Source of the DNA: a virus | Direction: 5' to 3' (one strand) | DNA: 64,000 nt | Virus record (IMG/VR): IMGVR_UViG_3300042385_001265 | Span: 104,636 to 168,635 of that record | Shown here: one piece after another, positions 1 through 64,000 of the stretch | How positions within the stretch are numbered: the first letter of the stretch is position 1 | Layout: each line of letters opens with the position of its first letter | Translations under genes and position numbers: made by a program | Notes under the pieces: generated by a model | Told to the model about the DNA's origin: nothing | What the model saw: only the letters and a program-made list of their open reading frames with translations | Database searches by the model: none

Positions 1-35
1 TTAAAAAAATAACTATATTAAAAAACAATTTTATT

Positions 36-323
36 ATGTATATCGATTCTAACAAACATGCGTATGGGCTAGGTGGGGCTCAAATTATAAGTGGGTCTAG
101 GCAATTAACAGTTAGTAATGTATATCGTTATAAGACGGTAACAGCTACAGTAACTGACCTTAAATTTAATGCTTCACAAATATCTGGTTCATTTGGTTTA
201 AATACAATACCAGCTGGAGTAGATGTATTCGGTAGTATAACTGAGATTACACAATCATCTGGTGTAGGTATTGCATATTATGGTATACCTGAATTTAATA
301 TAAATACTGGGCAATCGTATTAA
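36..323 (+). CDS. small protein of unknown function, probably virion-associated
   Basis: A 95-residue protein that I do not recognise. It is rich in Gly, Ser, Thr and Val with alternating hydrophobic residues, as in an all-beta protein, and has no signal peptide, membrane segment or cysteine. It contains SGS motifs (IISGS, QISGS) like those of the fibre proteins further on. It ends just before an intrinsic terminator and lies directly upstream of the scaffold/capsid operon, so a small structural or decoration role is possible. Bases 1-35 are A/T-rich, with a TAA at 10-12 that could end an upstream gene; nothing else can be supported there. Confidence 0.6.
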   Translation: MYIDSNKHAYGLGGAQIISGSRQLTVSNVYRYKTVTATVTDLKFNASQISGSFGLNTIPAGVDVFGSITEITQSSGVGIAYYGIPEFNINTGQSY

Positions 324-325
324 TA

Positions 326-350
326 AAAGGTGGTTTATCCATCTTTTTTT
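326..350 (+). terminator. intrinsic terminator after the first gene
   Basis: An 8-bp stem (AAAGGTGG 326-333 with CCATCTTT 339-346, one G-T wobble) has a 5-nt loop and runs into a T tract ending at 350. It begins 2 nt after the stop codon of the upstream gene. Confidence 0.75.
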
Positions 351-410
351 ATGTATTTTAAAAAAAACTAAAGAAAATTATACATTTTTTATCGTTTTCT
401 AAAAAATATG

Positions 411-420
411 TATATTTATC
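411..420 (+). promoter_or_regulatory. putative late promoter of the scaffold-capsid operon
   Basis: TATATTTATC differs in the last base from the TATATTTATA box seen before other late units. It lies 60 nt after a terminator and 142 nt upstream of the scaffold start, so it would give an unusually long leader. No TTTG -33 element is seen at the expected distance. Confidence 0.5.
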
Positions 421-429
421 TTTGTTAAT

Positions 430-525
430 AACCCATTCTTATGGGTTTATTGGTTAATGAATACTCACCTATATGTGTAGTTACCGAACAACCAATTCAA
501 AACCAACTACATTGAGGTTCCTCAA
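430..525 (+). promoter_or_regulatory. structured 5' leader with two hairpins upstream of the scaffold gene
   Basis: Two stem-loops lie in the roughly 140-nt leader. The first is a perfect 7-bp stem with a TCTT loop (AACCCAT 430-436, ATGGGTT 441-447), about where a transcript from the 411-420 box would begin. The second is TTGAG 512-516 with CTCAA 521-525 around a GTTC loop, 38 nt before the start codon. A 5'-terminal hairpin can protect mRNA from decay, and the second could tune scaffold translation; both roles are inferred. Confidence 0.35.
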
Positions 526-562
526 ATAACTTCAGAAAATTTTAAAAAACACGGTAAAAGAA

Positions 563-1585
563 ATGGCAAATTCAAAATTGTTAAAAGAAGCAATTGCTGA
601 TGCCAAGGCTGTAAGGGAAACCGCTATCGCTAACGCTAAAATCGCATTAGAGGAAGCTTTTACTCCACGTTTACAATCTATCCTATCAAGAAAGCTACAA
701 GCTGAAATGGAAGGTGAAGAGGAAGAAACTATGGAAGAAGAGATGGACTCAATGGATTTAGACATGGGTGATGACGAAGAACAAACTGCTATGGTAAGCA
801 ATGAAGAAGAAGCTACTGATGTTGTTGAAGAAGAGGAAACAGAAATGGACTCTGAAGAAGCAATGGAAGAAGCTGAAGGGTATGATGACCCGACTAACGC
901 TGATGACGCATCAATGTCTGAAGAAGATGAGATGGGTGAAGATGAGTTAGATTTAGAAGAAATCATCAGAGAACTTGAAATGGGTATGGACTCTGAAGAA
1001 GAGGAAGTAACTGAAGAAGAAGAAATGGAAATTGCTCCCGAAGAAGCTCCTGTAGCTGAAGAGGAAGAAATGGAAATGGGTTCTGAAGAAGAAGCTCCTG
1101 TATCTGAAGAAGAAGATGAAATCGACTTAGAGGAAATCCTTAGAGAAATGGGTTACGGGGATGATGAGGAAGTAACTGAAGGTGAAGAAGAAGTTGTTGA
1201 TAACTCTGCAGAATTAGAAGCAGAATTAGAAGAAGCTTATTCAGTAATCAAAAAATTACAATCTACAATCAACGAAGTAAACTTATTGAACGCAAAATTA
1301 CTTTACGCTAACAAATTGTTTAGAGGTTATAATTTAACTAACGAGCAAAAAGGTAAAGTTGTAGAAAATCTTGACAGAACAACTTCTGTTAGAGAAGTAA
1401 AATTAGTTTTCGCAACGTTATCAGAATCAATGAACTTTACAGGTACTGAAAGAAAAGCTAAAAGAGCAATCGCTGAAAGCGTAGCATCTAAGCCAACTCG
1501 TTCAACTGCACCTAAGAAAGAAATCATTTCTGAGAACACAAATCTAATGGCTGCAAGATTCAAAGAACTTGCAAACATTAAATAA
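563..1585 (+). CDS. prohead core scaffolding protein, gp22-like
   Basis: A 340-residue, extremely acidic protein placed directly before the major capsid protein, the position of the T4 core scaffold gp22. Residues 1-50 are a helical, Ala-rich segment. Residues 50-215 are dominated by Glu and Asp with repeated runs of E and Met-Glu. Residues 215-265 look like a coiled coil, and the C-terminal 45 residues are basic (RKAKRA, PTRSTAPKKE). Acidic helical scaffolds with a short basic end that touches the capsid shell are typical of T4-like phages. No enzymatic motif is visible, so a fused protease is unlikely. The start ATG has an A-rich upstream context, as is usual for Bacteroidota phages. It is co-transcribed with the capsid gene 38 nt downstream. 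The role is inferred from composition and position. Confidence 0.75.
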   Translation: MANSKLLKEAIADAKAVRETAIANAKIALEEAFTPRLQSILSRKLQAEMEGEEEETMEEEMDSMDLDMGDDEEQTAMVSNEEEATDVVEEEETEMDSEEAMEEAEGYDDPTNADDASMSEEDEMGEDELDLEEIIRELEMGMDSEEEEVTEEEEMEIAPEEAPVAEEEEMEMGSEEEAPVSEEEDEIDLEEILREMGYGDDEEVTEGEEEVVDNSAELEAELEEAYSVIKKLQSTINEVNLLNAKLLYANKLFRGYNLTNEQKGKVVENLDRTTSVREVKLVFATLSESMNFTGTERKAKRAIAESVASKPTRSTAPKKEIISENTNLMAARFKELANIK

Positions 1586-1623
1586 TTTATTTATTAACAA
1601 ACACATTAAAAAAGAAAAATAAA

Positions 1624-3264
1624 ATGGCAAATTTCGATTTATCTAAGTTAATGGAAGGAAAGAACCCACAATCGGTTATGTTGAACGAAACTCGTCAACT
1701 TAAATCAAAATGGGAAAAAACTGGACTTCTTGAAGGCTTAAAGACAAAAGACCAAAGTGCAATGGCTGTACTTTTGGAAAACCAAGCAAAACAATTGCTT
1801 GATGAAGCAACACAAACTGGTGTTGGTGCAAACTCTGAAGAGTGGAGCGGTGTAGCTTTACCTTTAGTAAGAAGAATCTTCGGTGAGATTGCTTCTAAAG
1901 AATTCGTTAGTGTACAACCTATGAACTTACCTTCTGGACTTGTATTCTATTTGGATTTCAAATATGGTACTGCTCAAGGTGGTAACCCAACTTTCTCTGG
2001 AAAATCACTTTTTGGTGGTAACGGACAAGATTCTGCTGCTGGTGCTGGTTTCGGTACTACTGCAGTAGCTGAAAATGGTTTATATGGTGAAGGTAGATTC
2101 GGATACACAGTAAATGATGTAACTGCATCTTTCGCTCACTCTGCAATCACTTATACTTCAGCATCTTGGGCTGATGTAGGATTTACATCTGAACTTTCTG
2201 CTTCTGTAGCAGCTGGACAAGTGCATAAAGCAACTTTCACAGCTCCAACAACAGCTGATTTAGATGGTGTACGTTCATTTAACGTAGCAAGTGGTTCACT
2301 TACTAACTTAAATCAATTCCACAAAGTATCTGGAGCTAACTTAGTAATGTTCGTATCAGCATCTGCTGGTTTACAAACTGCTAAAACTGCTGCACAAACT
2401 GTAGTATTAACTTACTCAGTTGTACCAAATGATTACTCTAGAGGTGATTTTGAAGATGGTAAAAACTCTGGTAAAAGAGCAGATACTGAAGGAACAATCG
2501 GAACTGATATCGATATTCCTGAGGTTGACTTAGAATTGAAATCAGAGGCTATCGTTGCTAAGACTCGTAAGTTGAAAGCAGTATGGACTCCTGAATTGGC
2601 GCAAGATTTGAACGCTTACCACTCAATTGACGCTGAAGCGGAATTAACTTCTATGTTATCTGATTATATCTCTTTAGAGATTGACTTAGAAATCTTAGAT
2701 ATGTTAAAATCAAACGCTTTAACTACTGAGTATTGGTCAGCAACTATTGGTGAAGAATACAATGCAGCATCAGGCGTATGGTCTGGAGCAGCAACTGGAA
2801 TGGCTTACCAAAAGAATACTTGGTTCCAAACTTTAGGTACTAAATTAAACAAAGTATCTAACAAAATTCACCAATTGACATTAAGAGGTGGAGCTAACTT
2901 CGTTGTTGCTTCTCCTGATGTATGTACTATCTTAGAATCGATTCCTGCATTTACAGTGAACGCTGATAAGGATTCTGCATCTTTCGCAGCTGGTGTAACG
3001 CAAGTTGGTGCTATCGCTAATAGATACACTGTTTACAAAAACCCTTACATGACTTCAAACGAAATCTTGTTAGGATTCAGAGGTTCAAACTTCTTGGAAA
3101 CTGGAGCTGTTTACGCACCATACGTTCCATTAATTATGACTCCTTTGGTGTATGACCCAACAAACTTTACTCCTCGTAGAGGTGTAATGACAAGATACGC
3201 TAAGAAAATGGTTCGTCCTGAGTACTACGGTCGTATTTTTGTTAAAGATTTAGCTTCTATTTAA
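1624..3264 (+). CDS. gp23: major capsid protein, T4 gp23-like
   Basis: A 546-residue protein close in length to T4 gp23 (521 aa) that forms the hexamers of the head. Around residues 79-115 it has the family signature: LPLVRRIFGEIASKEFVSVQ, then PMNLPSGLVFYLDF, then KYG. The C-terminal part carries PRRGVMTRYAKK, matching the conserved end of gp23-type proteins. The N-terminal 61 residues are charged and helical, like the T4 delta-domain that the prohead protease removes; a matching L-x-E cleavage site (LLDE then A) occurs at residues 58-62. It follows the scaffold gene and ends at a strong terminator, so scaffold and capsid form one operon. The family is confident; the exact mature N terminus is inferred. 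Confidence 0.93.
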   Translation: MANFDLSKLMEGKNPQSVMLNETRQLKSKWEKTGLLEGLKTKDQSAMAVLLENQAKQLLDEATQTGVGANSEEWSGVALPLVRRIFGEIASKEFVSVQPMNLPSGLVFYLDFKYGTAQGGNPTFSGKSLFGGNGQDSAAGAGFGTTAVAENGLYGEGRFGYTVNDVTASFAHSAITYTSASWADVGFTSELSASVAAGQVHKATFTAPTTADLDGVRSFNVASGSLTNLNQFHKVSGANLVMFVSASAGLQTAKTAAQTVVLTYSVVPNDYSRGDFEDGKNSGKRADTEGTIGTDIDIPEVDLELKSEAIVAKTRKLKAVWTPELAQDLNAYHSIDAEAELTSMLSDYISLEIDLEILDMLKSNALTTEYWSATIGEEYNAASGVWSGAATGMAYQKNTWFQTLGTKLNKVSNKIHQLTLRGGANFVVASPDVCTILESIPAFTVNADKDSASFAAGVTQVGAIANRYTVYKNPYMTSNEILLGFRGSNFLETGAVYAPYVPLIMTPLVYDPTNFTPRRGVMTRYAKKMVRPEYYGRIFVKDLASI

Positions 3265-3288
3265 TAGAAACTTAATTTTATAGAATTA

Positions 3289-3316
3289 GAGGGATAGGAA
3301 ACTATCCCTCTTTTTT
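3289..3316 (+). terminator. strong intrinsic terminator after the capsid gene
   Basis: A perfect 9-bp stem (GAGGGATAG 3289-3297, CTATCCCTC 3302-3310) has a GAAA tetraloop and six T residues. An almost identical hairpin occurs at 4771-4799. Confidence 0.92.
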
Positions 3317-3337
3317 ATGCGGTTTTGTTAAAACTCT

Positions 3338-3347
3338 TATACTTATA
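3338..3347 (+). promoter_or_regulatory. putative late promoter for the zinc-ribbon gene
   Basis: TATACTTATA, one base away from the recurring TATATTTATA box, sits 21 nt after the preceding terminator and 15 nt before the next start codon. Confidence 0.5.
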
Positions 3348-3362
3348 ATAAAGTAGAATTTT

Positions 3363-3566
3363 ATGGCTTTACCCTGCCCCGCATGTAAACAACCACTTGG
3401 TTTAACTTTACAATTTATTATAAAGCATCCAGTGATGGCATGCCCACATTGTGAAGTTATAATGGATTTTACTGTAAATGAAGAAATTAAAAAAAGTTTT
3501 ACGGAAGCAATTTCGGAAATAGATAAAATAAAAAAGAAATATAAGGGTATGGTTAAATTTTCATAA
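3363..3566 (+). CDS. small zinc-ribbon protein
   Basis: A 67-residue protein with two CPxC knuckles, C5-x2-C8 and C27-x2-C30, separated by 18 residues. This is a clear zinc ribbon. The C-terminal half (KK and IDKIKKKYKG) is basic and helical. It could be a DNA-, RNA- or protein-binding adaptor; nothing in the sequence says which. It has its own promoter-like box and sits between the capsid operon and two DUF2589-like genes, within a segment bracketed by duplicated terminators. Confidence 0.75.
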   Translation: MALPCPACKQPLGLTLQFIIKHPVMACPHCEVIMDFTVNEEIKKSFTEAISEIDKIKKKYKGMVKFS

Positions 3567-3591
3567 AGCTATTTGCTTTCAAAAAATACTA

Positions 3592-3601
3592 CATACTTAT
3601 A
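3592..3601 (+). promoter_or_regulatory. putative late promoter for the DUF2589-like pair
   Basis: CATACTTATA, a variant of the TATAYTTATA box, lies 45 nt upstream of the start at 3647. The match is weaker than others in the window. Confidence 0.4.
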
Positions 3602-3646
3602 AACAACTTTGGTTACGTTAAACTAATATAAAAAAAAATAAATTTT

Positions 3647-4249
3647 ATGGCATCAATCGCAGACCAGTTCGCAGGTCTTCCAATAGAAGAACTAATTGTT
3701 TCTCCTATTATTGGAATGGCTAAAGGGCAAGCAAAATTAAATGAAGTAACTTGGAAGTACATTTCTGAAGTTGCTTTCGTAAAAGATGAAAAGACAGGTA
3801 AAACATCTGCTCGTTCATTAGACGTAGAAATGAATCGTGTTGTTACTAACGCAGATACAGGTGAACAAGAAATACAAAAATTGTATAGTAAAGTTCCAAT
3901 GTTACCATTAGTACCACTACCATCATTGGCTATTACATCAGCGGACATCGAATTCGCTATGGAAGTTAAAACATCTGAAGCATCGAAGGATACATCAGCT
4001 AGTGAAAACAGCTATGAAATGTCTGCAGGTGGAAAATGGTGGGGAATGAGCTTTAACGCTAAAGTAGCAGGTAAAGTTTCAACCAACAAAGAAAACACTC
4101 GTTCAACTGATAACTCAGCAAAATACAATGTAAAAGTACATGCTGAGCAATTACCAGCAACTGAAGGTATGTTGAAATTATCTGATTACCTAACTCAAAT
4201 GTTAGAGCCATCGTTAATTCCATTCGGAGAAGGTACTGCAGCTAAGTAA
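3647..4249 (+). CDS. DUF2589-family protein
   Basis: A 200-residue protein. The opening MASIADQFAGLPIEELIVSP and the central VPMLPLVPLPSLAITSADIE followed by FAMEV fit the DUF2589 family as I recall it: an N-terminal amphipathic segment, then a beta-rich domain. The function of DUF2589 is unknown. Residues 110-165 are rich in Ser, Thr, Asn and Lys. No signal peptide or metal site is visible. It forms a pair with the next gene (26-nt gap), which shares the VP...I...IEF core. In this phage it lies among structural genes and behind a late-type promoter, so a virion or assembly role is possible. Confidence 0.72.
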   Translation: MASIADQFAGLPIEELIVSPIIGMAKGQAKLNEVTWKYISEVAFVKDEKTGKTSARSLDVEMNRVVTNADTGEQEIQKLYSKVPMLPLVPLPSLAITSADIEFAMEVKTSEASKDTSASENSYEMSAGGKWWGMSFNAKVAGKVSTNKENTRSTDNSAKYNVKVHAEQLPATEGMLKLSDYLTQMLEPSLIPFGEGTAAK

Positions 4250-4275
4250 TAATTAAACAATAAAGGTTATATATT

Positions 4276-4752
4276 ATGGCAAGATTAAATGTAGAGGAAC
4301 TAGTTGGCGGTCTGTTAGAGGCCGCCATGGTTTCTCAAGGTATAAGTGAAAGACAGCATATTAATGCTCTCCGAAACTATTTCAATGAAGATGGTACACC
4401 CAAAACTACTTCCTTTAATATAGGTGGTAGGGATATGATTGTTCCTCTTTATATTTTAGCAGACCACTCATCTATTGGGTTGGAAGAATTAGATATTGAG
4501 TTCTCTTGTAGACTTATATTTGGTGATGAAGAAAAGGAAGTTTCCAATCTTAAAAAATCTCTATTGGGGTTATTTAAGAAAAAGGGATACGAACACAATA
4601 TCAAAGGTATTGAGGTTGATTCCGGTTACAATCCAAGTGAAGCTGGTATGGCTAAGATTAAAGTAAAATTTAAGGCAGATGAAAAGCCGGAAGCGGTTAG
4701 TCGATTAATTGATGAATATATTAAAAATTTGGAAGACCCGAATCAAAAATAA
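4276..4752 (+). CDS. DUF2589-like protein, paralogue of its neighbour
   Basis: A 158-residue protein. Its segment MIVPLYILADHSSIGLEELD, continuing IEFSCRLIF, aligns with the VPMLPLVPLPSLAITSADIE core of the upstream gene. The C-terminal part (MAKIKVKFKADEKPEAVSRL) resembles the beta strand plus helix end of DUF2589-type proteins. It is shorter than its neighbour and lacks the Ser/Thr-rich insertion. Function is unknown. The gene ends at a terminator that is a near copy of the one after the capsid gene. Confidence 0.65.
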   Translation: MARLNVEELVGGLLEAAMVSQGISERQHINALRNYFNEDGTPKTTSFNIGGRDMIVPLYILADHSSIGLEELDIEFSCRLIFGDEEKEVSNLKKSLLGLFKKKGYEHNIKGIEVDSGYNPSEAGMAKIKVKFKADEKPEAVSRLIDEYIKNLEDPNQK

Positions 4753-4770
4753 AATTTTATTATAAAATCA

Positions 4771-4799
4771 GAGGGATAGGGAACTATTCCTCTTTTTTT
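4771..4799 (+). terminator. intrinsic terminator, near copy of the post-capsid terminator
   Basis: A 9-bp stem (GAGGGATAG 4771-4779, CTATTCCTC 4784-4792, one G-T wobble) has a GGAA loop and seven T residues, then ATGC as in the copy at 3289. Confidence 0.9.
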
Positions 4800-4828
4800 A
4801 TGCTTTTTTTTCCATTACTAAATTTTAC

Positions 4829-4838
4829 AATATTTATA
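4829..4838 (+). promoter_or_regulatory. putative late promoter of the first fibre operon
   Basis: AATATTTATA lies 29 nt after the terminator and 20 nt before the ATG at 4859. Confidence 0.5.
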
Positions 4839-4858
4839 AGTATTAAACATCAATTATA

Positions 4859-5242
4859 ATGGCAGCAGGAAGATACTCATTTGTAATAGAGCAAGGAGCA
4901 ACAACTAATTTTCAAATTGATTGGACCGATGAAAGTGGTTCGGCAATTGATTTGAGTGGTTATCATGCGAGAATGCAAATACGTCCGCACGTAGAGTCAA
5001 CAACAACATTGTTATCACTATCATCATCACTTTCGGATAGTTGTGGAACGGGTATTAATCTAAGTGGTTCAAATGGTATAACACCAATACAAAGTGGTTC
5101 AATAGGTATCTATATATCAGCATATTCATCATCTTTATTAGATTTTGGTGAAGCAGTTTATGATTTAGAAGTGGTTAAAGGGTGTGAAGTTACGAGATTA
5201 TTGGAAGGTAAAGTTAAATTATCTAAAAACGTAACGAGATAA
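4859..5242 (+). CDS. small virion protein with N-terminal fibre/baseplate-adaptor-type domain
   Basis: A 127-residue beta-rich protein. The pattern FVIEQGATTNFQIDW ... DLSGYHARMQIR ... AVYDLEVVKG ... RLLEGKVKLSKNVTR is a widespread phage structural domain, seen next to fibre genes in many tailed phages. It is usually a small adaptor whose function has not been proven. The next ORF starts 2 nt after the stop and continues a set of fibre genes, so the two are probably translated together. No catalytic motif is present. Confidence 0.65.
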   Translation: MAAGRYSFVIEQGATTNFQIDWTDESGSAIDLSGYHARMQIRPHVESTTTLLSLSSSLSDSCGTGINLSGSNGITPIQSGSIGIYISAYSSSLLDFGEAVYDLEVVKGCEVTRLLEGKVKLSKNVTR

Positions 5243-5243
5243 A

Positions 5244-6008
5244 ATGGCAATAAAAGTAACACAAAATTTAACAAAAGTAACTATATCATCGGTTGGTGTT
5301 CAAGGACCAAAAGGAGATTCTGCACAAGATAGTGATTTATCTTTCTTAGTAACAACATCTTCTTTTAATGATTATACAGCATCACAAGCCACATTAAATA
5401 ATAAATTTGCAATCACAGGTTCGAATACCTTTAGAGGTGAGCAAGTTATAAGTGGCTCAATCCTAATTAGTGGTTCATTAGTACCGGCAACTGGACAAGG
5501 AACATTCACATCTTCATTTAGTTTAGGTTCACCATCAAATGCTTGGAAAGACCTTTATATATCACAAGGTTCAATTATTTTCGTAGATGCGGTAACGCAA
5601 GAAACTTCATCATTTTCAATTGAGAATAATGCTGGTGGACAAAAGACTGTAAAATATACGGCAGCACTAACAGCATCGGCTTATTTAGGAGATGGTAGAC
5701 AACTAACAAATTTATCAGCAAATACAAATTGGAATAACACATACGATTCATATTTAATAAGAAAAACAGAACAATTAACTTTTTCGGGAGATTATATTTT
5801 AGAAAACGGATTTTTATTAATTGAAGGTGGTGATGAAGAAGTAGAATACTCCGCAAACAAATCATTCAAAAAAGAAGGAACACTATTTATAGGTGGAAAT
5901 CTATTACTTAAAGATAGTGTTATTGAAAATAATGGTAAGATAAGTGTGGGTGGAGAAGTTATATTAATAGGTAATTCATCAATAGACGGAACAGGAACAA
6001 TAATATAA
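5244..6008 (+). CDS. short tail-fibre-like protein
   Basis: A 254-residue protein with a modular fibre layout: an N-terminal strand-rich anchor, a short VGVQGPKGDS collagen-type start (residues 18-27), the SGSNTFRGEQVISGSILISG repeat, a YLGDGRQLTNL motif like the GDGSGLTNI modules of the giant fibres, and a C-terminal half with short periodic strands ending in ISVGGEVILIGNSSIDGTGT. This argues for a trimeric, beta-structured appendage piece. It lies between the adaptor-like gene and the solenoid gene and probably belongs to the same appendage. The receptor is unknown. Confidence 0.65.
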   Translation: MAIKVTQNLTKVTISSVGVQGPKGDSAQDSDLSFLVTTSSFNDYTASQATLNNKFAITGSNTFRGEQVISGSILISGSLVPATGQGTFTSSFSLGSPSNAWKDLYISQGSIIFVDAVTQETSSFSIENNAGGQKTVKYTAALTASAYLGDGRQLTNLSANTNWNNTYDSYLIRKTEQLTFSGDYILENGFLLIEGGDEEVEYSANKSFKKEGTLFIGGNLLLKDSVIENNGKISVGGEVILIGNSSIDGTGTII

Positions 6009-6012
6009 AAAT

Positions 6013-8673
6013 ATGCAATACATTCAATTACAAGGGCAAGTAGCCGCAGATTTAGATACTCCATTAGAAGGTGGGTATAATTTGTTTATAGATACAACAA
6101 ATGGCTCTATCAAAGCAAAAGATAGTGAAGGTAATCTAACCGGTGGTGGAGCTGGTGGTGGATTAGTAGAAACCACTTATAATGGATTAACCGCTTCATT
6201 AGCGACTGATTCATTAACACCTGGTACTTACTATAAGATTACCGATTTTAGGACTTGTTATGACCAACCGGATTATGATGTTTATGGTAACTCAATTCAA
6301 GTTGGTAATTATAGAACAGGTAGTATTTCACCTATAATTGTATTCGCATTAGACTCCGGTTCTTTGGCATCAGATGCATATCAACCCGAATATCCAAATG
6401 ATAATATTAAATACGATATTACATTTAATCAAACCGAAGTAACTGATAGTCCTGCATTTGGTAGAATTATATATAGAAAAGATAATCAAGGAAACGAAAT
6501 GGATTACGATTTCAGAGAAGTTCTTTTCAAAAGATATGATGCATATTATTCTGAAGATGTTTATGATGGAACTATTTCTGTTGAAGAATCTGGTAGTTTT
6601 GCTTTTATCACCGGTAGTGGAACATTTTTTGAAAATTTCACAACTGGAAGTGTTGTTGGTGTTTTGAATATCAATAATGACCCTCTTGTATTTTACTATG
6701 AAATCGTATCAATTGAAGATGATTATCGTATGGTTGTTACTGGAAGTAGATATAACTCTCCTAGTGATACTCGTTTGTTAGATGCAAATCTATTAGAAGG
6801 AGTGTCTTGGAAACAAAATAACATCCTATCTAATTCAGCTTCAATAGAAATACCAACCTTTGAGTATATAGGAGACTGTTTTAATAACACATCTACAAAT
6901 ACGGCTGCATTTACGGTATGGGATGAAAATACTTTCCTATTACCAAACAATGTATTCAAAGGTGAAAACACTTATAGAGATAATTCATTCTCACAAGTTT
7001 TTAGAAATAACACATTTAATGATGCTAGTTCTAACTCTAATATAGTTATGGATAGATTTTATAATAATATTATTAATAACGATTTTGATAATAACATAAT
7101 CAAAGATAGTTTTTACAATAATATAATTGTTTGTGATTTTAGATACAACACAGTTAGTGGTGAGTTCCACAATAATCATTTTGGAGATGAGGATGAGGAT
7201 GATTTTGATTACAATATCATTAATGGTGAGTTCTATAATAACTTCTACACATCAGATGATGATTTTTATTATAACATAATCAACGGAGGTTTTGACCACA
7301 ACATCATACTTGATGAATTTAGTAAAAATACTCTTAATGGGTTTTATAATAATGTGTTAGGTGGTGAATTTGGTGATAATAGAATAGGTGAAAGTTTTTA
7401 CGGAAATAAGACCTACAATGAATTTAGAGAAAATACAATAGCGGATGAGGTTTATAATAATAACTTCTTTTCATCATTCTTAGGTAATACAATAATAGGA
7501 CATGAAGTTTATAATAATAACTTTTACAGTTGGACCGAAGATAATCAAATAGGTTCTAGTTTTCGAAATAACGATATAGGAGAGTCTGATGATTATGGTG
7601 ATACGAATTTTTCCCGAAACAAAATCGGTAATGATTTTTATGATAATATTGTTAGCCAATCTTTTGAGGATAATGTAATCGGTAGTGGTTTTTACGATAA
7701 TACTATTAATAATGAATTTTTACACAATAATATTGAAAGTGATTTTGAATCGAATACAATAGTAAATAATGGTGAACTAGAATCGTTTGAGTACAATCAA
7801 ATAGGTAATGAGATGAAAGGAAATTTAATTTCAGGTAGTTTTATCTCAAATAAAATTGGTTATGCATTTGTAGGAAATGAAATTGGAGATGGGTTTAATA
7901 GTAATACTATTGGTAATATTTTTACCGGAAACGATATAGGAGAAGGCTGTATCAGTAACATATTTGGTGATTATACTATTGAAAATAATATTGGTAATGG
8001 GTTCGTGGAGAATTTTATATTAAATAATTTTATTGATAACACCATTGCTAATGATTTCAAAAGTAATAAAATTGGAAATGATTTTACTGATAATATGATT
8101 GGTGATGGTTTTGGATTTGGTGGCAGTTCGTATAGAGGTAATGTAATTGGAAATAGTTTTACTGACAATATAATCGGAGAATACTTCTACGATAACAATA
8201 TTGGAGATAGATTTACATACAATAGAATAGGTAATGACTTCCAATATAATAGAATAGAAACGGAATTGGATGATTATGATTTTACCACATATTTAGGGGT
8301 AATCAATACCATATCATCTTCGATAACCGATGGAACTGATGGAGTTTATTCAGATTTAACTGGTTCAACTGCAGGGTTTGGTTCGGGTTCGGTATTTGAA
8401 GTAACTGTTGCATCAAGTATTGTTAGTAATATTGCAATTACAAATAGTGGAAATCTATACGAAGTGGATGATACTATAACAATAGCATCTGGTTCATTTG
8501 GTGGAACTACTGATTTAGTATTAACAGTTACTGAATTACACCCAGCCCCAATGGTTTATGGAAATTATAACAAAACTATTCAAAGAAGATTTGATGGAAC
8601 GATTGTATTAACTGCGTTAGATGATAGTAATCAATTCTATATAACTCAAGCCATCACCGAAGCAATAGACTAA
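6013..8673 (+). CDS. nonapeptide beta-solenoid appendage protein
   Basis: An 886-residue protein. Residues 1-320 form a mixed beta head with a Gly-rich hinge (GGGAGGG). Residues 330-760 consist of a nine-residue repeat with consensus N-x-I-G-[ND]-x-F-x-[DNS], kept in register for dozens of copies and interrupted by short loops such as DEDEDDFD. Residues 760-886 form a separate beta domain. Regular Asn, Ile and Phe positions point to a parallel beta-solenoid with stacked Asn and aromatic ladders. Calcium-binding GGxGxD motifs of RTX nonapeptides are absent. By context it is a tail fibre or spike. It might bind or degrade a surface glycan, but no catalytic cluster can be assigned by eye. Confidence 0.75.
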   Translation: MQYIQLQGQVAADLDTPLEGGYNLFIDTTNGSIKAKDSEGNLTGGGAGGGLVETTYNGLTASLATDSLTPGTYYKITDFRTCYDQPDYDVYGNSIQVGNYRTGSISPIIVFALDSGSLASDAYQPEYPNDNIKYDITFNQTEVTDSPAFGRIIYRKDNQGNEMDYDFREVLFKRYDAYYSEDVYDGTISVEESGSFAFITGSGTFFENFTTGSVVGVLNINNDPLVFYYEIVSIEDDYRMVVTGSRYNSPSDTRLLDANLLEGVSWKQNNILSNSASIEIPTFEYIGDCFNNTSTNTAAFTVWDENTFLLPNNVFKGENTYRDNSFSQVFRNNTFNDASSNSNIVMDRFYNNIINNDFDNNIIKDSFYNNIIVCDFRYNTVSGEFHNNHFGDEDEDDFDYNIINGEFYNNFYTSDDDFYYNIINGGFDHNIILDEFSKNTLNGFYNNVLGGEFGDNRIGESFYGNKTYNEFRENTIADEVYNNNFFSSFLGNTIIGHEVYNNNFYSWTEDNQIGSSFRNNDIGESDDYGDTNFSRNKIGNDFYDNIVSQSFEDNVIGSGFYDNTINNEFLHNNIESDFESNTIVNNGELESFEYNQIGNEMKGNLISGSFISNKIGYAFVGNEIGDGFNSNTIGNIFTGNDIGEGCISNIFGDYTIENNIGNGFVENFILNNFIDNTIANDFKSNKIGNDFTDNMIGDGFGFGGSSYRGNVIGNSFTDNIIGEYFYDNNIGDRFTYNRIGNDFQYNRIETELDDYDFTTYLGVINTISSSITDGTDGVYSDLTGSTAGFGSGSVFEVTVASSIVSNIAITNSGNLYEVDDTITIASGSFGGTTDLVLTVTELHPAPMVYGNYNKTIQRRFDGTIVLTALDDSNQFYITQAITEAID
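7000..8282 (+). repeat. coding region of about 45 nine-residue (27-bp) repeats
   Basis: At protein level the unit is N-x-I-G-x-x-F-x-x. It is clearest at 7840-8260, where successive units read NEIGDGFNS, NTIGNIFTG, NDIGEGCIS and, later, NTIANDFKS, NKIGNDFTD. The DNA copies are diverged. Confidence 0.8.
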
Positions 8674-8688
8674 TAAAACGAAAGAAAT

Positions 8689-8949
8689 ATGAGAATATGT
8701 ATATTATGCGAAGAATCAAAAGTTCAGCAAGCAAGAGAAAAAATGAAAAATGATAATATCTTAAAAATAGATTTATCACCAAGCGGAGAATTACCTGCAA
8801 CTCACAAATTGTGTGTAATGGCAGTTACCGAAGAAAAAGCTAATCAGATGATGAGTTCTGCTGAATTAACTATAATAGAGGCAATGAACCCAAAAGAGTT
8901 TTTAGCAAAGTATGGTTTGAAAAAAATTGGAAAAAGTTTTGGATTTTAG
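8689..8949 (+). CDS. conserved small phage protein of unknown function
   Basis: An 86-residue basic protein with a compact alpha/beta look: MRICILCEES strand, helix KVQQAREKM, then SPSGELPATHKLCVMAVTEE and a C-terminal ELTIIEAMNPKEFLAKYGLK. I have an impression of similar sequences beside fibre genes of aquatic T4-like phages but cannot name a function. Two Cys near the N terminus (CxLC) are not followed by a second pair, so it is not a zinc finger. Its 3' end overlaps the start of the oxygenase gene by 23 nt, suggesting translational coupling. Confidence 0.6.
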   Translation: MRICILCEESKVQQAREKMKNDNILKIDLSPSGELPATHKLCVMAVTEEKANQMMSSAELTIIEAMNPKEFLAKYGLKKIGKSFGF

Positions 8950-9580
8950 TAATTATAAAATAAAAAGGGGATTTATTACACCTACCGAGTCTAAACAAAT
9001 AATAAATTGGATAGACTCGATTGACCATAGTGGTAATGGTGCTAATCATCATCTTTCGGAATTATCAAAAGAACTAAAAGGTAAATCCTATATGTTCGAT
9101 ATTTCGGATACACCTTTTACAAATTATATTACAAAGTTCCAATCCGTATCAGATGTTTCAAAAGAGAAACTACCTGATTTTATTCATAGTATCATTGATA
9201 GGATTGCAAAAGAATTCCATTTTCCTAAAAATCATATCTTCTTACAAGCGGTAGATATGAATAGTGGTGGGAAGATAAATCCTCACTATGATGCGGCAGT
9301 TGAAGGATATGTTAATTATAAATGTAACATAAGTGTTTTATCAGAGGATTACGAATTGTTTTTAGATAAAGATGTTATAACTATAAATGAAGGTGATTTA
9401 TACGGATTTGAAGCATCGTTATACAAACATTGGACAAACGAATTCAAATCAAGAAGAGTTTTCCTAAGTTTTGGTTTTTTATTACCATACGATGTGGTAG
9501 GCAGAACCGAAACAGATGTAAGAGTTCGTTTGAGTAAAAGAATAGAAAGATATTTCCAAAAAACAATAGAAAATGTTTGA
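8927..9580 (+). CDS. 2-oxoglutarate/Fe(II)-dependent oxygenase
   Basis: A 217-residue double-stranded beta-helix oxygenase. The iron-binding triad is visible as H120-x-D122 (NPHYDA) and distal H168 (YKHWT), with R176/R177 (SRRVFLSFGF) for the 2-oxoglutarate carboxylate. Such enzymes use O2 and 2-oxoglutarate to hydroxylate proteins, nucleic acids or small molecules. The only upstream start in frame is TTG at 8927; a stop lies just before it at 8918-8920, and the next ATG would remove a quarter of the fold. It overlaps the previous gene by 23 nt and the next, collagen-like gene by 8 nt, so all three are probably translationally coupled. The substrate is unknown; a fibre protein is a plausible target by position only. 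Confidence 0.8.
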   Translation: MEKVLDFSNYKIKRGFITPTESKQIINWIDSIDHSGNGANHHLSELSKELKGKSYMFDISDTPFTNYITKFQSVSDVSKEKLPDFIHSIIDRIAKEFHFPKNHIFLQAVDMNSGGKINPHYDAAVEGYVNYKCNISVLSEDYELFLDKDVITINEGDLYGFEASLYKHWTNEFKSRRVFLSFGFLLPYDVVGRTETDVRVRLSKRIERYFQKTIENV

Positions 9581-11522
9581 AAGTAAAATAAATAGAGGAA
9601 AAGTAAATGGATACGCTCCGTTAGATGGTGATGGTAAAGTATCGTTATCTCACTTACCTGATGTAGTTGGTGTAGCTGGTACATCTGGAACATCGGGTGT
9701 AAATGGAACTTCTGGTACTTCGGTATTTGCAGATAGTAATTCGTTGGCAACAACTGGTTCTAACGTTTTTACTGGAACTCAAACAATAAGTGGTAGTGGT
9801 GATATTTCACTTACAATAGGAGACGTAAATTTTATTGGAGGTCCTTCTTTTGGTTTAAGAGTAACCGGTTCTGATGGAGCTCCACTATTTCTAACATCTG
9901 ATGGAACTTTATTAATTGGAGCTATTACTAATCCTACGAATGTATCTGATGATGCATCCTTTTTTGCAAATCAATTAAATTCATATCCTGTTTCAGATGG
10001 ACCTACTGCAGCAATATTAGTTCAAAAATCAGGTTCATTCCAATCTAATTGGGTATTTGATTATGATGGTAAAAGTTATTTTCCTAGTGATATTAATATT
10101 GGATATAATTCATTGGGTAGCGGATTAACTTCTGGTTCATTAAACATTACTAATGGTGATATTAATTTAACTGGTTCTTTACTAATGACTGGTTCTATTA
10201 TATTAAATGGAGTAACTTATACAAGTTTATCTGGAAATGGTGGCACATCTGGCGAAAGTGGTACGAGTGGAGTAGATGGTACATCTGGAACTTCTGGTGA
10301 AAGTGGCACATCCGGTGAAAGTGGTACAAGTGGAACTTCCGGTACATCCATATTGTTGGACTCTACTTTAACATTTGAAGGCAATATAATTTCAGGTAGT
10401 AGTGTTGAGACAGTTGGTACACAAATAACAATTGCACAAGACTATTATGGTGGTACTGGTTTGAATGGTAGTGGATTAATTGTAGCTGATAATGCAGAAA
10501 GTAGTGGAGTACAAAATGGATGGATAATTAGATTTTATGATGGTACAATAAGGACGGTAACTGGTAATTATGTCCCATCTGGAGAGTCTTTTAGAACTAT
10601 TGCATTTGGTTCATCTGTATCCCTTAATCCAGCATATCCTTTGACTATAGAAAGTCCAGATTACCAACTTGGTTCAGATGCTTCTGTAGAACTTAAAGTG
10701 GGTGAACATAGTATAGTATTAGGTGATGATGGTATCTTAAAATTAAATAATGGGTTTGGTGAAATATATGCGGATGATGAAAATTATTCGGTTAGAATTG
10801 GAACTTCGGCTGAAAATGTAGCACCAAACTCACAAATTATACTTGGTGTAGGAAATGAGACATTGAAAATCAAAGCCGGACCTCCTTTAAGAGAATGGAC
10901 TTTTGGAGAAAGTGGTAATTTTAATTTAACAGGTAGTATAAATGGAGCTCGTAATTTACCAACAACTGGTTCAAATCAATTTAATGGTTCACAATATATA
11001 AGTGGTTCAGTATATGTAAGTGGTTCTATCTATAAGGATGGTAACAAACAATTCAACTACGGACAATGGGCTTCATTAGAAACTCAAACTGGTTCTGCTA
11101 ATACGGCATACGCTATGAAGTTGGAAGTGCCGGTTCCTGAATTTGAAGGTATATATGTTGGTAATAATGGTAGTGGATTTCCAACTAGAATTTATGTAGA
11201 AAATAACGGATTATATAACATTCAATTTTCAGCACAATTACATACCACCTCAAACGAGTCGTGTGATTTTTCTGTTTGGTTTGCTATGACAGGTTCTAAT
11301 ATAGCTAATTCAAATACGGATTTCTCTATTGAAAAGGTAAGTGGTGGTGGATTCCAAGTGGCAGCATTAAACTTCTTAACTCCAATTACATCCGGAAGTT
11401 ATGTAGAATTGTATTGGTCAAAAACAACCGCAAACGGACAATTGCAATATAAAGGAACGCAAGTATCACCAACTAGACCCGCAACACCATCGGTAATTGT
11501 GACTGTAACTCAAATAGCATAA
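9573..11522 (+). CDS. collagen-like tail fibre with C-terminal jelly-roll-type domain
   Basis: A 649-residue fibre. An N-terminal FESKINRGKVNGYAPLDGDG segment, a standard phage fibre start, is followed by a short GTSG block (residues 36-50), SGSNVFTGTQTISGSG repeats, a second Gly-x-Ser/Thr block (residues 222-260), beta-rich modules, and a C-terminal domain of about 150 residues (QWASLETQTGS to VIVTVTQIA). That last domain, with NNGSGFPTRI and YNIQFSAQL motifs, resembles the C1q/TNF-like trimeric tip found on many aquatic phage fibres. It is the last gene of its transcription unit. The domain fold is inferred from motif memory. Confidence 0.75.
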   Translation: MFESKINRGKVNGYAPLDGDGKVSLSHLPDVVGVAGTSGTSGVNGTSGTSVFADSNSLATTGSNVFTGTQTISGSGDISLTIGDVNFIGGPSFGLRVTGSDGAPLFLTSDGTLLIGAITNPTNVSDDASFFANQLNSYPVSDGPTAAILVQKSGSFQSNWVFDYDGKSYFPSDINIGYNSLGSGLTSGSLNITNGDINLTGSLLMTGSIILNGVTYTSLSGNGGTSGESGTSGVDGTSGTSGESGTSGESGTSGTSGTSILLDSTLTFEGNIISGSSVETVGTQITIAQDYYGGTGLNGSGLIVADNAESSGVQNGWIIRFYDGTIRTVTGNYVPSGESFRTIAFGSSVSLNPAYPLTIESPDYQLGSDASVELKVGEHSIVLGDDGILKLNNGFGEIYADDENYSVRIGTSAENVAPNSQIILGVGNETLKIKAGPPLREWTFGESGNFNLTGSINGARNLPTTGSNQFNGSQYISGSVYVSGSIYKDGNKQFNYGQWASLETQTGSANTAYAMKLEVPVPEFEGIYVGNNGSGFPTRIYVENNGLYNIQFSAQLHTTSNESCDFSVWFAMTGSNIANSNTDFSIEKVSGGGFQVAALNFLTPITSGSYVELYWSKTTANGQLQYKGTQVSPTRPATPSVIVTVTQIA

Positions 11523-11563
11523 TTTTATATAATCCCATTCTAAACCACTATTCTTTTTTTTCT

Positions 11564-11573
11564 TATATTTATA
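11564..11573 (+). promoter_or_regulatory. putative late promoter of the neck/fibre operon
   Basis: An exact TATATTTATA box after a T-rich stretch, 29 nt upstream of the ATG at 11603. It is the only promoter-like box seen before the long chain of genes to 37.6 kb. Confidence 0.6.
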
Positions 11574-11602
11574 GGTAAGATAAAATTAGAAAGGAATAGT
11601 AA

Positions 11603-12751
11603 ATGGCAATAGAATACATATACCCAGGTTCATCATCATTCTTTCCGGGAGAAACTCCATTTGGAACTTATGATAACGATTATGAATTTAGTGAAGATGC
11701 TCCAAAGGTAGCCCACTGGGTTGCTACTCGTTTGGGATACCCAATTCAAAATGTGGAATTAGTAGATGCAAGTTTATTTGCTTGTTTCGAAGAATCCGTA
11801 TCTGAATACGGTGCACAGGTAAATCAATTTAATATCAGAAACAATTTGGATGTACTTAAGGGTAATCCAACTGGTACCGATTACACTGGTAAATTTGTTG
11901 AAGGTTCATTCTTACCAACTCTTATTGGTATTGTTGAGGCATATGGTACATTAGCTGGTGCTGGTGGAAGTACTGATATCAAAAAAGGTAGTGTTGATTT
12001 AGTGGGTGGACAACAAAATTACGATTTACAAACTTTATTTGCTGATGTAAGCGAGTCTGGAAAGCGAATACAAATAACAAAAGTATTTCACGAACCAACA
12101 CCTGCAATCAATAGATTCTTTGACCCGTATTCAGTAAGTGGACAGGGAACTCTTAACTTAATTGATGAGTTTGGATTTGGTTCATTCTCACCAGCAGCTC
12201 AATTTATCTTAATGCCAATTTTCGAAGATATGTTAAGAATTCAAGCAATTGAATTTAATGATGAAATTAGAAAATCAGCACACTCCTTTAATATTACTAA
12301 CAACAAATTACAAATATTCCCTATACCAACTACTGCTGGTAAATTATATTTTGAATATTTTGTATCCGATGAATTTGTAACCAATTCTACAAAGGTAAAG
12401 CCAAATGTAGTTTCTGATTATGCTAATATTGGATATAGTTTTATTCAATATGAAAGTATAAATGATGTTGGTAGACAATGGATTAGAAAATATACACTTG
12501 CTCTTGCTAAGGAATTATTAGGAGCAATTAGAGAAAAATATAGTTCAGTTCCAATTCCAGGTTCTGAAATTTCATTAGATGGTGCTGCTCTAAGAGCTGA
12601 AGCTCAAACTGAAAAGGATAATTTAATGGAACAATTGAGAGAAAACTTAGAGGAGTTGAGTAGAAAAAACCAATTCGAAGTTAAGGCTCAGGAATCAGAA
12701 CATCAGCAAGAGATGTTGAAAAAAATTCCATTACTAATATATGTAGGATAA
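11603..12751 (+). CDS. neck/head-completion protein, possibly gp13-like
   Basis: A 382-residue protein. The N-terminal part (PKVAHWVATRLGYP ... NVELVDASLFACFEESVSEY) is helical and the middle is a beta-rich domain. The last 60 residues (EAQTEKDNLMEQLRENLEEL onward) are a coiled coil. It directly precedes gp14- and gp15-like genes, the T4 order 13-14-15, so a portal-proximal neck role is the best guess. Direct similarity to gp13 cannot be shown by eye. The following gene starts 1 nt after its stop codon, consistent with coupled translation. Confidence 0.6.
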   Translation: MAIEYIYPGSSSFFPGETPFGTYDNDYEFSEDAPKVAHWVATRLGYPIQNVELVDASLFACFEESVSEYGAQVNQFNIRNNLDVLKGNPTGTDYTGKFVEGSFLPTLIGIVEAYGTLAGAGGSTDIKKGSVDLVGGQQNYDLQTLFADVSESGKRIQITKVFHEPTPAINRFFDPYSVSGQGTLNLIDEFGFGSFSPAAQFILMPIFEDMLRIQAIEFNDEIRKSAHSFNITNNKLQIFPIPTTAGKLYFEYFVSDEFVTNSTKVKPNVVSDYANIGYSFIQYESINDVGRQWIRKYTLALAKELLGAIREKYSSVPIPGSEISLDGAALRAEAQTEKDNLMEQLRENLEELSRKNQFEVKAQESEHQQEMLKKIPLLIYVG

Positions 12752-12752
12752 T

Positions 12753-13208
12753 ATGCCAAGATTTGCATTAGATAGAGATATCCGATTTTTTGAAGGAATA
12801 TCAAGAGAATTGGTAGATGCAGTTATTGAAACAACTGTAGTTCTATACAAACTTGTCATTTCTGATATGAAAACAAATTTGTATGGGGAATCTTTAAATA
12901 AATCGTATTTTCAAGGAACACAATGTACTGCTGTAATTGAGAGAGATGATACTGGTATTTCGTATGAAGGATTTGGACCAGATAGTGGACAGACTGTACA
13001 ATTCCGTTTTAATCGTTTCACATTAGAGGGAAAGGGATTCTATCCAGAAATTGGAGATATTATTTCTCATAATAATGCATACTTTGAAATTGATAATGTA
13101 AGAGAGGACCAATTAATTGGTGGACAGACTGGAGAAAAATTCTCAATTATATGTTCTACATTTATGACACGTAGAAGTTCTATACAAACTGAAATGAGAG
13201 ATATCTAA
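12753..13208 (+). CDS. gp14: neck protein, T4 gp14-like
   Basis: A 151-residue protein, shorter than T4 gp14 (256 aa). Its core, from FFEGISRELVDAVIETTVVL through DMKTNLYGES to PEIGDIISHNNAYFEIDNVR and QLIGGQTGEKFSIIC, parallels the gp14 segments in which a beta domain ends in GDLIYFP...LFEINWVEP. gp14 forms the collar ring that seals the filled head and receives the tail. The stop codon overlaps the next start (TAATG), so translation is coupled. The shorter length suggests a minimal collar without the whisker-binding parts. Confidence 0.7.
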   Translation: MPRFALDRDIRFFEGISRELVDAVIETTVVLYKLVISDMKTNLYGESLNKSYFQGTQCTAVIERDDTGISYEGFGPDSGQTVQFRFNRFTLEGKGFYPEIGDIISHNNAYFEIDNVREDQLIGGQTGEKFSIICSTFMTRRSSIQTEMRDI

Positions 13209-14290
13209 TGAATAAAAAAGAAACAAATAGAGGTTTACAGCGTTCGATATCTAAAGAGTTCACTAAAGGTGTAAAACTTATTGATATAGATACTACCATA
13301 GCTGAGTATATGGTAGATACCATTATTCCTGATGTGGAAGAAAATGGTAATGCGGTTAAAGTACCACTTATATATGGTAATGCAGAACGTTGGAAAAACG
13401 CTAGAGTAGATGGGTATTTGAGAGATGCTAGAGGTAAGATTCAAATACCATTAGTAATGTTCAAACGAAACTCTATTGAAAGAGATGCCGCTATGGCTCA
13501 ATTCAAAGATGTTAATACGTTACCTGCTTATGTAAGATACTCTAAAACAAATAGATACGAACGATTTTCATTACAAAGTGGTACAAAACCCGCATATGAA
13601 CAATATGAAGTTTCGGTACCCGACTATGTAACAGTAACTTATGAGGTAATGGTGTGGTCATCATTCACCGAGCATATGAATAAAATTGTTGAACAATTTC
13701 AATACGCAACTGATAGATATTGGGGAACTGAAAATGGATTCAAATTTAGAACTCGTATTGATTCGTTTGATAATCAACAAGAAGTTGGAGAGGGTTCGGA
13801 AAGAATTATAAGAACAACATTCACAATGGTGGTAAATGCATATTTACTTCCTGAAACTCGTGATGAGGCACCAGTTGTTAAAAAATCATTCACACCAAAG
13901 AAAGTTGTATGGGGTGTAGAAACGGATTTAAGTGGTACTATGTTCACCAATCCTAACATATATAATGAATATCAGTTTGTTATAGATTTTGTTGCTATAA
14001 GGGGTTCTCAAGCAGCACAATTTGTAGGTATAACTGGTGGGGTAAATAGAGGTGTTGTTAAATTAACAAATGTTAGAAAACCAATATTACCAAATGAACT
14101 AATTGGTTCGTTTGATACTTTAAATTGGTTTAGAGTTTATGTTAATTCAGAATTTAAACCAGCATCAACTTATAGTTATTCTTTTAACGGAACTACAAAT
14201 GAAATCGTTTTTACATTTAATAATACATTAGGATTTGATATTGATATAAATGATGAAGTGGATATTGTAGGAAAATTTGAACAACTATGA
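13208..14290 (+). CDS. gp15: proximal tail sheath stabilisation protein, T4 gp15-like
   Basis: A 360-residue protein. NAVKVPLIYGNAERW matches the gp15 strand IRVPITYASKEHF, and VTVTYEVMVWSSFTEHMNKI continuing VEQFQ matches the gp15 motif with YELSIFTRYEDDMFQIVEQ. gp15 caps the tail tube and sheath and joins the tail to the neck. T4 gp15 has 272 residues; the extra C-terminal 60 residues form a separate beta module (WFRVYVNSEFKPASTYSY ... NDEVDIVGKF) that recurs in the next two genes. Start and stop overlap both neighbours (TAATG before, ATGA after). Confidence 0.78.
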   Translation: MNKKETNRGLQRSISKEFTKGVKLIDIDTTIAEYMVDTIIPDVEENGNAVKVPLIYGNAERWKNARVDGYLRDARGKIQIPLVMFKRNSIERDAAMAQFKDVNTLPAYVRYSKTNRYERFSLQSGTKPAYEQYEVSVPDYVTVTYEVMVWSSFTEHMNKIVEQFQYATDRYWGTENGFKFRTRIDSFDNQQEVGEGSERIIRTTFTMVVNAYLLPETRDEAPVVKKSFTPKKVVWGVETDLSGTMFTNPNIYNEYQFVIDFVAIRGSQAAQFVGITGGVNRGVVKLTNVRKPILPNELIGSFDTLNWFRVYVNSEFKPASTYSYSFNGTTNEIVFTFNNTLGFDIDINDEVDIVGKFEQL

Positions 14291-14661
14291 ACATAAAGAC
14301 TCTTAAAAATATAATGAAAGAAGTTAACGAACCAAATGAATTCATTTTGGAACCCGTTGATTTGGTACATTCATTATATTGGATATGGAAAGCTACAAAT
14401 TGTAGATTAAAAACATTAGATAGTAGAGTTGCTGATAAAAGAAGAACTGCTGCTAGATTTGATGTATTTGTATGGGGTGGATTTATTGCCGCAAGAGATT
14501 ATCAATTTGAACAAGTTGGAAATGATTTTCACATAAAATTTATAAGAACAAATTTCCCAACAACAATTGAAAATACAAATGACCCAAATTATGGACAACC
14601 TTGGGCATTTGAATCTAATGATGAAGTAAAAATAGAAGGTGATTTAGAAAATATTAATTAA
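14287..14661 (+). CDS. small tail/neck protein with the gp15-C-terminal-type module
   Basis: A 124-residue protein of unknown function. The N-terminal half is helical (MNIKTLKNIMKEVNEP ... VHSLYWIWKATN). The C-terminal half (FDVFVWGGFIAARDYQFEQV ... DEVKIEGDLENI) has the same strand pattern as the extra C-terminal module of the upstream gp15-like protein: V-x-V-x-G, D-Y, a central strand, then D-E-V-x-I-x-G. ATG overlaps the upstream TGA, and its TAA overlaps the next ATG. It is probably a structural part of the neck or an appendage-attachment protein. Confidence 0.6.
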   Translation: MNIKTLKNIMKEVNEPNEFILEPVDLVHSLYWIWKATNCRLKTLDSRVADKRRTAARFDVFVWGGFIAARDYQFEQVGNDFHIKFIRTNFPTTIENTNDPNYGQPWAFESNDEVKIEGDLENIN

Positions 14662-15041
14662 TGGCTAGATTAAAACCAAATATAGATATAGGTAGTATAA
14701 CTACAAAGAGGGATAGAGAATCTTTTCAAAATTTTGTGTTGGAAGTAATCAAAGATACGTTTATCTATGAGGCAACTCCAACATCAATTTCTTTAAATGG
14801 TGAACTATTTACTTTAAATTTGGATGATTTTAGATTTGTTTATGAAGATTTAATCGTTGCAGATTCCAAGGATTATTTAGATGTATATTTATACGGAGTG
14901 AAGCAAACAAACGATAGATATTCGGTAACATTTGATGATACTTCTATAACTATAACCTTTACTGAAAGTATAACAAGAGTTCCGGCTGACGTAGTTAGAA
15001 CTGATTTTGAAATTAAAGGTAAAATTACACAAATAGTATAA
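14661..15041 (+). CDS. small structural protein with a repeated beta module
   Basis: A 126-residue protein. Residues 1-70 contain a helix (RESFQNFVLEVIKDTFIYEA) and strands. Residues 70-126 (DVYLYGVKQTNDRYSVTF ... DFEIKGKITQI) share the V-x-V-x-G / Y / I-x-F / D-x-x-I-x-G pattern with the two preceding genes. This type of module is common in phage fibres and baseplates, where it may link proteins end to end. It is coupled to the 2772-aa gene by a TAATG overlap and may connect that giant protein to the virion. Confidence 0.55.
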   Translation: MARLKPNIDIGSITTKRDRESFQNFVLEVIKDTFIYEATPTSISLNGELFTLNLDDFRFVYEDLIVADSKDYLDVYLYGVKQTNDRYSVTFDDTSITITFTESITRVPADVVRTDFEIKGKITQIV

Positions 15042-18000
15042 TGGCTAGATTAATACCACAGAAACAAATAGAAGAAGTAAATCAGTTTAGGGATAGTATA
15101 TCCGTAGGCAACTCTGTATTTATATCTGGCTCTTTATTAGTATCACAAAGTATTGATATTGGTACTCGTACTTCGGATAAGCAAAGAATAACTGGTTCGG
15201 TTGAAATTACTGGGTCATTACAAATTGATGGTGCATTATCATTTGCCAATGCGGCAAGTAGATTGGATGCAACTGCATCTTTTTCTGATATATCGGTTGA
15301 TACACAAAGATTTGGTGGAATATTAGTTGAGGATTTTGCAAAAAGTGATTCAACTATCTATGTATCATCTACAAATGGTAATGATAATAATAGTGGTACT
15401 TCACCGCAATTTCCATTAAGAACTATTAAGAAAGCTGCTCAATTAGCAACTCCGGGTGATGATGGTAGATATGGTTTACCAACTGGTTCTCTTTTTAGTG
15501 GATTTAGAATCACTGTTGATGCGGGTACTTATTTAGAAGAAAACCCAATTGAACTTCCAAGAAACACAACTGTTTGGGGAGCTGGATTAAGGGTAACTAA
15601 AATTATTGCTAAAAACGAAAACGAAGATTTATTTTGGGTAAATAGTGGTTGTTATCTTGCTGAGATGACATTTGCTGGTTTGAGAGTATATCCATCGGTT
15701 GATGATTCTCAAAGTGGATTCGCAATTGCATTCGCACCAAACGCATTTATTACAACATCACCATACGTTCAGAACTGTTCTATGATTTCAAATCAGGAGA
15801 ACTCATTCCTTGAGCTGTATGAGGATATTCCTGCTGGAGGTGGTGGATTGAACGTAGATGGAAATAGAATCCATCCTGATTCTCCATTAGCCTCTATGGT
15901 ATTGGATGCATATACACAGGTTGCACCAAATGGTGTGGGTTGTCAAGTTGTTGGAAGGGGATTCATTCAGTTGGTATCATTCTTCACAAACTTCTCAGCA
16001 TATTCAGTAAAAGTTATCGATGGTGGACATGCGGTATTACTTAACTCTAACACCTCATTTGGTGATTATGGTATGTACGCATCTGGTTCACGTTTTATTA
16101 CGGGTAGTGGTGGTAACTTTGATGCGTTCTTAAATGTACAAGATAATTACTCAATTATTGTTAATACTATTGAAGGTGGATTATCTACGATTCCTGCATT
16201 GGTACCAAATACTGAAAACGGAATTAGAGTAACTGACCCTAATGTTTTACCACAATACTTTTTATCGGAAGATTCTTCGAATGAAGTGTCTGATATAGTT
16301 AAAGCTGATTTTAAATTAATAAGTTCAATTATTGACAATGGAATTGTAAATAAACCAAGTTTAATTGCAAAAAGTAGTATAAATGGATATTCATCGCAAT
16401 CTGTTTACAATATTTCTGGTGAAAATCAATATACTTCATCAACAACCGCATCATTACAAAATATTGCAAGTGTTGATACTAATTTTAATATATTATATGA
16501 TATAATTGAAAGAGGAAATCCTGCAACCGAATCATATGTTCGTATATCAAATGTATCTCATTCAATTCAAGCAACTGATATTGTTCAATACAAAACCTCA
16601 GCTGTAGATTCACCTACAATTACTACAACTAATAATAGTTTTGATACAATTATGTCTATTGTAGCTGGTGGTATAGCTCCAAATATTGTAAGTAATACAT
16701 CTGCTAGTTTTAAATTTAGTAATGTAAACCAATATCAAACAGGTACAACATCATCTTTACAAACAATAAATTCGGTATCATCATCATTTTCAATTGTGTA
16801 TGATACTATTGAATATGGGACTGGTGATTTACCTACAATTATACCAAGTAGTTCAAATGCTAGCACATCAAGTGAAAAACAAAACGCATATAATTTACTT
16901 ATAAATAATATACCATTTATACAATCTGAAACTATTGCATATATGAGTTCGTCTTGGAGTGAGTTTTCATATAATGAAACAACTTGTAAGAGAGATATTT
17001 CATATATTGTAAGTGGAGCTGCATATGATATTCTTTATGGTGGAAATGAAGAATCTATAAAGAGTGCAAGATTTTATTACTTATATCCATCCGAAGCTAC
17101 TACAACTCAATTAGAACCAACATTAACTGCGGTTAAATACGCAAGTGGTGTTGCACAAAATATTTTAAAAGGAAATCAATACATAACATCATCCGCTAAT
17201 ATTAATAATGGATATAATATTATTTTTAATAACAAAGATTTTGTTAGAGCAGAAACCATTGCATATATTTCATCATCTTGGTCTGAATTCGAATATAATG
17301 AGGTAAGTTGTTCACGTGATATTGGATATATTTTAGATGCAGTAGGAACTGATTTAAAATATGAAGGTAACGACCGAAGTGTAACTGCTGGACAATTCTA
17401 CTTTAGATATCCATCGGAGGCAACAACTACTCAGTTAAATCAAACATTAGATGCTATTAGATATGCTAAACGATTAACTGAAAAATTATTAAACAACGAT
17501 ACATTTGTAACGGCATCTAATTCTGTAATTGGGGCTGTTGATTTAATGAGAAAAAATCGTAGTTTAATTCAAACTGAAACTATTACATATATCAATACTC
17601 AATATCCTAATTTAGATTATAACCAAGCTAAATGTAGAAGAGATGTTGGATACATTGTTGATAATATTACAACTGATTTATTGTATGGTGGTAATGAAAG
17701 AACTGAAACTGCTGGATTATATTATTTCTTATTTCCATCAGTAGCAAATACTACTCAATTAACTGAAACAATAAATGCACTTCAATATGTAAATGCGTTA
17801 ACCGATAAAATTTTAATATCAGAAATATTACCAACTCCAAAAATTGGATTAAATATTGATAGTAACATAAAAGTTACGGCATTTAATTCGGTAACATCAT
17901 CTATATCTGCAAGTAATACTGAAGTTACATTAGTATCACAATCATTTGGTATTATTGAGGATATTATTAGATATGGAACTGATTATATACCATCGGCAAT

Positions 18001-21000
18001 AGTTGGTAATTCAAACGATTATATTTGGAATATAAATAATCCAATAAATGTTAGTGGTATAACACAAATTCAATCAACGTTAGCAAACGCAAATACTCAA
18101 AGTATTTCTAACAACGTTAATACAATTATTAAAATAATTGAAAGTGGTAGTTCAGTTACAACCGAACAAACAATTGGAACTGATAGAAATGGGGCTCCGA
18201 TTTCAACGGTTGGTATTCCTAAAAATTCATATGGAAGTAATTTAATAACAACTGTTATTGGAACAACTATTCCTGCTGAAATTCAATTGGTTAAAAATAC
18301 TGCAGCTGGTATTAAATTTGGTAATGGCTTACAAATCACATCATCTATATCTGCTAGTGCTACTGAAATACAAAAAGTATCATCATCATTTTCAATTGTA
18401 ACTGATATTATCAAATATGGTATTAGTGGAAGTTTGAGTTTAAGTGGTTCATCTGAATACTCAACTTATTATGAAGTAATTGCATTTGAATCTGCAAATT
18501 ATTTATTTAATGAAAATCAATTAAATAAATTTGATAACGTATTAACTGCATCTATCGAAGATGGTAGTATAGACCCTACTTTAACATTAAAGAGAGGTGA
18601 ACTTTATACATTCTCTGTAAATTCACTAAATATTGTAAATGCAACTGAATTAGATTTTAGACCATTTTATATTAAAACTGATATAAAACCAGGTCTTAGA
18701 AATCAATATACAAAAGGTGTAACTAATAATGGTGTTACCTTTGGAACTTTAACATTTATTGTACCATTCGATGCACCTGATACTTTATACTATGTAAATG
18801 GTAAAGATATTGAAGCAAGTGGAATTATTAATATTGTTGATGAGTTACCAATTTCAGATACGCAAAGATATATTGAAATACCATCATTGGGTGATTTTGA
18901 GGTTGTAGCAAATACTATTAATAATATTAAAGTTACTAACATACCACAAATTCAATCAATATATACTGCTTCTATATCAGAATCATTATCAGTAAGTTCA
19001 TCATTCGCAACTACAATTGATATTTTATTTAATGGTGTGAGTAATTTACCAACTACAATTACAAATGTAAGTGGATTAATTAAGAAACGTGAACTATCAC
19101 AATATACATCATCATTTGCGGTATCATCGGCATTAAGAAATACTATAAGTTCATCATTTAATATTGTAACTAATATAGTAACAAATGGTACGGGCTCAGT
19201 TCCAGCATTAATTGAAAATACTAACGATTTAATTAAAGTAACTTCGGTACCTCAAATAATTGGATTACAATCTGGAAGTATAACTCAGGTTAACAACGTA
19301 AGTTCATCTTTTGCTAATATAATTAATATTATTAAAAATGGTACTGGTTCAATTCCGGTTGAAATTAGTAATATAAATGGATTAACTAAGTTTAGTAGCA
19401 CAGAGCAATTTACAGCCTCTTTAAGCGCTAGTTTAGAAGATGTAACCTTTGTATCCAATTCGATATCAATCGTTTCTACAATCATTACAAATGGCAGTGG
19501 TTCGTATATTACGGCTAGTTTATATGGAGCGGCCTCAACCCAACCATCTACATTAGCAGCTTATCAAATTATTAAGCAAAATATTCCATTTATTCAAATA
19601 GAAACTTTATCTTACTTATCTTCTTCTTGGAGTACGGCTTCATATAATGAAGCAAGTTGTAGTAGAGATATTGGATTGATTGTAAGTGGAGCAGCTGAGG
19701 ATTTATTATATAATACTATTTCATCATCAATTGTGAATGGTAAGTATTATTTAGAATACCCATCGGCAGCAGAAACTACTCAAATAAACCAAACATTAGA
19801 TGGTATTGAGTACGCAAGTAAATTAACACAAAAATTAATTCAAAATATAATTTTTGAAACCGCATCAATGGAGGTTTCGGCATCTTATAATTTGATTAGA
19901 AAAAATAGAGAATTTGTTAAGAGTGAAACTATCGCTTACTTATCATCTTCTTGGAGTACATTCGATTATAACGAATCATTATGTAGAAGAGATATCGGAC
20001 ATATAATTGATGCAGTTTCTACGGATTTATTATATGGTGGAAATGAAAGAAGTAACACCGCTGGTGAATTCTATTACAAATATCCATCATCTGCAACTGT
20101 TAGTGGTAGTGTATCTCCAACAACCGCAGCACAATTATACCCAACATTGGATGGTATTAATTATGCTAGACGATTAGTTCAAAATATTGTTGTAAATAAT
20201 CAATTTGCATTAGCACCTGATAGTAGAACAAACGCATATGATTTAATCGTTGAAAATAAATCATTAATTCAATCGGAAGTTGTTTCTTATGTATCATCTT
20301 CTTGGAGTGGTGTATTATACAATGATATAAGTTGTTCTCGTGATATTGGATATATTTTAGATGCAGTAGCAACTGATACCTTATATGGTGGAAATGAACG
20401 TAGTTCAGTAGCTGGTGAATTCTATTATCTATTCCCATCAAGAGCAACAAATGGTGGTGTTCCATCTGAAAATAATCAATTAGATTCAACTTTAAGTGGT
20501 ATTAATTACGCTAAAGGAATGGTAAATCAGTTATTACAAAATAATATCTTTGTAACTGCTTCATTACAAACCATTGGTGTAACAAATTTAATAATCGATA
20601 ACAAACCATTAATTCAAAATGAAGTAATTTCATATATTTCTTCATCTTGGAGTAATTTTCAATATAACGAAGCAAGTTGTAGTAGAGATGTTGGATATAT
20701 CTTAGATGCAGTAGCAACTGATTTCTACTATGGTGGAAATGAAAGAAGTATTACCGCTGGAACATTCTATTACCTATTCCCATCAGCAGCAACTGTTAGT
20801 GGAAGTTCATCCCCAAGCGTTGATGCTCAATTATACCCAACGGTTGATGGTGTAACATACGCACAAAGATTGACTAACAAAATAATTAATAATATAACAT
20901 TAGTAACTGCTTCATTAGAAAGACAAACTACATATGACTTATTATTAGATAACAAATTATTAATCCAAAACGAAGTAATTTCATTTATGAGTTCTTCTTG

Positions 21001-23359
21001 GAGTGGATTTGAATATATTGAATCTAAATGTAAGAGAGATGTAGGATATATTGTAGATGCAGTAGCAACCGATGTATTATATGGTGGAAATGAAAGAAGT
21101 GTAACTGCTGGTGAGTTTTATTACTTATATCCATCACAAGCTACTTCGGTTCAATCCGACCAAACAATCACCGGTGTAAATCATGCATTTGGTTTGGCTG
21201 ATAAAATAGTTAGAAATACTTTATTAGTAACCGCAAGTGCTGAAACTATTGCAAATTATGATGTAATATTAGATAATAAAGGATTAATACAAACAAACGT
21301 AATTTATTATATAGATTCAGTATATCCATACTTTACTTACAATAGAACTAAGTGTAGAAGAGATGTTGGTTACATTGTAGATGCAATAGCAACCGATTTA
21401 CTATGGGGTGGTAACGAAAGAAGTATTGTAGCAGCTGATTACTATTATAGATATCCATCTGAAGCTACAACTATTCAGTTAAATGAAACTACTGAAGCAA
21501 TATCATATGTTAAAACAATTATAAACAAATTAATTCAAAATAATATATTACAAGTACCAACTGTAACTTCAAATACTAATAATAATATTAAATTTACTAA
21601 TAGTAATCAAATAAGTGGAGCAGGTACATCTAATATTAATGTATTAAACGCATTAAGTTCATCATTTGGATTAGTAATGAATACTATAACAAATGGAACG
21701 GGTTCACTCCCAGCCATTTCTCAATATACTGCATCGTTAATAGATTCTGGAACTTTACAAGCATATTCATTAATAAAATCAAATATACCATTTATCCAAA
21801 ATGAGGTAATTGCATATATTAGTTCTTCTTGGAGTGGATTCGCATACAATGAAGCTAGTTGTAGTAGAGATGTGGGATTAATTGTAAGTGGGGCAATTGA
21901 AGATTTACTATTTGGTTCAGTATCAGCATCAGTAGTAAATGCTAAATACTATTTTGAATACCCATCAGCGGCAACTGGTTCACAACTATATCAAACATTA
22001 GATGGAATCAAATACGCAGCTAGTTTAAGTAATAAAATAGCACAAAATATTCAATTCGTAACTGCTTCAAACGAAGTATCTGCATCTTGGCATTTATTAA
22101 GAGATAATAAGGAGTTTATCCAAAATGAGGTAATCGCTTATGTATCATCTTCTTGGAGTGGTGTTTATTATAATGAAGATAAGTGTAAGAGAGATGTTGG
22201 TTATTTAATTGATGCAGCTGCAACTGACCTTTATTATGGTGGAAATGAGAGAAGTGTAACCGCTGGTTCATTCTATTATCTATTCCCATCTGCGGCTACT
22301 CAAAATGGAGTTCCTTCAACAACTTCTCAATTGGACCCAACTGTTGATGGTATAATATACGCAAGTGGATTATCACAAAAAGTAATTCAAAATGTAGAAT
22401 TTGTACAACCATCGGCTTCAGTATTAGTAGGTGCTGATTTATTAATTGGAAATAAAAGATTCATCCAAACTGAAGTAATTCAATATCTTTCATCATCTTG
22501 GAGTGAATTTTATTATAATGAAGCAAGTTGTTCTCGTGATATTGGGTATATTATAGATGCAGCTAGAACGGATTTAGTTTATGGTGGAAATGAAAGAAGT
22601 ATTAAGGCTGGAACGTTTTATTACTATATTCCATCGGAAGCAACAACTAAACAAAAACCACAAACAATTGATGGTATTGATTTTGCTAAGGGAATGGCTG
22701 AAAAGGTAATTTTGAAAGAACAATTAGTAAGACCATCATTCCAAACAAAATTATCGGTTGATTTATTAAGGGGAAGTAAAAAAACATTACAATCAATCGC
22801 AATATCATATACCGCTGGAGCATTTCCTAACTTTGTTTATAATGAAGAAAAGTGTTATAGAGATACTGGATTTATTGTAGATGCAATAGCAACGGATTTA
22901 TTATATGGTGGAAATCTAAGAAGTGTTAGAGCAGCATCATCATATTATACTGGGGTATATGGTTCAGCAGCAGTAGTTGTAAACGAACAAAAGAAAGAAA
23001 CAGCTGAAACTAATAGATATTTAAGAACACAATTCCAAAGAATAGTGAGAAATGCTCCTGTTGAAGAATTTGGTTCTTTGATAATTACTACTGGACATGA
23101 CTTTTCTTATTCTGGAGCTGGAGTAACTTATAAGGCATTACCTTTTAACCAGGGTGGAGCTGGAGTTGCTGACCCAACGAAAGAAATTACCGAATTGGCT
23201 GGAGGTAGAGTTTACTTTACATCTGGTAACGAGCTTGGTGACTTTAAAATTGGTACGGGGCTTATAATTAATCAAGCAACCGGAACATTGCAAGGTAGAA
23301 CATTCTCTCGTTCATTGTTCTCATTAGTAACACCATTCTCATTAGCATTAGAAGGATAA
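15041..23359 (+). CDS. giant 2772-aa appendage protein with beta-helix and 13-copy repeats
   Basis: An N-terminal fibre segment with SGS repeats (residues 1-95) is followed by a parallel beta-helix-like domain (TIYVSSTNGNDNNSG ... PLRTIKKAAQLA, residues 105-390). Next come two alternating modules. One (SSSFSIVxDIIxxG) recurs between larger repeats. The other, about 100 residues long, has 13 copies and reads IQxExIxYxSSSW, YNExxCxRDIGYI, YGGNERS, then FYYxxPSxAT. Similar CxRDIGYIxDA...YGGN repeats occur in structural proteins of T4-like cyanophages (recalled). A degenerate cupredoxin-like domain lies at residues 1140-1276. The C terminus (ITTGHDFSYSGAGVTYKALP) resembles cyanophage fibre ends. 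It is a fibre or large baseplate appendage; its partner and receptor are unknown. Confidence 0.78.
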   Translation: MARLIPQKQIEEVNQFRDSISVGNSVFISGSLLVSQSIDIGTRTSDKQRITGSVEITGSLQIDGALSFANAASRLDATASFSDISVDTQRFGGILVEDFAKSDSTIYVSSTNGNDNNSGTSPQFPLRTIKKAAQLATPGDDGRYGLPTGSLFSGFRITVDAGTYLEENPIELPRNTTVWGAGLRVTKIIAKNENEDLFWVNSGCYLAEMTFAGLRVYPSVDDSQSGFAIAFAPNAFITTSPYVQNCSMISNQENSFLELYEDIPAGGGGLNVDGNRIHPDSPLASMVLDAYTQVAPNGVGCQVVGRGFIQLVSFFTNFSAYSVKVIDGGHAVLLNSNTSFGDYGMYASGSRFITGSGGNFDAFLNVQDNYSIIVNTIEGGLSTIPALVPNTENGIRVTDPNVLPQYFLSEDSSNEVSDIVKADFKLISSIIDNGIVNKPSLIAKSSINGYSSQSVYNISGENQYTSSTTASLQNIASVDTNFNILYDIIERGNPATESYVRISNVSHSIQATDIVQYKTSAVDSPTITTTNNSFDTIMSIVAGGIAPNIVSNTSASFKFSNVNQYQTGTTSSLQTINSVSSSFSIVYDTIEYGTGDLPTIIPSSSNASTSSEKQNAYNLLINNIPFIQSETIAYMSSSWSEFSYNETTCKRDISYIVSGAAYDILYGGNEESIKSARFYYLYPSEATTTQLEPTLTAVKYASGVAQNILKGNQYITSSANINNGYNIIFNNKDFVRAETIAYISSSWSEFEYNEVSCSRDIGYILDAVGTDLKYEGNDRSVTAGQFYFRYPSEATTTQLNQTLDAIRYAKRLTEKLLNNDTFVTASNSVIGAVDLMRKNRSLIQTETITYINTQYPNLDYNQAKCRRDVGYIVDNITTDLLYGGNERTETAGLYYFLFPSVANTTQLTETINALQYVNALTDKILISEILPTPKIGLNIDSNIKVTAFNSVTSSISASNTEVTLVSQSFGIIEDIIRYGTDYIPSAIVGNSNDYIWNINNPINVSGITQIQSTLANANTQSISNNVNTIIKIIESGSSVTTEQTIGTDRNGAPISTVGIPKNSYGSNLITTVIGTTIPAEIQLVKNTAAGIKFGNGLQITSSISASATEIQKVSSSFSIVTDIIKYGISGSLSLSGSSEYSTYYEVIAFESANYLFNENQLNKFDNVLTASIEDGSIDPTLTLKRGELYTFSVNSLNIVNATELDFRPFYIKTDIKPGLRNQYTKGVTNNGVTFGTLTFIVPFDAPDTLYYVNGKDIEASGIINIVDELPISDTQRYIEIPSLGDFEVVANTINNIKVTNIPQIQSIYTASISESLSVSSSFATTIDILFNGVSNLPTTITNVSGLIKKRELSQYTSSFAVSSALRNTISSSFNIVTNIVTNGTGSVPALIENTNDLIKVTSVPQIIGLQSGSITQVNNVSSSFANIINIIKNGTGSIPVEISNINGLTKFSSTEQFTASLSASLEDVTFVSNSISIVSTIITNGSGSYITASLYGAASTQPSTLAAYQIIKQNIPFIQIETLSYLSSSWSTASYNEASCSRDIGLIVSGAAEDLLYNTISSSIVNGKYYLEYPSAAETTQINQTLDGIEYASKLTQKLIQNIIFETASMEVSASYNLIRKNREFVKSETIAYLSSSWSTFDYNESLCRRDIGHIIDAVSTDLLYGGNERSNTAGEFYYKYPSSATVSGSVSPTTAAQLYPTLDGINYARRLVQNIVVNNQFALAPDSRTNAYDLIVENKSLIQSEVVSYVSSSWSGVLYNDISCSRDIGYILDAVATDTLYGGNERSSVAGEFYYLFPSRATNGGVPSENNQLDSTLSGINYAKGMVNQLLQNNIFVTASLQTIGVTNLIIDNKPLIQNEVISYISSSWSNFQYNEASCSRDVGYILDAVATDFYYGGNERSITAGTFYYLFPSAATVSGSSSPSVDAQLYPTVDGVTYAQRLTNKIINNITLVTASLERQTTYDLLLDNKLLIQNEVISFMSSSWSGFEYIESKCKRDVGYIVDAVATDVLYGGNERSVTAGEFYYLYPSQATSVQSDQTITGVNHAFGLADKIVRNTLLVTASAETIANYDVILDNKGLIQTNVIYYIDSVYPYFTYNRTKCRRDVGYIVDAIATDLLWGGNERSIVAADYYYRYPSEATTIQLNETTEAISYVKTIINKLIQNNILQVPTVTSNTNNNIKFTNSNQISGAGTSNINVLNALSSSFGLVMNTITNGTGSLPAISQYTASLIDSGTLQAYSLIKSNIPFIQNEVIAYISSSWSGFAYNEASCSRDVGLIVSGAIEDLLFGSVSASVVNAKYYFEYPSAATGSQLYQTLDGIKYAASLSNKIAQNIQFVTASNEVSASWHLLRDNKEFIQNEVIAYVSSSWSGVYYNEDKCKRDVGYLIDAAATDLYYGGNERSVTAGSFYYLFPSAATQNGVPSTTSQLDPTVDGIIYASGLSQKVIQNVEFVQPSASVLVGADLLIGNKRFIQTEVIQYLSSSWSEFYYNEASCSRDIGYIIDAARTDLVYGGNERSIKAGTFYYYIPSEATTKQKPQTIDGIDFAKGMAEKVILKEQLVRPSFQTKLSVDLLRGSKKTLQSIAISYTAGAFPNFVYNEEKCYRDTGFIVDAIATDLLYGGNLRSVRAASSYYTGVYGSAAVVVNEQKKETAETNRYLRTQFQRIVRNAPVEEFGSLIITTGHDFSYSGAGVTYKALPFNQGGAGVADPTKEITELAGGRVYFTSGNELGDFKIGTGLIINQATGTLQGRTFSRSLFSLVTPFSLALEG
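16870..23060 (+). repeat. 13 copies of a ~100-residue CxRDIGYI/YGGNER module
   Basis: YGGNER-type cores lie in the 17.0, 17.4, 17.7, 19.7, 20.0, 20.4, 20.7, 21.1, 21.4, 21.9, 22.2, 22.6 and 22.9 kb positions, in two main blocks. Two copies (19.7 and 21.9 kb) have lost YGGNER but keep YYxEYPSAA. DNA copies share phrases such as tcttcttggagt and tatggtggaaatgaaaga. Confidence 0.8.
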
Positions 23360-23369
23360 AAATAAAATT

Positions 23370-24230
23370 ATGGCAGACGTATTTGTACCACTTAACGCAT
23401 TCAAATCGGTAGTAACGACACTAACCGGTGAAGAAGACCAAGTATACACCACTCCGAGTGGTGTATCTACTATTATACTATCGACTCAAGTTACCAATAA
23501 TGGTAATCAAACTGAAGAAGTAACAATTAAATTAGCTTCGAATAGAGAAATACCAGTACCACAAGTTGCTGGAATTATCAACACCGGAAGTATGTATAGC
23601 GCATCAGCGCTTTTAGAACAAAATTTAACATTTTTGAAAAAAGAAGTAGCAGCTTATACTAACTTCAATAATAACTTAGCAGAAGTTCCATTTGGATTTT
23701 CACAATCTAGATATGAAGCATATGTGGATACTGCAGTAAATGCGGTAGTTTATGATATTCAAAATGGGGGTACTATCCGAACAAATAAAGCAGCTTTATC
23801 ATTTTATAATAAAAATGGTGAAACGTTAGTTCCAACTGGACAGGTAACGGCATCTTACGAAGCAATTAATTATACAGATACATTAGTAAAACAAATTTTA
23901 ATTAACCAATCCATCACTGGTTCGGTTAATGTGGATAGAATTTATCAAACAATTTTCACCCAATCATTCAATTATGGTTTAATTGCAGAAACTGGGTCAC
24001 AAGAAATTATTTCTCAACTATTTACTGTTATATCGGATACTATTTATGACCCGGTGAGAGAAACGCAAGAGGCGGTAGAGTTAGTAAGGAACTATCCTAT
24101 CCCAAAAAGTGATTCATTTTCACCCGTAGTGGCTGGTAAATTAGTATTAGAGCAAGAGTTTGGATTACTATTCTCAGGTTCTACCGATTTGAAAATAGTT
24201 TTATCACTTCTTGAAAGTGCAAATGAGTAA
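23370..24230 (+). CDS. fibre-associated adaptor protein
   Basis: A 286-residue protein. Residues 20-60 (VYTTPSGVSTIILSTQVTNN) form a beta domain that matches the start of the 110-aa protein at 37967. The middle (YEAYVDTAVNAVVYDIQNGG ... KAALSFYNKNGE) is a half-copy of the YGGNER module from the preceding giant gene. It lies 10 nt after that gene and 22 nt before the 3994-aa fibre gene, so it probably bridges or caps one of them. No enzymatic motif is visible. Confidence 0.6.
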   Translation: MADVFVPLNAFKSVVTTLTGEEDQVYTTPSGVSTIILSTQVTNNGNQTEEVTIKLASNREIPVPQVAGIINTGSMYSASALLEQNLTFLKKEVAAYTNFNNNLAEVPFGFSQSRYEAYVDTAVNAVVYDIQNGGTIRTNKAALSFYNKNGETLVPTGQVTASYEAINYTDTLVKQILINQSITGSVNVDRIYQTIFTQSFNYGLIAETGSQEIISQLFTVISDTIYDPVRETQEAVELVRNYPIPKSDSFSPVVAGKLVLEQEFGLLFSGSTDLKIVLSLLESANE

Positions 24231-24252
24231 TAATTAAGTTGAAAAAACATAA

Positions 24253-27200
24253 ATGAGTCAATTATTAAGTGGTAAGGTAAAAGTAACGCTTCCTCAGAAT
24301 GTTTCTGAAGATAGATATGAGTTTCTTCAACTGAATGAAGCAGAACCTAATTTAGGGGTACCTATTAGTGGTAGTTTATCGAGCGGTTCAGTTGCTTTAT
24401 TAGCATCTGATGAGTTTGGTAATCGTTTATTTGTAACAAAATTACAATTTCCTGAGTATAGTGGTTCATTTAGTGGTTCATTTCAAGGAGATGGTTCACG
24501 ATTAACCAATTTACCCTTAGTAAAAGATGCTTCTAGATTAATTTCTGGTTCAGCATCGGCATCAATTTCACCACAAACCGGATTTTTAGTAAATGTATCA
24601 TCATCTTTTGATGGTGATATGGATATAAATGGTGATGTTAGGGTTACTGGTGACTTATATGTTAATAATAGGATAGTTGCAAGAGAAATATTGGTTCAAA
24701 TCATATCATCTTCAATTATTTTTTCATCTGGGTCAAACCGATTTGGAAATTCATTAGTAGATTTACAAGAATTCACTGGTTCTGTATCAGTTACAGGTTC
24801 ATTTGATGTAAATGGTGAGGGTAGATTCAGTAATAACGTTTACATATCAAATACAGCTTCAGCATCCTTCTTTGAGGGTGATGGTAGTAAGTTATTTAAC
24901 CTTCCTGCGGCAGCAGAATCACCAAGAATCGTTGATGGGGCTGTTACGGCATCCGTTAATGAATCTTATGGGTTTAGATTAGAAGGAACTACAAGAGCAG
25001 AGTTCAGTTCTTCACTTTTTGTGAGTGGAAACATAGAAATTGTTAGTGGTTCATCATTTAGTGGTAGTGGTGCTAACTTATTTGATATTCCGAGGGCAGC
25101 TTTAACGCCTGACGCTCTTCTGTCGGCATTTATTACATCAGGTTCGGTCACCGCATCGGTTAATCCAAATTATGGGTTTCGATTAGAAGGTACCAATAGA
25201 GCAGAATTTAGTTCTTCACTATTTGTAGCTGGTAATGTAACCGCATCGATGTTTACTGGTAGTGGTGCTGGTTTATTCGATATTCCAAGGGCAGCATTAA
25301 CACCGGATGCATTGGTTTCTCCATTAATTGGTAGTGGAAGTGTAACGGCATCGGTTAATCCAAATTATGGATTTAGATTAGAGGGTACCAATAGAGCAGA
25401 GTTTAGCTCATCGGTATATGTAGATGGTAATGTAACTGCATCAATGTTTAGTGGTAGTGGTGCTGGTTTATTTAATATTCCGAGAGCAGCTTTAACGCCT
25501 GATGCACTTGTATCACCATTAATTAGTAGTGGAAGTGTAACCGCATCGGTTGACCCTAAGTCTGGATTTGTTGTAACTTCAATCGAAAGCGGTTCACAAT
25601 TTACAGGTTCATTATTTGTAAGTGGTGGTATTTCTATAAATAGTGGTTCAATTTTTAGTGGTAGTGGTGCTGGTTTATTTAATATTCCGAGAGCAGCATT
25701 AACACCTGATGCATTATTGAGTACATTTATATCATCGGGTTCAGTAACAGCGTCTGTTTCTCCAAACTTTGGATTCAGAGTTGAATCACAACAAAGTGGT
25801 TCTGAGTTTACAGGTTCAGTTGATGTTAGTGGAAACGTATCCGCATCAATGTTTAGTGGTAGTGGTGCTGGTTTATTTGATATTCCTAGGGCAGCATTAA
25901 CACCGGATGCATTATTATCAAATTTAATAACAAGTGGAAGTGTAACGGCATCCGTTGACCCTAAAGCTGGATTTGTAGTAACTTCAATCCAAAGTGGTTC
26001 ACAATTTAGTGGTTCAGTTAGATTTAGAGATAATCTTATAGTAGCTGGTAATGTAACCGCATCGATGTTTACTGGTAGTGGTGCTGGTTTATTCAATATA
26101 CCAAGAGCAGCATTAACACCGGATGCACAATTATCAAATATAATAGCAAGTGGTTCAGTTACCGCATCGGTAACTCCACAAAATGGATTTCAAGTAATTT
26201 CAGTTGCAAGTGGTTCGGAATTTACAGGTTCGGTTAGACTTAGAGATAACCTTAATGTAAGGGGAACTGTAACTGCATCAATGTTTAGTGGTAGTGGTGC
26301 TGGTTTATTTAATATTCCATTATCTGCATTAGCTGAACAAGTAGCTCAAGCTACTAGGATAGCAACCGGTTCAGTAACGGCTTCTGTTGGAAGTAATTTT
26401 GGATTTAAAGTAGAATCTGCACAATTTGGTTCTGAATTTACTGGTTCAATTGATGTAAGTGGTAGTGTAACTCTTAAATCTGGTTCATTTTACTCTGGTA
26501 GTGGTGAGGGATTATTTAATATTCCATTATCAGCATTATCTGAAGAGGTAATTAATAGAAATTTCATAGCAGATGGGCAAGTAACTGCATCTGTTGATAA
26601 TATAAATGGATTTGTAGTAACATCACCATTAAGTGGTTCTACATTTAAAGGTTCAGTTTATGTTACTGGGTCTGTAAATGTAAGTGGTTCATTATTTGTA
26701 AGTGGTGGTGGTATTATTCAAGCATTAACTGGTTCATTCTTTAGTGGTAGTGGGCAGGGGTTATTAAACATACCTCGTTCGGCATTAACTGAAGATGCAC
26801 TTATTTCAACTGAAATAAAATCAGGTTCAGTAACGGCATCGGTATCTCCTAATATTGGATTTGTAGTAAATTCGGCTCAAAGTGGTTCGGAATTTACTGG
26901 TTCAATAGATGTATCTGGTTCGGTATCAGCATCTTTATTTAGAGGTGATGGTAGTGGATTAACAAATATAACTATACCTGTAATTACCGATGGTAATGTA
27001 ACTGCCTCAGTTGATGATTCTAATGGATTTATAGTTACATCTCAGGCATATGGTTCACAATTTACTGGTTCTGTTAGAGTTAATACATTTGTAACTGCAT
27101 CTGAATTTAGAGGTAATTTTGCAGGAGATGGTTCTCAAATTACTAATATTCAAATATCTATTATCCAAGATGGTGAAATAACTGCATCTGTTTCAAATGA

Positions 27201-30200
27201 GAATGGTTTTGTAGTTGATTCTTTCAAAAGTGGTTCAACTTTCTATGGTAATATAATAGCAAATAATGGTATTGTATCTAATGATGATATCATAGCAAAT
27301 GGAAACATACAAGCTAATATTGGTTCATTCTTTAGTGGTAGTGGAGCTGGATTAACTAATATTCCTTTATCTGCATTTGCTGAAGAGGTAATTGCATCAA
27401 CTCGTATCCAAAGTGGGTCTGTTACTGCATCAGTATCTCCTAATTTTGGATTCAAAGTAGAATCATTGGATAGTGGTTCACAATTTACTGGTTCTGTTAA
27501 AGTATTAGGGCAAGTAAAAATTCTATCTGGTAGTGGATACTTTAGTGGTAGTGGTGAGGGGTTAACAAATATCCCCCGTTCAGCATTAACTGAAGATGCG
27601 TTACTTTCATCATTCATTGTAAGTGGAAGTGTAACTGCATCGGTAGCACCAAATACTGGGTTTGTTGTTATATCATATCAAAGTGGTTCAACTTTCTTTG
27701 GTGATATTCAATTAGCAACTGGTTCTTTCTCTGGTAGTGGTGCAAGATTATTTGATATACCAAAATCAGCAATTTCTGATTTAGATACTTCTAAAATATT
27801 TAGTGGTTCGGTTACCGCATCAACTCACCCTCAAAATGGATTTATTGTAACATCAGTTGTAAGTGGTTCAACTTTCTTTGGTGATGTTCAATTGGTAACT
27901 GGTTCTTTCTCTGGTAGTGGTGCAAAATTATTTAACATACCAAGAACAGCACTAACACCTGATGCACTTATTAGTACAACTATTACATCTGGTTCAGTTA
28001 CCGCATCAGTAGCACCAAATACTGGATTTGTTGTAACATCAATTGAAAGTGGTTCAAAATTCTTTGGTAATATAGAATTAGTAACTGGTTCATTTAGTGG
28101 TAGTGGTAGAAATTTATTCGATATTCCTTTTTCTAATTTAACTGGAGATTCAAATAGAATTGCTAGTGGTTCTGCTACTGCATCTATTTCACCAAATTTA
28201 GGATTAGTTGTTAATACATCCGCATCTATTGATGGTGATTTAAATGTAGCTGGGGCAATCAACGCAACAGAAATAAATGTAACGTTTATAAATTCGGAAG
28301 TAATTTATTCTTCTGGTTCAAATATATTTGGTGATTCATTGACAGATATACAACAAATGACTGGTTCGGTTAAAATAACTGGTTCTTTGACTGTTGATGG
28401 TGTAATCACTGGTGATGGTAGTGGATTATTTAATATCCCACAATCAGCACTTACTGAAGCAGCAACATTAATTGCTAGTGGAAGTGTAACGGCATCGGTT
28501 AACCCTAATAACGGATTTGTTGTAACTTCAATCGAAAGTGGTTCTACATTTAGTGGTTCACTTTTTGTAAGTGGTGGTGTTTCTATAAATAGTGGTTCAA
28601 CATTTAGTGGTAGTGGAGCTGATTTATTCAATATCCCAATATCAGCATTTTCACCTGATGCACAAGATGCAATTAATTCACTATTGGCAATCCAAAGTGG
28701 AATATTGGCTAGTGGTAGTGTAACGGCATCAGTTTCGAATGAGTTTGGATTTAAAGTAGAATCAATTGATAGTGGTTCACAATTTACAGGTTCATTATTT
28801 GTAAGTGGTGGAGTAGAATTAAGTAGTGGTTCATCGTTTAGTGGTAGTGGTGCTAGATTGTTCGATATACCAAGAGCAGCATTAACGCCTGATGCACTTT
28901 TATCAAACTTAATCGCAAGTGGTTCAGTTACCGCATCAGTAACACCTGATAACGGATTTGTTGTAACTTCAATCGAAAGTGGTTCTACATTTAGTGGTTC
29001 ACTTTTTGTAAGTGGTAATATTGAGGTTGTTAGTGGTTCATCATTTAGTGGTAGTGGTGAAAACTTATTTAATATCCCACTAACCGCACTTTCTACTGAA
29101 GCAATTGAAGCACTTATTTCAACTGAAATTAAAAGTGGTAGTGTAACCGCATCAGTAACACCTGATTTTGGATTTGTAGTAGTATCAGCTGAAAGTGGTT
29201 CTGAATTTACTGGTTCAGTTGATGTAAGTGGAAGTTTATATGTAACCCAAACTATAAGTTCAAGTATTGTAAAAGCAAATGAATTATCTGGTTCATTCTC
29301 TGGTTCATTCTTTGGAGATGGTGGTGGATTAACTAATATTTCACTTGCTAACTTATCATTTGATGTATATCGTTTAGTGAGTGGTTCAGTTACGGCATCC
29401 GTAACACCAACTGAAGGATTCAAAGTTGAATCTTTGGATAGTGGTTCTAAATTTACTGGTTCAATTGATGTATCTGGTTCAATAACTATTGATGGTATTT
29501 ATACTGGAGATGGTAGTGGATTGACAAATATTGATATTGCTAATTTGGCAATTGATACTTCTAGAATTTACACTGGTTCCGTTACTGCTTCGGTATCTAC
29601 TGATGGCCACTTTAGAGTTTTAGATGGTACTACATTAAGAGCAATTAAATCCGAATTTAGTGGTTCAGTTTATGTATCTGAATCAATATATGTAAACAAA
29701 TTTATATTTGGTGATGGTACTTTTATCACAAACGTAACCGCTGCAGCATCTCCAAGAATTTCATCTGGTTCAGTAACGGCTTCAGTTTCACCTAATTTTG
29801 GATTTAAAGTAGAATCCGCACGAAGTGGTTCTGAGTTTACGGGTTCAGTTGATATTAGTGGTTCAATATCGGCATCTTTATTTAGTGGTGATGGTAGTGG
29901 GTTATTCAATATTCCATTAGAAGCACTTGAAGATTTACAATTAGTAAAAATTAACTCTGGCTCTGGTATAGCAATTATTGACCCATTAAAATTAGATGTA
30001 AACGTTCCAATAACAGCATCTCGATTTGATGGAGATGGTAGTGGATTATTTAACATTCCTGCAAACGCATTACAAGACCTTCAATTAGATAGAATTATAT
30101 CTGGTTCAACTCAGGCGGTAATTTCACCTGATAAAGGATTTGAGGTTGGTACAAAAACATCTATATCTGGTTCACTTAGTGTAAGTGGTGGATTATTTGT

Positions 30201-33200
30201 AACTGGTGGAAGTGTTATTTTATCTTCTGGTTCATCATTTGTTGGAGATGGTAGTGGATTGACTAACATCAATATAGCTAACTTATCATTTGAAACTTCA
30301 CTTTTACAAAGTGGTTCATTTACAACGGTACTTTCACCAAACTTTGGATTAGTTGTTAACGCATCCGCATCAGTTAGTGGAAACTTAAGTGTTGAAAAAA
30401 ATATATACGCACCTGTAATTTATGGTGGACAAATTACCGGTTCATTCTATGGTGGATACTATGGAGAGGGTGATGCTGAAGATAGAGATATTCTTATCTA
30501 TGATGCGGCCCGTTCTAAATATGTACCTGTACCTGAGAGTACACCAACAACCGCAGAACCATTTACAAATGTAACTGAAGTAACGGTTGTACACAACTTT
30601 GATGTTGATTATCCAATCGTACAAGTTTATGAAGCTGGTACAAATGGAATGATTATACCTCAAGCTATCATACCATTGGACAGTGATAGAGTTAGAGTAG
30701 TATTTAGTGGTTTAACTTCTGGAGTTGTAGTAGTTGGTAGTGGTGGTTCAAAAATAAGTGGAGCAATTAGTGGTAACAACGTAATTGGAATTGTACCATC
30801 AGCGTCTAGAGCAATTTCAGCAGAAACTGCTGATACTGCATTAAATGTAGCTGGTATTGATTCGGCATCTCTTGCATTATTAAACGATTTACAAAACTTT
30901 GTAAGAAACGAACAAACATCATCTATGACGGTGTTGAGTTCATCTTTCGCTCTTACTGCATCTTACGCATTAAATGCTGGTGAAGCTGGTAGTGGTGGAA
31001 CTGATTTATTCATTTACTATACAAGTTCGTTAGTACAAACTGAAACTGGAAAAATTAACTTTACTGGTTCTGGTGTAAGTGTAATTGATTCTGGTTCTGA
31101 TGGTATATTAGTAACTATCTTAGGTGGCGGTGGTACTGGTGATGGTGATTTACTATCATCTCAAACCGCATCAATGTATGTGTTCTCATCATCATTTGCA
31201 TCAATAGCCGAATACGCATTAAACGCAGTTGGTGGTGGAAGTGGTACTGGTTTCCCATTTGAAGGTTATGCTGCACTAACGGGAAGTTTAAATGTATCGG
31301 GTAGTTTAATTGTAACTGGTAGTACATTCATACAAAATTTACCATTAGGTTCAACAAATTTAGTGGTTACCTATAACCCAACAACTGGAAGATTAGAACA
31401 ACAATCAATCGATGCAGCTGTTGGTACGAGTGGAGTAGATGGTACATCTGGAACTGGTGGTACATCTGGAACTGGTGGTACATCTGGAACAAGCGGAACG
31501 AGTGGAACGAGTGGAAGTAGTGGAACTTCTGGTACGAGTGGAACATCAGGTACATCTGGAACATCAGGTACATCTGGAACAAATGGTACGTCTGGTTCAT
31601 CTGGGACAAGTGGAACAAGTGGAACATCTGGAACGTCTGGTACTTCAGCAACATCTGGAACATCTGGAACGTCTGGTACTTCTGGAAGTAGTGGAAGTAG
31701 TGGTTCATCTGGAACAAGTGGGACAAGTGGAACATCTGGAACGTCTGGTACTTCAGCAACATCTGGAAGTAGTGGAACATCTGGTTCTTCTGGAAGTAGT
31801 GGTTCTTCTGGAACATCTGGTTCAAGTGGTTCTTCTGGAACATCTGGTTCAAGTGGTTCAAGTGGTAGTAGTGGTTCATCTGGAACATCTGGTTCAAGCG
31901 GAAGTAGTGGTTCAAGCGGAAGTAGTGGAAGTAGTGGAACCTCTGGTTCATCAGGTTCGTCTGGTTCATCTGGAACAAGCGGAACGAGTGGAAGTAGTGG
32001 AAGTAGTGGTTCTTCAGGAACATCAGGTTCGTCTGGAACCTCTGGTTCATCAGGTTCATCTGGAACAAGTGGTTCAAGTGGAAGTAGTGGTACGAGTGGA
32101 ACGTCTGGTTCAAGTGGTACTACTGGTACATCTGGTTCTTCGGGAACATCGGGCACTTCTGGTTCTTCTGGAACATCTGGTAGAGAAGGTGGTAGACTTT
32201 TCGAAGTAATTAATGATGGATTCAATTATGCATTTGATGGATATGATGATGCTACATTCCCAACCTTAACATTAGTAAGAGGTGAATTATTTTACTTTGA
32301 TGTAAGTGGAGTTTCAGCATCACACCCATTTGCATTAAGATTATCAAGCGGTAATACTTCAGTTGTAGATGGTACAATAAATAATGACCCATTAAATGGA
32401 TTAGCTGGAACAACTGATTTAATAGCATATAGAGTACCTGAAGATGCACCAAACAATATTGTTTATCAATGTGCAGTTCATTCATCAATGATTGGAATTA
32501 TTGAAATTGTTGATAAAAACGGAACTTCTGGTACATCTGGTACTTCTGGTAGTAGTGGAACATCTGGTACGAGTGGAACTTCAGGTTCTTCTGGGACAAG
32601 TGGAACCTCTGGTTCTTCTGGAACAAGTGGAAGTAGTGGTACTTCTGGTACCTCTGGAACGAGTGGTAGTAGTGGAACTTCTGGTTCAAGTGGTAGTAGT
32701 GGTTCAAGTGGAAGTAGTGGAAGTAGTGGAACATCGGGTTCATCAGGAAGTAGTGGAAGTAGTGGGACATCGGGTTCTTCTGGTTCATCTGGTTCATCTG
32801 GTTCGTCTGGAACGAGTGGAACGAGTGGAAGTAGTGGTTCTTCTGGTACGAGTGGTACGAGCGGTGAAAGTGGTTCATCTGGAACTTCTGGTTCAAGCGG
32901 GACAAGTGGAGTTGATGGTACTTCTGGTTCAAGTGGAACAAGCGGATTAGATGGAACATCGGGTACATCTGGTACATCGGGAACTTCTGGCACTTCTGGT
33001 ACATCTGGGACAAGTGGTACATCGGGAACTTCTGGAACTTCTGGAACTAGTGGTGAGAATGGTTCATCTGGAACATCTGGTTCTTCTGGAACATCGGGAA
33101 CGAGTGGAACATCAGGTACATCTGGAACAAGTGCAACATCTGGAACCTCTGGTACAAACGGAACGAGTGGAAGTAGTGGTACTTCTGGTTCATCTGGTTC

Positions 33201-36200
33201 AACCGGTACTGATGGTACATCGGGAAGTAGTGGTTCTTCTGGGACAAGTGGTACGAGTGGTTCAAATGGAACAAGCGGAAGTAGTGGAACATCTGGAACA
33301 AGTGGTTCAACGGGAACGGATGGGACAAGTGGTTCTTCTGGAACAAGTGGTACGAGTGGTTCGAATGGTACATCAGGAAGTAGTGGTACTTCTGGTTCTT
33401 CTGGTTCAACTGGTAGTAGTGGAACTTCTGGTACTTCTGGTTCTTCTGGGACAAGTGGGACAAGTGGTTCGAATGGAACGAGTGGAAGTAGTGGAACTTC
33501 TGGTTCAAGTGGTTCAACGGGAACGGATGGTACATCTGGTTCATCTGGTTCATCTGGAACAAGTGGAGTTGATGGAACGAGTGGAAGTAGTGGAACTTCT
33601 GGTTCAACTGGAACGGATGGTACATCTGGTTCATATGGTACATCTGGAACAAGTGGTTTATCTGGTTCAAATGGTACATCTGGAACTTCAGGTTTAAATG
33701 GAACTTCAGGTTCGTCTGGTACAAGTGGTTCATCTGGTTCATCTGGTACTAATGGTACGTCTGGTTCATCGGGAATTAGTGGAACTTCTGGGACAAGTGG
33801 AAGTAGTGGAAGTAGTGGTACATCTGGTTCAAGTGGTACATCTGGAACATCTGGAACCGCAGGTACATCTGGTTTAGATGGAACTTTATTTGGAAGTAGT
33901 GGTACTTCGGGTTCTTCTGGTTCAACTGGAACATCGGGAAGTAGTGGAACTTCTGGAACAAGTGGAGTTGATGGAACATTCTTCGGTTCTTCTGGTTCAT
34001 CGGGTACTTCTGGTACAAGTGGAAGTAGTGGAACAAGTGGTTTGAGTGGTTCAAGCGGTACATCTGGAACTTCTGGAACAAGCGGACAAGATGGAACATT
34101 CTTTGGTTCATCTGGAACCTCTGGAACATCTGGTGTTGGTACTAATGGTACATCCGGTTCAAGTGGTACATCTGGAACTTCTGGAACAAGCGGACAAGAT
34201 GGAACATTCTTTGGAAGTAATGGAACTGCTGGTACATCTGGTACATCTGGTTCATCTGGAACAAGCGGAAGTAGTGGAACTGCTGGTACGTCTGGAACAA
34301 GCGGACAAGATGGAACTTTATTTGGAAGTAGTGGTACATCTGGTACATCAGGTCAAAGTGGTTCATCAGGTACTTCTGGTTTAGGTACAAACGGAACCTC
34401 TGGAACAAGCGGACAAGATGGAACTTTATTTGGAAGTAGTGGAACATCTGGAACAAGTGGTCAAAGTGGTTCATCAGGTACTTCTGGTTTAGGTACAAAC
34501 GGAACCTCTGGGACTAGTGGACAAGATGGAACTTTATTTGGAAGTAGTGGAACATCTGGGACAAGTGGTGAAAGTGGTTCATCTGGTACAAGTGGTATTG
34601 GGACAAATGGAACATCAGGTACTTCTGGACAAGATGGAACTTTATTCGGTTCGTCTGGAACATCTGGTACAAGTGGTGAAAGTGGTTCATCAGGAACATC
34701 TGGGTTAGGTACAAATGGTACTTCTGGAACAAGTGGACAGGATGGTACGTTATTCGGTTCATCTGGTACATCTGGAACATCAGGTGAAAGTGGTTCATCT
34801 GGTACTTCTGGGTTAGGTACAAATGGAACATCAGGTACTTCTGGGCAAGATGGAACTTTATTCGGTTCATCTGGAACATCTGGTACATCAGGTGAAAGTG
34901 GTTCGTCTGGAACATCTGGTGTTGGAACTAATGGAACATCGGGTACTTCTGGACAAGATGGAACTTTATTTGGTTCGTCTGGTACAAGCGGAACATCAGG
35001 TGAAAGTGGTTCTTCTGGAACATCTGGAGTTGGTACGAATGGAACATCAGGTACTTCTGGACAAGATGGAACATTATTTGGTTCATCAGGTACTTCTGGT
35101 ACAAGTGGTGAAAGTGGCTCATCTGGTACTTCTGGTATAACGGGCACCGCTGGTACTTCGGGAACATCTGGACAGGATGGAACTTTATTTGGTTCTTCTG
35201 GAACATCGGGAACATCTGGTATTGGTACTGATGGTACATCTGGTATAACGGGTACTGCTGGAACATCTGGGACAAGTGGACAAGATGGAACTTTATTTGG
35301 AAGTAGTGGTTCTTCTGGAACAAGCGGAGTAAGTGGAAGTAATGGAACATCTGGCATTGGAACAAATGGTTCATCTGGAACAAGTGGACAAGATGGAACT
35401 TTATTCGGAAGTAGTGGTACTTCTGGTACATCTGGATTAGGTACTAATGGTACATCTGGATTAGGTACTAATGGTACTTCTGGAACATCTGGGCAGGATG
35501 GAACTTTATTTGGTTCATCCGGTACATCTGGTACATCGGGTTCATCTGGATTGGGTACAAATGGTTCATCTGGAACCGCAGGTACATCTGGTTTAGATGG
35601 AACTTTATTTGGAAGTAGTGGTTCATCTGGAACATCTGGAATGGCTGGTTCAAGTGGTTCAAGTGGTTTAAGTGGTACATCTGGTATTACTGGTGATGGT
35701 GGTTCATCTGGTACATCTGGTTCATCTGGGATATCGGCTACAATTACTGGAACTACTAATAACGGAGTTCTTACACTAAATGGGTCATCACCCAATATTA
35801 CAGCTGAAAGTGGACTTACTTATGATGGTACTTTATTAGATGTAACGGGTAACGCAACTATATCAGGTAATATAACTGGAAATAATGTAACTGCAAATAC
35901 ATCAGTTTATACACCTAACTTTAGAGAATTATTTTCTAATTTAGGTACGGGTGGAAGTGTAACAATTAATTTAACAACTGCAAATAATTTTAGATATACG
36001 GCTAATGCAAATGTTACTTACACATTCTCAAACCCACCATCATCTCCTCAGGGATTTGGATTTACGTTGGTTTATGTGAATGGTGGTAACTTTACAACAA
36101 CATGGCCGGCATCAGTAGATTGGGCTGGTGGTATAGCACCTGCGTTAACTGCAAATGGAACTGATATTTTAGTATTCTATACTTATGATGGTGGAACAAC

Positions 36201-36237
36201 ATATTATGGATTCTTATCCGCAGCAAATTTAAGTTAA
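24253..36237 (+). CDS. giant 3994-aa fibre with SGSVTASV modules, collagen-like shaft and cupredoxin domain
   Basis: Residues 1-210 are fibre-like. Residues 210-2060 hold about 25 modules of the form SGSVTASVxPxxGF, FTGSxxVSG, FSGSGAGLFNIPRAALTPDA. Residues 2060-2390 are a spacer with GDGDLLSSQTASMYVFSSSF-type repeats. Residues 2391-2645 and 2756-3830 are Gly-Thr-Ser/Gly-Ser-Ser repeats that lack proline. Between them lies a domain of about 110 residues with a complete type-1 copper-site pattern (H2691, C2740, H2743, M2746). The last 160 residues are a beta domain (TYTFSNPPSSPQGFGFTL ... VFYTYDGGTTYYGFL) common at fibre ends. It is probably a long, flexible, trimeric tail fibre. No S74 autoprocessing domain is present, unlike the second giant fibre. 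Confidence 0.8.
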   Translation: MSQLLSGKVKVTLPQNVSEDRYEFLQLNEAEPNLGVPISGSLSSGSVALLASDEFGNRLFVTKLQFPEYSGSFSGSFQGDGSRLTNLPLVKDASRLISGSASASISPQTGFLVNVSSSFDGDMDINGDVRVTGDLYVNNRIVAREILVQIISSSIIFSSGSNRFGNSLVDLQEFTGSVSVTGSFDVNGEGRFSNNVYISNTASASFFEGDGSKLFNLPAAAESPRIVDGAVTASVNESYGFRLEGTTRAEFSSSLFVSGNIEIVSGSSFSGSGANLFDIPRAALTPDALLSAFITSGSVTASVNPNYGFRLEGTNRAEFSSSLFVAGNVTASMFTGSGAGLFDIPRAALTPDALVSPLIGSGSVTASVNPNYGFRLEGTNRAEFSSSVYVDGNVTASMFSGSGAGLFNIPRAALTPDALVSPLISSGSVTASVDPKSGFVVTSIESGSQFTGSLFVSGGISINSGSIFSGSGAGLFNIPRAALTPDALLSTFISSGSVTASVSPNFGFRVESQQSGSEFTGSVDVSGNVSASMFSGSGAGLFDIPRAALTPDALLSNLITSGSVTASVDPKAGFVVTSIQSGSQFSGSVRFRDNLIVAGNVTASMFTGSGAGLFNIPRAALTPDAQLSNIIASGSVTASVTPQNGFQVISVASGSEFTGSVRLRDNLNVRGTVTASMFSGSGAGLFNIPLSALAEQVAQATRIATGSVTASVGSNFGFKVESAQFGSEFTGSIDVSGSVTLKSGSFYSGSGEGLFNIPLSALSEEVINRNFIADGQVTASVDNINGFVVTSPLSGSTFKGSVYVTGSVNVSGSLFVSGGGIIQALTGSFFSGSGQGLLNIPRSALTEDALISTEIKSGSVTASVSPNIGFVVNSAQSGSEFTGSIDVSGSVSASLFRGDGSGLTNITIPVITDGNVTASVDDSNGFIVTSQAYGSQFTGSVRVNTFVTASEFRGNFAGDGSQITNIQISIIQDGEITASVSNENGFVVDSFKSGSTFYGNIIANNGIVSNDDIIANGNIQANIGSFFSGSGAGLTNIPLSAFAEEVIASTRIQSGSVTASVSPNFGFKVESLDSGSQFTGSVKVLGQVKILSGSGYFSGSGEGLTNIPRSALTEDALLSSFIVSGSVTASVAPNTGFVVISYQSGSTFFGDIQLATGSFSGSGARLFDIPKSAISDLDTSKIFSGSVTASTHPQNGFIVTSVVSGSTFFGDVQLVTGSFSGSGAKLFNIPRTALTPDALISTTITSGSVTASVAPNTGFVVTSIESGSKFFGNIELVTGSFSGSGRNLFDIPFSNLTGDSNRIASGSATASISPNLGLVVNTSASIDGDLNVAGAINATEINVTFINSEVIYSSGSNIFGDSLTDIQQMTGSVKITGSLTVDGVITGDGSGLFNIPQSALTEAATLIASGSVTASVNPNNGFVVTSIESGSTFSGSLFVSGGVSINSGSTFSGSGADLFNIPISAFSPDAQDAINSLLAIQSGILASGSVTASVSNEFGFKVESIDSGSQFTGSLFVSGGVELSSGSSFSGSGARLFDIPRAALTPDALLSNLIASGSVTASVTPDNGFVVTSIESGSTFSGSLFVSGNIEVVSGSSFSGSGENLFNIPLTALSTEAIEALISTEIKSGSVTASVTPDFGFVVVSAESGSEFTGSVDVSGSLYVTQTISSSIVKANELSGSFSGSFFGDGGGLTNISLANLSFDVYRLVSGSVTASVTPTEGFKVESLDSGSKFTGSIDVSGSITIDGIYTGDGSGLTNIDIANLAIDTSRIYTGSVTASVSTDGHFRVLDGTTLRAIKSEFSGSVYVSESIYVNKFIFGDGTFITNVTAAASPRISSGSVTASVSPNFGFKVESARSGSEFTGSVDISGSISASLFSGDGSGLFNIPLEALEDLQLVKINSGSGIAIIDPLKLDVNVPITASRFDGDGSGLFNIPANALQDLQLDRIISGSTQAVISPDKGFEVGTKTSISGSLSVSGGLFVTGGSVILSSGSSFVGDGSGLTNINIANLSFETSLLQSGSFTTVLSPNFGLVVNASASVSGNLSVEKNIYAPVIYGGQITGSFYGGYYGEGDAEDRDILIYDAARSKYVPVPESTPTTAEPFTNVTEVTVVHNFDVDYPIVQVYEAGTNGMIIPQAIIPLDSDRVRVVFSGLTSGVVVVGSGGSKISGAISGNNVIGIVPSASRAISAETADTALNVAGIDSASLALLNDLQNFVRNEQTSSMTVLSSSFALTASYALNAGEAGSGGTDLFIYYTSSLVQTETGKINFTGSGVSVIDSGSDGILVTILGGGGTGDGDLLSSQTASMYVFSSSFASIAEYALNAVGGGSGTGFPFEGYAALTGSLNVSGSLIVTGSTFIQNLPLGSTNLVVTYNPTTGRLEQQSIDAAVGTSGVDGTSGTGGTSGTGGTSGTSGTSGTSGSSGTSGTSGTSGTSGTSGTSGTNGTSGSSGTSGTSGTSGTSGTSATSGTSGTSGTSGSSGSSGSSGTSGTSGTSGTSGTSATSGSSGTSGSSGSSGSSGTSGSSGSSGTSGSSGSSGSSGSSGTSGSSGSSGSSGSSGSSGTSGSSGSSGSSGTSGTSGSSGSSGSSGTSGSSGTSGSSGSSGTSGSSGSSGTSGTSGSSGTTGTSGSSGTSGTSGSSGTSGREGGRLFEVINDGFNYAFDGYDDATFPTLTLVRGELFYFDVSGVSASHPFALRLSSGNTSVVDGTINNDPLNGLAGTTDLIAYRVPEDAPNNIVYQCAVHSSMIGIIEIVDKNGTSGTSGTSGSSGTSGTSGTSGSSGTSGTSGSSGTSGSSGTSGTSGTSGSSGTSGSSGSSGSSGSSGSSGTSGSSGSSGSSGTSGSSGSSGSSGSSGTSGTSGSSGSSGTSGTSGESGSSGTSGSSGTSGVDGTSGSSGTSGLDGTSGTSGTSGTSGTSGTSGTSGTSGTSGTSGTSGENGSSGTSGSSGTSGTSGTSGTSGTSATSGTSGTNGTSGSSGTSGSSGSTGTDGTSGSSGSSGTSGTSGSNGTSGSSGTSGTSGSTGTDGTSGSSGTSGTSGSNGTSGSSGTSGSSGSTGSSGTSGTSGSSGTSGTSGSNGTSGSSGTSGSSGSTGTDGTSGSSGSSGTSGVDGTSGSSGTSGSTGTDGTSGSYGTSGTSGLSGSNGTSGTSGLNGTSGSSGTSGSSGSSGTNGTSGSSGISGTSGTSGSSGSSGTSGSSGTSGTSGTAGTSGLDGTLFGSSGTSGSSGSTGTSGSSGTSGTSGVDGTFFGSSGSSGTSGTSGSSGTSGLSGSSGTSGTSGTSGQDGTFFGSSGTSGTSGVGTNGTSGSSGTSGTSGTSGQDGTFFGSNGTAGTSGTSGSSGTSGSSGTAGTSGTSGQDGTLFGSSGTSGTSGQSGSSGTSGLGTNGTSGTSGQDGTLFGSSGTSGTSGQSGSSGTSGLGTNGTSGTSGQDGTLFGSSGTSGTSGESGSSGTSGIGTNGTSGTSGQDGTLFGSSGTSGTSGESGSSGTSGLGTNGTSGTSGQDGTLFGSSGTSGTSGESGSSGTSGLGTNGTSGTSGQDGTLFGSSGTSGTSGESGSSGTSGVGTNGTSGTSGQDGTLFGSSGTSGTSGESGSSGTSGVGTNGTSGTSGQDGTLFGSSGTSGTSGESGSSGTSGITGTAGTSGTSGQDGTLFGSSGTSGTSGIGTDGTSGITGTAGTSGTSGQDGTLFGSSGSSGTSGVSGSNGTSGIGTNGSSGTSGQDGTLFGSSGTSGTSGLGTNGTSGLGTNGTSGTSGQDGTLFGSSGTSGTSGSSGLGTNGSSGTAGTSGLDGTLFGSSGSSGTSGMAGSSGSSGLSGTSGITGDGGSSGTSGSSGISATITGTTNNGVLTLNGSSPNITAESGLTYDGTLLDVTGNATISGNITGNNVTANTSVYTPNFRELFSNLGTGGSVTINLTTANNFRYTANANVTYTFSNPPSSPQGFGFTLVYVNGGNFTTTWPASVDWAGGIAPALTANGTDILVFYTYDGGTTYYGFLSAANLS
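31423..32184 (+). repeat. first collagen-like Gly-Thr/Ser-Ser repeat block
   Basis: The code repeats a 9-bp unit (GGN-ACN or TCN/AGY-Ser codon) giving GTSG and GSSG triplets. There is no proline. The codons are mixed, so the DNA is an imperfect repeat. Confidence 0.9.
32185..32518 (+). other. cupredoxin-like domain with complete copper-ligand pattern inside the fibre gene
   Basis: About 110 residues interrupt the collagen-like region. The order is F-E-V-I-N-D, TLVRGELFYFDVSG, ASHPFALRLSSG, LIAYRVPEDAPN, then YQCAVHSSMIGIIEIVD. H2691, C2740, H2743 and M2746 occupy the positions of a type-1 copper site; C-x2-H-x2-M is the amicyanin spacing. Copper binding itself is not shown. Confidence 0.65.
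32519..35740 (+). repeat. second collagen-like repeat block with a 36-residue super-repeat
   Basis: About 1070 residues of GTSG/GSSG triplets. From about 33.88 kb a DGTLFGSS (or DGTFFGSS) motif recurs 17 times. In the middle part the spacing is 36 residues (108 bp), with GLGTNG or GVGTNG between. Both motifs break the Gly-X-Y register. Confidence 0.88.
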
Positions 36238-36244
36238 GAAAGTT

Positions 36245-37123
36245 ATGAGTATAGCAAGAAGATTAGTAACAGCAGCCGGTGGTAGTGAGGTACTACCATT
36301 TCAATTCCAACTAACAGTTGGTGCTGGGCAATTATTTGAATTACCTTTAGTAACTGTTGGTGGTACTCAACCAAAAGTTCAAGTAGGATGGGGTGATGGT
36401 AATTCATCACCTATTATAGAAAGTGTAACTGATATTAATAGATTTCATACATATGCAACCGCTGGTACATATACGGTATCTGTAATTGGTTCACTACCTG
36501 GATTTAGGGTTGATAATAGTACATATAGAGTATTATATACTGCGATACTTGATTGGGGAAATGTTGGATTAAGAAGTATTAACTTTTATGGATGTACAAA
36601 TATAACATCAATACCTGGTGGTGCAATTGGTTTAAGTAGAATAACTCAATTTAACAATACATTTAGGGGTACTGGTATAACATCAATCCCATCTGATTTA
36701 TTTAGTTATTCTCCAATAGTATTGGATTTTATAGATACATTTTCATTTACAAGAATAACATCAGTTCCAAACAATTTATTTGATGAATGTACTTTAGTAA
36801 CATCATTTAACTCAACTTTTAACGCATGTACATCATTAGTGAGTGTACCAAATGAATTATTCAGATATAATACACAAGTAATTAACTTTTCATCTACATT
36901 TAGAAATAATAGAGCGTTAACAAATATACCAACATTTTCATATAATCCAAATGTTACGGTATTTACGAATATATTTAATATGAGTTCCATAACCAATGGT
37001 TCAGCTAGTTGGGGAACTGTTGAAGCACTTTGGTCTAGGTCACCTGAACCATTAGGTACAAACGCATTTAACAATTGTACTGGAATTACAAATTACGCAT
37101 CAATACCTGTAAATTGGAAATAA
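36245..37123 (+). CDS. BspA-type leucine-rich-repeat protein with PKD-like N-terminal domain
   Basis: A 292-residue protein. Residues 20-90 look like a PKD fold (VQVGWGDGNSS ... RFHTYATAGTYTVSVIG). Residues 105-250 contain three to four LRRs of about 26 residues with the BspA/DUF285 pattern (ITSIPSDLFSYSP, ITSVPNNLFDECT, LVSVPNELFRYNT, each followed by xxFxxTF). Such LRRs mediate adhesion in bacterial surface proteins. The gene lies 7 nt after the giant fibre gene and 7 nt before the assembly-chaperone gene, so this could be the receptor-binding tip or a tip adaptor of that fibre (inference). No signal peptide is seen. Confidence 0.75.
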   Translation: MSIARRLVTAAGGSEVLPFQFQLTVGAGQLFELPLVTVGGTQPKVQVGWGDGNSSPIIESVTDINRFHTYATAGTYTVSVIGSLPGFRVDNSTYRVLYTAILDWGNVGLRSINFYGCTNITSIPGGAIGLSRITQFNNTFRGTGITSIPSDLFSYSPIVLDFIDTFSFTRITSVPNNLFDECTLVTSFNSTFNACTSLVSVPNELFRYNTQVINFSSTFRNNRALTNIPTFSYNPNVTVFTNIFNMSSITNGSASWGTVEALWSRSPEPLGTNAFNNCTGITNYASIPVNWK

Positions 37124-37130
37124 TAAAGAT

Positions 37131-37583
37131 ATGTATTTAAAATTAGAAAACGGAAATATAAGATATCCTTACACAATTAGTGAACTTAAATTGGAAAATC
37201 CAAATACAAGTTTCCCTGCGGTGTTAACTAATGAGGTATTAGAATCATTTGATGTATATTATGTAGAAGCTACTGAATATACTGATGATTATACAAAAAA
37301 CATAGAGGAAGGTACTCCAATCCTATCCGATTCATCATATATTCAAGTTTGGAATATAACCGATGCAACTGAATCAGAAATTTCAGTAAAACTTGAAGAA
37401 AAATGGGTAGAAATTAGAATTATGAGAGATGCTTTATTAGCACAATCAGATTGGACCCAATTTCAAGACTCACCTATAAGTGGTACTACTTTAGTTGAGT
37501 GGCAAACATATAGACAATCTTTAAGAGATGTAACATCTCAACAAAATCCATATAATTTAAGCTGGCCGGCTAAACCAATGTAG
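37131..37583 (+). CDS. tail fibre assembly chaperone-like protein
   Basis: A 150-residue protein with the C-terminal signature of Phage_tail_APC-type proteins (RDALLAQSDWTQFQDSP ... WQTYRQSLRDVT ... NPYNLSWPAKP). The N-terminal half is a small beta domain (YLKLENGNIRYPYTISELKL). Such proteins help fibres trimerise or stay on the virion as small accessory parts. It follows the giant fibre and LRR genes, and the operon ends here before the promoter at 37599. Confidence 0.7.
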   Translation: MYLKLENGNIRYPYTISELKLENPNTSFPAVLTNEVLESFDVYYVEATEYTDDYTKNIEEGTPILSDSSYIQVWNITDATESEISVKLEEKWVEIRIMRDALLAQSDWTQFQDSPISGTTLVEWQTYRQSLRDVTSQQNPYNLSWPAKPM

Positions 37584-37598
37584 TAAAAGAAATTTGTT

Positions 37599-37608
37599 TA
37601 TATTTATA
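37599..37608 (+). promoter_or_regulatory. putative late promoter of the second giant-fibre operon
   Basis: An exact TATATTTATA box, 26 nt before the ATG at 37635 and after the stop at 37583. A TTTG directly precedes it, without the 20-nt spacing of host-type promoters. Confidence 0.6.
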
Positions 37609-37634
37609 CCTATAAAGAATGGAATAAATAGCAA

Positions 37635-37955
37635 ATGAGAATAGATGCACCAAGTTTTTCGGGCTCAATTAACCAAGCACCTTCCGCATATGCAACCCTA
37701 AGTGGTTCATTTACTGGAAGTTTTACTGGTTCCTTTAAGGGAGATATTGAAGTAACAACTGCTGAATTTACTAACCTAAGTGTAAAAGATAGTTTACGAT
37801 TAGGGTATGATAAAGGTAATACTACTCAATATGTATTGGTATCAAGTGGCTCTATTGCGGTTTCTGGTTCGATAGATTTACAAGGCGGTTCATTTAATGT
37901 GGATGGTGTAAATGTATTGGATTCAGCGATAGCATTTGCGATTGCATTGGGATAA
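37635..37955 (+). CDS. small fibre-related protein
   Basis: A 106-residue protein made of fibre-type sequence: SFSGSINQAP, LSGSFTGSFTGSFKGDIEV, then SSGSIAVSGSIDLQGGSFNV. It shares the GSFxGD motif with both giant fibres but lacks any large module. It starts the transcription unit of the 3927-aa fibre and could be an accessory or N-terminal attachment subunit. It is also consistent with a remnant split from a longer fibre gene; no direct evidence decides this. Confidence 0.6.
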   Translation: MRIDAPSFSGSINQAPSAYATLSGSFTGSFTGSFKGDIEVTTAEFTNLSVKDSLRLGYDKGNTTQYVLVSSGSIAVSGSIDLQGGSFNVDGVNVLDSAIAFAIALG

Positions 37956-37966
37956 AAAAATAAAAT

Positions 37967-38299
37967 ATGGCAAATACATTTAAAAATAGTGTTAAAGGAC
38001 CAGCCGGAACGGGTGGTTTAAGTGTTTATACGACTCCATCCAATGCTGTTGCAACGGTAATTGGGGTTAGTGTAGCAAATATTGTTGCTCAAAACATCAA
38101 CGTTGATGTTCAGATAACTGATAACTCAGCTGGGGTAACAAAATATTTAATTAAAGGAGTATTAATTCCACAAGGTTCATCAACTATTTTAGTAGGTGGT
38201 GACCAAAAAGTAGTATTAGAAGCAAATGACTCTATTACTGTAACATCATCGGTGAACACATCAGCTGATGTTGTAGTATCAGTATTAGAAATTACATAA
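37967..38299 (+). CDS. fibre adaptor protein, paralogous to the N-terminal domain at 23370
   Basis: A 110-residue beta-sandwich-like protein: LSVYTTPSNAVATVIGVSVA, then NINVDVQITD, LIKGVLIPQGSSTI, VVLEANDSITVTSS. The overall pattern is shared with many phage virion proteins of about this size, often close to fibre or capsid genes. The VYTTPS segment matches VYTTPSGVSTIILSTQV in the protein at 23370. It ends 12 nt before the 3927-aa fibre gene, so it may attach or cap that fibre. Confidence 0.65.
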   Translation: MANTFKNSVKGPAGTGGLSVYTTPSNAVATVIGVSVANIVAQNINVDVQITDNSAGVTKYLIKGVLIPQGSSTILVGGDQKVVLEANDSITVTSSVNTSADVVVSVLEIT

Positions 38300-38311
38300 A
38301 TATAAAGATTA

Positions 38312-41300
38312 ATGAAGTACGCAGGTAAGAATCCAAATGGTATTAATCAGGTCAGTCAAAGTTTACTATCGGTTGATGTAAACGGAGTACAGCAATTAAC
38401 GGTATCAACGGCATCGTTAGATATCAACACTAAATTATCAGTTACTAATGGTGTTTTGGCATCATCATATACTGGTTCTGCTTTTAGTGGTAGTAAATTT
38501 GTTGGTTCTCAATTTTCCGGCTCATTCTCTGGTTCATTTAGTGGTGATGGTTCAAATTTAACCAAAATTCCATTTGAAGGATTAACCGCAGATGCACAAT
38601 CTAAAATTCAAAGTGGAGATGGGACAGCTAGAATATCAAATAATAAACTTTCTATAAATGTTAATACTGATATAACCGGTTCTTTATTAACTACTGGAAC
38701 GGTATCGGCATCTTTCTTAGCTGGAGATGGTTCAAACATAACAAATATATCAGCGGCATCGATTGGTGATATTAATCGATTAAAATCAGGTTCAGCAACC
38801 GCAACCATTTCTCCTAATAAAGGATTAGAAGTAAATGTAGGAATCGTAACTGAAAAATATTTAGGAGTTAGTGGTTCTGCTCAAATAGCTGGTAATTTAA
38901 ATGTAGATGGTACAACAACTTTAAAAAGTTTAAATGTAGCAGGTACAATTACCGCAACTGAATTAAAAACAACATACATATCTTCATCAATAATATTTTC
39001 ATCTGGTTCCAATAAATTTGGTGACCAATCTTCGGATACGCATGAATTTACTGGTTCGTTAAGAGTTAAAGATACAATACAAATACCATCATATACATCA
39101 AACCCAGTATCTGGTAAAGTTGGTGAAATATATTATAACACTTCAGATACTAACATATATCGTTGGACTGGATTGATATGGGAACCTGCGGCTGGTACGG
39201 CTGGTACATCAGGTACGAGTGGTACTTCAGGTACTTCAGGTACGTCTGGGACAAGTGGTACTTCTGGGACAAGTGGTAGTAGTGGTTCTTCTGGAGCTAG
39301 TGGTTCAAGTGGAAGTAGTGGTTCAAGTGGAAGTAGTGGAACATCTGGGACAAGTGGAACATCTGGTAGTGGTGGAACATCTGGTAGTGGTGGTTCATCT
39401 GGTACAAGCGGAAGTAGTGGTACGAGAGGAACTAGTGGTTCATCTGGAACTTCTGGGACATCTGGTACAAGCGGAAGTAGTGGAAGTAGTGGAAGTAGCG
39501 GTACATCTGGAACTTCTGGAACAAGTGGAACTTCAGGTTCATCTGGTTCAAGTGGATTCGGTTCAAGCGGAACATCTGGAAGTGGTGGAACATCTGGTAC
39601 AAGTGGTACACGTGGTACCTCTGGTTCTTCTGGAACCTCTGGTTCATCTGGAACATCGGGTTCTTCTGGAATAAGTGGTTCGTCTGGAACATCAGCAACA
39701 AGCGGAAGTGGTGGTACATCCGCAACAAGCGGAAGTAGTGGTTCAAGTGGAAGTAGTGGAACATCTGGTTCATCTGGTTCATCGGGAACGAGTGGTACTT
39801 CTGGAACAAGAGGAACTTCGGGAACTTCAGGAACTTCTGGGACTAGTGGGATATCTGGTTCGTCTGGTTCTTCTGGTTCTTCTGGAACATCTGGAACATC
39901 TGGAATATCTGGTTCAAGTGGTAGTAGTGGTTCAAGTGGAAGCTCGGGAACTTCTGGAACAAGTGGTACTCGTGGTACTTCTGGAACGAGTGGTATAGAT
40001 GGAGTTGTTGGAGATGGTGGTACATCAGGTTCGTCTGGGAGTAGCGGTAGTAGCGGAACCTCTGGAAGTAGTGGTTCTTCTGGAACCTCTGGAACTAGCG
40101 GTTCATCAGGTACAAATTCAACGGCTGGTACGGGTGGAACGTCTGGTTCATCTGGAAGTAGTGGTTCATCTGGTACAAGTGGAACGAGTGGAACTTCAGG
40201 TTCTTCTGGGACAAGTGGAAGTAGTGGTTCTTCTGGAACATCTGGTTCTTCTGGAAGTAGTGGAACATCTGGAACATCTGGAACGAGTGGAATAAATGGA
40301 TTAATAGGAAGTAGTGGTACAGGTGGAACTGCTGGAACTGGTGGTACATCTGGAAGTAGTGGTTCGTCTGGAACATCTGGCACAAGCGGAACTTCTGGAA
40401 CATCTGGTACAAGCGGAACTTCTGGAACAAGAGGTACTGCTGGTAGTGGTGGTTCAAGTGGTTCTTCTGGAAGTAGTGGAACATCTGGAACGAGTGGAAC
40501 ATCTGGTTCTTCTGGAAGTAGTGGAACTTCTGGGACAAGTGGAAGTAGTGGAACTTCTGGGACAAGTGGAAGTAGTGGAACTTCTGGAACAAGGGGTACT
40601 GCTGGTAGTGGTGGTTCATCTGGGACTAGTGGAAGTAGTGGAACATCTGGAAGTAGTGGAACTTCTGGTTCGTCTGGTTCAAGTGGAACTTCTGGAACGA
40701 GTGGAACTTCTGGAACGAGTGGAACATCTGGTAGTAGTGGAACATCTGGTTCATCTGGTGTATTAGCATTAACTGGTACAACTGATAATGGTGTAATCAC
40801 ATTAAACGGAACTGCACCAAACGCAACCGTTGAAAGTAATTTAAGATTCGATGGTACTACATTAGCAGTAACTGGTAACGCTACAATTAGTGGTGACCTT
40901 ACTGTAAGTGGTACAACAACATATATTAATACAACAACTCTTAATGTAGGTGATAATATCATTACATTAAATGCAGATATTGGAGCAGCAACTGCACCAA
41001 CTGAAAATGCTGGTATAGAAGTTAAGAGAGGAAACGCAGCAACAAAACAATTTTATTGGAACGAATCAACTGATAGATGGTACGCTGATTCTGATTTACA
41101 ATCTGCTGGTAATTTATATGGTACTCAAATAGATACTGGGCAAGGATTAACTGAAGTTCATTTGATGAACCAAAACGTTCGTACATCTGATACTATAACA
41201 TTTGCTAGACTAAATCTTACAACAACAGGTAATGATTATTATTTTGCAGCAAATGGATTGACAATGACAAGTATCTCAACTGGTGAAACCATTTGGAGAA

Positions 41301-44300
41301 ACTTATCATCTTTACGTTTTACTGATAATAATGATTGGGATTATAATAGTTGGGCAGGATTAAAATTCATAAACGCATCTAAGAGAATTGTATTGGGTGT
41401 AGGGGGTAATGTTTTTACAGCAAACTCAGCACAAACTGGTAACTTATTGTTGGATAGAATTGATACAATGTATTTATTCGATACAACTTATTATTTAAAC
41501 ACCGGTACTTCAAACTTAAACTCATTAACATTAGCTGGTAATTTAGTAGCAGCTCAAGTTAATACTGGGCAAGGATTAACCGAAGTTCATTTGATGAACC
41601 AAAATGTTAGAACTACTGATAGTGTAACTTTTGCAAATATAACTGGTAATACAATTTATGTAGGTGGTGGCACTACATATTTTATTAATAATGATATATC
41701 TCGATTAAATTATATAAATGCTAATGCTTTCGCACAAGAGCAAGGTAGTGTATTAAAAATAACATATCCAAATGGAGGTACATTAAATAATAGTACATCA
41801 TCCGTAACTGGAGCAATAAAGATACGACTTCCTCAATCGTGGACAAACACTATGATGGAGTTAAAAGTTCGTATTTACAATTATAGTGGAGATACTTATT
41901 GGGAATACTCAATGGGTGGATATAATTATTCACCATCAACATCTTGGATTAATACAAATGCAAGTGTTGCTGGGGCAGCTGGGGCACCTGCATATACTGT
42001 TAGATTTGCACATGATGGTACTTATTGTACAATATTCATCGGTGAATTAGCAACAACTTGGTCATACCCTAAAATAGTTGTTACTGAGTTTATTGGTGGA
42101 CATTCAAACTTCGCTGTATCTCAATGGGATGGTGATTGGGCTCTATCATTTGAAACAACATCATTTGGTACTGTAACATCCACTAAAACTCCAACATTAA
42201 GAACTGGTAATTTTATAGCAGATGGTACAATAAGTGGTACATCGATAGATACTGGACAAGGTTCAACTGAAGTTCATTTAATGAACCAAAACATTCGTAC
42301 AACGGATGATGTTACTTTTTCTACGATAAGAGGTACTAATTTTAGAGCATCAAACGCGTATTACTTAGGTGAAAATAATTTTTATCTTAATTTAACAAAT
42401 GGTGGTTGGTATTCTAATGTAAGGATTGCATCTGAAGTAGATATGAGGGCACCTATATTCTATGATACGGATAATACTGCATATTATACAAATCCTGCTG
42501 GACTTTCTGTACTTAGCCATATCCAATTAGTAAATAACTGGGCTAACACTACTCCTAATGATGGTGCAATAAATATTAGAGGACAGTATCCATCTATGAC
42601 ATTTAGAAATACTATATCCAATAATATGTGGTTAAGACATATGGATGGTAGTGGTGATATACAACATTATTTTGCATCTGGCGTTGATAGTACTTCTTGG
42701 AGTATAAGACACTCAATGTTTACAAATGGTAGATTCTTCTCAGCTGAAAGCATGAGAACACCAATATTTTATGATTCAGATAATACCGCATACTATTTAG
42801 ATGCAGCTAGTACTTCAAATATAAATGAAATAGTATCAGTAAGAGGGCAGTTTAGAAAAGCACAAACAAACAACAATTATACTACCGCTGCTTTATGGAC
42901 TGAATCATATAGCACTACAACCACTGGTATTGCTTTTCACATTAGTGGTGTTGTTGGTAAGTATTTGGAAATGCGTACTGATGGTATTCTTTATTGGGAA
43001 AATGAAAAAGTTTGGACAGGTAGTACAGATGGTGCTGGTTCTGGATTAGATGCAGATTTATTAGATGGTCAACAAGGGACATATTATGACCATAGAATAT
43101 ATACTTCTACTGGAAATATTGCTGGTTCTTTTTTAGGAGGACATTATTCATCTGGGGGAACTGAAAAACCTAACTCAGCTACATTCGGAGCTGGTAAGTT
43201 AAAGGTAGCCATGCTTAGTAACGGAAACCTTGGATTTGGTGGAAGTTGGAATGATGTTCTATGGATGTCAACTTATAATGGTGGTGATGTTAAACAAAGT
43301 TACGCAATTGTTGGAGATAAGTATGGTGATAACCTATGGTTCTCAAGACAAGCATTTGATTCTGCAACTTGGGGTACTGGTAGAAGATTGTGGCATAGTG
43401 GGGATACTACCATATCAACAACAGGTGATATGCGTTCTCCAATTTTCTATGATTCGGATGATACAACATATAGAATTGATGGAAATAGTACATCTGTTCT
43501 TAATAACTTAAATATTGCTGGAACTCTTACTGTAAATGGTACAATAAATTTAGGTAATGATTTCCAAATCGGTGATTATAAATATTTTGGAATCAATAAC
43601 TTAGGTGCATCTGCAACTCAAGCTAGAAGATTTGAAGTTGCACGAATTGGTATTGATTTTAATGATTGGAACTCTGTTGGTTTATTTGAAGTTGAACTTT
43701 CGGAAAATTACTACGATAAAGGTTTAAGAAAAAGATATATAGTTTCTTATGGATATGTTTCTGCAGCATCAGTTCAATTAGTTGAAGCAAATGGTATAGG
43801 TTCAAATCACTTCCAAGTAACTATTGGTTCTGAAGTAGTTGTAAGTGGTGACCATAGATACATTCCTGTATATGTTGATGTTAGATATTACTCATCAGTT
43901 GATGCTCTTATTAGAACTACACGAAGTATTACTACCAATACAAATAGTGCAATTGGTGCGGTTTATATTAACACATCACCTTCTGCAACTAACATTTCCG
44001 ATTTTACGGCAGATAGTATTGTATATCCAACTTCAGGTCAATTCGGTATTGCTGCACCAACATTCTACGATTCGGATAATACATCATATTATATAGACCC
44101 ATCTAATGGAGCAAATGGAATTTCTGCTAATTTACAGGGTAGAATTCAAGTTGGTACATTTAATAATTCTCAAACTAATACTGGTGAGGCTTGGATTGGT
44201 AGAGCATCTGATAGAGCAGCCGGTGTATTAACTGTACAATTAGGTGGTGGTGCAGGTAGATATTTAGAAGTAGTAGATAATGCTTGGACTACTGTTGAGT

Positions 44301-47300
44301 TTAGTGTAAATGATAGTGGTGTTGCTACTGCAGCAGCAAGTTTTAGAGCACCTATATTCTATGATTCGAATAATACATCATATTATTTAGACCCTACATC
44401 AACAACATCGTTAAGAACTGTTGGTAGTTGGAGAAGTGATTCATCTACATGGGATGGTGAATTTAGTGGTAAGATTCAATATCATTCTAATAATTGGTAT
44501 TTCCAAGCTGCTGGAGACTGGATTTGGAGAAATTCAGGTGGTAGTAACGTAATTTATGGTAACCAAAGTGGTGAATTGACTGCAACTGGGAACATGCGTT
44601 CACCTATATTCTACGATTCTGATAATACTGGGTATTATACAAATCCAGCAGGAACATCTCGTATGAATGGAATTGCATTTGATGCAGCATCGCCTGTATA
44701 TAGTGTAACCGCTGGAACATCATATCAACAACATTTTCAAATTAGAGAAGCAGGTGCTAGTGGTGCAAATGGTTCGGCCATTGCATACGCACCATCAATT
44801 GGTTTCCATTGGAGTGGTGTAGTTGCATCCAATATTACAATGGAAGCAAGTGGTAGAATTTCAATAAGAAATAATCCGGGTACATCATATGAAAATTTGG
44901 TTGCTAACAATATGTACGCATATGCATTCTATGATGAAAATAATACTGGATATTACTTAGACCCTGCATCTACTTCTGTACTAAACGCAATTAGATTGGG
45001 TACATCTGCAAATAATTCTACATTATCTGGAGCTGGTGATTGGGGTGTTAGATTTACTACAGACGTTGGATACATACAAATAGGACCTGCAAATAGTTCA
45101 TATGCTCATATCTATACGGATAGAGGTAATTTCTATATGAACGTAAATGACCTTTATCTAAATGGAAACCTTGTACCCGCATTTGGATATAATAGAGGTA
45201 GTGGTAACTTATTTGCAGCAATTTATTATGATGCAAATAATACTAATTATTATATAGATGGAGCATCAACATCAAACCTAAATGATTTACAAACTGCGGG
45301 AAGAGTTGTAATTGGTGGTAACTTTAGTAATAACGCATACAATTCAGTAGGTTCTGCTAGATTACATTTTGGAGGAGGTAACTCTGATGCAAATGATAAC
45401 TATTACATAGGTACTAATATAGAAGGTTATGGTGGTTCATATACTAAATTAGATTTAAGATGGCATACTGGTATCCGTATGGGTGCACAACCTGGATATG
45501 GTGGTATTCGTTTTTATGATACTGAAGATTTAGGTACGCTTATATTCTCAATTGGTACTGGTGATGCACATGTTAGGGTAACTAATAATTTATATGTAAA
45601 TGGATACACTTATTTAGGAAATGGTAACGCTGATGAAACTCATATTAATGATACTTTAAGAGTTGGTGCAACCGATAGTGGTGATTCTCATTTCTATTTT
45701 GGAGAAGATTCATCATCTTGGTATGGTGACCATTGGTATTGGGATTCTGGATATAATGTTTATAGATATAGTAGATTCGCTGGAACTGATTCCCTAATTC
45801 ACTACCATGATACGAGAGATACTACTAGAATTACATATGCTAGAAATATTGTATTTGATGATTTCGGAAAAGGTATAGTTGGTAACTATTCAGCAGAGAG
45901 ATTACAATTGGTATTTGCTATGGGTGATTCATACAAACCAAATACGGCAGGTACATCAACGGCAAATATGTATGGTATTGGTTGGTCACATCCAAACGCA
46001 GGTGGATTAGGTGGAGCTAATAATCTTAATGACCACGGTTTATTGATTATCAATAATGGTACATTTAGAGCAGCAATTTCATCTAGAATTGTGGCATCTG
46101 AAGAAGTAAGAGGTACATTATTTAGAGATTACAATGATAGTGGGTATTATTTAGACCCTAATACAACTGGAATTTCTTTAAGAATAGGTGGAACTGTTCA
46201 TTCAGGTGGAGCATTTAGTAGTGATGGTTATTCATCATCATCACCAAACGTTGTGACACGAATAACTGCACCACAAGGAGCAGCATTTTCATCAGATGGT
46301 TCTACTGGAGCTATTAGAATTAAATTACCATTTAGGGGAAATAACCCTATGTGGACTATGAAGGTTCGAATTTATAATTACTCTACTAACCAAACATCAG
46401 AATATCTATTAGGTAATTATGCTTATGACCAAGGTGGTTATAACTCATCTGCTACTTTTATAGGTGGAGCAAGTGCAACTGCACATACTGTAAGATTTGG
46501 TAATCAGGACGGAGTTGATTGTGTTTGGATAGGTGAAACAAATACTGGATGGAGTTATCCGGTAGTTAGTGTTATTGATTTTACATCTGGATTTAGAAGT
46601 TCAAACGCTGATTCACAATCTAGAAATTGGAATATAGCAGTAGTAACATCATTTGGTACAGTCCAAACTGCAATAACGCCTGAAATTAGATTATCTAATA
46701 CATACGCTCCTACATTTAGAGCTGATACGGATATGAGGGCACCAATTTATTATGATACCAACACTGCGTATTATATAAATGGTGATGGTGCATCAAACCT
46801 AAATACTCTACAAACTTATTCATATCAAGGTAATGGTAACGTAGGTGGAACTGGAAACGCATCTTGGCATCCATCTGGTATCTATTCAGCTGGTTATAAC
46901 TGGTTGTATGGTGGTATCAATATGAATGGTGGCACATTAGATGGAGCAGGTCCAATTTATGGTACTATATATTATGATAGAAATGATTCAGGATATTATG
47001 CAGACCCTGCATCAACATCTAATTTTTATAATTTAAATTTAACTGGAGCTAAACATACCTACCTTACTATAAACCCTGGTAACGGATGGGAAGCAATGGT
47101 TCGTTATATTGGTGGTAGTGGTAGTAGTTGGTATGTTGGTAAACGTACATCAACTCAATTGTTAGGTAGTACTGATGCATTCCATATGTATTCTGAAACT
47201 GCCGGTAGAACAGTTGGTGGATATGATACTGCTGGTAATCATTACGCATATGGTTCATCAAGAGCTACTATATTCTATGATATAGATGATACTACATATT

Positions 47301-50095
47301 ATATGAACCCCAATAGTAACACTTACTTATATGGTACATTTCAAGTAAATGGTGGACATGGGGATTCTCAAATTGGAGTTAGATTATTGTCTGGAAACAA
47401 TGGTGCTGGTGCAGGTGAAATTAATTTAAGAATGTGGGTATCTGAACCTGGTGTAACGTGGAACTGGGGTGGATTTGGATATAACGTAACTAATAATAAT
47501 GGTTCACCAAACGGATTTGGTAGAATAAATACCGCACACGGACAGGCATATATGAGATTTAGTGATGGTGGTGATTTGTATTTCTATAATACAAATACAT
47601 CTGGTACTAGAGTTACTAATATGGAAATGTATCCAAATAATACCGTATTATTTAACAACTACGCTACGGGTGGTAACTCATTAAGAGCACCAATATTTTA
47701 TGATTCGGATAATACGGGATACTATGGTGATTTTGCATCAACATCTCGTATAAACGCTATTAATTATGATAATTTATATTGGGCGGGAGATACGAGTTAT
47801 GGTTTCATTGGTAGAAACGTATATGCTGATACTGTAAATGGTAGAGGTAGTGACCCGTTAGAATTAAACTATTATGATGGTGGTGATGTTTACATTGGAC
47901 CTGGTGGTGGTAATAAAAATTTAAGAGCTAATCTTTACTATGATTATGCAAATACTGCATATTATTTAGACCCTAATGGAACTGCTAGATTATCATATGT
48001 AGTAGCAAATGGTGGTATCCGAATTGATGGAAATGAAAACCTTTACTTAGATAACAACTATGGACAATCAATTGTAGGTGTTTATACATCTGTTAGATAT
48101 CAGGGTATATTTGCAATGGGTAATGCATATAAATTAGCAATTGATGGTACTGGTACTGGTAACTTATATGGATTATCTTGGTCACATCCTAATGCTGGAG
48201 GACAAGCTGGATTCTTAAATGACCACGGTTTATTGGTAATGAACTATGGTACAACTTTTGCGGCAATATCATCACGTGGTTGGTTCAGAACTTCAGTTCA
48301 GGCACCTATATTCTATGATAATGATGATACTGGATACTATGGTAATTATGCAGGTGATAGAAGCACCAGCGTTAATGGATTTACCGCAAGAACAGTAGAA
48401 GGAACCAAAGGAACATGGAAATACAATATCCCAAGATTTATTCATACGGGCGACTCTAATTATTGGGTTGGAAGTATGGGTTGGGGTACAACTGACTTCA
48501 ACACTATGATGACATGGGGTAGTGGATTCATTGATTCTTGGTCAAACCCATCAAATCAACCATCTGGTACTTCACATTGGGTAGGTACTCAAGCATATCA
48601 CTACACCAATGCATACAATAGTGCATATGGTTGGCAGTTGGTAGGTGGTCCAATTGGAAATTTACGATTCCGTCAATCTTGGCCAAATGCTGGTACTTGG
48701 AGAACTGTACCTATGCTTGATGTGAATGATGGAAATAGTGGAGCAATGTATGCTGGAATTTATTATGATTCGGCTGATAGTGCATATTATGCAGACCCAG
48801 CATCAACATCTCGTTTAAATATAACTAAGACTGCATTAAAAGCTCATAATGATATGAGTGGTTATGGAGAAGGAAACTGGGTTTCAGATTTCAATCGAAC
48901 TCCAATAAGTTCATTTACGTTTGGTGAAGATAAATATAATGGTGGTCCATCTGGAACTTGGTGGTTCCAGGTAAATATGAGACATGCAAACTCAAGTAAC
49001 TATTGGGGAACTCAATTGGCATATGGATGGGAAGATAATGCAAATGAAATTTATCAAAGAAATATTACCGGAGGAAGTTTCAGCGGATGGGTTAGATATC
49101 TAAATTCAAACAACTATTCTGGTTATTCAAATTTCGGAACAGGTACAGTTTATGGTGGTATATATTACGATGGTAATAACTCTGGATACTATGGTGATTT
49201 TGCATCAACATCTCGTTTCAATACAACCATAACTGATACAACATACTTCGGTTCAGATACTAATAAAGGTAGAGCACAGGGATATGGTACTTGGTCAAAT
49301 TCATTCCATAAAACGGCATACATGTCATTTGACTGGAACGCGAATTATGACACTTATTCAAATCATGGTATCGCATCTACTGATTTAAATGGTTCGTTTA
49401 GTGATTCGATGAGTATTAACTCATTTAATGATATCAACTTAAGATTAGATTCAAATGATAATAATGCAAACTCATATGTAAGAATACATGATAATACTAC
49501 TGGCCAGTCAGTTTCCGTAGCATATATCGGACGAGAGAGTGGTAACCCTATTGCATATTTCAATAATAGAGTATATGGTAACGTATATTACCACAACAGT
49601 GATACTGCATATTATTTGGCTCCGAATGGTACTTCCAGATTGAATAGAACAAACTATGATTATGTTTATTCTTATAACTGGGTTTACGCACAGGGTGATG
49701 TTATTGCATACTACTCTGATGAAAGATTAAAAACTAAAGTTGGTTCTATTGAAAACGCTTTAGATAAAATCTCTAAATTGAATGGATTCTATTATGTTGA
49801 AAATGATTTAGCAAAATCATTCGGATACAAAAACGAAAAAAGACAATTAGGTTTATCAGCACAAGAAGTACAAGAAGTTTTACCTGAAATTGTGACATTA
49901 GCACCATTTGATACGGAAACTGATAAAAATAATAATATTGTAGGTTCCAAATCTGGAGAAGATTACTTAACTGTAAACTACGCTAAAGTAGTTCCTCTTT
50001 TAGTTGAAGGTATTAAAGAACAAACCGAAATAATCAATTCTCAGCAAAAACAAATTGATGAATTAAAAGAAATGATTAAATCTTTGATAAAATAA
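38312..50095 (+). CDS. giant 3927-aa tail fibre with S74 autochaperone domain
   Basis: Residues 1-290 contain GDGSNLTKI/GDGSNITNI modules. Residues 293-817 are proline-free collagen-like Gly-Thr/Ser-Ser repeats. A distinct domain (LTGTTDNGVITLNGTAPNAT ... AGIEVKRG) follows. Then come three TGQGxTEVHLMNQN repeats and 18 copies of the motif PIFYDSDNTxYYLDPxxTS, spaced by receptor-like beta domains, to about residue 3780. The C terminus is a Peptidase_S74-type intramolecular chaperone: Y-S-D-E-R-L-K with candidate cleavage serine S3802 (codon 49715-49717), then GLSAQEVQEVLPE, YLTVNYAKVVPLLVEGI and a terminal coiled coil. Such domains drive trimer folding and then cut themselves off. It is probably the main host-binding long fibre. 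Confidence 0.85.
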   Translation: MKYAGKNPNGINQVSQSLLSVDVNGVQQLTVSTASLDINTKLSVTNGVLASSYTGSAFSGSKFVGSQFSGSFSGSFSGDGSNLTKIPFEGLTADAQSKIQSGDGTARISNNKLSINVNTDITGSLLTTGTVSASFLAGDGSNITNISAASIGDINRLKSGSATATISPNKGLEVNVGIVTEKYLGVSGSAQIAGNLNVDGTTTLKSLNVAGTITATELKTTYISSSIIFSSGSNKFGDQSSDTHEFTGSLRVKDTIQIPSYTSNPVSGKVGEIYYNTSDTNIYRWTGLIWEPAAGTAGTSGTSGTSGTSGTSGTSGTSGTSGSSGSSGASGSSGSSGSSGSSGTSGTSGTSGSGGTSGSGGSSGTSGSSGTRGTSGSSGTSGTSGTSGSSGSSGSSGTSGTSGTSGTSGSSGSSGFGSSGTSGSGGTSGTSGTRGTSGSSGTSGSSGTSGSSGISGSSGTSATSGSGGTSATSGSSGSSGSSGTSGSSGSSGTSGTSGTRGTSGTSGTSGTSGISGSSGSSGSSGTSGTSGISGSSGSSGSSGSSGTSGTSGTRGTSGTSGIDGVVGDGGTSGSSGSSGSSGTSGSSGSSGTSGTSGSSGTNSTAGTGGTSGSSGSSGSSGTSGTSGTSGSSGTSGSSGSSGTSGSSGSSGTSGTSGTSGINGLIGSSGTGGTAGTGGTSGSSGSSGTSGTSGTSGTSGTSGTSGTRGTAGSGGSSGSSGSSGTSGTSGTSGSSGSSGTSGTSGSSGTSGTSGSSGTSGTRGTAGSGGSSGTSGSSGTSGSSGTSGSSGSSGTSGTSGTSGTSGTSGSSGTSGSSGVLALTGTTDNGVITLNGTAPNATVESNLRFDGTTLAVTGNATISGDLTVSGTTTYINTTTLNVGDNIITLNADIGAATAPTENAGIEVKRGNAATKQFYWNESTDRWYADSDLQSAGNLYGTQIDTGQGLTEVHLMNQNVRTSDTITFARLNLTTTGNDYYFAANGLTMTSISTGETIWRNLSSLRFTDNNDWDYNSWAGLKFINASKRIVLGVGGNVFTANSAQTGNLLLDRIDTMYLFDTTYYLNTGTSNLNSLTLAGNLVAAQVNTGQGLTEVHLMNQNVRTTDSVTFANITGNTIYVGGGTTYFINNDISRLNYINANAFAQEQGSVLKITYPNGGTLNNSTSSVTGAIKIRLPQSWTNTMMELKVRIYNYSGDTYWEYSMGGYNYSPSTSWINTNASVAGAAGAPAYTVRFAHDGTYCTIFIGELATTWSYPKIVVTEFIGGHSNFAVSQWDGDWALSFETTSFGTVTSTKTPTLRTGNFIADGTISGTSIDTGQGSTEVHLMNQNIRTTDDVTFSTIRGTNFRASNAYYLGENNFYLNLTNGGWYSNVRIASEVDMRAPIFYDTDNTAYYTNPAGLSVLSHIQLVNNWANTTPNDGAINIRGQYPSMTFRNTISNNMWLRHMDGSGDIQHYFASGVDSTSWSIRHSMFTNGRFFSAESMRTPIFYDSDNTAYYLDAASTSNINEIVSVRGQFRKAQTNNNYTTAALWTESYSTTTTGIAFHISGVVGKYLEMRTDGILYWENEKVWTGSTDGAGSGLDADLLDGQQGTYYDHRIYTSTGNIAGSFLGGHYSSGGTEKPNSATFGAGKLKVAMLSNGNLGFGGSWNDVLWMSTYNGGDVKQSYAIVGDKYGDNLWFSRQAFDSATWGTGRRLWHSGDTTISTTGDMRSPIFYDSDDTTYRIDGNSTSVLNNLNIAGTLTVNGTINLGNDFQIGDYKYFGINNLGASATQARRFEVARIGIDFNDWNSVGLFEVELSENYYDKGLRKRYIVSYGYVSAASVQLVEANGIGSNHFQVTIGSEVVVSGDHRYIPVYVDVRYYSSVDALIRTTRSITTNTNSAIGAVYINTSPSATNISDFTADSIVYPTSGQFGIAAPTFYDSDNTSYYIDPSNGANGISANLQGRIQVGTFNNSQTNTGEAWIGRASDRAAGVLTVQLGGGAGRYLEVVDNAWTTVEFSVNDSGVATAAASFRAPIFYDSNNTSYYLDPTSTTSLRTVGSWRSDSSTWDGEFSGKIQYHSNNWYFQAAGDWIWRNSGGSNVIYGNQSGELTATGNMRSPIFYDSDNTGYYTNPAGTSRMNGIAFDAASPVYSVTAGTSYQQHFQIREAGASGANGSAIAYAPSIGFHWSGVVASNITMEASGRISIRNNPGTSYENLVANNMYAYAFYDENNTGYYLDPASTSVLNAIRLGTSANNSTLSGAGDWGVRFTTDVGYIQIGPANSSYAHIYTDRGNFYMNVNDLYLNGNLVPAFGYNRGSGNLFAAIYYDANNTNYYIDGASTSNLNDLQTAGRVVIGGNFSNNAYNSVGSARLHFGGGNSDANDNYYIGTNIEGYGGSYTKLDLRWHTGIRMGAQPGYGGIRFYDTEDLGTLIFSIGTGDAHVRVTNNLYVNGYTYLGNGNADETHINDTLRVGATDSGDSHFYFGEDSSSWYGDHWYWDSGYNVYRYSRFAGTDSLIHYHDTRDTTRITYARNIVFDDFGKGIVGNYSAERLQLVFAMGDSYKPNTAGTSTANMYGIGWSHPNAGGLGGANNLNDHGLLIINNGTFRAAISSRIVASEEVRGTLFRDYNDSGYYLDPNTTGISLRIGGTVHSGGAFSSDGYSSSSPNVVTRITAPQGAAFSSDGSTGAIRIKLPFRGNNPMWTMKVRIYNYSTNQTSEYLLGNYAYDQGGYNSSATFIGGASATAHTVRFGNQDGVDCVWIGETNTGWSYPVVSVIDFTSGFRSSNADSQSRNWNIAVVTSFGTVQTAITPEIRLSNTYAPTFRADTDMRAPIYYDTNTAYYINGDGASNLNTLQTYSYQGNGNVGGTGNASWHPSGIYSAGYNWLYGGINMNGGTLDGAGPIYGTIYYDRNDSGYYADPASTSNFYNLNLTGAKHTYLTINPGNGWEAMVRYIGGSGSSWYVGKRTSTQLLGSTDAFHMYSETAGRTVGGYDTAGNHYAYGSSRATIFYDIDDTTYYMNPNSNTYLYGTFQVNGGHGDSQIGVRLLSGNNGAGAGEINLRMWVSEPGVTWNWGGFGYNVTNNNGSPNGFGRINTAHGQAYMRFSDGGDLYFYNTNTSGTRVTNMEMYPNNTVLFNNYATGGNSLRAPIFYDSDNTGYYGDFASTSRINAINYDNLYWAGDTSYGFIGRNVYADTVNGRGSDPLELNYYDGGDVYIGPGGGNKNLRANLYYDYANTAYYLDPNGTARLSYVVANGGIRIDGNENLYLDNNYGQSIVGVYTSVRYQGIFAMGNAYKLAIDGTGTGNLYGLSWSHPNAGGQAGFLNDHGLLVMNYGTTFAAISSRGWFRTSVQAPIFYDNDDTGYYGNYAGDRSTSVNGFTARTVEGTKGTWKYNIPRFIHTGDSNYWVGSMGWGTTDFNTMMTWGSGFIDSWSNPSNQPSGTSHWVGTQAYHYTNAYNSAYGWQLVGGPIGNLRFRQSWPNAGTWRTVPMLDVNDGNSGAMYAGIYYDSADSAYYADPASTSRLNITKTALKAHNDMSGYGEGNWVSDFNRTPISSFTFGEDKYNGGPSGTWWFQVNMRHANSSNYWGTQLAYGWEDNANEIYQRNITGGSFSGWVRYLNSNNYSGYSNFGTGTVYGGIYYDGNNSGYYGDFASTSRFNTTITDTTYFGSDTNKGRAQGYGTWSNSFHKTAYMSFDWNANYDTYSNHGIASTDLNGSFSDSMSINSFNDINLRLDSNDNNANSYVRIHDNTTGQSVSVAYIGRESGNPIAYFNNRVYGNVYYHNSDTAYYLAPNGTSRLNRTNYDYVYSYNWVYAQGDVIAYYSDERLKTKVGSIENALDKISKLNGFYYVENDLAKSFGYKNEKRQLGLSAQEVQEVLPEIVTLAPFDTETDKNNNIVGSKSGEDYLTVNYAKVVPLLVEGIKEQTEIINSQQKQIDELKEMIKSLIK
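39187..40763 (+). repeat. collagen-like repeat block of the second giant fibre
   Basis: About 525 residues of GTSG/GSSG triplets with occasional GSGG, GTRG, GTGG and GISG variants. There is no proline. Serine codons switch between TCN and AGY. Confidence 0.88.
42441..49645 (+). repeat. 18 copies of the FYDSDNTxYYLDP module
   Basis: Motif PIFYDSDNTAYYLDPxxTSxLN and variants (YGGIYYDGNNSGYYGDFAST, YGNVYYHNSDTAYYLAPNGT) recur at irregular distances between longer beta domains. These are probably short junction elements between successive fibre domains. Confidence 0.8.
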
Positions 50096-50097
50096 TT

Positions 50098-50107
50098 GAT
50101 ATTTATA
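50098..50107 (+). promoter_or_regulatory. weak late-box-like sequence after the giant fibre gene
   Basis: GATATTTATA begins 2 nt after the fibre gene stop. A hairpin terminator and a better TATATTTATA box follow within 70 nt, so this copy may be chance or a decoy. Confidence 0.25.
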
Positions 50108-50136
50108 TAAAAGAAGAAAAACTCCCAATCATACAA

Positions 50137-50161
50137 CCAAAATTTATGTTTTGGGATTTTT
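50137..50161 (+). terminator. intrinsic terminator after the giant fibre gene
   Basis: CCAAAA 50137-50142 pairs with TTTTGG 50149-50154 around a TTTATG loop. An outer CCCAA...TTGGG alternative pairing also exists, and T residues follow at 50157-50161. Confidence 0.6.
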
Positions 50162-50164
50162 CTT

Positions 50165-50174
50165 TATATTTATA
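50165..50174 (+). promoter_or_regulatory. putative late promoter of the tail sheath gene
   Basis: An exact TATATTTATA box right after the terminator T run, 48 nt before the sheath ATG. The leader ends in GGAGAAATAAAAT before the start, one of the few purine-rich ribosome-binding contexts here. Confidence 0.6.
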
Positions 50175-50222
50175 TGTGTATTTGATATTATAATCAAACT
50201 AAACTTATTGGAGAAATAAAAT

Positions 50223-52559
50223 ATGGCAGAAAGAATTGTATCACCCGGAGTATTCACAAGAGAAAACGATTTATCGTTCTTGGCTCAGGGTATCGGAGAA
50301 ATTGGAGCAGCGTTTATAGGACCTTTCAAACAAGGACCTGCGTTTGTTCCCACAATCGTAAGAACACAATCAGAATTCGAAAACATTTTCGGAACACCTG
50401 ATGGAACATACTACACAGAGTATGCGGTTCAAAACTATTTAAGAGAAGCAGGTACTGTGACTGTTGTAAGGGTAATGGATACCGGAGGATATACACAAGC
50501 TACACCAATTGGTTTAGTTGCTAGTGGTTCTGCTGGTAAGAAATTAATCTCTACTATTCACTCAACCAACAATGGTGATGCTGAAGTAGGATTTGGTCCA
50601 TTTACTGTAACACCATCATTAACTATATCTGGTTCATTTGTAGTTTCTGGTTCTGGTATTGGTTTTGTATCATCATCTTTAGTTCCATCGGCAACTAATG
50701 ATGTAAGTGATGTATTTGGTGAATCACCATTTGGTTCAAAAGATGGATATGTTTATTCATACTTTGAAAATGAAGCATCTGCATTTAATTACAATACAAG
50801 CAATCCTGCTGGAGCAGTTGTAGCAATTGCATTACCATCTCAAGTATTTGGTGGTACTGATTTAGGATTAGGAGCACCTTCGCAAGCTGGAGCATCTCCT
50901 GCACAAACTCCTTATGTAAAATCACAACTTATTTCTGGTGAGAGATATGAATTATTCCGTTTCCATACATTAGGATATGGTAACAACGAAAACACAAGAT
51001 TTAAAATCGGTATTTCTAATGTGAAAGCAGCTGGTGAAGATGGAGCAACTGATTACTCTACATTCTCTGTATCTGTAAGAGCATACAATGATACTGATAA
51101 GAGAAAATCAGTATTAGAAACATTTAACAACGTAAACTTAGACCCTGCATCTCCTAACTTTATAGCTAGAGTAATTGGTGATAGATTTATGACAATTGAT
51201 TCAACTGGTAAAATTACTGAATATGGTGATTGGTTGAATAACTCAAAATATATTAGAGTAGAAGTTAAAGAGCAAGGTTCATACCCTGTATCAGCAGCAC
51301 CATTTGGACATGGAGCTTATACTAATCCAATTGAAACAACAACAACAACACAGGCCGAATGGATACCTGCTGTTGTTTTCCAAACTGGTTCAGTAGATAA
51401 TACTGCTGGTTCACCAATTTATTTTGCTGGTTTTGATTTCGAAACAATTGGTATTAAATTAGATAACGCTAATTATTTGGCACCATTACCAACTACTAAA
51501 ATTGGAGCAAACGTAGATTTCGGATTTGATTCTCAACTTACTTATGTAATGAGTGGTTCTGATTCAACTGATATGGCTAAGAGACAATTTATATTAGGTT
51601 TCCAAGGTGGATTTAACGGACAATCTCCGGCAACTCCAATTAACTTAGGAACGGCAATATCAGCAGCTAACTCACAGGGATTTGATTTATCAACTTCTGT
51701 AGCTAGTGGATATGAGGCATACTCTAAAGCAATCAACGCAATTTCAAACGCTGATGAATATGATATCAATATGGTTGTAACTCCGGGTGTTATTAGAAGA
51801 TTACACACTCCGGTTACTACTAAAGTAATTGATATGGTTGAAGCTAGACAAGATTGTTTCTACATCGCTGATTTTAACGCAGCACCTGATACAATAGCAC
51901 AAGCTACTACTCAGGCAGCAGCAGTTGATTCAAACTACGCTGGTACTTACTACCCTTGGGTTAAGATGGTTGATTCAAACACTAACAAATTAATAAGTGT
52001 TCCACCATCAGTATTGTTACCTGCTGTGTACGCATCAAATGACGCTATTGCGGCTGAATGGTTCGCACCTGCTGGTTTGAATAGAGGAGGAATCGTAGGA
52101 GCTGTTTCAGTTCTTAATAGATTAACACATTCTGAAAGAGATACTTTATATGAAAACAAAGTAAACCCAATCGCTTCTTTCCCTGGGCAAGGTATTGTAG
52201 CATTTGGACAAAAAACGTTGCAAGATAAAGCATCAGCATTGGATAGAATCAACGTAAGAAGATTATTGATTACCGTTAAAAAGTATATCGCATCTACTTC
52301 TAGATTCTTAGTGTTCGAACAAAATACCGCAGCAACTCGTGGTAGATTTATCAACACTGTACAACCTTACTTAGAAGGAATTCAACAAAGACAAGGTTTA
52401 TACGCATTCAAAGTAGTTATGGATGAATCTAACAACACACCTGATGTAGTAGATAGAAACATTTTAGCAGGACAGATATTCTTACAACCAGCAAAAACTG
52501 CTGAATTTATTGTAATTGATTTCAATATCTTACCTACTGGAGCAAGTTTCTCAGCATAA
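50223..52559 (+). CDS. gp18: tail sheath protein, T4 gp18-like
   Basis: A 778-residue contractile tail sheath protein (T4 gp18 has 659). The N terminus, SPGVFTRENDLSFLAQGIGE followed by IGAAFIGPFKQGPAFVPTIV and VVRVMDTGG, is the conserved sheath start with its embracing strand. Residues 100-470 are variable, surface-type domains with SGS-rich segments. The C-terminal third (NRLTHSERDTLYENKVNPIA, FGQKTL, DRINVRRLLITVKKYIASTS, RFLVFEQN, GQIFLQPAKTAEFIVIDFNI) is the conserved core domain. The tube gene follows, as in T4. The larger size suggests decorated outer domains. Confidence 0.93.
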   Translation: MAERIVSPGVFTRENDLSFLAQGIGEIGAAFIGPFKQGPAFVPTIVRTQSEFENIFGTPDGTYYTEYAVQNYLREAGTVTVVRVMDTGGYTQATPIGLVASGSAGKKLISTIHSTNNGDAEVGFGPFTVTPSLTISGSFVVSGSGIGFVSSSLVPSATNDVSDVFGESPFGSKDGYVYSYFENEASAFNYNTSNPAGAVVAIALPSQVFGGTDLGLGAPSQAGASPAQTPYVKSQLISGERYELFRFHTLGYGNNENTRFKIGISNVKAAGEDGATDYSTFSVSVRAYNDTDKRKSVLETFNNVNLDPASPNFIARVIGDRFMTIDSTGKITEYGDWLNNSKYIRVEVKEQGSYPVSAAPFGHGAYTNPIETTTTTQAEWIPAVVFQTGSVDNTAGSPIYFAGFDFETIGIKLDNANYLAPLPTTKIGANVDFGFDSQLTYVMSGSDSTDMAKRQFILGFQGGFNGQSPATPINLGTAISAANSQGFDLSTSVASGYEAYSKAINAISNADEYDINMVVTPGVIRRLHTPVTTKVIDMVEARQDCFYIADFNAAPDTIAQATTQAAAVDSNYAGTYYPWVKMVDSNTNKLISVPPSVLLPAVYASNDAIAAEWFAPAGLNRGGIVGAVSVLNRLTHSERDTLYENKVNPIASFPGQGIVAFGQKTLQDKASALDRINVRRLLITVKKYIASTSRFLVFEQNTAATRGRFINTVQPYLEGIQQRQGLYAFKVVMDESNNTPDVVDRNILAGQIFLQPAKTAEFIVIDFNILPTGASFSA

Positions 52560-52578
52560 ATTAACAAATAAAAAAATA

Positions 52579-52594
52579 ACTAATATTTATTAGT
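52579..52594 (+). promoter_or_regulatory. late-box-like dyad before the tail tube gene
   Basis: A perfect inverted repeat ACTAATA-TT-TATTAGT contains the variant box AATATTTATT (52582-52591). GGAGATAAAAC precedes the ATG at 52612. It could give the tube its own transcript. Confidence 0.45.
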
Positions 52595-52611
52595 ATAATA
52601 GGAGATAAAAC

Positions 52612-53100
52612 ATGGCAGAAGTATTAGAATTTTCACAAATGATGTTTACCAACTTCGAACCGAAGATGAAGAACCGCTATATTATGGAGATTGACGGAAT
52701 TCAATCTTACTTAATAAAATCAGCGGCTAGACCATCTATCACTTTCGAACCGGTTAAACTAGACCATATCAACACTTATCGCAAATTGCAAGGTAAGGGA
52801 GAATGGCAGGACATTACAATAACATTGTATGACCCAATCGTTCCATCTGGAGCACAACAAGTAATGGAATGGGTTCGTTTAGGATATGAATCGTTAACTG
52901 GTAGAAAAGGTTACGCCGATTTCTATAAAAAGGACATCGATTTCTATATGCTAGGGCCTGTTGGTGATAAAATCGAACAATGGAAGTTAAAAGGAGCATT
53001 TATTGTATCTGCTAACTTCGGAGATTTATCATTTGATTCAAACGATGCAGCTGATATCGAATTGACATTGGCTTATGATTACGCAATTTTAGAATTCTAA
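52612..53100 (+). CDS. gp19: tail tube protein, T4 gp19-like
   Basis: A 162-residue protein, equal in size to T4 gp19 (163 aa). It has the tube-fold pattern: KNRYIMEIDGIQSYLIKSAA, RPSITFEPVKLDHINTYRKL, GEWQDITITLYDPIVPSGAQ, then FYMLGPVGDKIEQWKLKGAF and IELTLAYDYAILEF. It forms the stacked hexameric rings through which DNA passes. It directly follows the sheath gene and ends at a strong terminator. Confidence 0.92.
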   Translation: MAEVLEFSQMMFTNFEPKMKNRYIMEIDGIQSYLIKSAARPSITFEPVKLDHINTYRKLQGKGEWQDITITLYDPIVPSGAQQVMEWVRLGYESLTGRKGYADFYKKDIDFYMLGPVGDKIEQWKLKGAFIVSANFGDLSFDSNDAADIELTLAYDYAILEF

Positions 53101-53126
53101 AATAAAAATCAATAATTACATTAATT

Positions 53127-53162
53127 AGAGAGGTTCTTTTATTAAGAATCTCTCTTTTTTTT
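53127..53162 (+). terminator. strong intrinsic terminator after the tube gene
   Basis: A 12-bp stem (AGAGAGGTTCTT 53127-53138, AAGAATCTCTCT 53144-53155, one G-T pair) has a TTATT loop and a T run to 53162. Confidence 0.92.
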
Positions 53163-53179
53163 TAATTTTTCAAAAAGTA

Positions 53180-53189
53180 TATATTTATA
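53180..53189 (+). promoter_or_regulatory. putative late promoter of the gp26-like baseplate gene
   Basis: An exact TATATTTATA box inside a longer dyad GTATATA-TT-TATATAC (53178-53193), 22 nt before the ATG at 53212 and 17 nt after the terminator. Confidence 0.6.
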
Positions 53190-53211
53190 TACAAACAAAT
53201 AAAGGTTAATT

Positions 53212-53985
53212 ATGAGCAATACTAAATTCGATTTCCCAACGGAAATTATTGATTTACCATCAAAGGGGTTAGTGTATCCCGAAAAACACCCATTAAGAAA
53301 GGGTAACATTGAAATCAAATACATGACAGCTAGAGAAGAAGATATCCTTGCATCACAAACTTTAATTAAAAAAGGTGTGGTATTGGATAAATTATTCGAA
53401 TCTATTGTTGTTGAAGAAGGTGTTAATATCAACGATGTATTTATTGGAGATAAAAACGCAATTTTAATGGCAACAAGAGTATTAGGTTATGGGGCTGATT
53501 ATACTGTTGAAATTACTGACCCATTTACATTGGAAAAACAATCAGTAACAATTGATTTATCTAAGGTGAAAACTAAAGATGTTAATGAATCTCTATTAAA
53601 TGGTGAAAATAGATATAAATTCAAATTACCAAAATCAGGTAAAGAGTTGGTATTTAAATTACTAACACACGGTGATGAAACTGAAATTACAAAAGAAATT
53701 CAAGCATTAGAAAGATTATATAAAGGAAAGGGAGAAAAAACATTTGATGTTACTACTCGTTTGAAATATATGATACAATCTGTTGATGGAAATGAAGATA
53801 AAGGGTTTGTTACAAGCTGGATTCAAAATGGATTCCTTGCATTGGATACTAAGGCATTTAGAAAATATGTTAAGGAGTTAAGTCCGGATATGGATTTAAA
53901 ATTTGATTTCACATCAGATGTAACAGGCGAAACGGAGGCGCTAGATATCCCATTTGGGATAAACTTTTTTTACCCTACCGAGTGA
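53212..53985 (+). CDS. gp26: baseplate assembly protein, T4 gp26-like (T4_baseplate family)
   Basis: A 257-residue protein with the T4_baseplate family pattern: EIIDLPSKGLVYPEKHPLRK, IEIKYMTAREEDILASQTLI, IFIGDKN-type segment VFIGDKNAILMATRVLGYGA, then YTVEITDPF, and KFKLPKSGKELVFKLLTHGD. Members act in baseplate hub assembly, probably as chaperones, and stand where tail assembly chaperones stand in other phages. Its 3' end overlaps a second coding frame that continues for 67 codons after a T7 run, so a frameshifted longer product is likely. It lies directly before a 64-aa protein and the tape measure gene. Confidence 0.8.
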   Translation: MSNTKFDFPTEIIDLPSKGLVYPEKHPLRKGNIEIKYMTAREEDILASQTLIKKGVVLDKLFESIVVEEGVNINDVFIGDKNAILMATRVLGYGADYTVEITDPFTLEKQSVTIDLSKVKTKDVNESLLNGENRYKFKLPKSGKELVFKLLTHGDETEITKEIQALERLYKGKGEKTFDVTTRLKYMIQSVDGNEDKGFVTSWIQNGFLALDTKAFRKYVKELSPDMDLKFDFTSDVTGETEALDIPFGINFFYPTE

Positions 53986-54178
53986 TTATAGTATTCAACT
54001 CCATACTCAAATTTGGGAGTTGGTTAATTATGGTAATGGATTCAGCTGGAATGATGTGTATTTCATGCCATCACAATGGAGAAAATTCTATTTTAACAAA
54101 TTAATTGAGTTAAAAAAGAAAGAATCCGAAGAACATAAAAAAGCACAACAACAATCGAAAGTGAGGATTAAAAGATAA
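53963..54178 (+). CDS. +1-frame extension of the gp26-like gene, no ATG start: candidate programmed frameshift product
   Basis: From 53975 to the TAA at 54176 the +1 frame encodes 67 codons with protein-like content: LPSDYSIQLHTQIWELVNYG, NGFSWNDVYFMPSQWRKFYF, then a charged KLIELKKKESEEHKK tail. The frame is open only from 53963 because of a TAA at 53960-53962, and it has no ATG until an internal one (54065 region). Expression therefore needs a frameshift from the gp26-like frame before its TGA at 53983-53985, or reinitiation. A T7 run (53965-53971) allows a Phe tRNA to slip +1 on TTT, and a 7-bp stem-loop (CAACTCC 53996-54002, GGAGTTG 54016-54022) follows. Long and short products would resemble tail assembly chaperone pairs. 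Confidence 0.65.
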   Translation, partial: TFFTLPSDYSIQLHTQIWELVNYGNGFSWNDVYFMPSQWRKFYFNKLIELKKKESEEHKKAQQQSKVRIKR

Positions 54179-54193
54179 TCCTCACTTTTTTTT
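54161..54193 (+). terminator. strong intrinsic terminator
   Basis: A perfect 10-bp stem (GTGAGGATTA 54161-54170, TAATCCTCAC 54176-54185) has an AAAGA loop and an 8-T run. Its stem includes the stop codon of the +1-frame ORF, which supports that frame being the true end of the unit. Confidence 0.93.
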
Positions 54194-54198
54194 ATCTT

Positions 54199-54208
54199 TA
54201 TATTTATA
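54199..54208 (+). promoter_or_regulatory. putative late promoter of the tape measure/baseplate operon
   Basis: An exact TATATTTATA box, 5 nt after the T run of the terminator and 24 nt before the ATG at 54233. Confidence 0.62.
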
Positions 54209-54232
54209 GGAGTACGAATAACATAAATTATT

Positions 54233-54427
54233 ATGGGAAAGAAAAATTTAAACGAAGGTTCAATTGTTGGATTCATAAATCGTTTTTTAGATGACCTTCA
54301 AAAGGGTACTCAAGACAGGTTTATACAACAAGCCAAAAAGAAAGGAGTTCCTACTCACGTTACTGCCAGATTAACAACCATTGAAAAAGAAATCAAAGAG
54401 TTAGAGAAAATTCTTAAGGATTTATAA
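54233..54427 (+). CDS. small helical protein upstream of the tape measure
   Basis: A 64-residue basic protein. A helical N-terminal half (GSIVGFINRFLDDLQKGTQD) is followed by basic residues (QQAKKKGVP) and a C-terminal coiled coil (LTTIEKEIKELEKILKDL). I recall similar small proteins in other T4-like aquatic phages, but the function is not known. It could be a chaperone or a small baseplate part, as it lies 6 nt before the tape measure gene. Confidence 0.6.
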   Translation: MGKKNLNEGSIVGFINRFLDDLQKGTQDRFIQQAKKKGVPTHVTARLTTIEKEIKELEKILKDL

Positions 54428-54433
54428 TAAATT

Positions 54434-57400
54434 ATGGCAGATAGCAACAGTCTACTTAAAGAAAGAGTTGAGATACTAAAACAAATTAAGCAAATTCAGC
54501 TTGAGCAGGGAAAAGATGCCGCTAAGTTGGATGAAACTTATATTAAATTAAAAAGTAGATTAGAGGGAATAGTAGGTACTTTAAAGACATTTGTTGATAA
54601 TCAAAATAAAACAGTACAGGGTGCTGTTACATTAGAGCAAGAAGCTAAATCGTTGGGTACAATATACTCAGCTGTTTCTAATGAAATGCGAACTCAAGCG
54701 ATATTACAAAGAGATATAGCAACTAGTGTATCAGACCAATTAGCAAGAGGTAGTGAAATTTCTGAAAGAAATAAAACATCATCTGATATTGTAACTGATA
54801 TATTATCACAATATAACGAACAATCATCGATAGCAAAAGAGTTAGCTCAACTAACCGCTGATGATATTGTTCAAAAAGCTGAATTAGAAGATAAATTAAA
54901 TTCAATTAGTGACCAAATTCAAGAGCAAGTTAATGCATTGGATAAGAGAACTAATGTAGCTAAACAATTTCTAAGTATTCAAGGGCAAATAGAAGCATCC
55001 ATTGAATCTCAGGTTGTAGCTGCAAGGGATATGGCATCTCTAACACAAGAACAAAAAGATATATTAGAAGAACAGGCAACTGCGTTTGATGCTATAAAGA
55101 AAAAAATAGGAGCATTAGGTTCAACCTTAACAACATTTTTACTAAGACCTCAAGCAGCTATTGGAGCATTAGTAATTGCAACTGGTGCGTTCGCCAATAA
55201 ATTTGGTGATATGAATAAAGAGTTGGGGCAATCATTCTCACAAGGATTGAACTCTTCAACTACATCCGCAACTGCATTAGGATTTATATTTGAAGATACT
55301 GCTAGTACTGTAAAATCATTAGCATCTGAATTCGGAGATGTATCTGCTGCAACATTCCAAACACAAGCTAATGTTGGGTTAATAGCTGCTAATATGGGTA
55401 TAACAAATACCGAAGCAGTTGGATTAATGGGTTCATTTGCAAGGTTGAATGGTGGTTCAACCGAAATAGCAGCAAATATGATTAAAACCACTCAGGAGTT
55501 TGCAAACCAAAATGGAATTATACCTGCCGATTTAATGGCAGATTTAGCTGGTTCAGCTGAAGAGTTTGCATTATTTGGAAAAGATGGTGGTAAAAATATA
55601 TTACAAGCAGCAGGATACGCTAAGAAATTAGGTGTAAATATGAGTACCATTAGTGGTGTTGCTGATAACCTATTGGATTTCGAATCATCTATTACTAAGG
55701 AATTAGAATTAGGTGCAATGCTTGGTAAAGATATCAACTTAGATAGAGCTAGAGCATTAGCATATGAAGGTGATATGCAAGGTGCAATGAATGAAACCTT
55801 AAGTGCATTAGGTGGTATTGAAGCATTCAACAAAATGGATTACTTCCAAAAGAAAGCATCCGCTGATTTATTAGGAGTTTCGGTTGCAGAATTGGAAAAA
55901 ATGGCTACAAACCAAGAGAATGCCAATACAATGGGTGCTGCTGTAAATGAAACGTTTAGTGCTATGGGGGAAACCCTTAACATGGGATTAAATAAATATT
56001 TAGGTACTGGATTAGAGGGGCTTGGTGGGATGATTACAATGAGTGGTCAACTTGGCCAAGGGTTTAAATCATTGGGCATCGATATGGGTGGTATAGTTAC
56101 TAAATCAGCTGATTTCTTAAAGAACTTAGTTAAGATGGGTGCACAAAAAGTAGCTGGTTTATTTGGTGGGGGTGCTACTGATGCTGTTGCTGGTGGAGCT
56201 AAAGATAAACTTTTAGCTGGTGTTGGTGATAAAGCAAAAAGTATAAAAACACCGGATACCGATGCTGGGGATAAGATGGGTAAAATGGGTAAGGGTATTA
56301 AGGCAAATGATTTAATTAAAGGAGCCGCAGCTATGTTAATTATGGCAGCCGCATTATATGTAGCAGCTAAAGCATTCCAAGAATTTGCAACTGTTAAGTG
56401 GGAAGATGTTGGAAAGGGTTTAGTTGGGGTAGCTGGTTTGGCCGCAATTGCTTATGTATTAGGAAAAGCACAAGGTGATATGATAAAAGGAGCATTGGCA
56501 GTAGCAATATTAGGATTAGCATTAGTACCATTTGCATACGCAATGAGTTTAATAAGTGGATTGGACATTGGTTCAGTAATAGCAGCTGGAGCTGGTTTAG
56601 TAATATTTGGAGCAGCTGCATTCGCATTAGGTTCATTAATGATGACTGGTGCAGGAGCATTTATATTTGGAGCTGGTTTATTAGCATTAGCTGGATTAGG
56701 AATTGCAATGATGACATTGGGTGCTGGTTTATTAGTTGCCGCAGCTGGATTTAACGCAATTGGTGGTTCTATGGGAAGTGTAATATCATCAATATCACAA
56801 ATCGGAGATGTATTGGCTGGTATATTCGCATTTGTAGGACCAATGGCTATGTTATCACTTTCATTGGGGGTACTATCATTCGCATTGATAGGATTTGGTA
56901 TGGCTGGTTTAATAGCCGCACCTGGTTTACTTCTTGTGGGAGCTGGTATAATGATGGTTGGTGCTGGATTAACACTAATATCAACTGCACTTACTACATT
57001 AAGTGGTGGATTAGGAAGTGTGTTAGGAATACTTCCACAAATAGGAAGTGTATTGAGTGGAATGTTTGAATATGCTGGACCGATTGCTATGTTATCACTT
57101 TCATTAGGTACATTATCGTTAGCATTGATGGGATTCGGATTAGCCGGTTTAATTGCCGCACCTGGTTTACTTCTTGTGGGAGCTGGTATAATGTTGGTTG
57201 GTACTGGATTAAGTTTAATAACTACTTCACTAGCTACATTAGGTGGTGGATTGACAAGTGTTATAACGGCAATGTCAACGGTTGGTAGTGTTATTGGAGA
57301 AATGTTCCAATACATTGCACCAATAGCCGCTCTATCTCTTGCGTTAGTAGGATTAGCTGGAGCATTGACTTTAGTAGGTGTAGCTGGTATAGCTGCATTG

Positions 57401-57643
57401 CCTGGTTTAATGGCTGTAGCTGCTGTTGGAGCAATAGCAGTTGGTGTTGGTTCAATGTTAGGAATGGGTGGTGGAGAAGGAGCCGGTGCTGAAGGTGGTG
57501 ATACCGCATTATTAGATGAAATTAAAGGTTTAAGAGCTGACCTTAGTTCTGGTAAGGTTGGTGTTTATATGGATGGAACAAAAGTATCAGCCGCAATTGG
57601 TAGAGTGGTAAATAAGGTAGGAAGTAATTCATACGCAATATAA
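54434..57643 (+). CDS. tail length tape measure protein
   Basis: A 1069-residue protein, the longest in the tail-core block and placed between the tail chaperone and baseplate genes. Residues 1-230 are a coiled coil (LKERVEILKQIKQIQLEQGK). Residues 230-570 are mixed helical with Gly and Ala. Residues 625-1010 consist of many hydrophobic Gly/Ala-rich segments, with an 80-residue repeat (SLSLGxLSxALxGFG, LIAAPGLLLVGAGIM) in about three copies. Hydrophobic C-terminal parts in tape measures may reach the host membrane on ejection. By the usual rule of about 0.15 nm per residue the tail would be near 160 nm (inference). A 39-nt exact direct repeat lies in this region. Confidence 0.82.
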   Translation: MADSNSLLKERVEILKQIKQIQLEQGKDAAKLDETYIKLKSRLEGIVGTLKTFVDNQNKTVQGAVTLEQEAKSLGTIYSAVSNEMRTQAILQRDIATSVSDQLARGSEISERNKTSSDIVTDILSQYNEQSSIAKELAQLTADDIVQKAELEDKLNSISDQIQEQVNALDKRTNVAKQFLSIQGQIEASIESQVVAARDMASLTQEQKDILEEQATAFDAIKKKIGALGSTLTTFLLRPQAAIGALVIATGAFANKFGDMNKELGQSFSQGLNSSTTSATALGFIFEDTASTVKSLASEFGDVSAATFQTQANVGLIAANMGITNTEAVGLMGSFARLNGGSTEIAANMIKTTQEFANQNGIIPADLMADLAGSAEEFALFGKDGGKNILQAAGYAKKLGVNMSTISGVADNLLDFESSITKELELGAMLGKDINLDRARALAYEGDMQGAMNETLSALGGIEAFNKMDYFQKKASADLLGVSVAELEKMATNQENANTMGAAVNETFSAMGETLNMGLNKYLGTGLEGLGGMITMSGQLGQGFKSLGIDMGGIVTKSADFLKNLVKMGAQKVAGLFGGGATDAVAGGAKDKLLAGVGDKAKSIKTPDTDAGDKMGKMGKGIKANDLIKGAAAMLIMAAALYVAAKAFQEFATVKWEDVGKGLVGVAGLAAIAYVLGKAQGDMIKGALAVAILGLALVPFAYAMSLISGLDIGSVIAAGAGLVIFGAAAFALGSLMMTGAGAFIFGAGLLALAGLGIAMMTLGAGLLVAAAGFNAIGGSMGSVISSISQIGDVLAGIFAFVGPMAMLSLSLGVLSFALIGFGMAGLIAAPGLLLVGAGIMMVGAGLTLISTALTTLSGGLGSVLGILPQIGSVLSGMFEYAGPIAMLSLSLGTLSLALMGFGLAGLIAAPGLLLVGAGIMLVGTGLSLITTSLATLGGGLTSVITAMSTVGSVIGEMFQYIAPIAALSLALVGLAGALTLVGVAGIAALPGLMAVAAVGAIAVGVGSMLGMGGGEGAGAEGGDTALLDEIKGLRADLSSGKVGVYMDGTKVSAAIGRVVNKVGSNSYAI
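56839..57193 (+). repeat. 240-bp (80-codon) direct repeat inside the tape measure gene
   Basis: The 39 nt at 56915-56953 and 57155-57193 are identical, and further matches such as gctatgttatcactttcatt keep the exact 240-nt offset. Confidence 0.85.
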
Positions 57644-57644
57644 T

Positions 57645-59219
57645 ATGGCACAAACATTAGAAGAATTATTTAAAAGTAAACAATTAGCATCTCAGGATGG
57701 TAAAACTGCTGCCGTTGCTTATGATGTACGAAATAGTAAAGATATTAGGATATCTACTACTGATTTATTAGTAAATAATACTGGATTTGCAGCTGCAAGA
57801 TTATTAAGAAAAGTAATTGGTGTAAGAAGAAGTGAAACTTTATTAGAAGAAGAGTTGACAGGAGTTCGTATAATCAGAGGATTATCAACACCTGTAATAT
57901 ATGGTAATGAACTAACGAGAATTACACTAAGAACTACACCAATGTTGGATGCTATGAAATCAGCTACATCGGGTGAATTGAGTGATAGCGGTAAGATTGG
58001 TGGAAAGGTTTCAAAATTAAGAGATAGTGTAAATTCTAAATTAGGTATTCCAATAGGAGCAACTCCAACTTATGTAGTTGGTAAATTGATGGCAGGTGGA
58101 ACGCTTGGTACTGAAAAAATAAATTTAGGATTGGTTCAAGATAGAATGAATGATTTAGCTGCAATTAAAAAATCAGCCGAAGGTTCATTATTAGGTAAGT
58201 TACTAAAAGGTTTAGGTGGTGGTAATTTAAAAACTATTGGTAAACAAGCATTAGGAGCCGCTATAAAACTTGGTAAAGATGCGCTTAGAAATAAACTATT
58301 TGGAGGTTCGGAACGTACTGGATTAAAAACAGAAGGAACTGTAATTGTAAAGGGTAGTGTTACTGGATTTACTAAAACCAGTACTGATTTTTTTGGAGTT
58401 GTTTCAACTAATTATGGATTTGATAAAGATGCAACTCCATCAACTAAACCTGAAAATGGACAGCTTGATGCAAAAGGTGCATCTTATACTAAAACAATAT
58501 TTCCAGAAGGAGATACACCTAAAGATAGAAATGATTTATCATATAAGCAGGAATTAGAATTCAAACCAATTATATTCTCAAAAGAACCTGATAAAATAAA
58601 AAAATTCTCAGAATCTAAAAAACAATCTAAGTGGGATAAGACTACATTTTTAGAAACTGATAAGCGTGGTATGTACACCAATAGGGATATAATAAATGAA
58701 TTGGATGTAAATGCAAAAAATGAAGATGCTGATTTTGTTGCTTTAAGATTTCAATCAGTAGCTGATAAAAAGCTTGTTCAATTTAGAGGTACAATTACCG
58801 CATTAACTGAAACAATGTCACCAAGTTGGGATTCTAATAAATTTATAGGTTCACCATTTAATTATTATACATATACTGGAATTGAACGTAGTGTTAGTTT
58901 TAATTTTAAAGTATTTTCTTTAAATGAAGCTGAACATACAATTGCTTGGAAAAAATTAGATGCGTTGACTGGTATGACTTATCCAACTGCATATTCTGGG
59001 TTATCTGTTACACCACCTTTAATGTATTTTACAGTGGGTAACTTATATAAAGGTAAAGAGGCATTTATAGATTCATTATCATATACAATTGATGATAATT
59101 ATCCTTGGGAAATTAAAAAAGGTATGGTATTGCCAATGATAGTTGATGTTGCTATTAGTATGACACTAATTGAAAGTAAATCAACAACTTATAACAAATC
59201 AAAATATGCATATAAATAA
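57645..59219 (+). CDS. baseplate protein, probable tail tube initiator/junction (gp48/gp54-type)
   Basis: A 524-residue protein that starts 1 nt after the tape measure stop. Residues 1-120 contain LLEEELTGVRIIRGLSTPVI and NELTRITLRT. Residues 150-230 are Gly/Lys-rich linkers. Residues 350-524 form a beta-rich domain: LVQFRGTITALTETMSPSWD, NKFIGSPFNYYTYTGIERSV, SFNFKVFSLNEAEHTIAWKK, LPMIVDVAISMTLIE. The last domain has the look of tube-like initiator domains (gp48, gp54 or late-control-D-like), as expected next to a LysM protein and the hub. The exact T4 counterpart cannot be decided by eye. Confidence 0.55.
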   Translation: MAQTLEELFKSKQLASQDGKTAAVAYDVRNSKDIRISTTDLLVNNTGFAAARLLRKVIGVRRSETLLEEELTGVRIIRGLSTPVIYGNELTRITLRTTPMLDAMKSATSGELSDSGKIGGKVSKLRDSVNSKLGIPIGATPTYVVGKLMAGGTLGTEKINLGLVQDRMNDLAAIKKSAEGSLLGKLLKGLGGGNLKTIGKQALGAAIKLGKDALRNKLFGGSERTGLKTEGTVIVKGSVTGFTKTSTDFFGVVSTNYGFDKDATPSTKPENGQLDAKGASYTKTIFPEGDTPKDRNDLSYKQELEFKPIIFSKEPDKIKKFSESKKQSKWDKTTFLETDKRGMYTNRDIINELDVNAKNEDADFVALRFQSVADKKLVQFRGTITALTETMSPSWDSNKFIGSPFNYYTYTGIERSVSFNFKVFSLNEAEHTIAWKKLDALTGMTYPTAYSGLSVTPPLMYFTVGNLYKGKEAFIDSLSYTIDDNYPWEIKKGMVLPMIVDVAISMTLIESKSTTYNKSKYAYK

Positions 59220-59230
59220 AATAAAAGTAT

Positions 59231-59521
59231 ATGGCAAGTAGATACGAAAATACAGAAATCAGAAATACTAATGATGGTAGACGAGTATATCGTTCAAAGA
59301 TATACCCTGATATTCCATTAAGTGATACTGATATCTATGTAGTTACTGAATCAGATGATAGATTTGATACTCTAGCATATCAATACTATGAAGATGCATC
59401 ACTTTGGTGGATAATTGCATCTGCTAATAATATACATGATGCACCATTTGGAATTCAAGATGGAACTGTATTAAGAATACCTACAAATTATATAGAGATA
59501 AGCAACAATTTTAATCAATAA
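59231..59521 (+). CDS. LysM-like baseplate wedge protein, gp53-like
   Basis: A 96-residue protein with a LysM pattern: DIYVVTESDDRFDTLAYQYY, EDASLWWIIASANNI, then GTVLRIPTN. Phage baseplates carry such small LysM proteins (T4 gp53, P2 gpX-like). They join wedge and hub, or hub and tube. It sits 11 nt after the initiator-like gene and 3 nt before the hub gene. Confidence 0.72.
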   Translation: MASRYENTEIRNTNDGRRVYRSKIYPDIPLSDTDIYVVTESDDRFDTLAYQYYEDASLWWIIASANNIHDAPFGIQDGTVLRIPTNYIEISNNFNQ

Positions 59522-59524
59522 GTT

Positions 59525-61720
59525 ATGTCAACATTTCCAAATTTCTCTCAAATAAAAAGTGGAATTACATCCAAGTTAGATGGTAGAAAGGGTAATTCAT
59601 TTAAAGTATCAGGTTTAAACGCGTGGGTTAGATTAACATCTGGAGCAAGTCCGGGTTTAACAATGTATTCAAATCCAAATGTAAAACTATTTGATGCTGC
59701 TGGTATTTATGGTAGCTCTAATTCATCTGGTATTATTGGAACTCGTTGGGATGGTAAATCTGCTGTTGGTGGTGGTAGTAGTGGACCTCAAAGACCTGCT
59801 GCTATTGTAACTTCATTAGAAATTGATGAAGGTGCAGGAAATCTTTCTAGAAAAGCAACATTTTCAATTACTTGTTTTAGTAAATCGCAAATGGAGGAAT
59901 TATCTAAATATTTCTTAGAACCGGGTTATTCCATATTCATTGAATGGGGTTGGAACACTGCTGCTGGAGTTGGTGGATTGGTTGGATTAAATGCGGCAAC
60001 TGTATCATCATTTCAATCATTTCAAAAAACTGATGCACAAAGAAAAACGGGAGGTTATGAATACGATAACTACTTAGGATTTAATACTGGTGGAAGTATT
60101 AGTATAGATGGTGATAAATGGATTATTAGTGGCAAATGTACGGGATATACAGAGTTACCATCGTATTTAGTTACATCTGAAACTGGTGTTCAAAAGGATG
60201 GTGATGAAGGTACATTAGCAAGCGAACCTATTTATGGTGAAAATGATATAGAAACTGCTGGTGAAGCTGCTCTTGGTAAACAAAGATGGATGAAGTGTTA
60301 TAATTCACTTCCTGGTACAAGACAAACAGCTCATGTAAAAGCTTTGCAAGATTCTTTATCTGATGTAAATAATTTTATAGGATTTGATGAAGAGGTATCT
60401 GGGATGGTTAATGATTCAACTGATGGTAAAAGTTTATTTGGTATTACATTTGCTGAAAGTAAACTACTTGTTGGTGGTGAAAAAGTTTCATTTCCAAAAG
60501 GAACTAAAATTGTATCTGAGCAAAAATTTATAAGATTTAGTGCATTAATGGAAATATTTAATGCAATTGGTGTAGAGGGATATACTTTAAATGGTGAAGA
60601 TTCTAAAATAATTTCGTTTATATTAAATACAAAAGATACTGCATGTTCTGCATTTAAACATATGTATAGTATTGATTCTACTAAATTATTTATACCAAAT
60701 AAAAGTACACCAGCTATGAAATTAGCAGGAATTTCAGATGTATTACCTAATATAAATGCATTAATCAGCGCTGCAACTGTTACTGATAATAGGGTTGGTG
60801 GAGTAGTAGAATTTCCAAACTCAGGTCCATTAAATCAAAAACAAACAAATGGTGCAGATACTATTACTAAAAACCCAGAAGAGTGGGGATATTTGCATGA
60901 TTTGTATATAAATTTTGATTTTGCAAAAGGTGTAATGGATACTAAAAACTTTTTTATTAAAGATGCACTTTATCAAATTTTAAATGGAATATCATCTGCT
61001 GTAAATGGTATGTGGGATTTCCAATTAGTAGAGCATGCTGTAAATGAAACAACTACAGAATTAAGAGTATTTGAAACTAATTGTATAACAAATAGTACAC
61101 CATCTACCCCATATACATTTCAATTAACTGGTCCTGATTCTATTTTTATGGAAGCTAGTCTTGATTTGGATATTAGTGGAGCAAAAATGAACCAAATTAT
61201 AGGAAGTAGACTAGGTCAGAGTTTAAATGGGGATACTAAACATATACCAAAAGCTTTATTTAGTAGTAAAACGGATATGATAAAGGTTAAAATGAAAAAG
61301 AAAGACCCACCTCCTAAAATTCCAACAATGGATACGGAAGATGCTAAAGAAGCTAATTTAAATTTAATATTAGGTAAATTATCATTTTATCCTAAAGTTG
61401 AACATACTGAGCAAAGTACATTAGATGGATTGGATTTATATGATATATGTTATTTAGGTGCATTTAATGACTCATCCATATTTTCAGCATTTAAAACTGG
61501 AAAAAATACCGAAGAAAAGGGAACAGCTCCATTAATGCCGATTAATTTTTCATTTTCAATACATGGTATAAGTGGTATTAAGAGGGGTGATAAATTTAAA
61601 GTAAATGGAATTCCATCTGCATATAATAGTGGATTTTTCCAAGTGTTATCTGTAAAGCATACAATCGAAGGTATGGTATGGACAACTGAAGTTACTGGTG
61701 GATATAGACCAAAGCGATAA
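59525..61720 (+). CDS. baseplate hub protein (gp27/late-control-D-like)
   Basis: A 731-residue protein. VTSLEIDEGAGNLSRKATFS, then ITCFSKSQMEELSKYFLEPG and YSIFIEWGWN, is a hallmark of hub proteins of Bacteroidota and aquatic T4-like phages. The C terminus (LMPINFSFSIHGISGIKRGD, KFKVNGIPSAYNSGFFQVLS, VKHTIEGMVWTTEVTGGYRP) is the typical end of gp27/D-type hubs, where the beta barrel docks to the spike. A long middle part has no clear enzymatic motif, so no lysozyme domain is fused. The central spike itself is not recognised in this window. Confidence 0.72.
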   Translation: MSTFPNFSQIKSGITSKLDGRKGNSFKVSGLNAWVRLTSGASPGLTMYSNPNVKLFDAAGIYGSSNSSGIIGTRWDGKSAVGGGSSGPQRPAAIVTSLEIDEGAGNLSRKATFSITCFSKSQMEELSKYFLEPGYSIFIEWGWNTAAGVGGLVGLNAATVSSFQSFQKTDAQRKTGGYEYDNYLGFNTGGSISIDGDKWIISGKCTGYTELPSYLVTSETGVQKDGDEGTLASEPIYGENDIETAGEAALGKQRWMKCYNSLPGTRQTAHVKALQDSLSDVNNFIGFDEEVSGMVNDSTDGKSLFGITFAESKLLVGGEKVSFPKGTKIVSEQKFIRFSALMEIFNAIGVEGYTLNGEDSKIISFILNTKDTACSAFKHMYSIDSTKLFIPNKSTPAMKLAGISDVLPNINALISAATVTDNRVGGVVEFPNSGPLNQKQTNGADTITKNPEEWGYLHDLYINFDFAKGVMDTKNFFIKDALYQILNGISSAVNGMWDFQLVEHAVNETTTELRVFETNCITNSTPSTPYTFQLTGPDSIFMEASLDLDISGAKMNQIIGSRLGQSLNGDTKHIPKALFSSKTDMIKVKMKKKDPPPKIPTMDTEDAKEANLNLILGKLSFYPKVEHTEQSTLDGLDLYDICYLGAFNDSSIFSAFKTGKNTEEKGTAPLMPINFSFSIHGISGIKRGDKFKVNGIPSAYNSGFFQVLSVKHTIEGMVWTTEVTGGYRPKR

Positions 61721-61723
61721 AAT

Positions 61724-62095
61724 ATGAATTTGGATAGATATAAAAATATAATTAAATTACCATTAGAGTATAGGCCGGTAAGGGTAGTTACGCATTTACC
61801 GGAACCAAGTGATTTTGATTATAAAAAAGGGTATATAACCAGATACTTTTTACAAAAGGCAAATGATTTTGATTCACCTATATATGAAGTTAAACAAAGT
61901 GCTATGATGAAATACGCTTCTAATAGTTTTTATACTGTTGCTTCATTAGATTGGAGATTAACAGGAACTAAAGAAGAGATTAAAGCTTCAAATTCATCAT
62001 CACTTAAATTAACATCACTTAAATTACCAAAGATAGCACTATATTTACCAAATCTTATACAATTTATTAAATATAATTTGGATAATTCAAAATAA
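61724..62095 (+). CDS. small baseplate-associated protein of unknown function
   Basis: A 123-residue protein with a basic, beta-rich start (YRPVRVVTHLPEPSDFDYKK) and the motif GYITRYFLQKANDFDSPIYE, then SFYTVASLDWRLTG. I recall similar short proteins after hub genes in other phages but no function. The C terminus is Lys/Leu-rich. It is the last gene of the late tail operon; the host-type promoter of the next gene overlaps its 3' end. Confidence 0.6.
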   Translation: MNLDRYKNIIKLPLEYRPVRVVTHLPEPSDFDYKKGYITRYFLQKANDFDSPIYEVKQSAMMKYASNSFYTVASLDWRLTGTKEEIKASNSSSLKLTSLKLPKIALYLPNLIQFIKYNLDNSK

Positions 62096-62108
62096 TTTCA
62101 TATATTTG
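62077..62108 (+). promoter_or_regulatory. host-type (sigma-ABfr-like) promoter of the glycosyltransferase gene
   Basis: TTTG (62077-62080), a 20-nt spacer and TATATTTG (62101-62108) match the Bacteroidota vegetative consensus TTTG-N19-21-TAnnTTTG. It lies inside the 3' end of the upstream ORF, about 20 nt before the GTG start. Confidence 0.72.
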
Positions 62109-62127
62109 TATATAAAATTGTGCAATA

Positions 62128-63105
62128 GTGAAAATAAGTGTTATAGTTCGTACATACAACCGACCTGATTTATTAAAAGAAGCATTGGCATCTGTCCAAC
62201 TTCAATCTCATACGAATTGGGAGGTTATTATTTTTGATGATTCAGCATCTGATGTTAATTTTAACATTTATAAAGATTTTAAATCACAAAATCCTAAAAA
62301 TGATGTTTTATACCACACATCAAATACTCCATACGATTTATTTAAGAATTCTTGGAAAATTGGAGTAAAACTTGCTAATGGTGAATTGATTGTACGATTG
62401 GATGATGATGATTTATTGGCAGAAGATACATTAGAGTACTTATCAAACACATATACACAACATACTGAGTTAGATTTCTCATATGGTTCAGCTGTATTCT
62501 TTGAGAATACTACATTACAACAAATAAATCAAACTCAAACTCCATTAGAGGCCCCAAAGACAAGAGATTTATGGACAGCATATACAATTCCTAATAATCA
62601 CCCTTGGACTCATCCTTGGAGTTGGACAACTAACTATTATGATGAACCAAAGCATTTTACATCTATAATTCATTGTAGTAAAGCAAATATTATGTGCATT
62701 TATCACACATATGTAATGAGAACCTCATCTTTACTAAAAGTAATCGATAAATTTGATGTAACTTCTAATTTCGTTGATGATTTGGAAGTTATGGGTAGTT
62801 TAGATTATTTAGGATTAGCACACACTTCAATAAAACGAATTTTGACTTATGCTAGAGTACATAATGAAGGTAGGGTAACTGATACTGGTTTAAAAGTAAA
62901 TGGAACTGATTTGTGGAACGATATATTCCATATCAGAGATAAAGTTGACTATTTAAGAACTGAAGGATTTCAATCCAACATATATCTACCTAAATTAGAT
63001 GGAAATTTTAATGAAGGTAGTATAACATCAGCACATCAGCACTATTTTTCAAATTATATCTTTAAAATAAAACAAATATCTAATAAATTTGGTAAATTCA
63101 AATAA
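62128..63105 (+). CDS. family 2 glycosyltransferase
   Basis: A 325-residue GT-A fold glycosyltransferase. The N terminus KISVIVRTYNRPDLLKEALA and VQLQSHTNWEVIIFDD are the classic GT2 nucleotide-sugar binding segment; GELIVRLDDDDLL (D92-D95) supplies the metal-binding DxD. The distal half (DDLEVMGSLDYLG, ILTYARVHNEG) fits the acceptor part. It begins at GTG, since no ATG exists near the promoter. It may modify the virion, phage DNA bases, or the host envelope; nothing in the sequence decides the acceptor. It has a host-type promoter, so expression is probably earlier than for structural genes. Confidence 0.85.
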   Translation: MKISVIVRTYNRPDLLKEALASVQLQSHTNWEVIIFDDSASDVNFNIYKDFKSQNPKNDVLYHTSNTPYDLFKNSWKIGVKLANGELIVRLDDDDLLAEDTLEYLSNTYTQHTELDFSYGSAVFFENTTLQQINQTQTPLEAPKTRDLWTAYTIPNNHPWTHPWSWTTNYYDEPKHFTSIIHCSKANIMCIYHTYVMRTSSLLKVIDKFDVTSNFVDDLEVMGSLDYLGLAHTSIKRILTYARVHNEGRVTDTGLKVNGTDLWNDIFHIRDKVDYLRTEGFQSNIYLPKLDGNFNEGSITSAHQHYFSNYIFKIKQISNKFGKFK

Positions 63106-63119
63106 TTTTCGTATATTTG
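63088..63119 (+). promoter_or_regulatory. host-type promoter of the DNA polymerase gene
   Basis: TTTG (63088-63091), a 20-nt spacer and TATATTTG (63112-63119) are laid out exactly as at 62077. The flanks are also similar (aatttgg and ttcaaa). The ATG lies only 5 nt after the box, so the mRNA would be leaderless or nearly so. Confidence 0.72.
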
Positions 63120-63123
63120 TAGG

Positions 63124-64000
63124 ATGGTTATAGTAGAGTCACAAACTGAAGTAACGGAGTTTTTAAATTTATGGAATACTAAGACATCCATAATCATTCC
63201 AATATGGTCTGATTTGGAAAAGCATCCTATACATAACAAATTATCATTTCTATATGTTAGATTTGATGATAAGGACTTTATTGTACCATTTAACCATATT
63301 GATTGTAAGACTCCTACGATTGATTTGACTACTTCTAAGGAAGCAAAATGGGTAATCAACAAAAAGGGATTACTTCAATGTAATTTGGGTTTACAAAACC
63401 TAAATGATTTACAATCTGATGCATTTTTTCAACACAATAAATTATATCCGATAGGTTTTGAGGACCAACCATTTATAACTCACTATACCCGAAGAGGTAT
63501 ACGAGATAATTTGGGCAAGATAGCACCTATTATGAAATGGGGTGAGTATCTTAGAGTGATATCTTCTACTTTTACTATTGGTATAGAGAATGATTGGGTT
63601 GGAGATTCGATGATTCCCCTTCTTTCAGATATAGAACATTTTGGTGTTCGGGTCGATAGGGAAAAATTTCTTGATAGATGGCCTCAAGCTTCTAAACATT
63701 TACACAACGATATCGTTTACACCCAATACAACCCATACACCATTACATCCCGTCCATCCAACCGATTTGGTGGAATCAACTTCTCTGCCCTAAACAAATC
63801 CGATGGTACGAGAGAGGTGTTTATCCCAAAACCAAACCACATATTCCTACAAATGGATTATGATGCGTATCATCCACGTATTATTGGTAAGTTGATTGGT
63901 TACGAATTACCCAAAACATCCGTACACCAATGGTTAGCTGACCAATATGGTTGTGAGTATGGTGAGGGTAAAGGAATTACGTTCCAATTACTATATGGTG
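63124..64000 (+). CDS. family A DNA polymerase, 5' part (runs off the window)
   Basis: The first 292 residues of a polymerase; the reading frame is open to the window end. SMIPLLSDIEHFGVRVDREK is the family A palm entry (IPLLxxIExxGVxVD). TSRPSNRFGGINFSALN parallels the template-binding TxxGRLSSxxPNxQN region. Motif A is DYDAYHPRIIGKLIG (D245 as the catalytic Asp), and motif B is K283-x3-F287-x3-Y291-G292. The N-terminal 155 residues have no visible 3'-5' exonuclease motifs. The usual motif A DYSQIE is DYDAYH here, and the usual motif B Arg is Tyr279. It is the only replication gene in the window. The start at ATG 63124 follows the stop of the glycosyltransferase and a host-type promoter. Confidence 0.85.
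   Translation, partial: MVIVESQTEVTEFLNLWNTKTSIIIPIWSDLEKHPIHNKLSFLYVRFDDKDFIVPFNHIDCKTPTIDLTTSKEAKWVINKKGLLQCNLGLQNLNDLQSDAFFQHNKLYPIGFEDQPFITHYTRRGIRDNLGKIAPIMKWGEYLRVISSTFTIGIENDWVGDSMIPLLSDIEHFGVRVDREKFLDRWPQASKHLHNDIVYTQYNPYTITSRPSNRFGGINFSALNKSDGTREVFIPKPNHIFLQMDYDAYHPRIIGKLIGYELPKTSVHQWLADQYGCEYGEGKGITFQLLYG

Follow-up and report, generated by a model that had tools for sequence, protein, structure and literature searches.

In phage lambda, genes G and GT provide a short and a frameshifted long form of a tail chaperone just before the tape measure gene, with a role in tape measure loading according to a review. Among T4-like phages, Vladimirov is said to have reported in 2022 that frameshifting of such chaperones is conserved in several groups, reportedly with a gp26-type N-terminal part (TAC-N) and a gp51-type C domain, T4 itself using two genes. 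Tail assembly chaperones (TACs) of T4-like phages, frameshifting in some, were described by Vladimirov, Gautam and Davidson (2022, Virology 566:9) as cited in PMC12846349 and PMC10885494, and citing text gives -1 poly-T signals for them. A 2016 review, in its accessible portions (PMC5009743), has tailed phages using -1, -2 or +1 shifts for the chaperone ratio, the haloarchaeal myovirus HSTV-2 being a very likely +1 case. Frameshifting in an E. coli 70S system was raised in the +1 and lowered in the -1 direction by a hairpin lying next to the E site, the +1 effect requiring the absence of RF2 (PMC6321510, in the sections available).

Here we describe a locus of a bacterial virus at which one gene probably gives rise to two versions of a tail helper protein by a +1 slip at a run of T, with the apparent aid of a small hairpin immediately 5' of it. 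Since frameshifted T4-like TACs were described in 2022, the core finding is a member of a published kind, and the novelty that a preliminary description of this DNA had claimed for a T4-like gp26 family member does not hold; its analogy with lambda G/GT is supported, lambda shifting -1 and this locus probably +1. Compared with the T4-like TACs, for which citing text gives -1 poly-T signals, the locus shows +1 with a 5' hairpin, and T4 genes 26 and 51, with which it shares the PF12322 family and a match to the gp51 C-terminus, are two separate genes on opposite strands. HSTV-2 resembles it in its very likely +1 direction and differs in its archaeal host (PMC5009743, accessible part). As proposed here, the locus resembles bacterial prfB (RF2) in that a tRNA in the P site moves one base forward on a U-rich codon, but prfB has a stop codon in the A site and a Shine-Dalgarno (SD) duplex, where this locus has a sense codon and a hairpin; the site of one relative, Flavobacterium phage immuto, reads CUU UGG C against CUU UGA C of prfB. 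The hairpin of Huang, Cho and Chang (2018, accessible text) has the same place by the shift site, in designed reporters there and in a natural arrangement here.

The window, i.e. the whole 64-kb stretch of DNA analysed, was taken from a virus record of 168,635 bases. Its tail region is ordered as sheath, tube, gp26-like gene, +1-frame ORF, 64-aa ORF and tape measure, all on the + strand. The tail sheath protein (50223..52559; PF04984, E 3.6e-16) precedes a tail tube protein of the gp19 family (52612..53100; PF06841, E 1.9e-9) with 48% identity to an annotated tail completion protein of immuto. The gp26-like PF12322 protein of 257 aa (TAC-N; 53212..53985) is encoded in the zero frame and is followed by the +1-frame tail (TAC-C; 53972..54178, 68 codons after the proposed slip plus TAA), by a 64-aa ORF beginning MGKK (54233..54427) and by a tape measure protein of 1069 aa (54434..57643), which was recognized by BLASTP to the annotated immuto tail tape measure (E 2e-17) and had no tape measure match in Pfam or PHROG. 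The place of the 64-aa ORF is taken by an ORF of 64-134 codons, varied in sequence, in 14 of 15 listed relatives, and in the fifteenth by the tape measure gene itself. Terminator-like stems on the + strand were found between the tube and TAC genes (53127..53155, 12 pairs) and across the stop codon of the tail (54157..54189, 14 pairs, then a T run). As the latter spans the tail's stop, the gp26-like gene and the tail may form one transcription unit, in line with the preliminary description, which had placed a terminator stem at the +1-frame stop and the tail within the transcript.

The element TATATTTATA lies 5' of TAC-N at 53180..53189 on the + strand, where it is a candidate promoter element. 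Six copies occur in the window, all on the + strand (11564, 14884, 37599, 50165, 53180 and 54199), compared with 1.5 expected, and as many were seen in 1 of 100 shuffles. Four of them stand at most 60 nt 5' of ORF starts (11603, 50223, 53212 and 54233), the copy at 37599 has an ATG nearby and that at 14884 is within an ORF. In 17 of 80 relatives it stands no more than 120 nt 5' of the gp26-like gene. TATATTTATA is possibly a phage promoter element. Adjoining the sheath gene is an ORF of 3927 aa (38312-50095) with long SGTSGTSGSSG repeat runs, perhaps a tail fibre protein. No tRNA genes were found in the 64-kb window.

The preliminary description had noted a +1-frame ORF that overlaps the end of the gp26-like gene without an ATG start, and had placed a shift on TTTTTTT between a +1-frame TAA and the zero-frame TGA. 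Our coordinates agree: the TAA is at 53960-53962, the run at 53965-53971 in register TTT TTT TAC, and the TGA at 53983-53985, while the +1 frame is open from 53963 to the TAA at 54176-54178 and contains no ATG, GTG or TTG before a TTG at 54020, its sole Met codon being the one in MPSQW. The preliminary description had also proposed aligning homologues and comparing substitution rates between frames, and both speak for its programmed +1 transition joining the gp26-like protein to the tail. Searching viral contigs with the upstream protein, we took the best 80 of 124 loci; in these and the window, TTTTTTTACCCT is kept in the same register in 81 of 81 sequences, the overlap is retained, and TTT TTT TAC CCT begins 15 or 18 nt 5' of the zero-frame stop. 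Altogether 78 of the 81 sequences extend to the tail stop, with a single tail length of 211 nt from the run and 33 distinct tails; at the other Phe codons of these genes TTT was counted 288 times and TTC 168 times. After the zero-frame stop, pN/pS of the 33 distinct tails is 0.160 in the +1 frame, close to the 0.156 of the upstream gene, compared with 1.42 and 1.53 in the other two frames, both of which contain stops in all 33, indicating that the tail evolves as a protein in the +1 frame only. From a search with the tail itself the best 80 of 238 loci were taken; the 41 loci examined were all +1 with the run unchanged, and most of the others were contigs of the upstream-protein search. The number of contigs ruled out a sequencing error as the origin of the overlap, and the invariant run, the fixed tail length and the pN/pS of the +1 frame ruled out a chance overlap.

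What the pair does is indicated by gene order and by homology. The gp26-like protein matches PF12322 (T4_baseplate) with 27.1 bits, above the curated cut-off of 24.5, and phrog_150, baseplate hub (E 7.6e-10). A profile of 21 +1 tails aligned by hhalign to nine C-termini of T4 gp51 and -1 type tails over 50 columns (probability 94.9, E 4.5e-8). Sequence searches of Pfam, PHROGs and PDB with the 21 tails did not name the tail; the window's own tail had no Pfam match and in PHROGs matched only phrog_5961 (E 0.083-0.089). Weak matches of the 21 tails were to PF20546 (DUF6760; four tails, best E 8e-4), itself of unassigned function and a possible relative of the tail, to phrog_634, baseplate hub assembly catalyst (two tails, best E 0.0065), and to phrog_20255, which has no named function (seven tails, best E 0.0043). 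A model of the fused protein, made with a one-base step at the run, reached a mean pLDDT of 93.1 and a pTM of 0.87, the added part being helical at residues 259-314. In fold searches with this model, predicted viral structures gave 62 matches at E<=0.001, several of them named T4-like baseplate hub or hub assembly proteins, and the PDB gave none at E<=0.001. The position is that of a TAC, with the tube gene at 52612, the TAC gene at 53212 and the tape measure gene at 54434, the 64-aa ORF lying between the last two, and the end of the short form carries a C-terminal extension in another frame that is conserved as protein. Together, gene order and homology to the gp51 C-terminus point to a tail assembly chaperone pair. 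In T4, gp26 and gp51 are listed as hub assembly chaperones (Table 2 of PMC3004832, seen in part); the same partial source has gp26 contained in the T4 hub by genetic evidence, which fits poorly with a role as chaperone only.

To place the site among its relatives, we surveyed the best 80 of 124 loci above, profile and protein searches of viral contigs (two of them taken at their best 80), bacterial and archaeal contigs (5 loci) and 8 named or deposited phages. The survey yielded 253 loci, 251 with the gene end and 192 distinct around the junction, the latter comprising 33 from the upstream-protein search, the 8 named phages and 151 others. A simple extension rule assigned 175 loci to +1, 11 to -1 and 6 to none; by inspection L216, L228 and L236 were set to +1, and L260 and L284 to -1 (heptamer in phase, -1 tail). 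In all, 182 of the 192 are of the +1 kind and 10 of the -1 kind. The site consists of a TTT or TTC codon, a TTT or CTT codon and a T-starting codon in 178 of the 192. The +1 tail spans no fewer than 45 codons in 173 of the 178, the other five ending at a contig edge (L038, L194, L246, L247 and L278). This set was chosen by its motif, excluding the ten heptamer loci and L083, L085, L087 and L088, and its uniformity is therefore partly by construction. The commonest +1 sites are TTT TTT TGG CCT (81 loci) and TTT TTT TAC CCT (75), and TTT TTT followed by a T-starting codon accounts for 171 of the 178 motif-selected loci. The four excluded +1 loci have other Phe-codon sites: TTT CTA in LR756508 (L083), TTC TTT CGT in Streptococcus phage GXN1 (L085), TTT TTT CAC in SP-15 (L087) and TTT TTT AGT in LIS04 (L088).

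In the 10 loci of the -1 kind, the heptamer T TTT TTC is in phase and the -1 tail is 51-65 codons long. They form a sister group (L086, L249-L252, L259, L260, L284, L328 and L330) that includes the 595-kb phage LR756511. T TTT TTC or T TTT TTT together with a tail in the -1 frame was seen in 12 of 15 further named phages, namely Bellamy, S-RIM8, KVP40, XacN1, Atu_ph07, PA5oct, 121Q, RaK2, Vibrio 2.275.O, RAS14, Bakedbeans and Phosso; a test for T TTT TTY in those 12, leaving out Slicko01, Cygsa01 and AM101, was positive in 12 of 12. The tail of Cygsa01 is in the -1 frame with no heptamer and an annotated start at the stop codon, and in AM101 genes 26 and 51 are separate, as in T4. The -1 heptamers of the 10 loci and the 12 named phages sit at Phe-Phe codons homologous to the +1 site, and related viruses thus appear to slip backward at the homologous spot. 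The window does not have the -1 poly-T arrangement (T TTT TTY with a -1 tail): its tail is in +1 and a C precedes the run.

We considered whether the tail is an independent small gene, reached from a start of its own by ribosomes that reinitiate once the zero-frame stop has been read. In KVP40, Bellamy, Cygsa01 and other -1 records the tail is given as a CDS of its own, and in 6 of the 12 named -1 phages a tail-frame ATG lies from 1 nt before to 26 nt after the first base of the stop codon; between the upstream stop of the frame and nine codons past the slip, an ATG occurs in 25 of 92 +1 representatives and a GTG or TTG in a further 31. Against such starts, ATG, GTG and TTG are all absent from the nine codons after the slip in 77 of the 92, a later start would lose the conserved first helix, and the window has none before the TTG at 54020. 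An independent start in the window is unlikely and we find this explanation hardly credible for the locus, although reinitiation may be at work in some of the -1 relatives. Two small annotated CDSs, at 3836-3946 of L082 (immuto) and 3755-3874 of L087 (Bacillus phage SP-15), are C-terminal parts of +1 tails and were called from internal ATGs.

Three features set the +1 sites apart from the -1 sites: the base before the run, the second Phe codon and the hairpin. A T stands directly 5' of the run in 3 of 92 +1 representatives compared with 43.4 expected from codon usage, although GAT outnumbers GAC (1302 to 479), and among the 178 loci T precedes the run in four, in each of which the run is interrupted. 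As a -1 heptamer needs a T in this position, its avoidance separates +1 from -1 sites. The second Phe codon is TTT in 176 and CTT in 2 of the 178 loci and TTC in none of the 182 +1 loci, whereas the first is TTC in 5 of the 178. A tRNA on the second codon could re-pair one base forward at each of the motif-picked 178 loci, on UUU U in 176 and on CUU U in 2.

These counts bear on the main rival, named as an alternative in the preliminary description, i.e. stem-loop-mediated transcriptional slippage, in which the polymerase would drop one U at the hairpin and U7 and the shortened mRNA would encode the long form. The loss of one base yields the +1 frame, a stem-loop is indeed 5' adjacent to the run (mostly 0-4 nt before T7), and the arrangement resembles a Roseiflexus IS cassette with a stem-loop 5' adjacent to T5C5, where a hairpin next to the run triggers slippage and transcripts lose one base (PMC5009743, in the part available). 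Moreover, T7 is more constant than Phe codon usage, and avoidance of an eighth 5' T could reflect run length. However, the run is interrupted in 7 of the 178 loci (5 TTCTTTT and 2 TTTCTTT) with the +1 tail retained, and three of the five TTC loci (L202, L276 and L316) keep the stem at the site. TTC as second codon would leave T5 and as first codon T4, yet it is the second-codon TTC that is never seen. In +1 relatives further away the site is TTT CTA or TTC TTT CGT, and a textbook ribosomal heptamer occupies the corresponding codons in the -1 relatives. The interrupted runs and the fixed second, not first, Phe codon thus favour the ribosome over the polymerase, and slippage in transcription strikes us as rather unlikely.

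The same interrupted sites bear on a ribosomal -2 shift, which would give the same frame with one extra Phe. U7 permits such a shift and phage Mu uses it (PMC5009743, accessible part), but by reasoning, uncomputed, it would mispair at TTC TTT TGG and TTT CTT TGG loci, where a +1 shift gives UUU on UUU or the prfB-like CUU to UUU; we judge -2 very unlikely.

The hairpin TATCCC-ATTT-GGGATA (53946..53961, + strand; listed as terminator-like) ends 3 nt 5' of the T run and is our proposed 5' stimulator. The 27 nt before the run fold with an MFE of -7.6 compared with -2.62 for the synonymous null (p 0.003). Over 92 representatives the mean of the 27 nt before the site is -6.09 kcal, compared with -3.33 for synonymous re-draws, and p<=0.05 was reached in 45% of them but in 5-11% in six control windows further upstream; with a null of own-gene codon usage, 39 of 92 reached p<=0.05. 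Re-drawing the codons of the 5' arm alone, with the G-rich arm fixed, cost 2.08 kcal (t -8.7), and re-drawing those of the 3' arm alone 1.75 kcal, while chimeras of two representatives averaged -4.37 compared with the native -6.09 (92 representatives). Because related sequences are not independent, we give counts after stricter thinning: with n of 67, 42 and 16, the last a set of very divergent representatives, the mean difference was -2.52, -2.79 and -2.98 (Wilcoxon p 7e-9, 2e-7 and 0.00043). In one clade with a fixed register, all four pairs were present in 58% of 31 sequences and in 2.4% on average in re-draws. Of the 69 representatives folding at -4 or better, 63 have a stem ending 0-4 nt before the first Phe codon. 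At -1 sites the hairpin excess is near zero, with mean differences of -0.20 (n 8) and -0.12 (n 12). The hairpin thus bears signs of constraint.

Covariation does not add to this. In one clade 81.5% of cells were paired compared with 80.6% in column shuffles, which is no excess; a pairing test specific to the IPFG group gave p 0.40; chimeras in the shuffle-tested clade were nearly as stable as native sequences (-5.37 and -5.95); and over the 92 representatives covariation was diffuse, the stem register differing between clades. More than half of the 92 are individually not significant, and the hairpin is lacking from some of the distant +1 phages, whose folds range from 0.0 kcal in GXN1 through the following values: -2.6 in RM378, -3.1 in immuto, -4.2 in LIS04, -5.1 in SP-15 and -10.3 in Mel-JY01. 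The case for the hairpin rests on the statistics of synonymous codon choice. The stem-loop that the preliminary description had seen 10 nt after the TGA is present in the window (53996-54002 / 54015-54022), but as a stimulator it was rejected, being not conserved: in 33 distinct tails 7/8 pairs are kept in 17, 6 in 2, 5 in 10 and 4 in 4, with an alifold consensus there of -5.5 only.

The G-rich 3' arm could itself act as an internal SD-like element driving a +1 ribosomal shift, the hairpin being a by-product of G's that face a conserved Pro codon. Its energy with the anti-SD is 1.22 kcal below the synonymous null (t -6.0), and an SD-dependent frameshift is retained in 523 of 726 prfB genes of Bacteroidia (PMC8710568, as far as available). 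Nevertheless, with the G-rich arm fixed, the 5' arm codons still favour pairing by the 2.08 kcal given above, and if the hosts are Bacteroidota, the anti-SD of the ribosome is occluded; the available part of PMC8710568 describes such occlusion for Bacteroidota-type ribosomes, in a class in which prfB frameshifting is yet common. Records of relatives suggest that many of these phages have Bacteroidota hosts: four are Flavobacterium records, and three of the five bacterial or archaeal contig loci are from Saprospiraceae, Winogradskyella and Flavobacteriales, the others being a Woesearchaeota bin and another bacterium. Mel-JY01 is recorded from Microcystis. We regard a shift driven by the G-rich arm alone as quite unlikely.

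We consider it likely that two chaperone forms are made by a ribosomal +1 slip that a hairpin aids in the manner of an internal SD. At TTT TTT TAC CCT (53965..53976, + strand), most ribosomes would continue to the TGA at 53983 and release TAC-N, while a fraction with tRNA-Phe on the second UUU of UUU UUU UAC would slip +1 (53968-53970 to 53969-53971), the tRNA re-pairing with the overlapping UUU; translation in the +1 frame would then produce TAC-NC of 321 residues, whose C-terminal domain would be the counterpart of the T4 gp51 end. The hairpin would refold behind the ribosome beside the E site, favouring +1 and opposing -1 as the SD duplex does in prfB. The E-site precedent, in which +1 goes up and -1 goes down, fits the hairpin contrast between +1 and -1 sites.

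A broader reading is that a natural hairpin replaces the internal SD and, together with two codon rules (no T before the run; the second Phe UUU, not UUC, then U), fixes +1 on a Phe-Phe site that homologues use for -1, so that a two-way switch would have been flipped during the evolution of one gene pair; on this reading, codon rules included, we are evenly divided. Our literature search, with most subscription papers beyond its reach, found neither a +1 TAC frameshift in T4-like phages nor a natural upstream hairpin at a phage +1 site, both weak negatives. The split between +1 and -1 among homologues, the avoidance of T and the upstream hairpin at +1 sites, none of which the preliminary description had noted, are new as far as we searched.

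The assembly of tails is governed by the short and long chaperones. The annotation records examined either lack the long form or begin its C-terminal part at the wrong codon, and this affects at least hundreds of environmental contigs, the viral-contig searches having returned at least 600 stretches. If true, the mechanism would be a natural counterpart of the laboratory result in which an upstream hairpin mimics the SD duplex, and the gene pair would offer a comparative system in which homologous sites shift in opposite directions under simple codon rules. A further consequence would be an account of how a +1 shift could be driven by phages whose bacterial hosts make little use of SD pairing.
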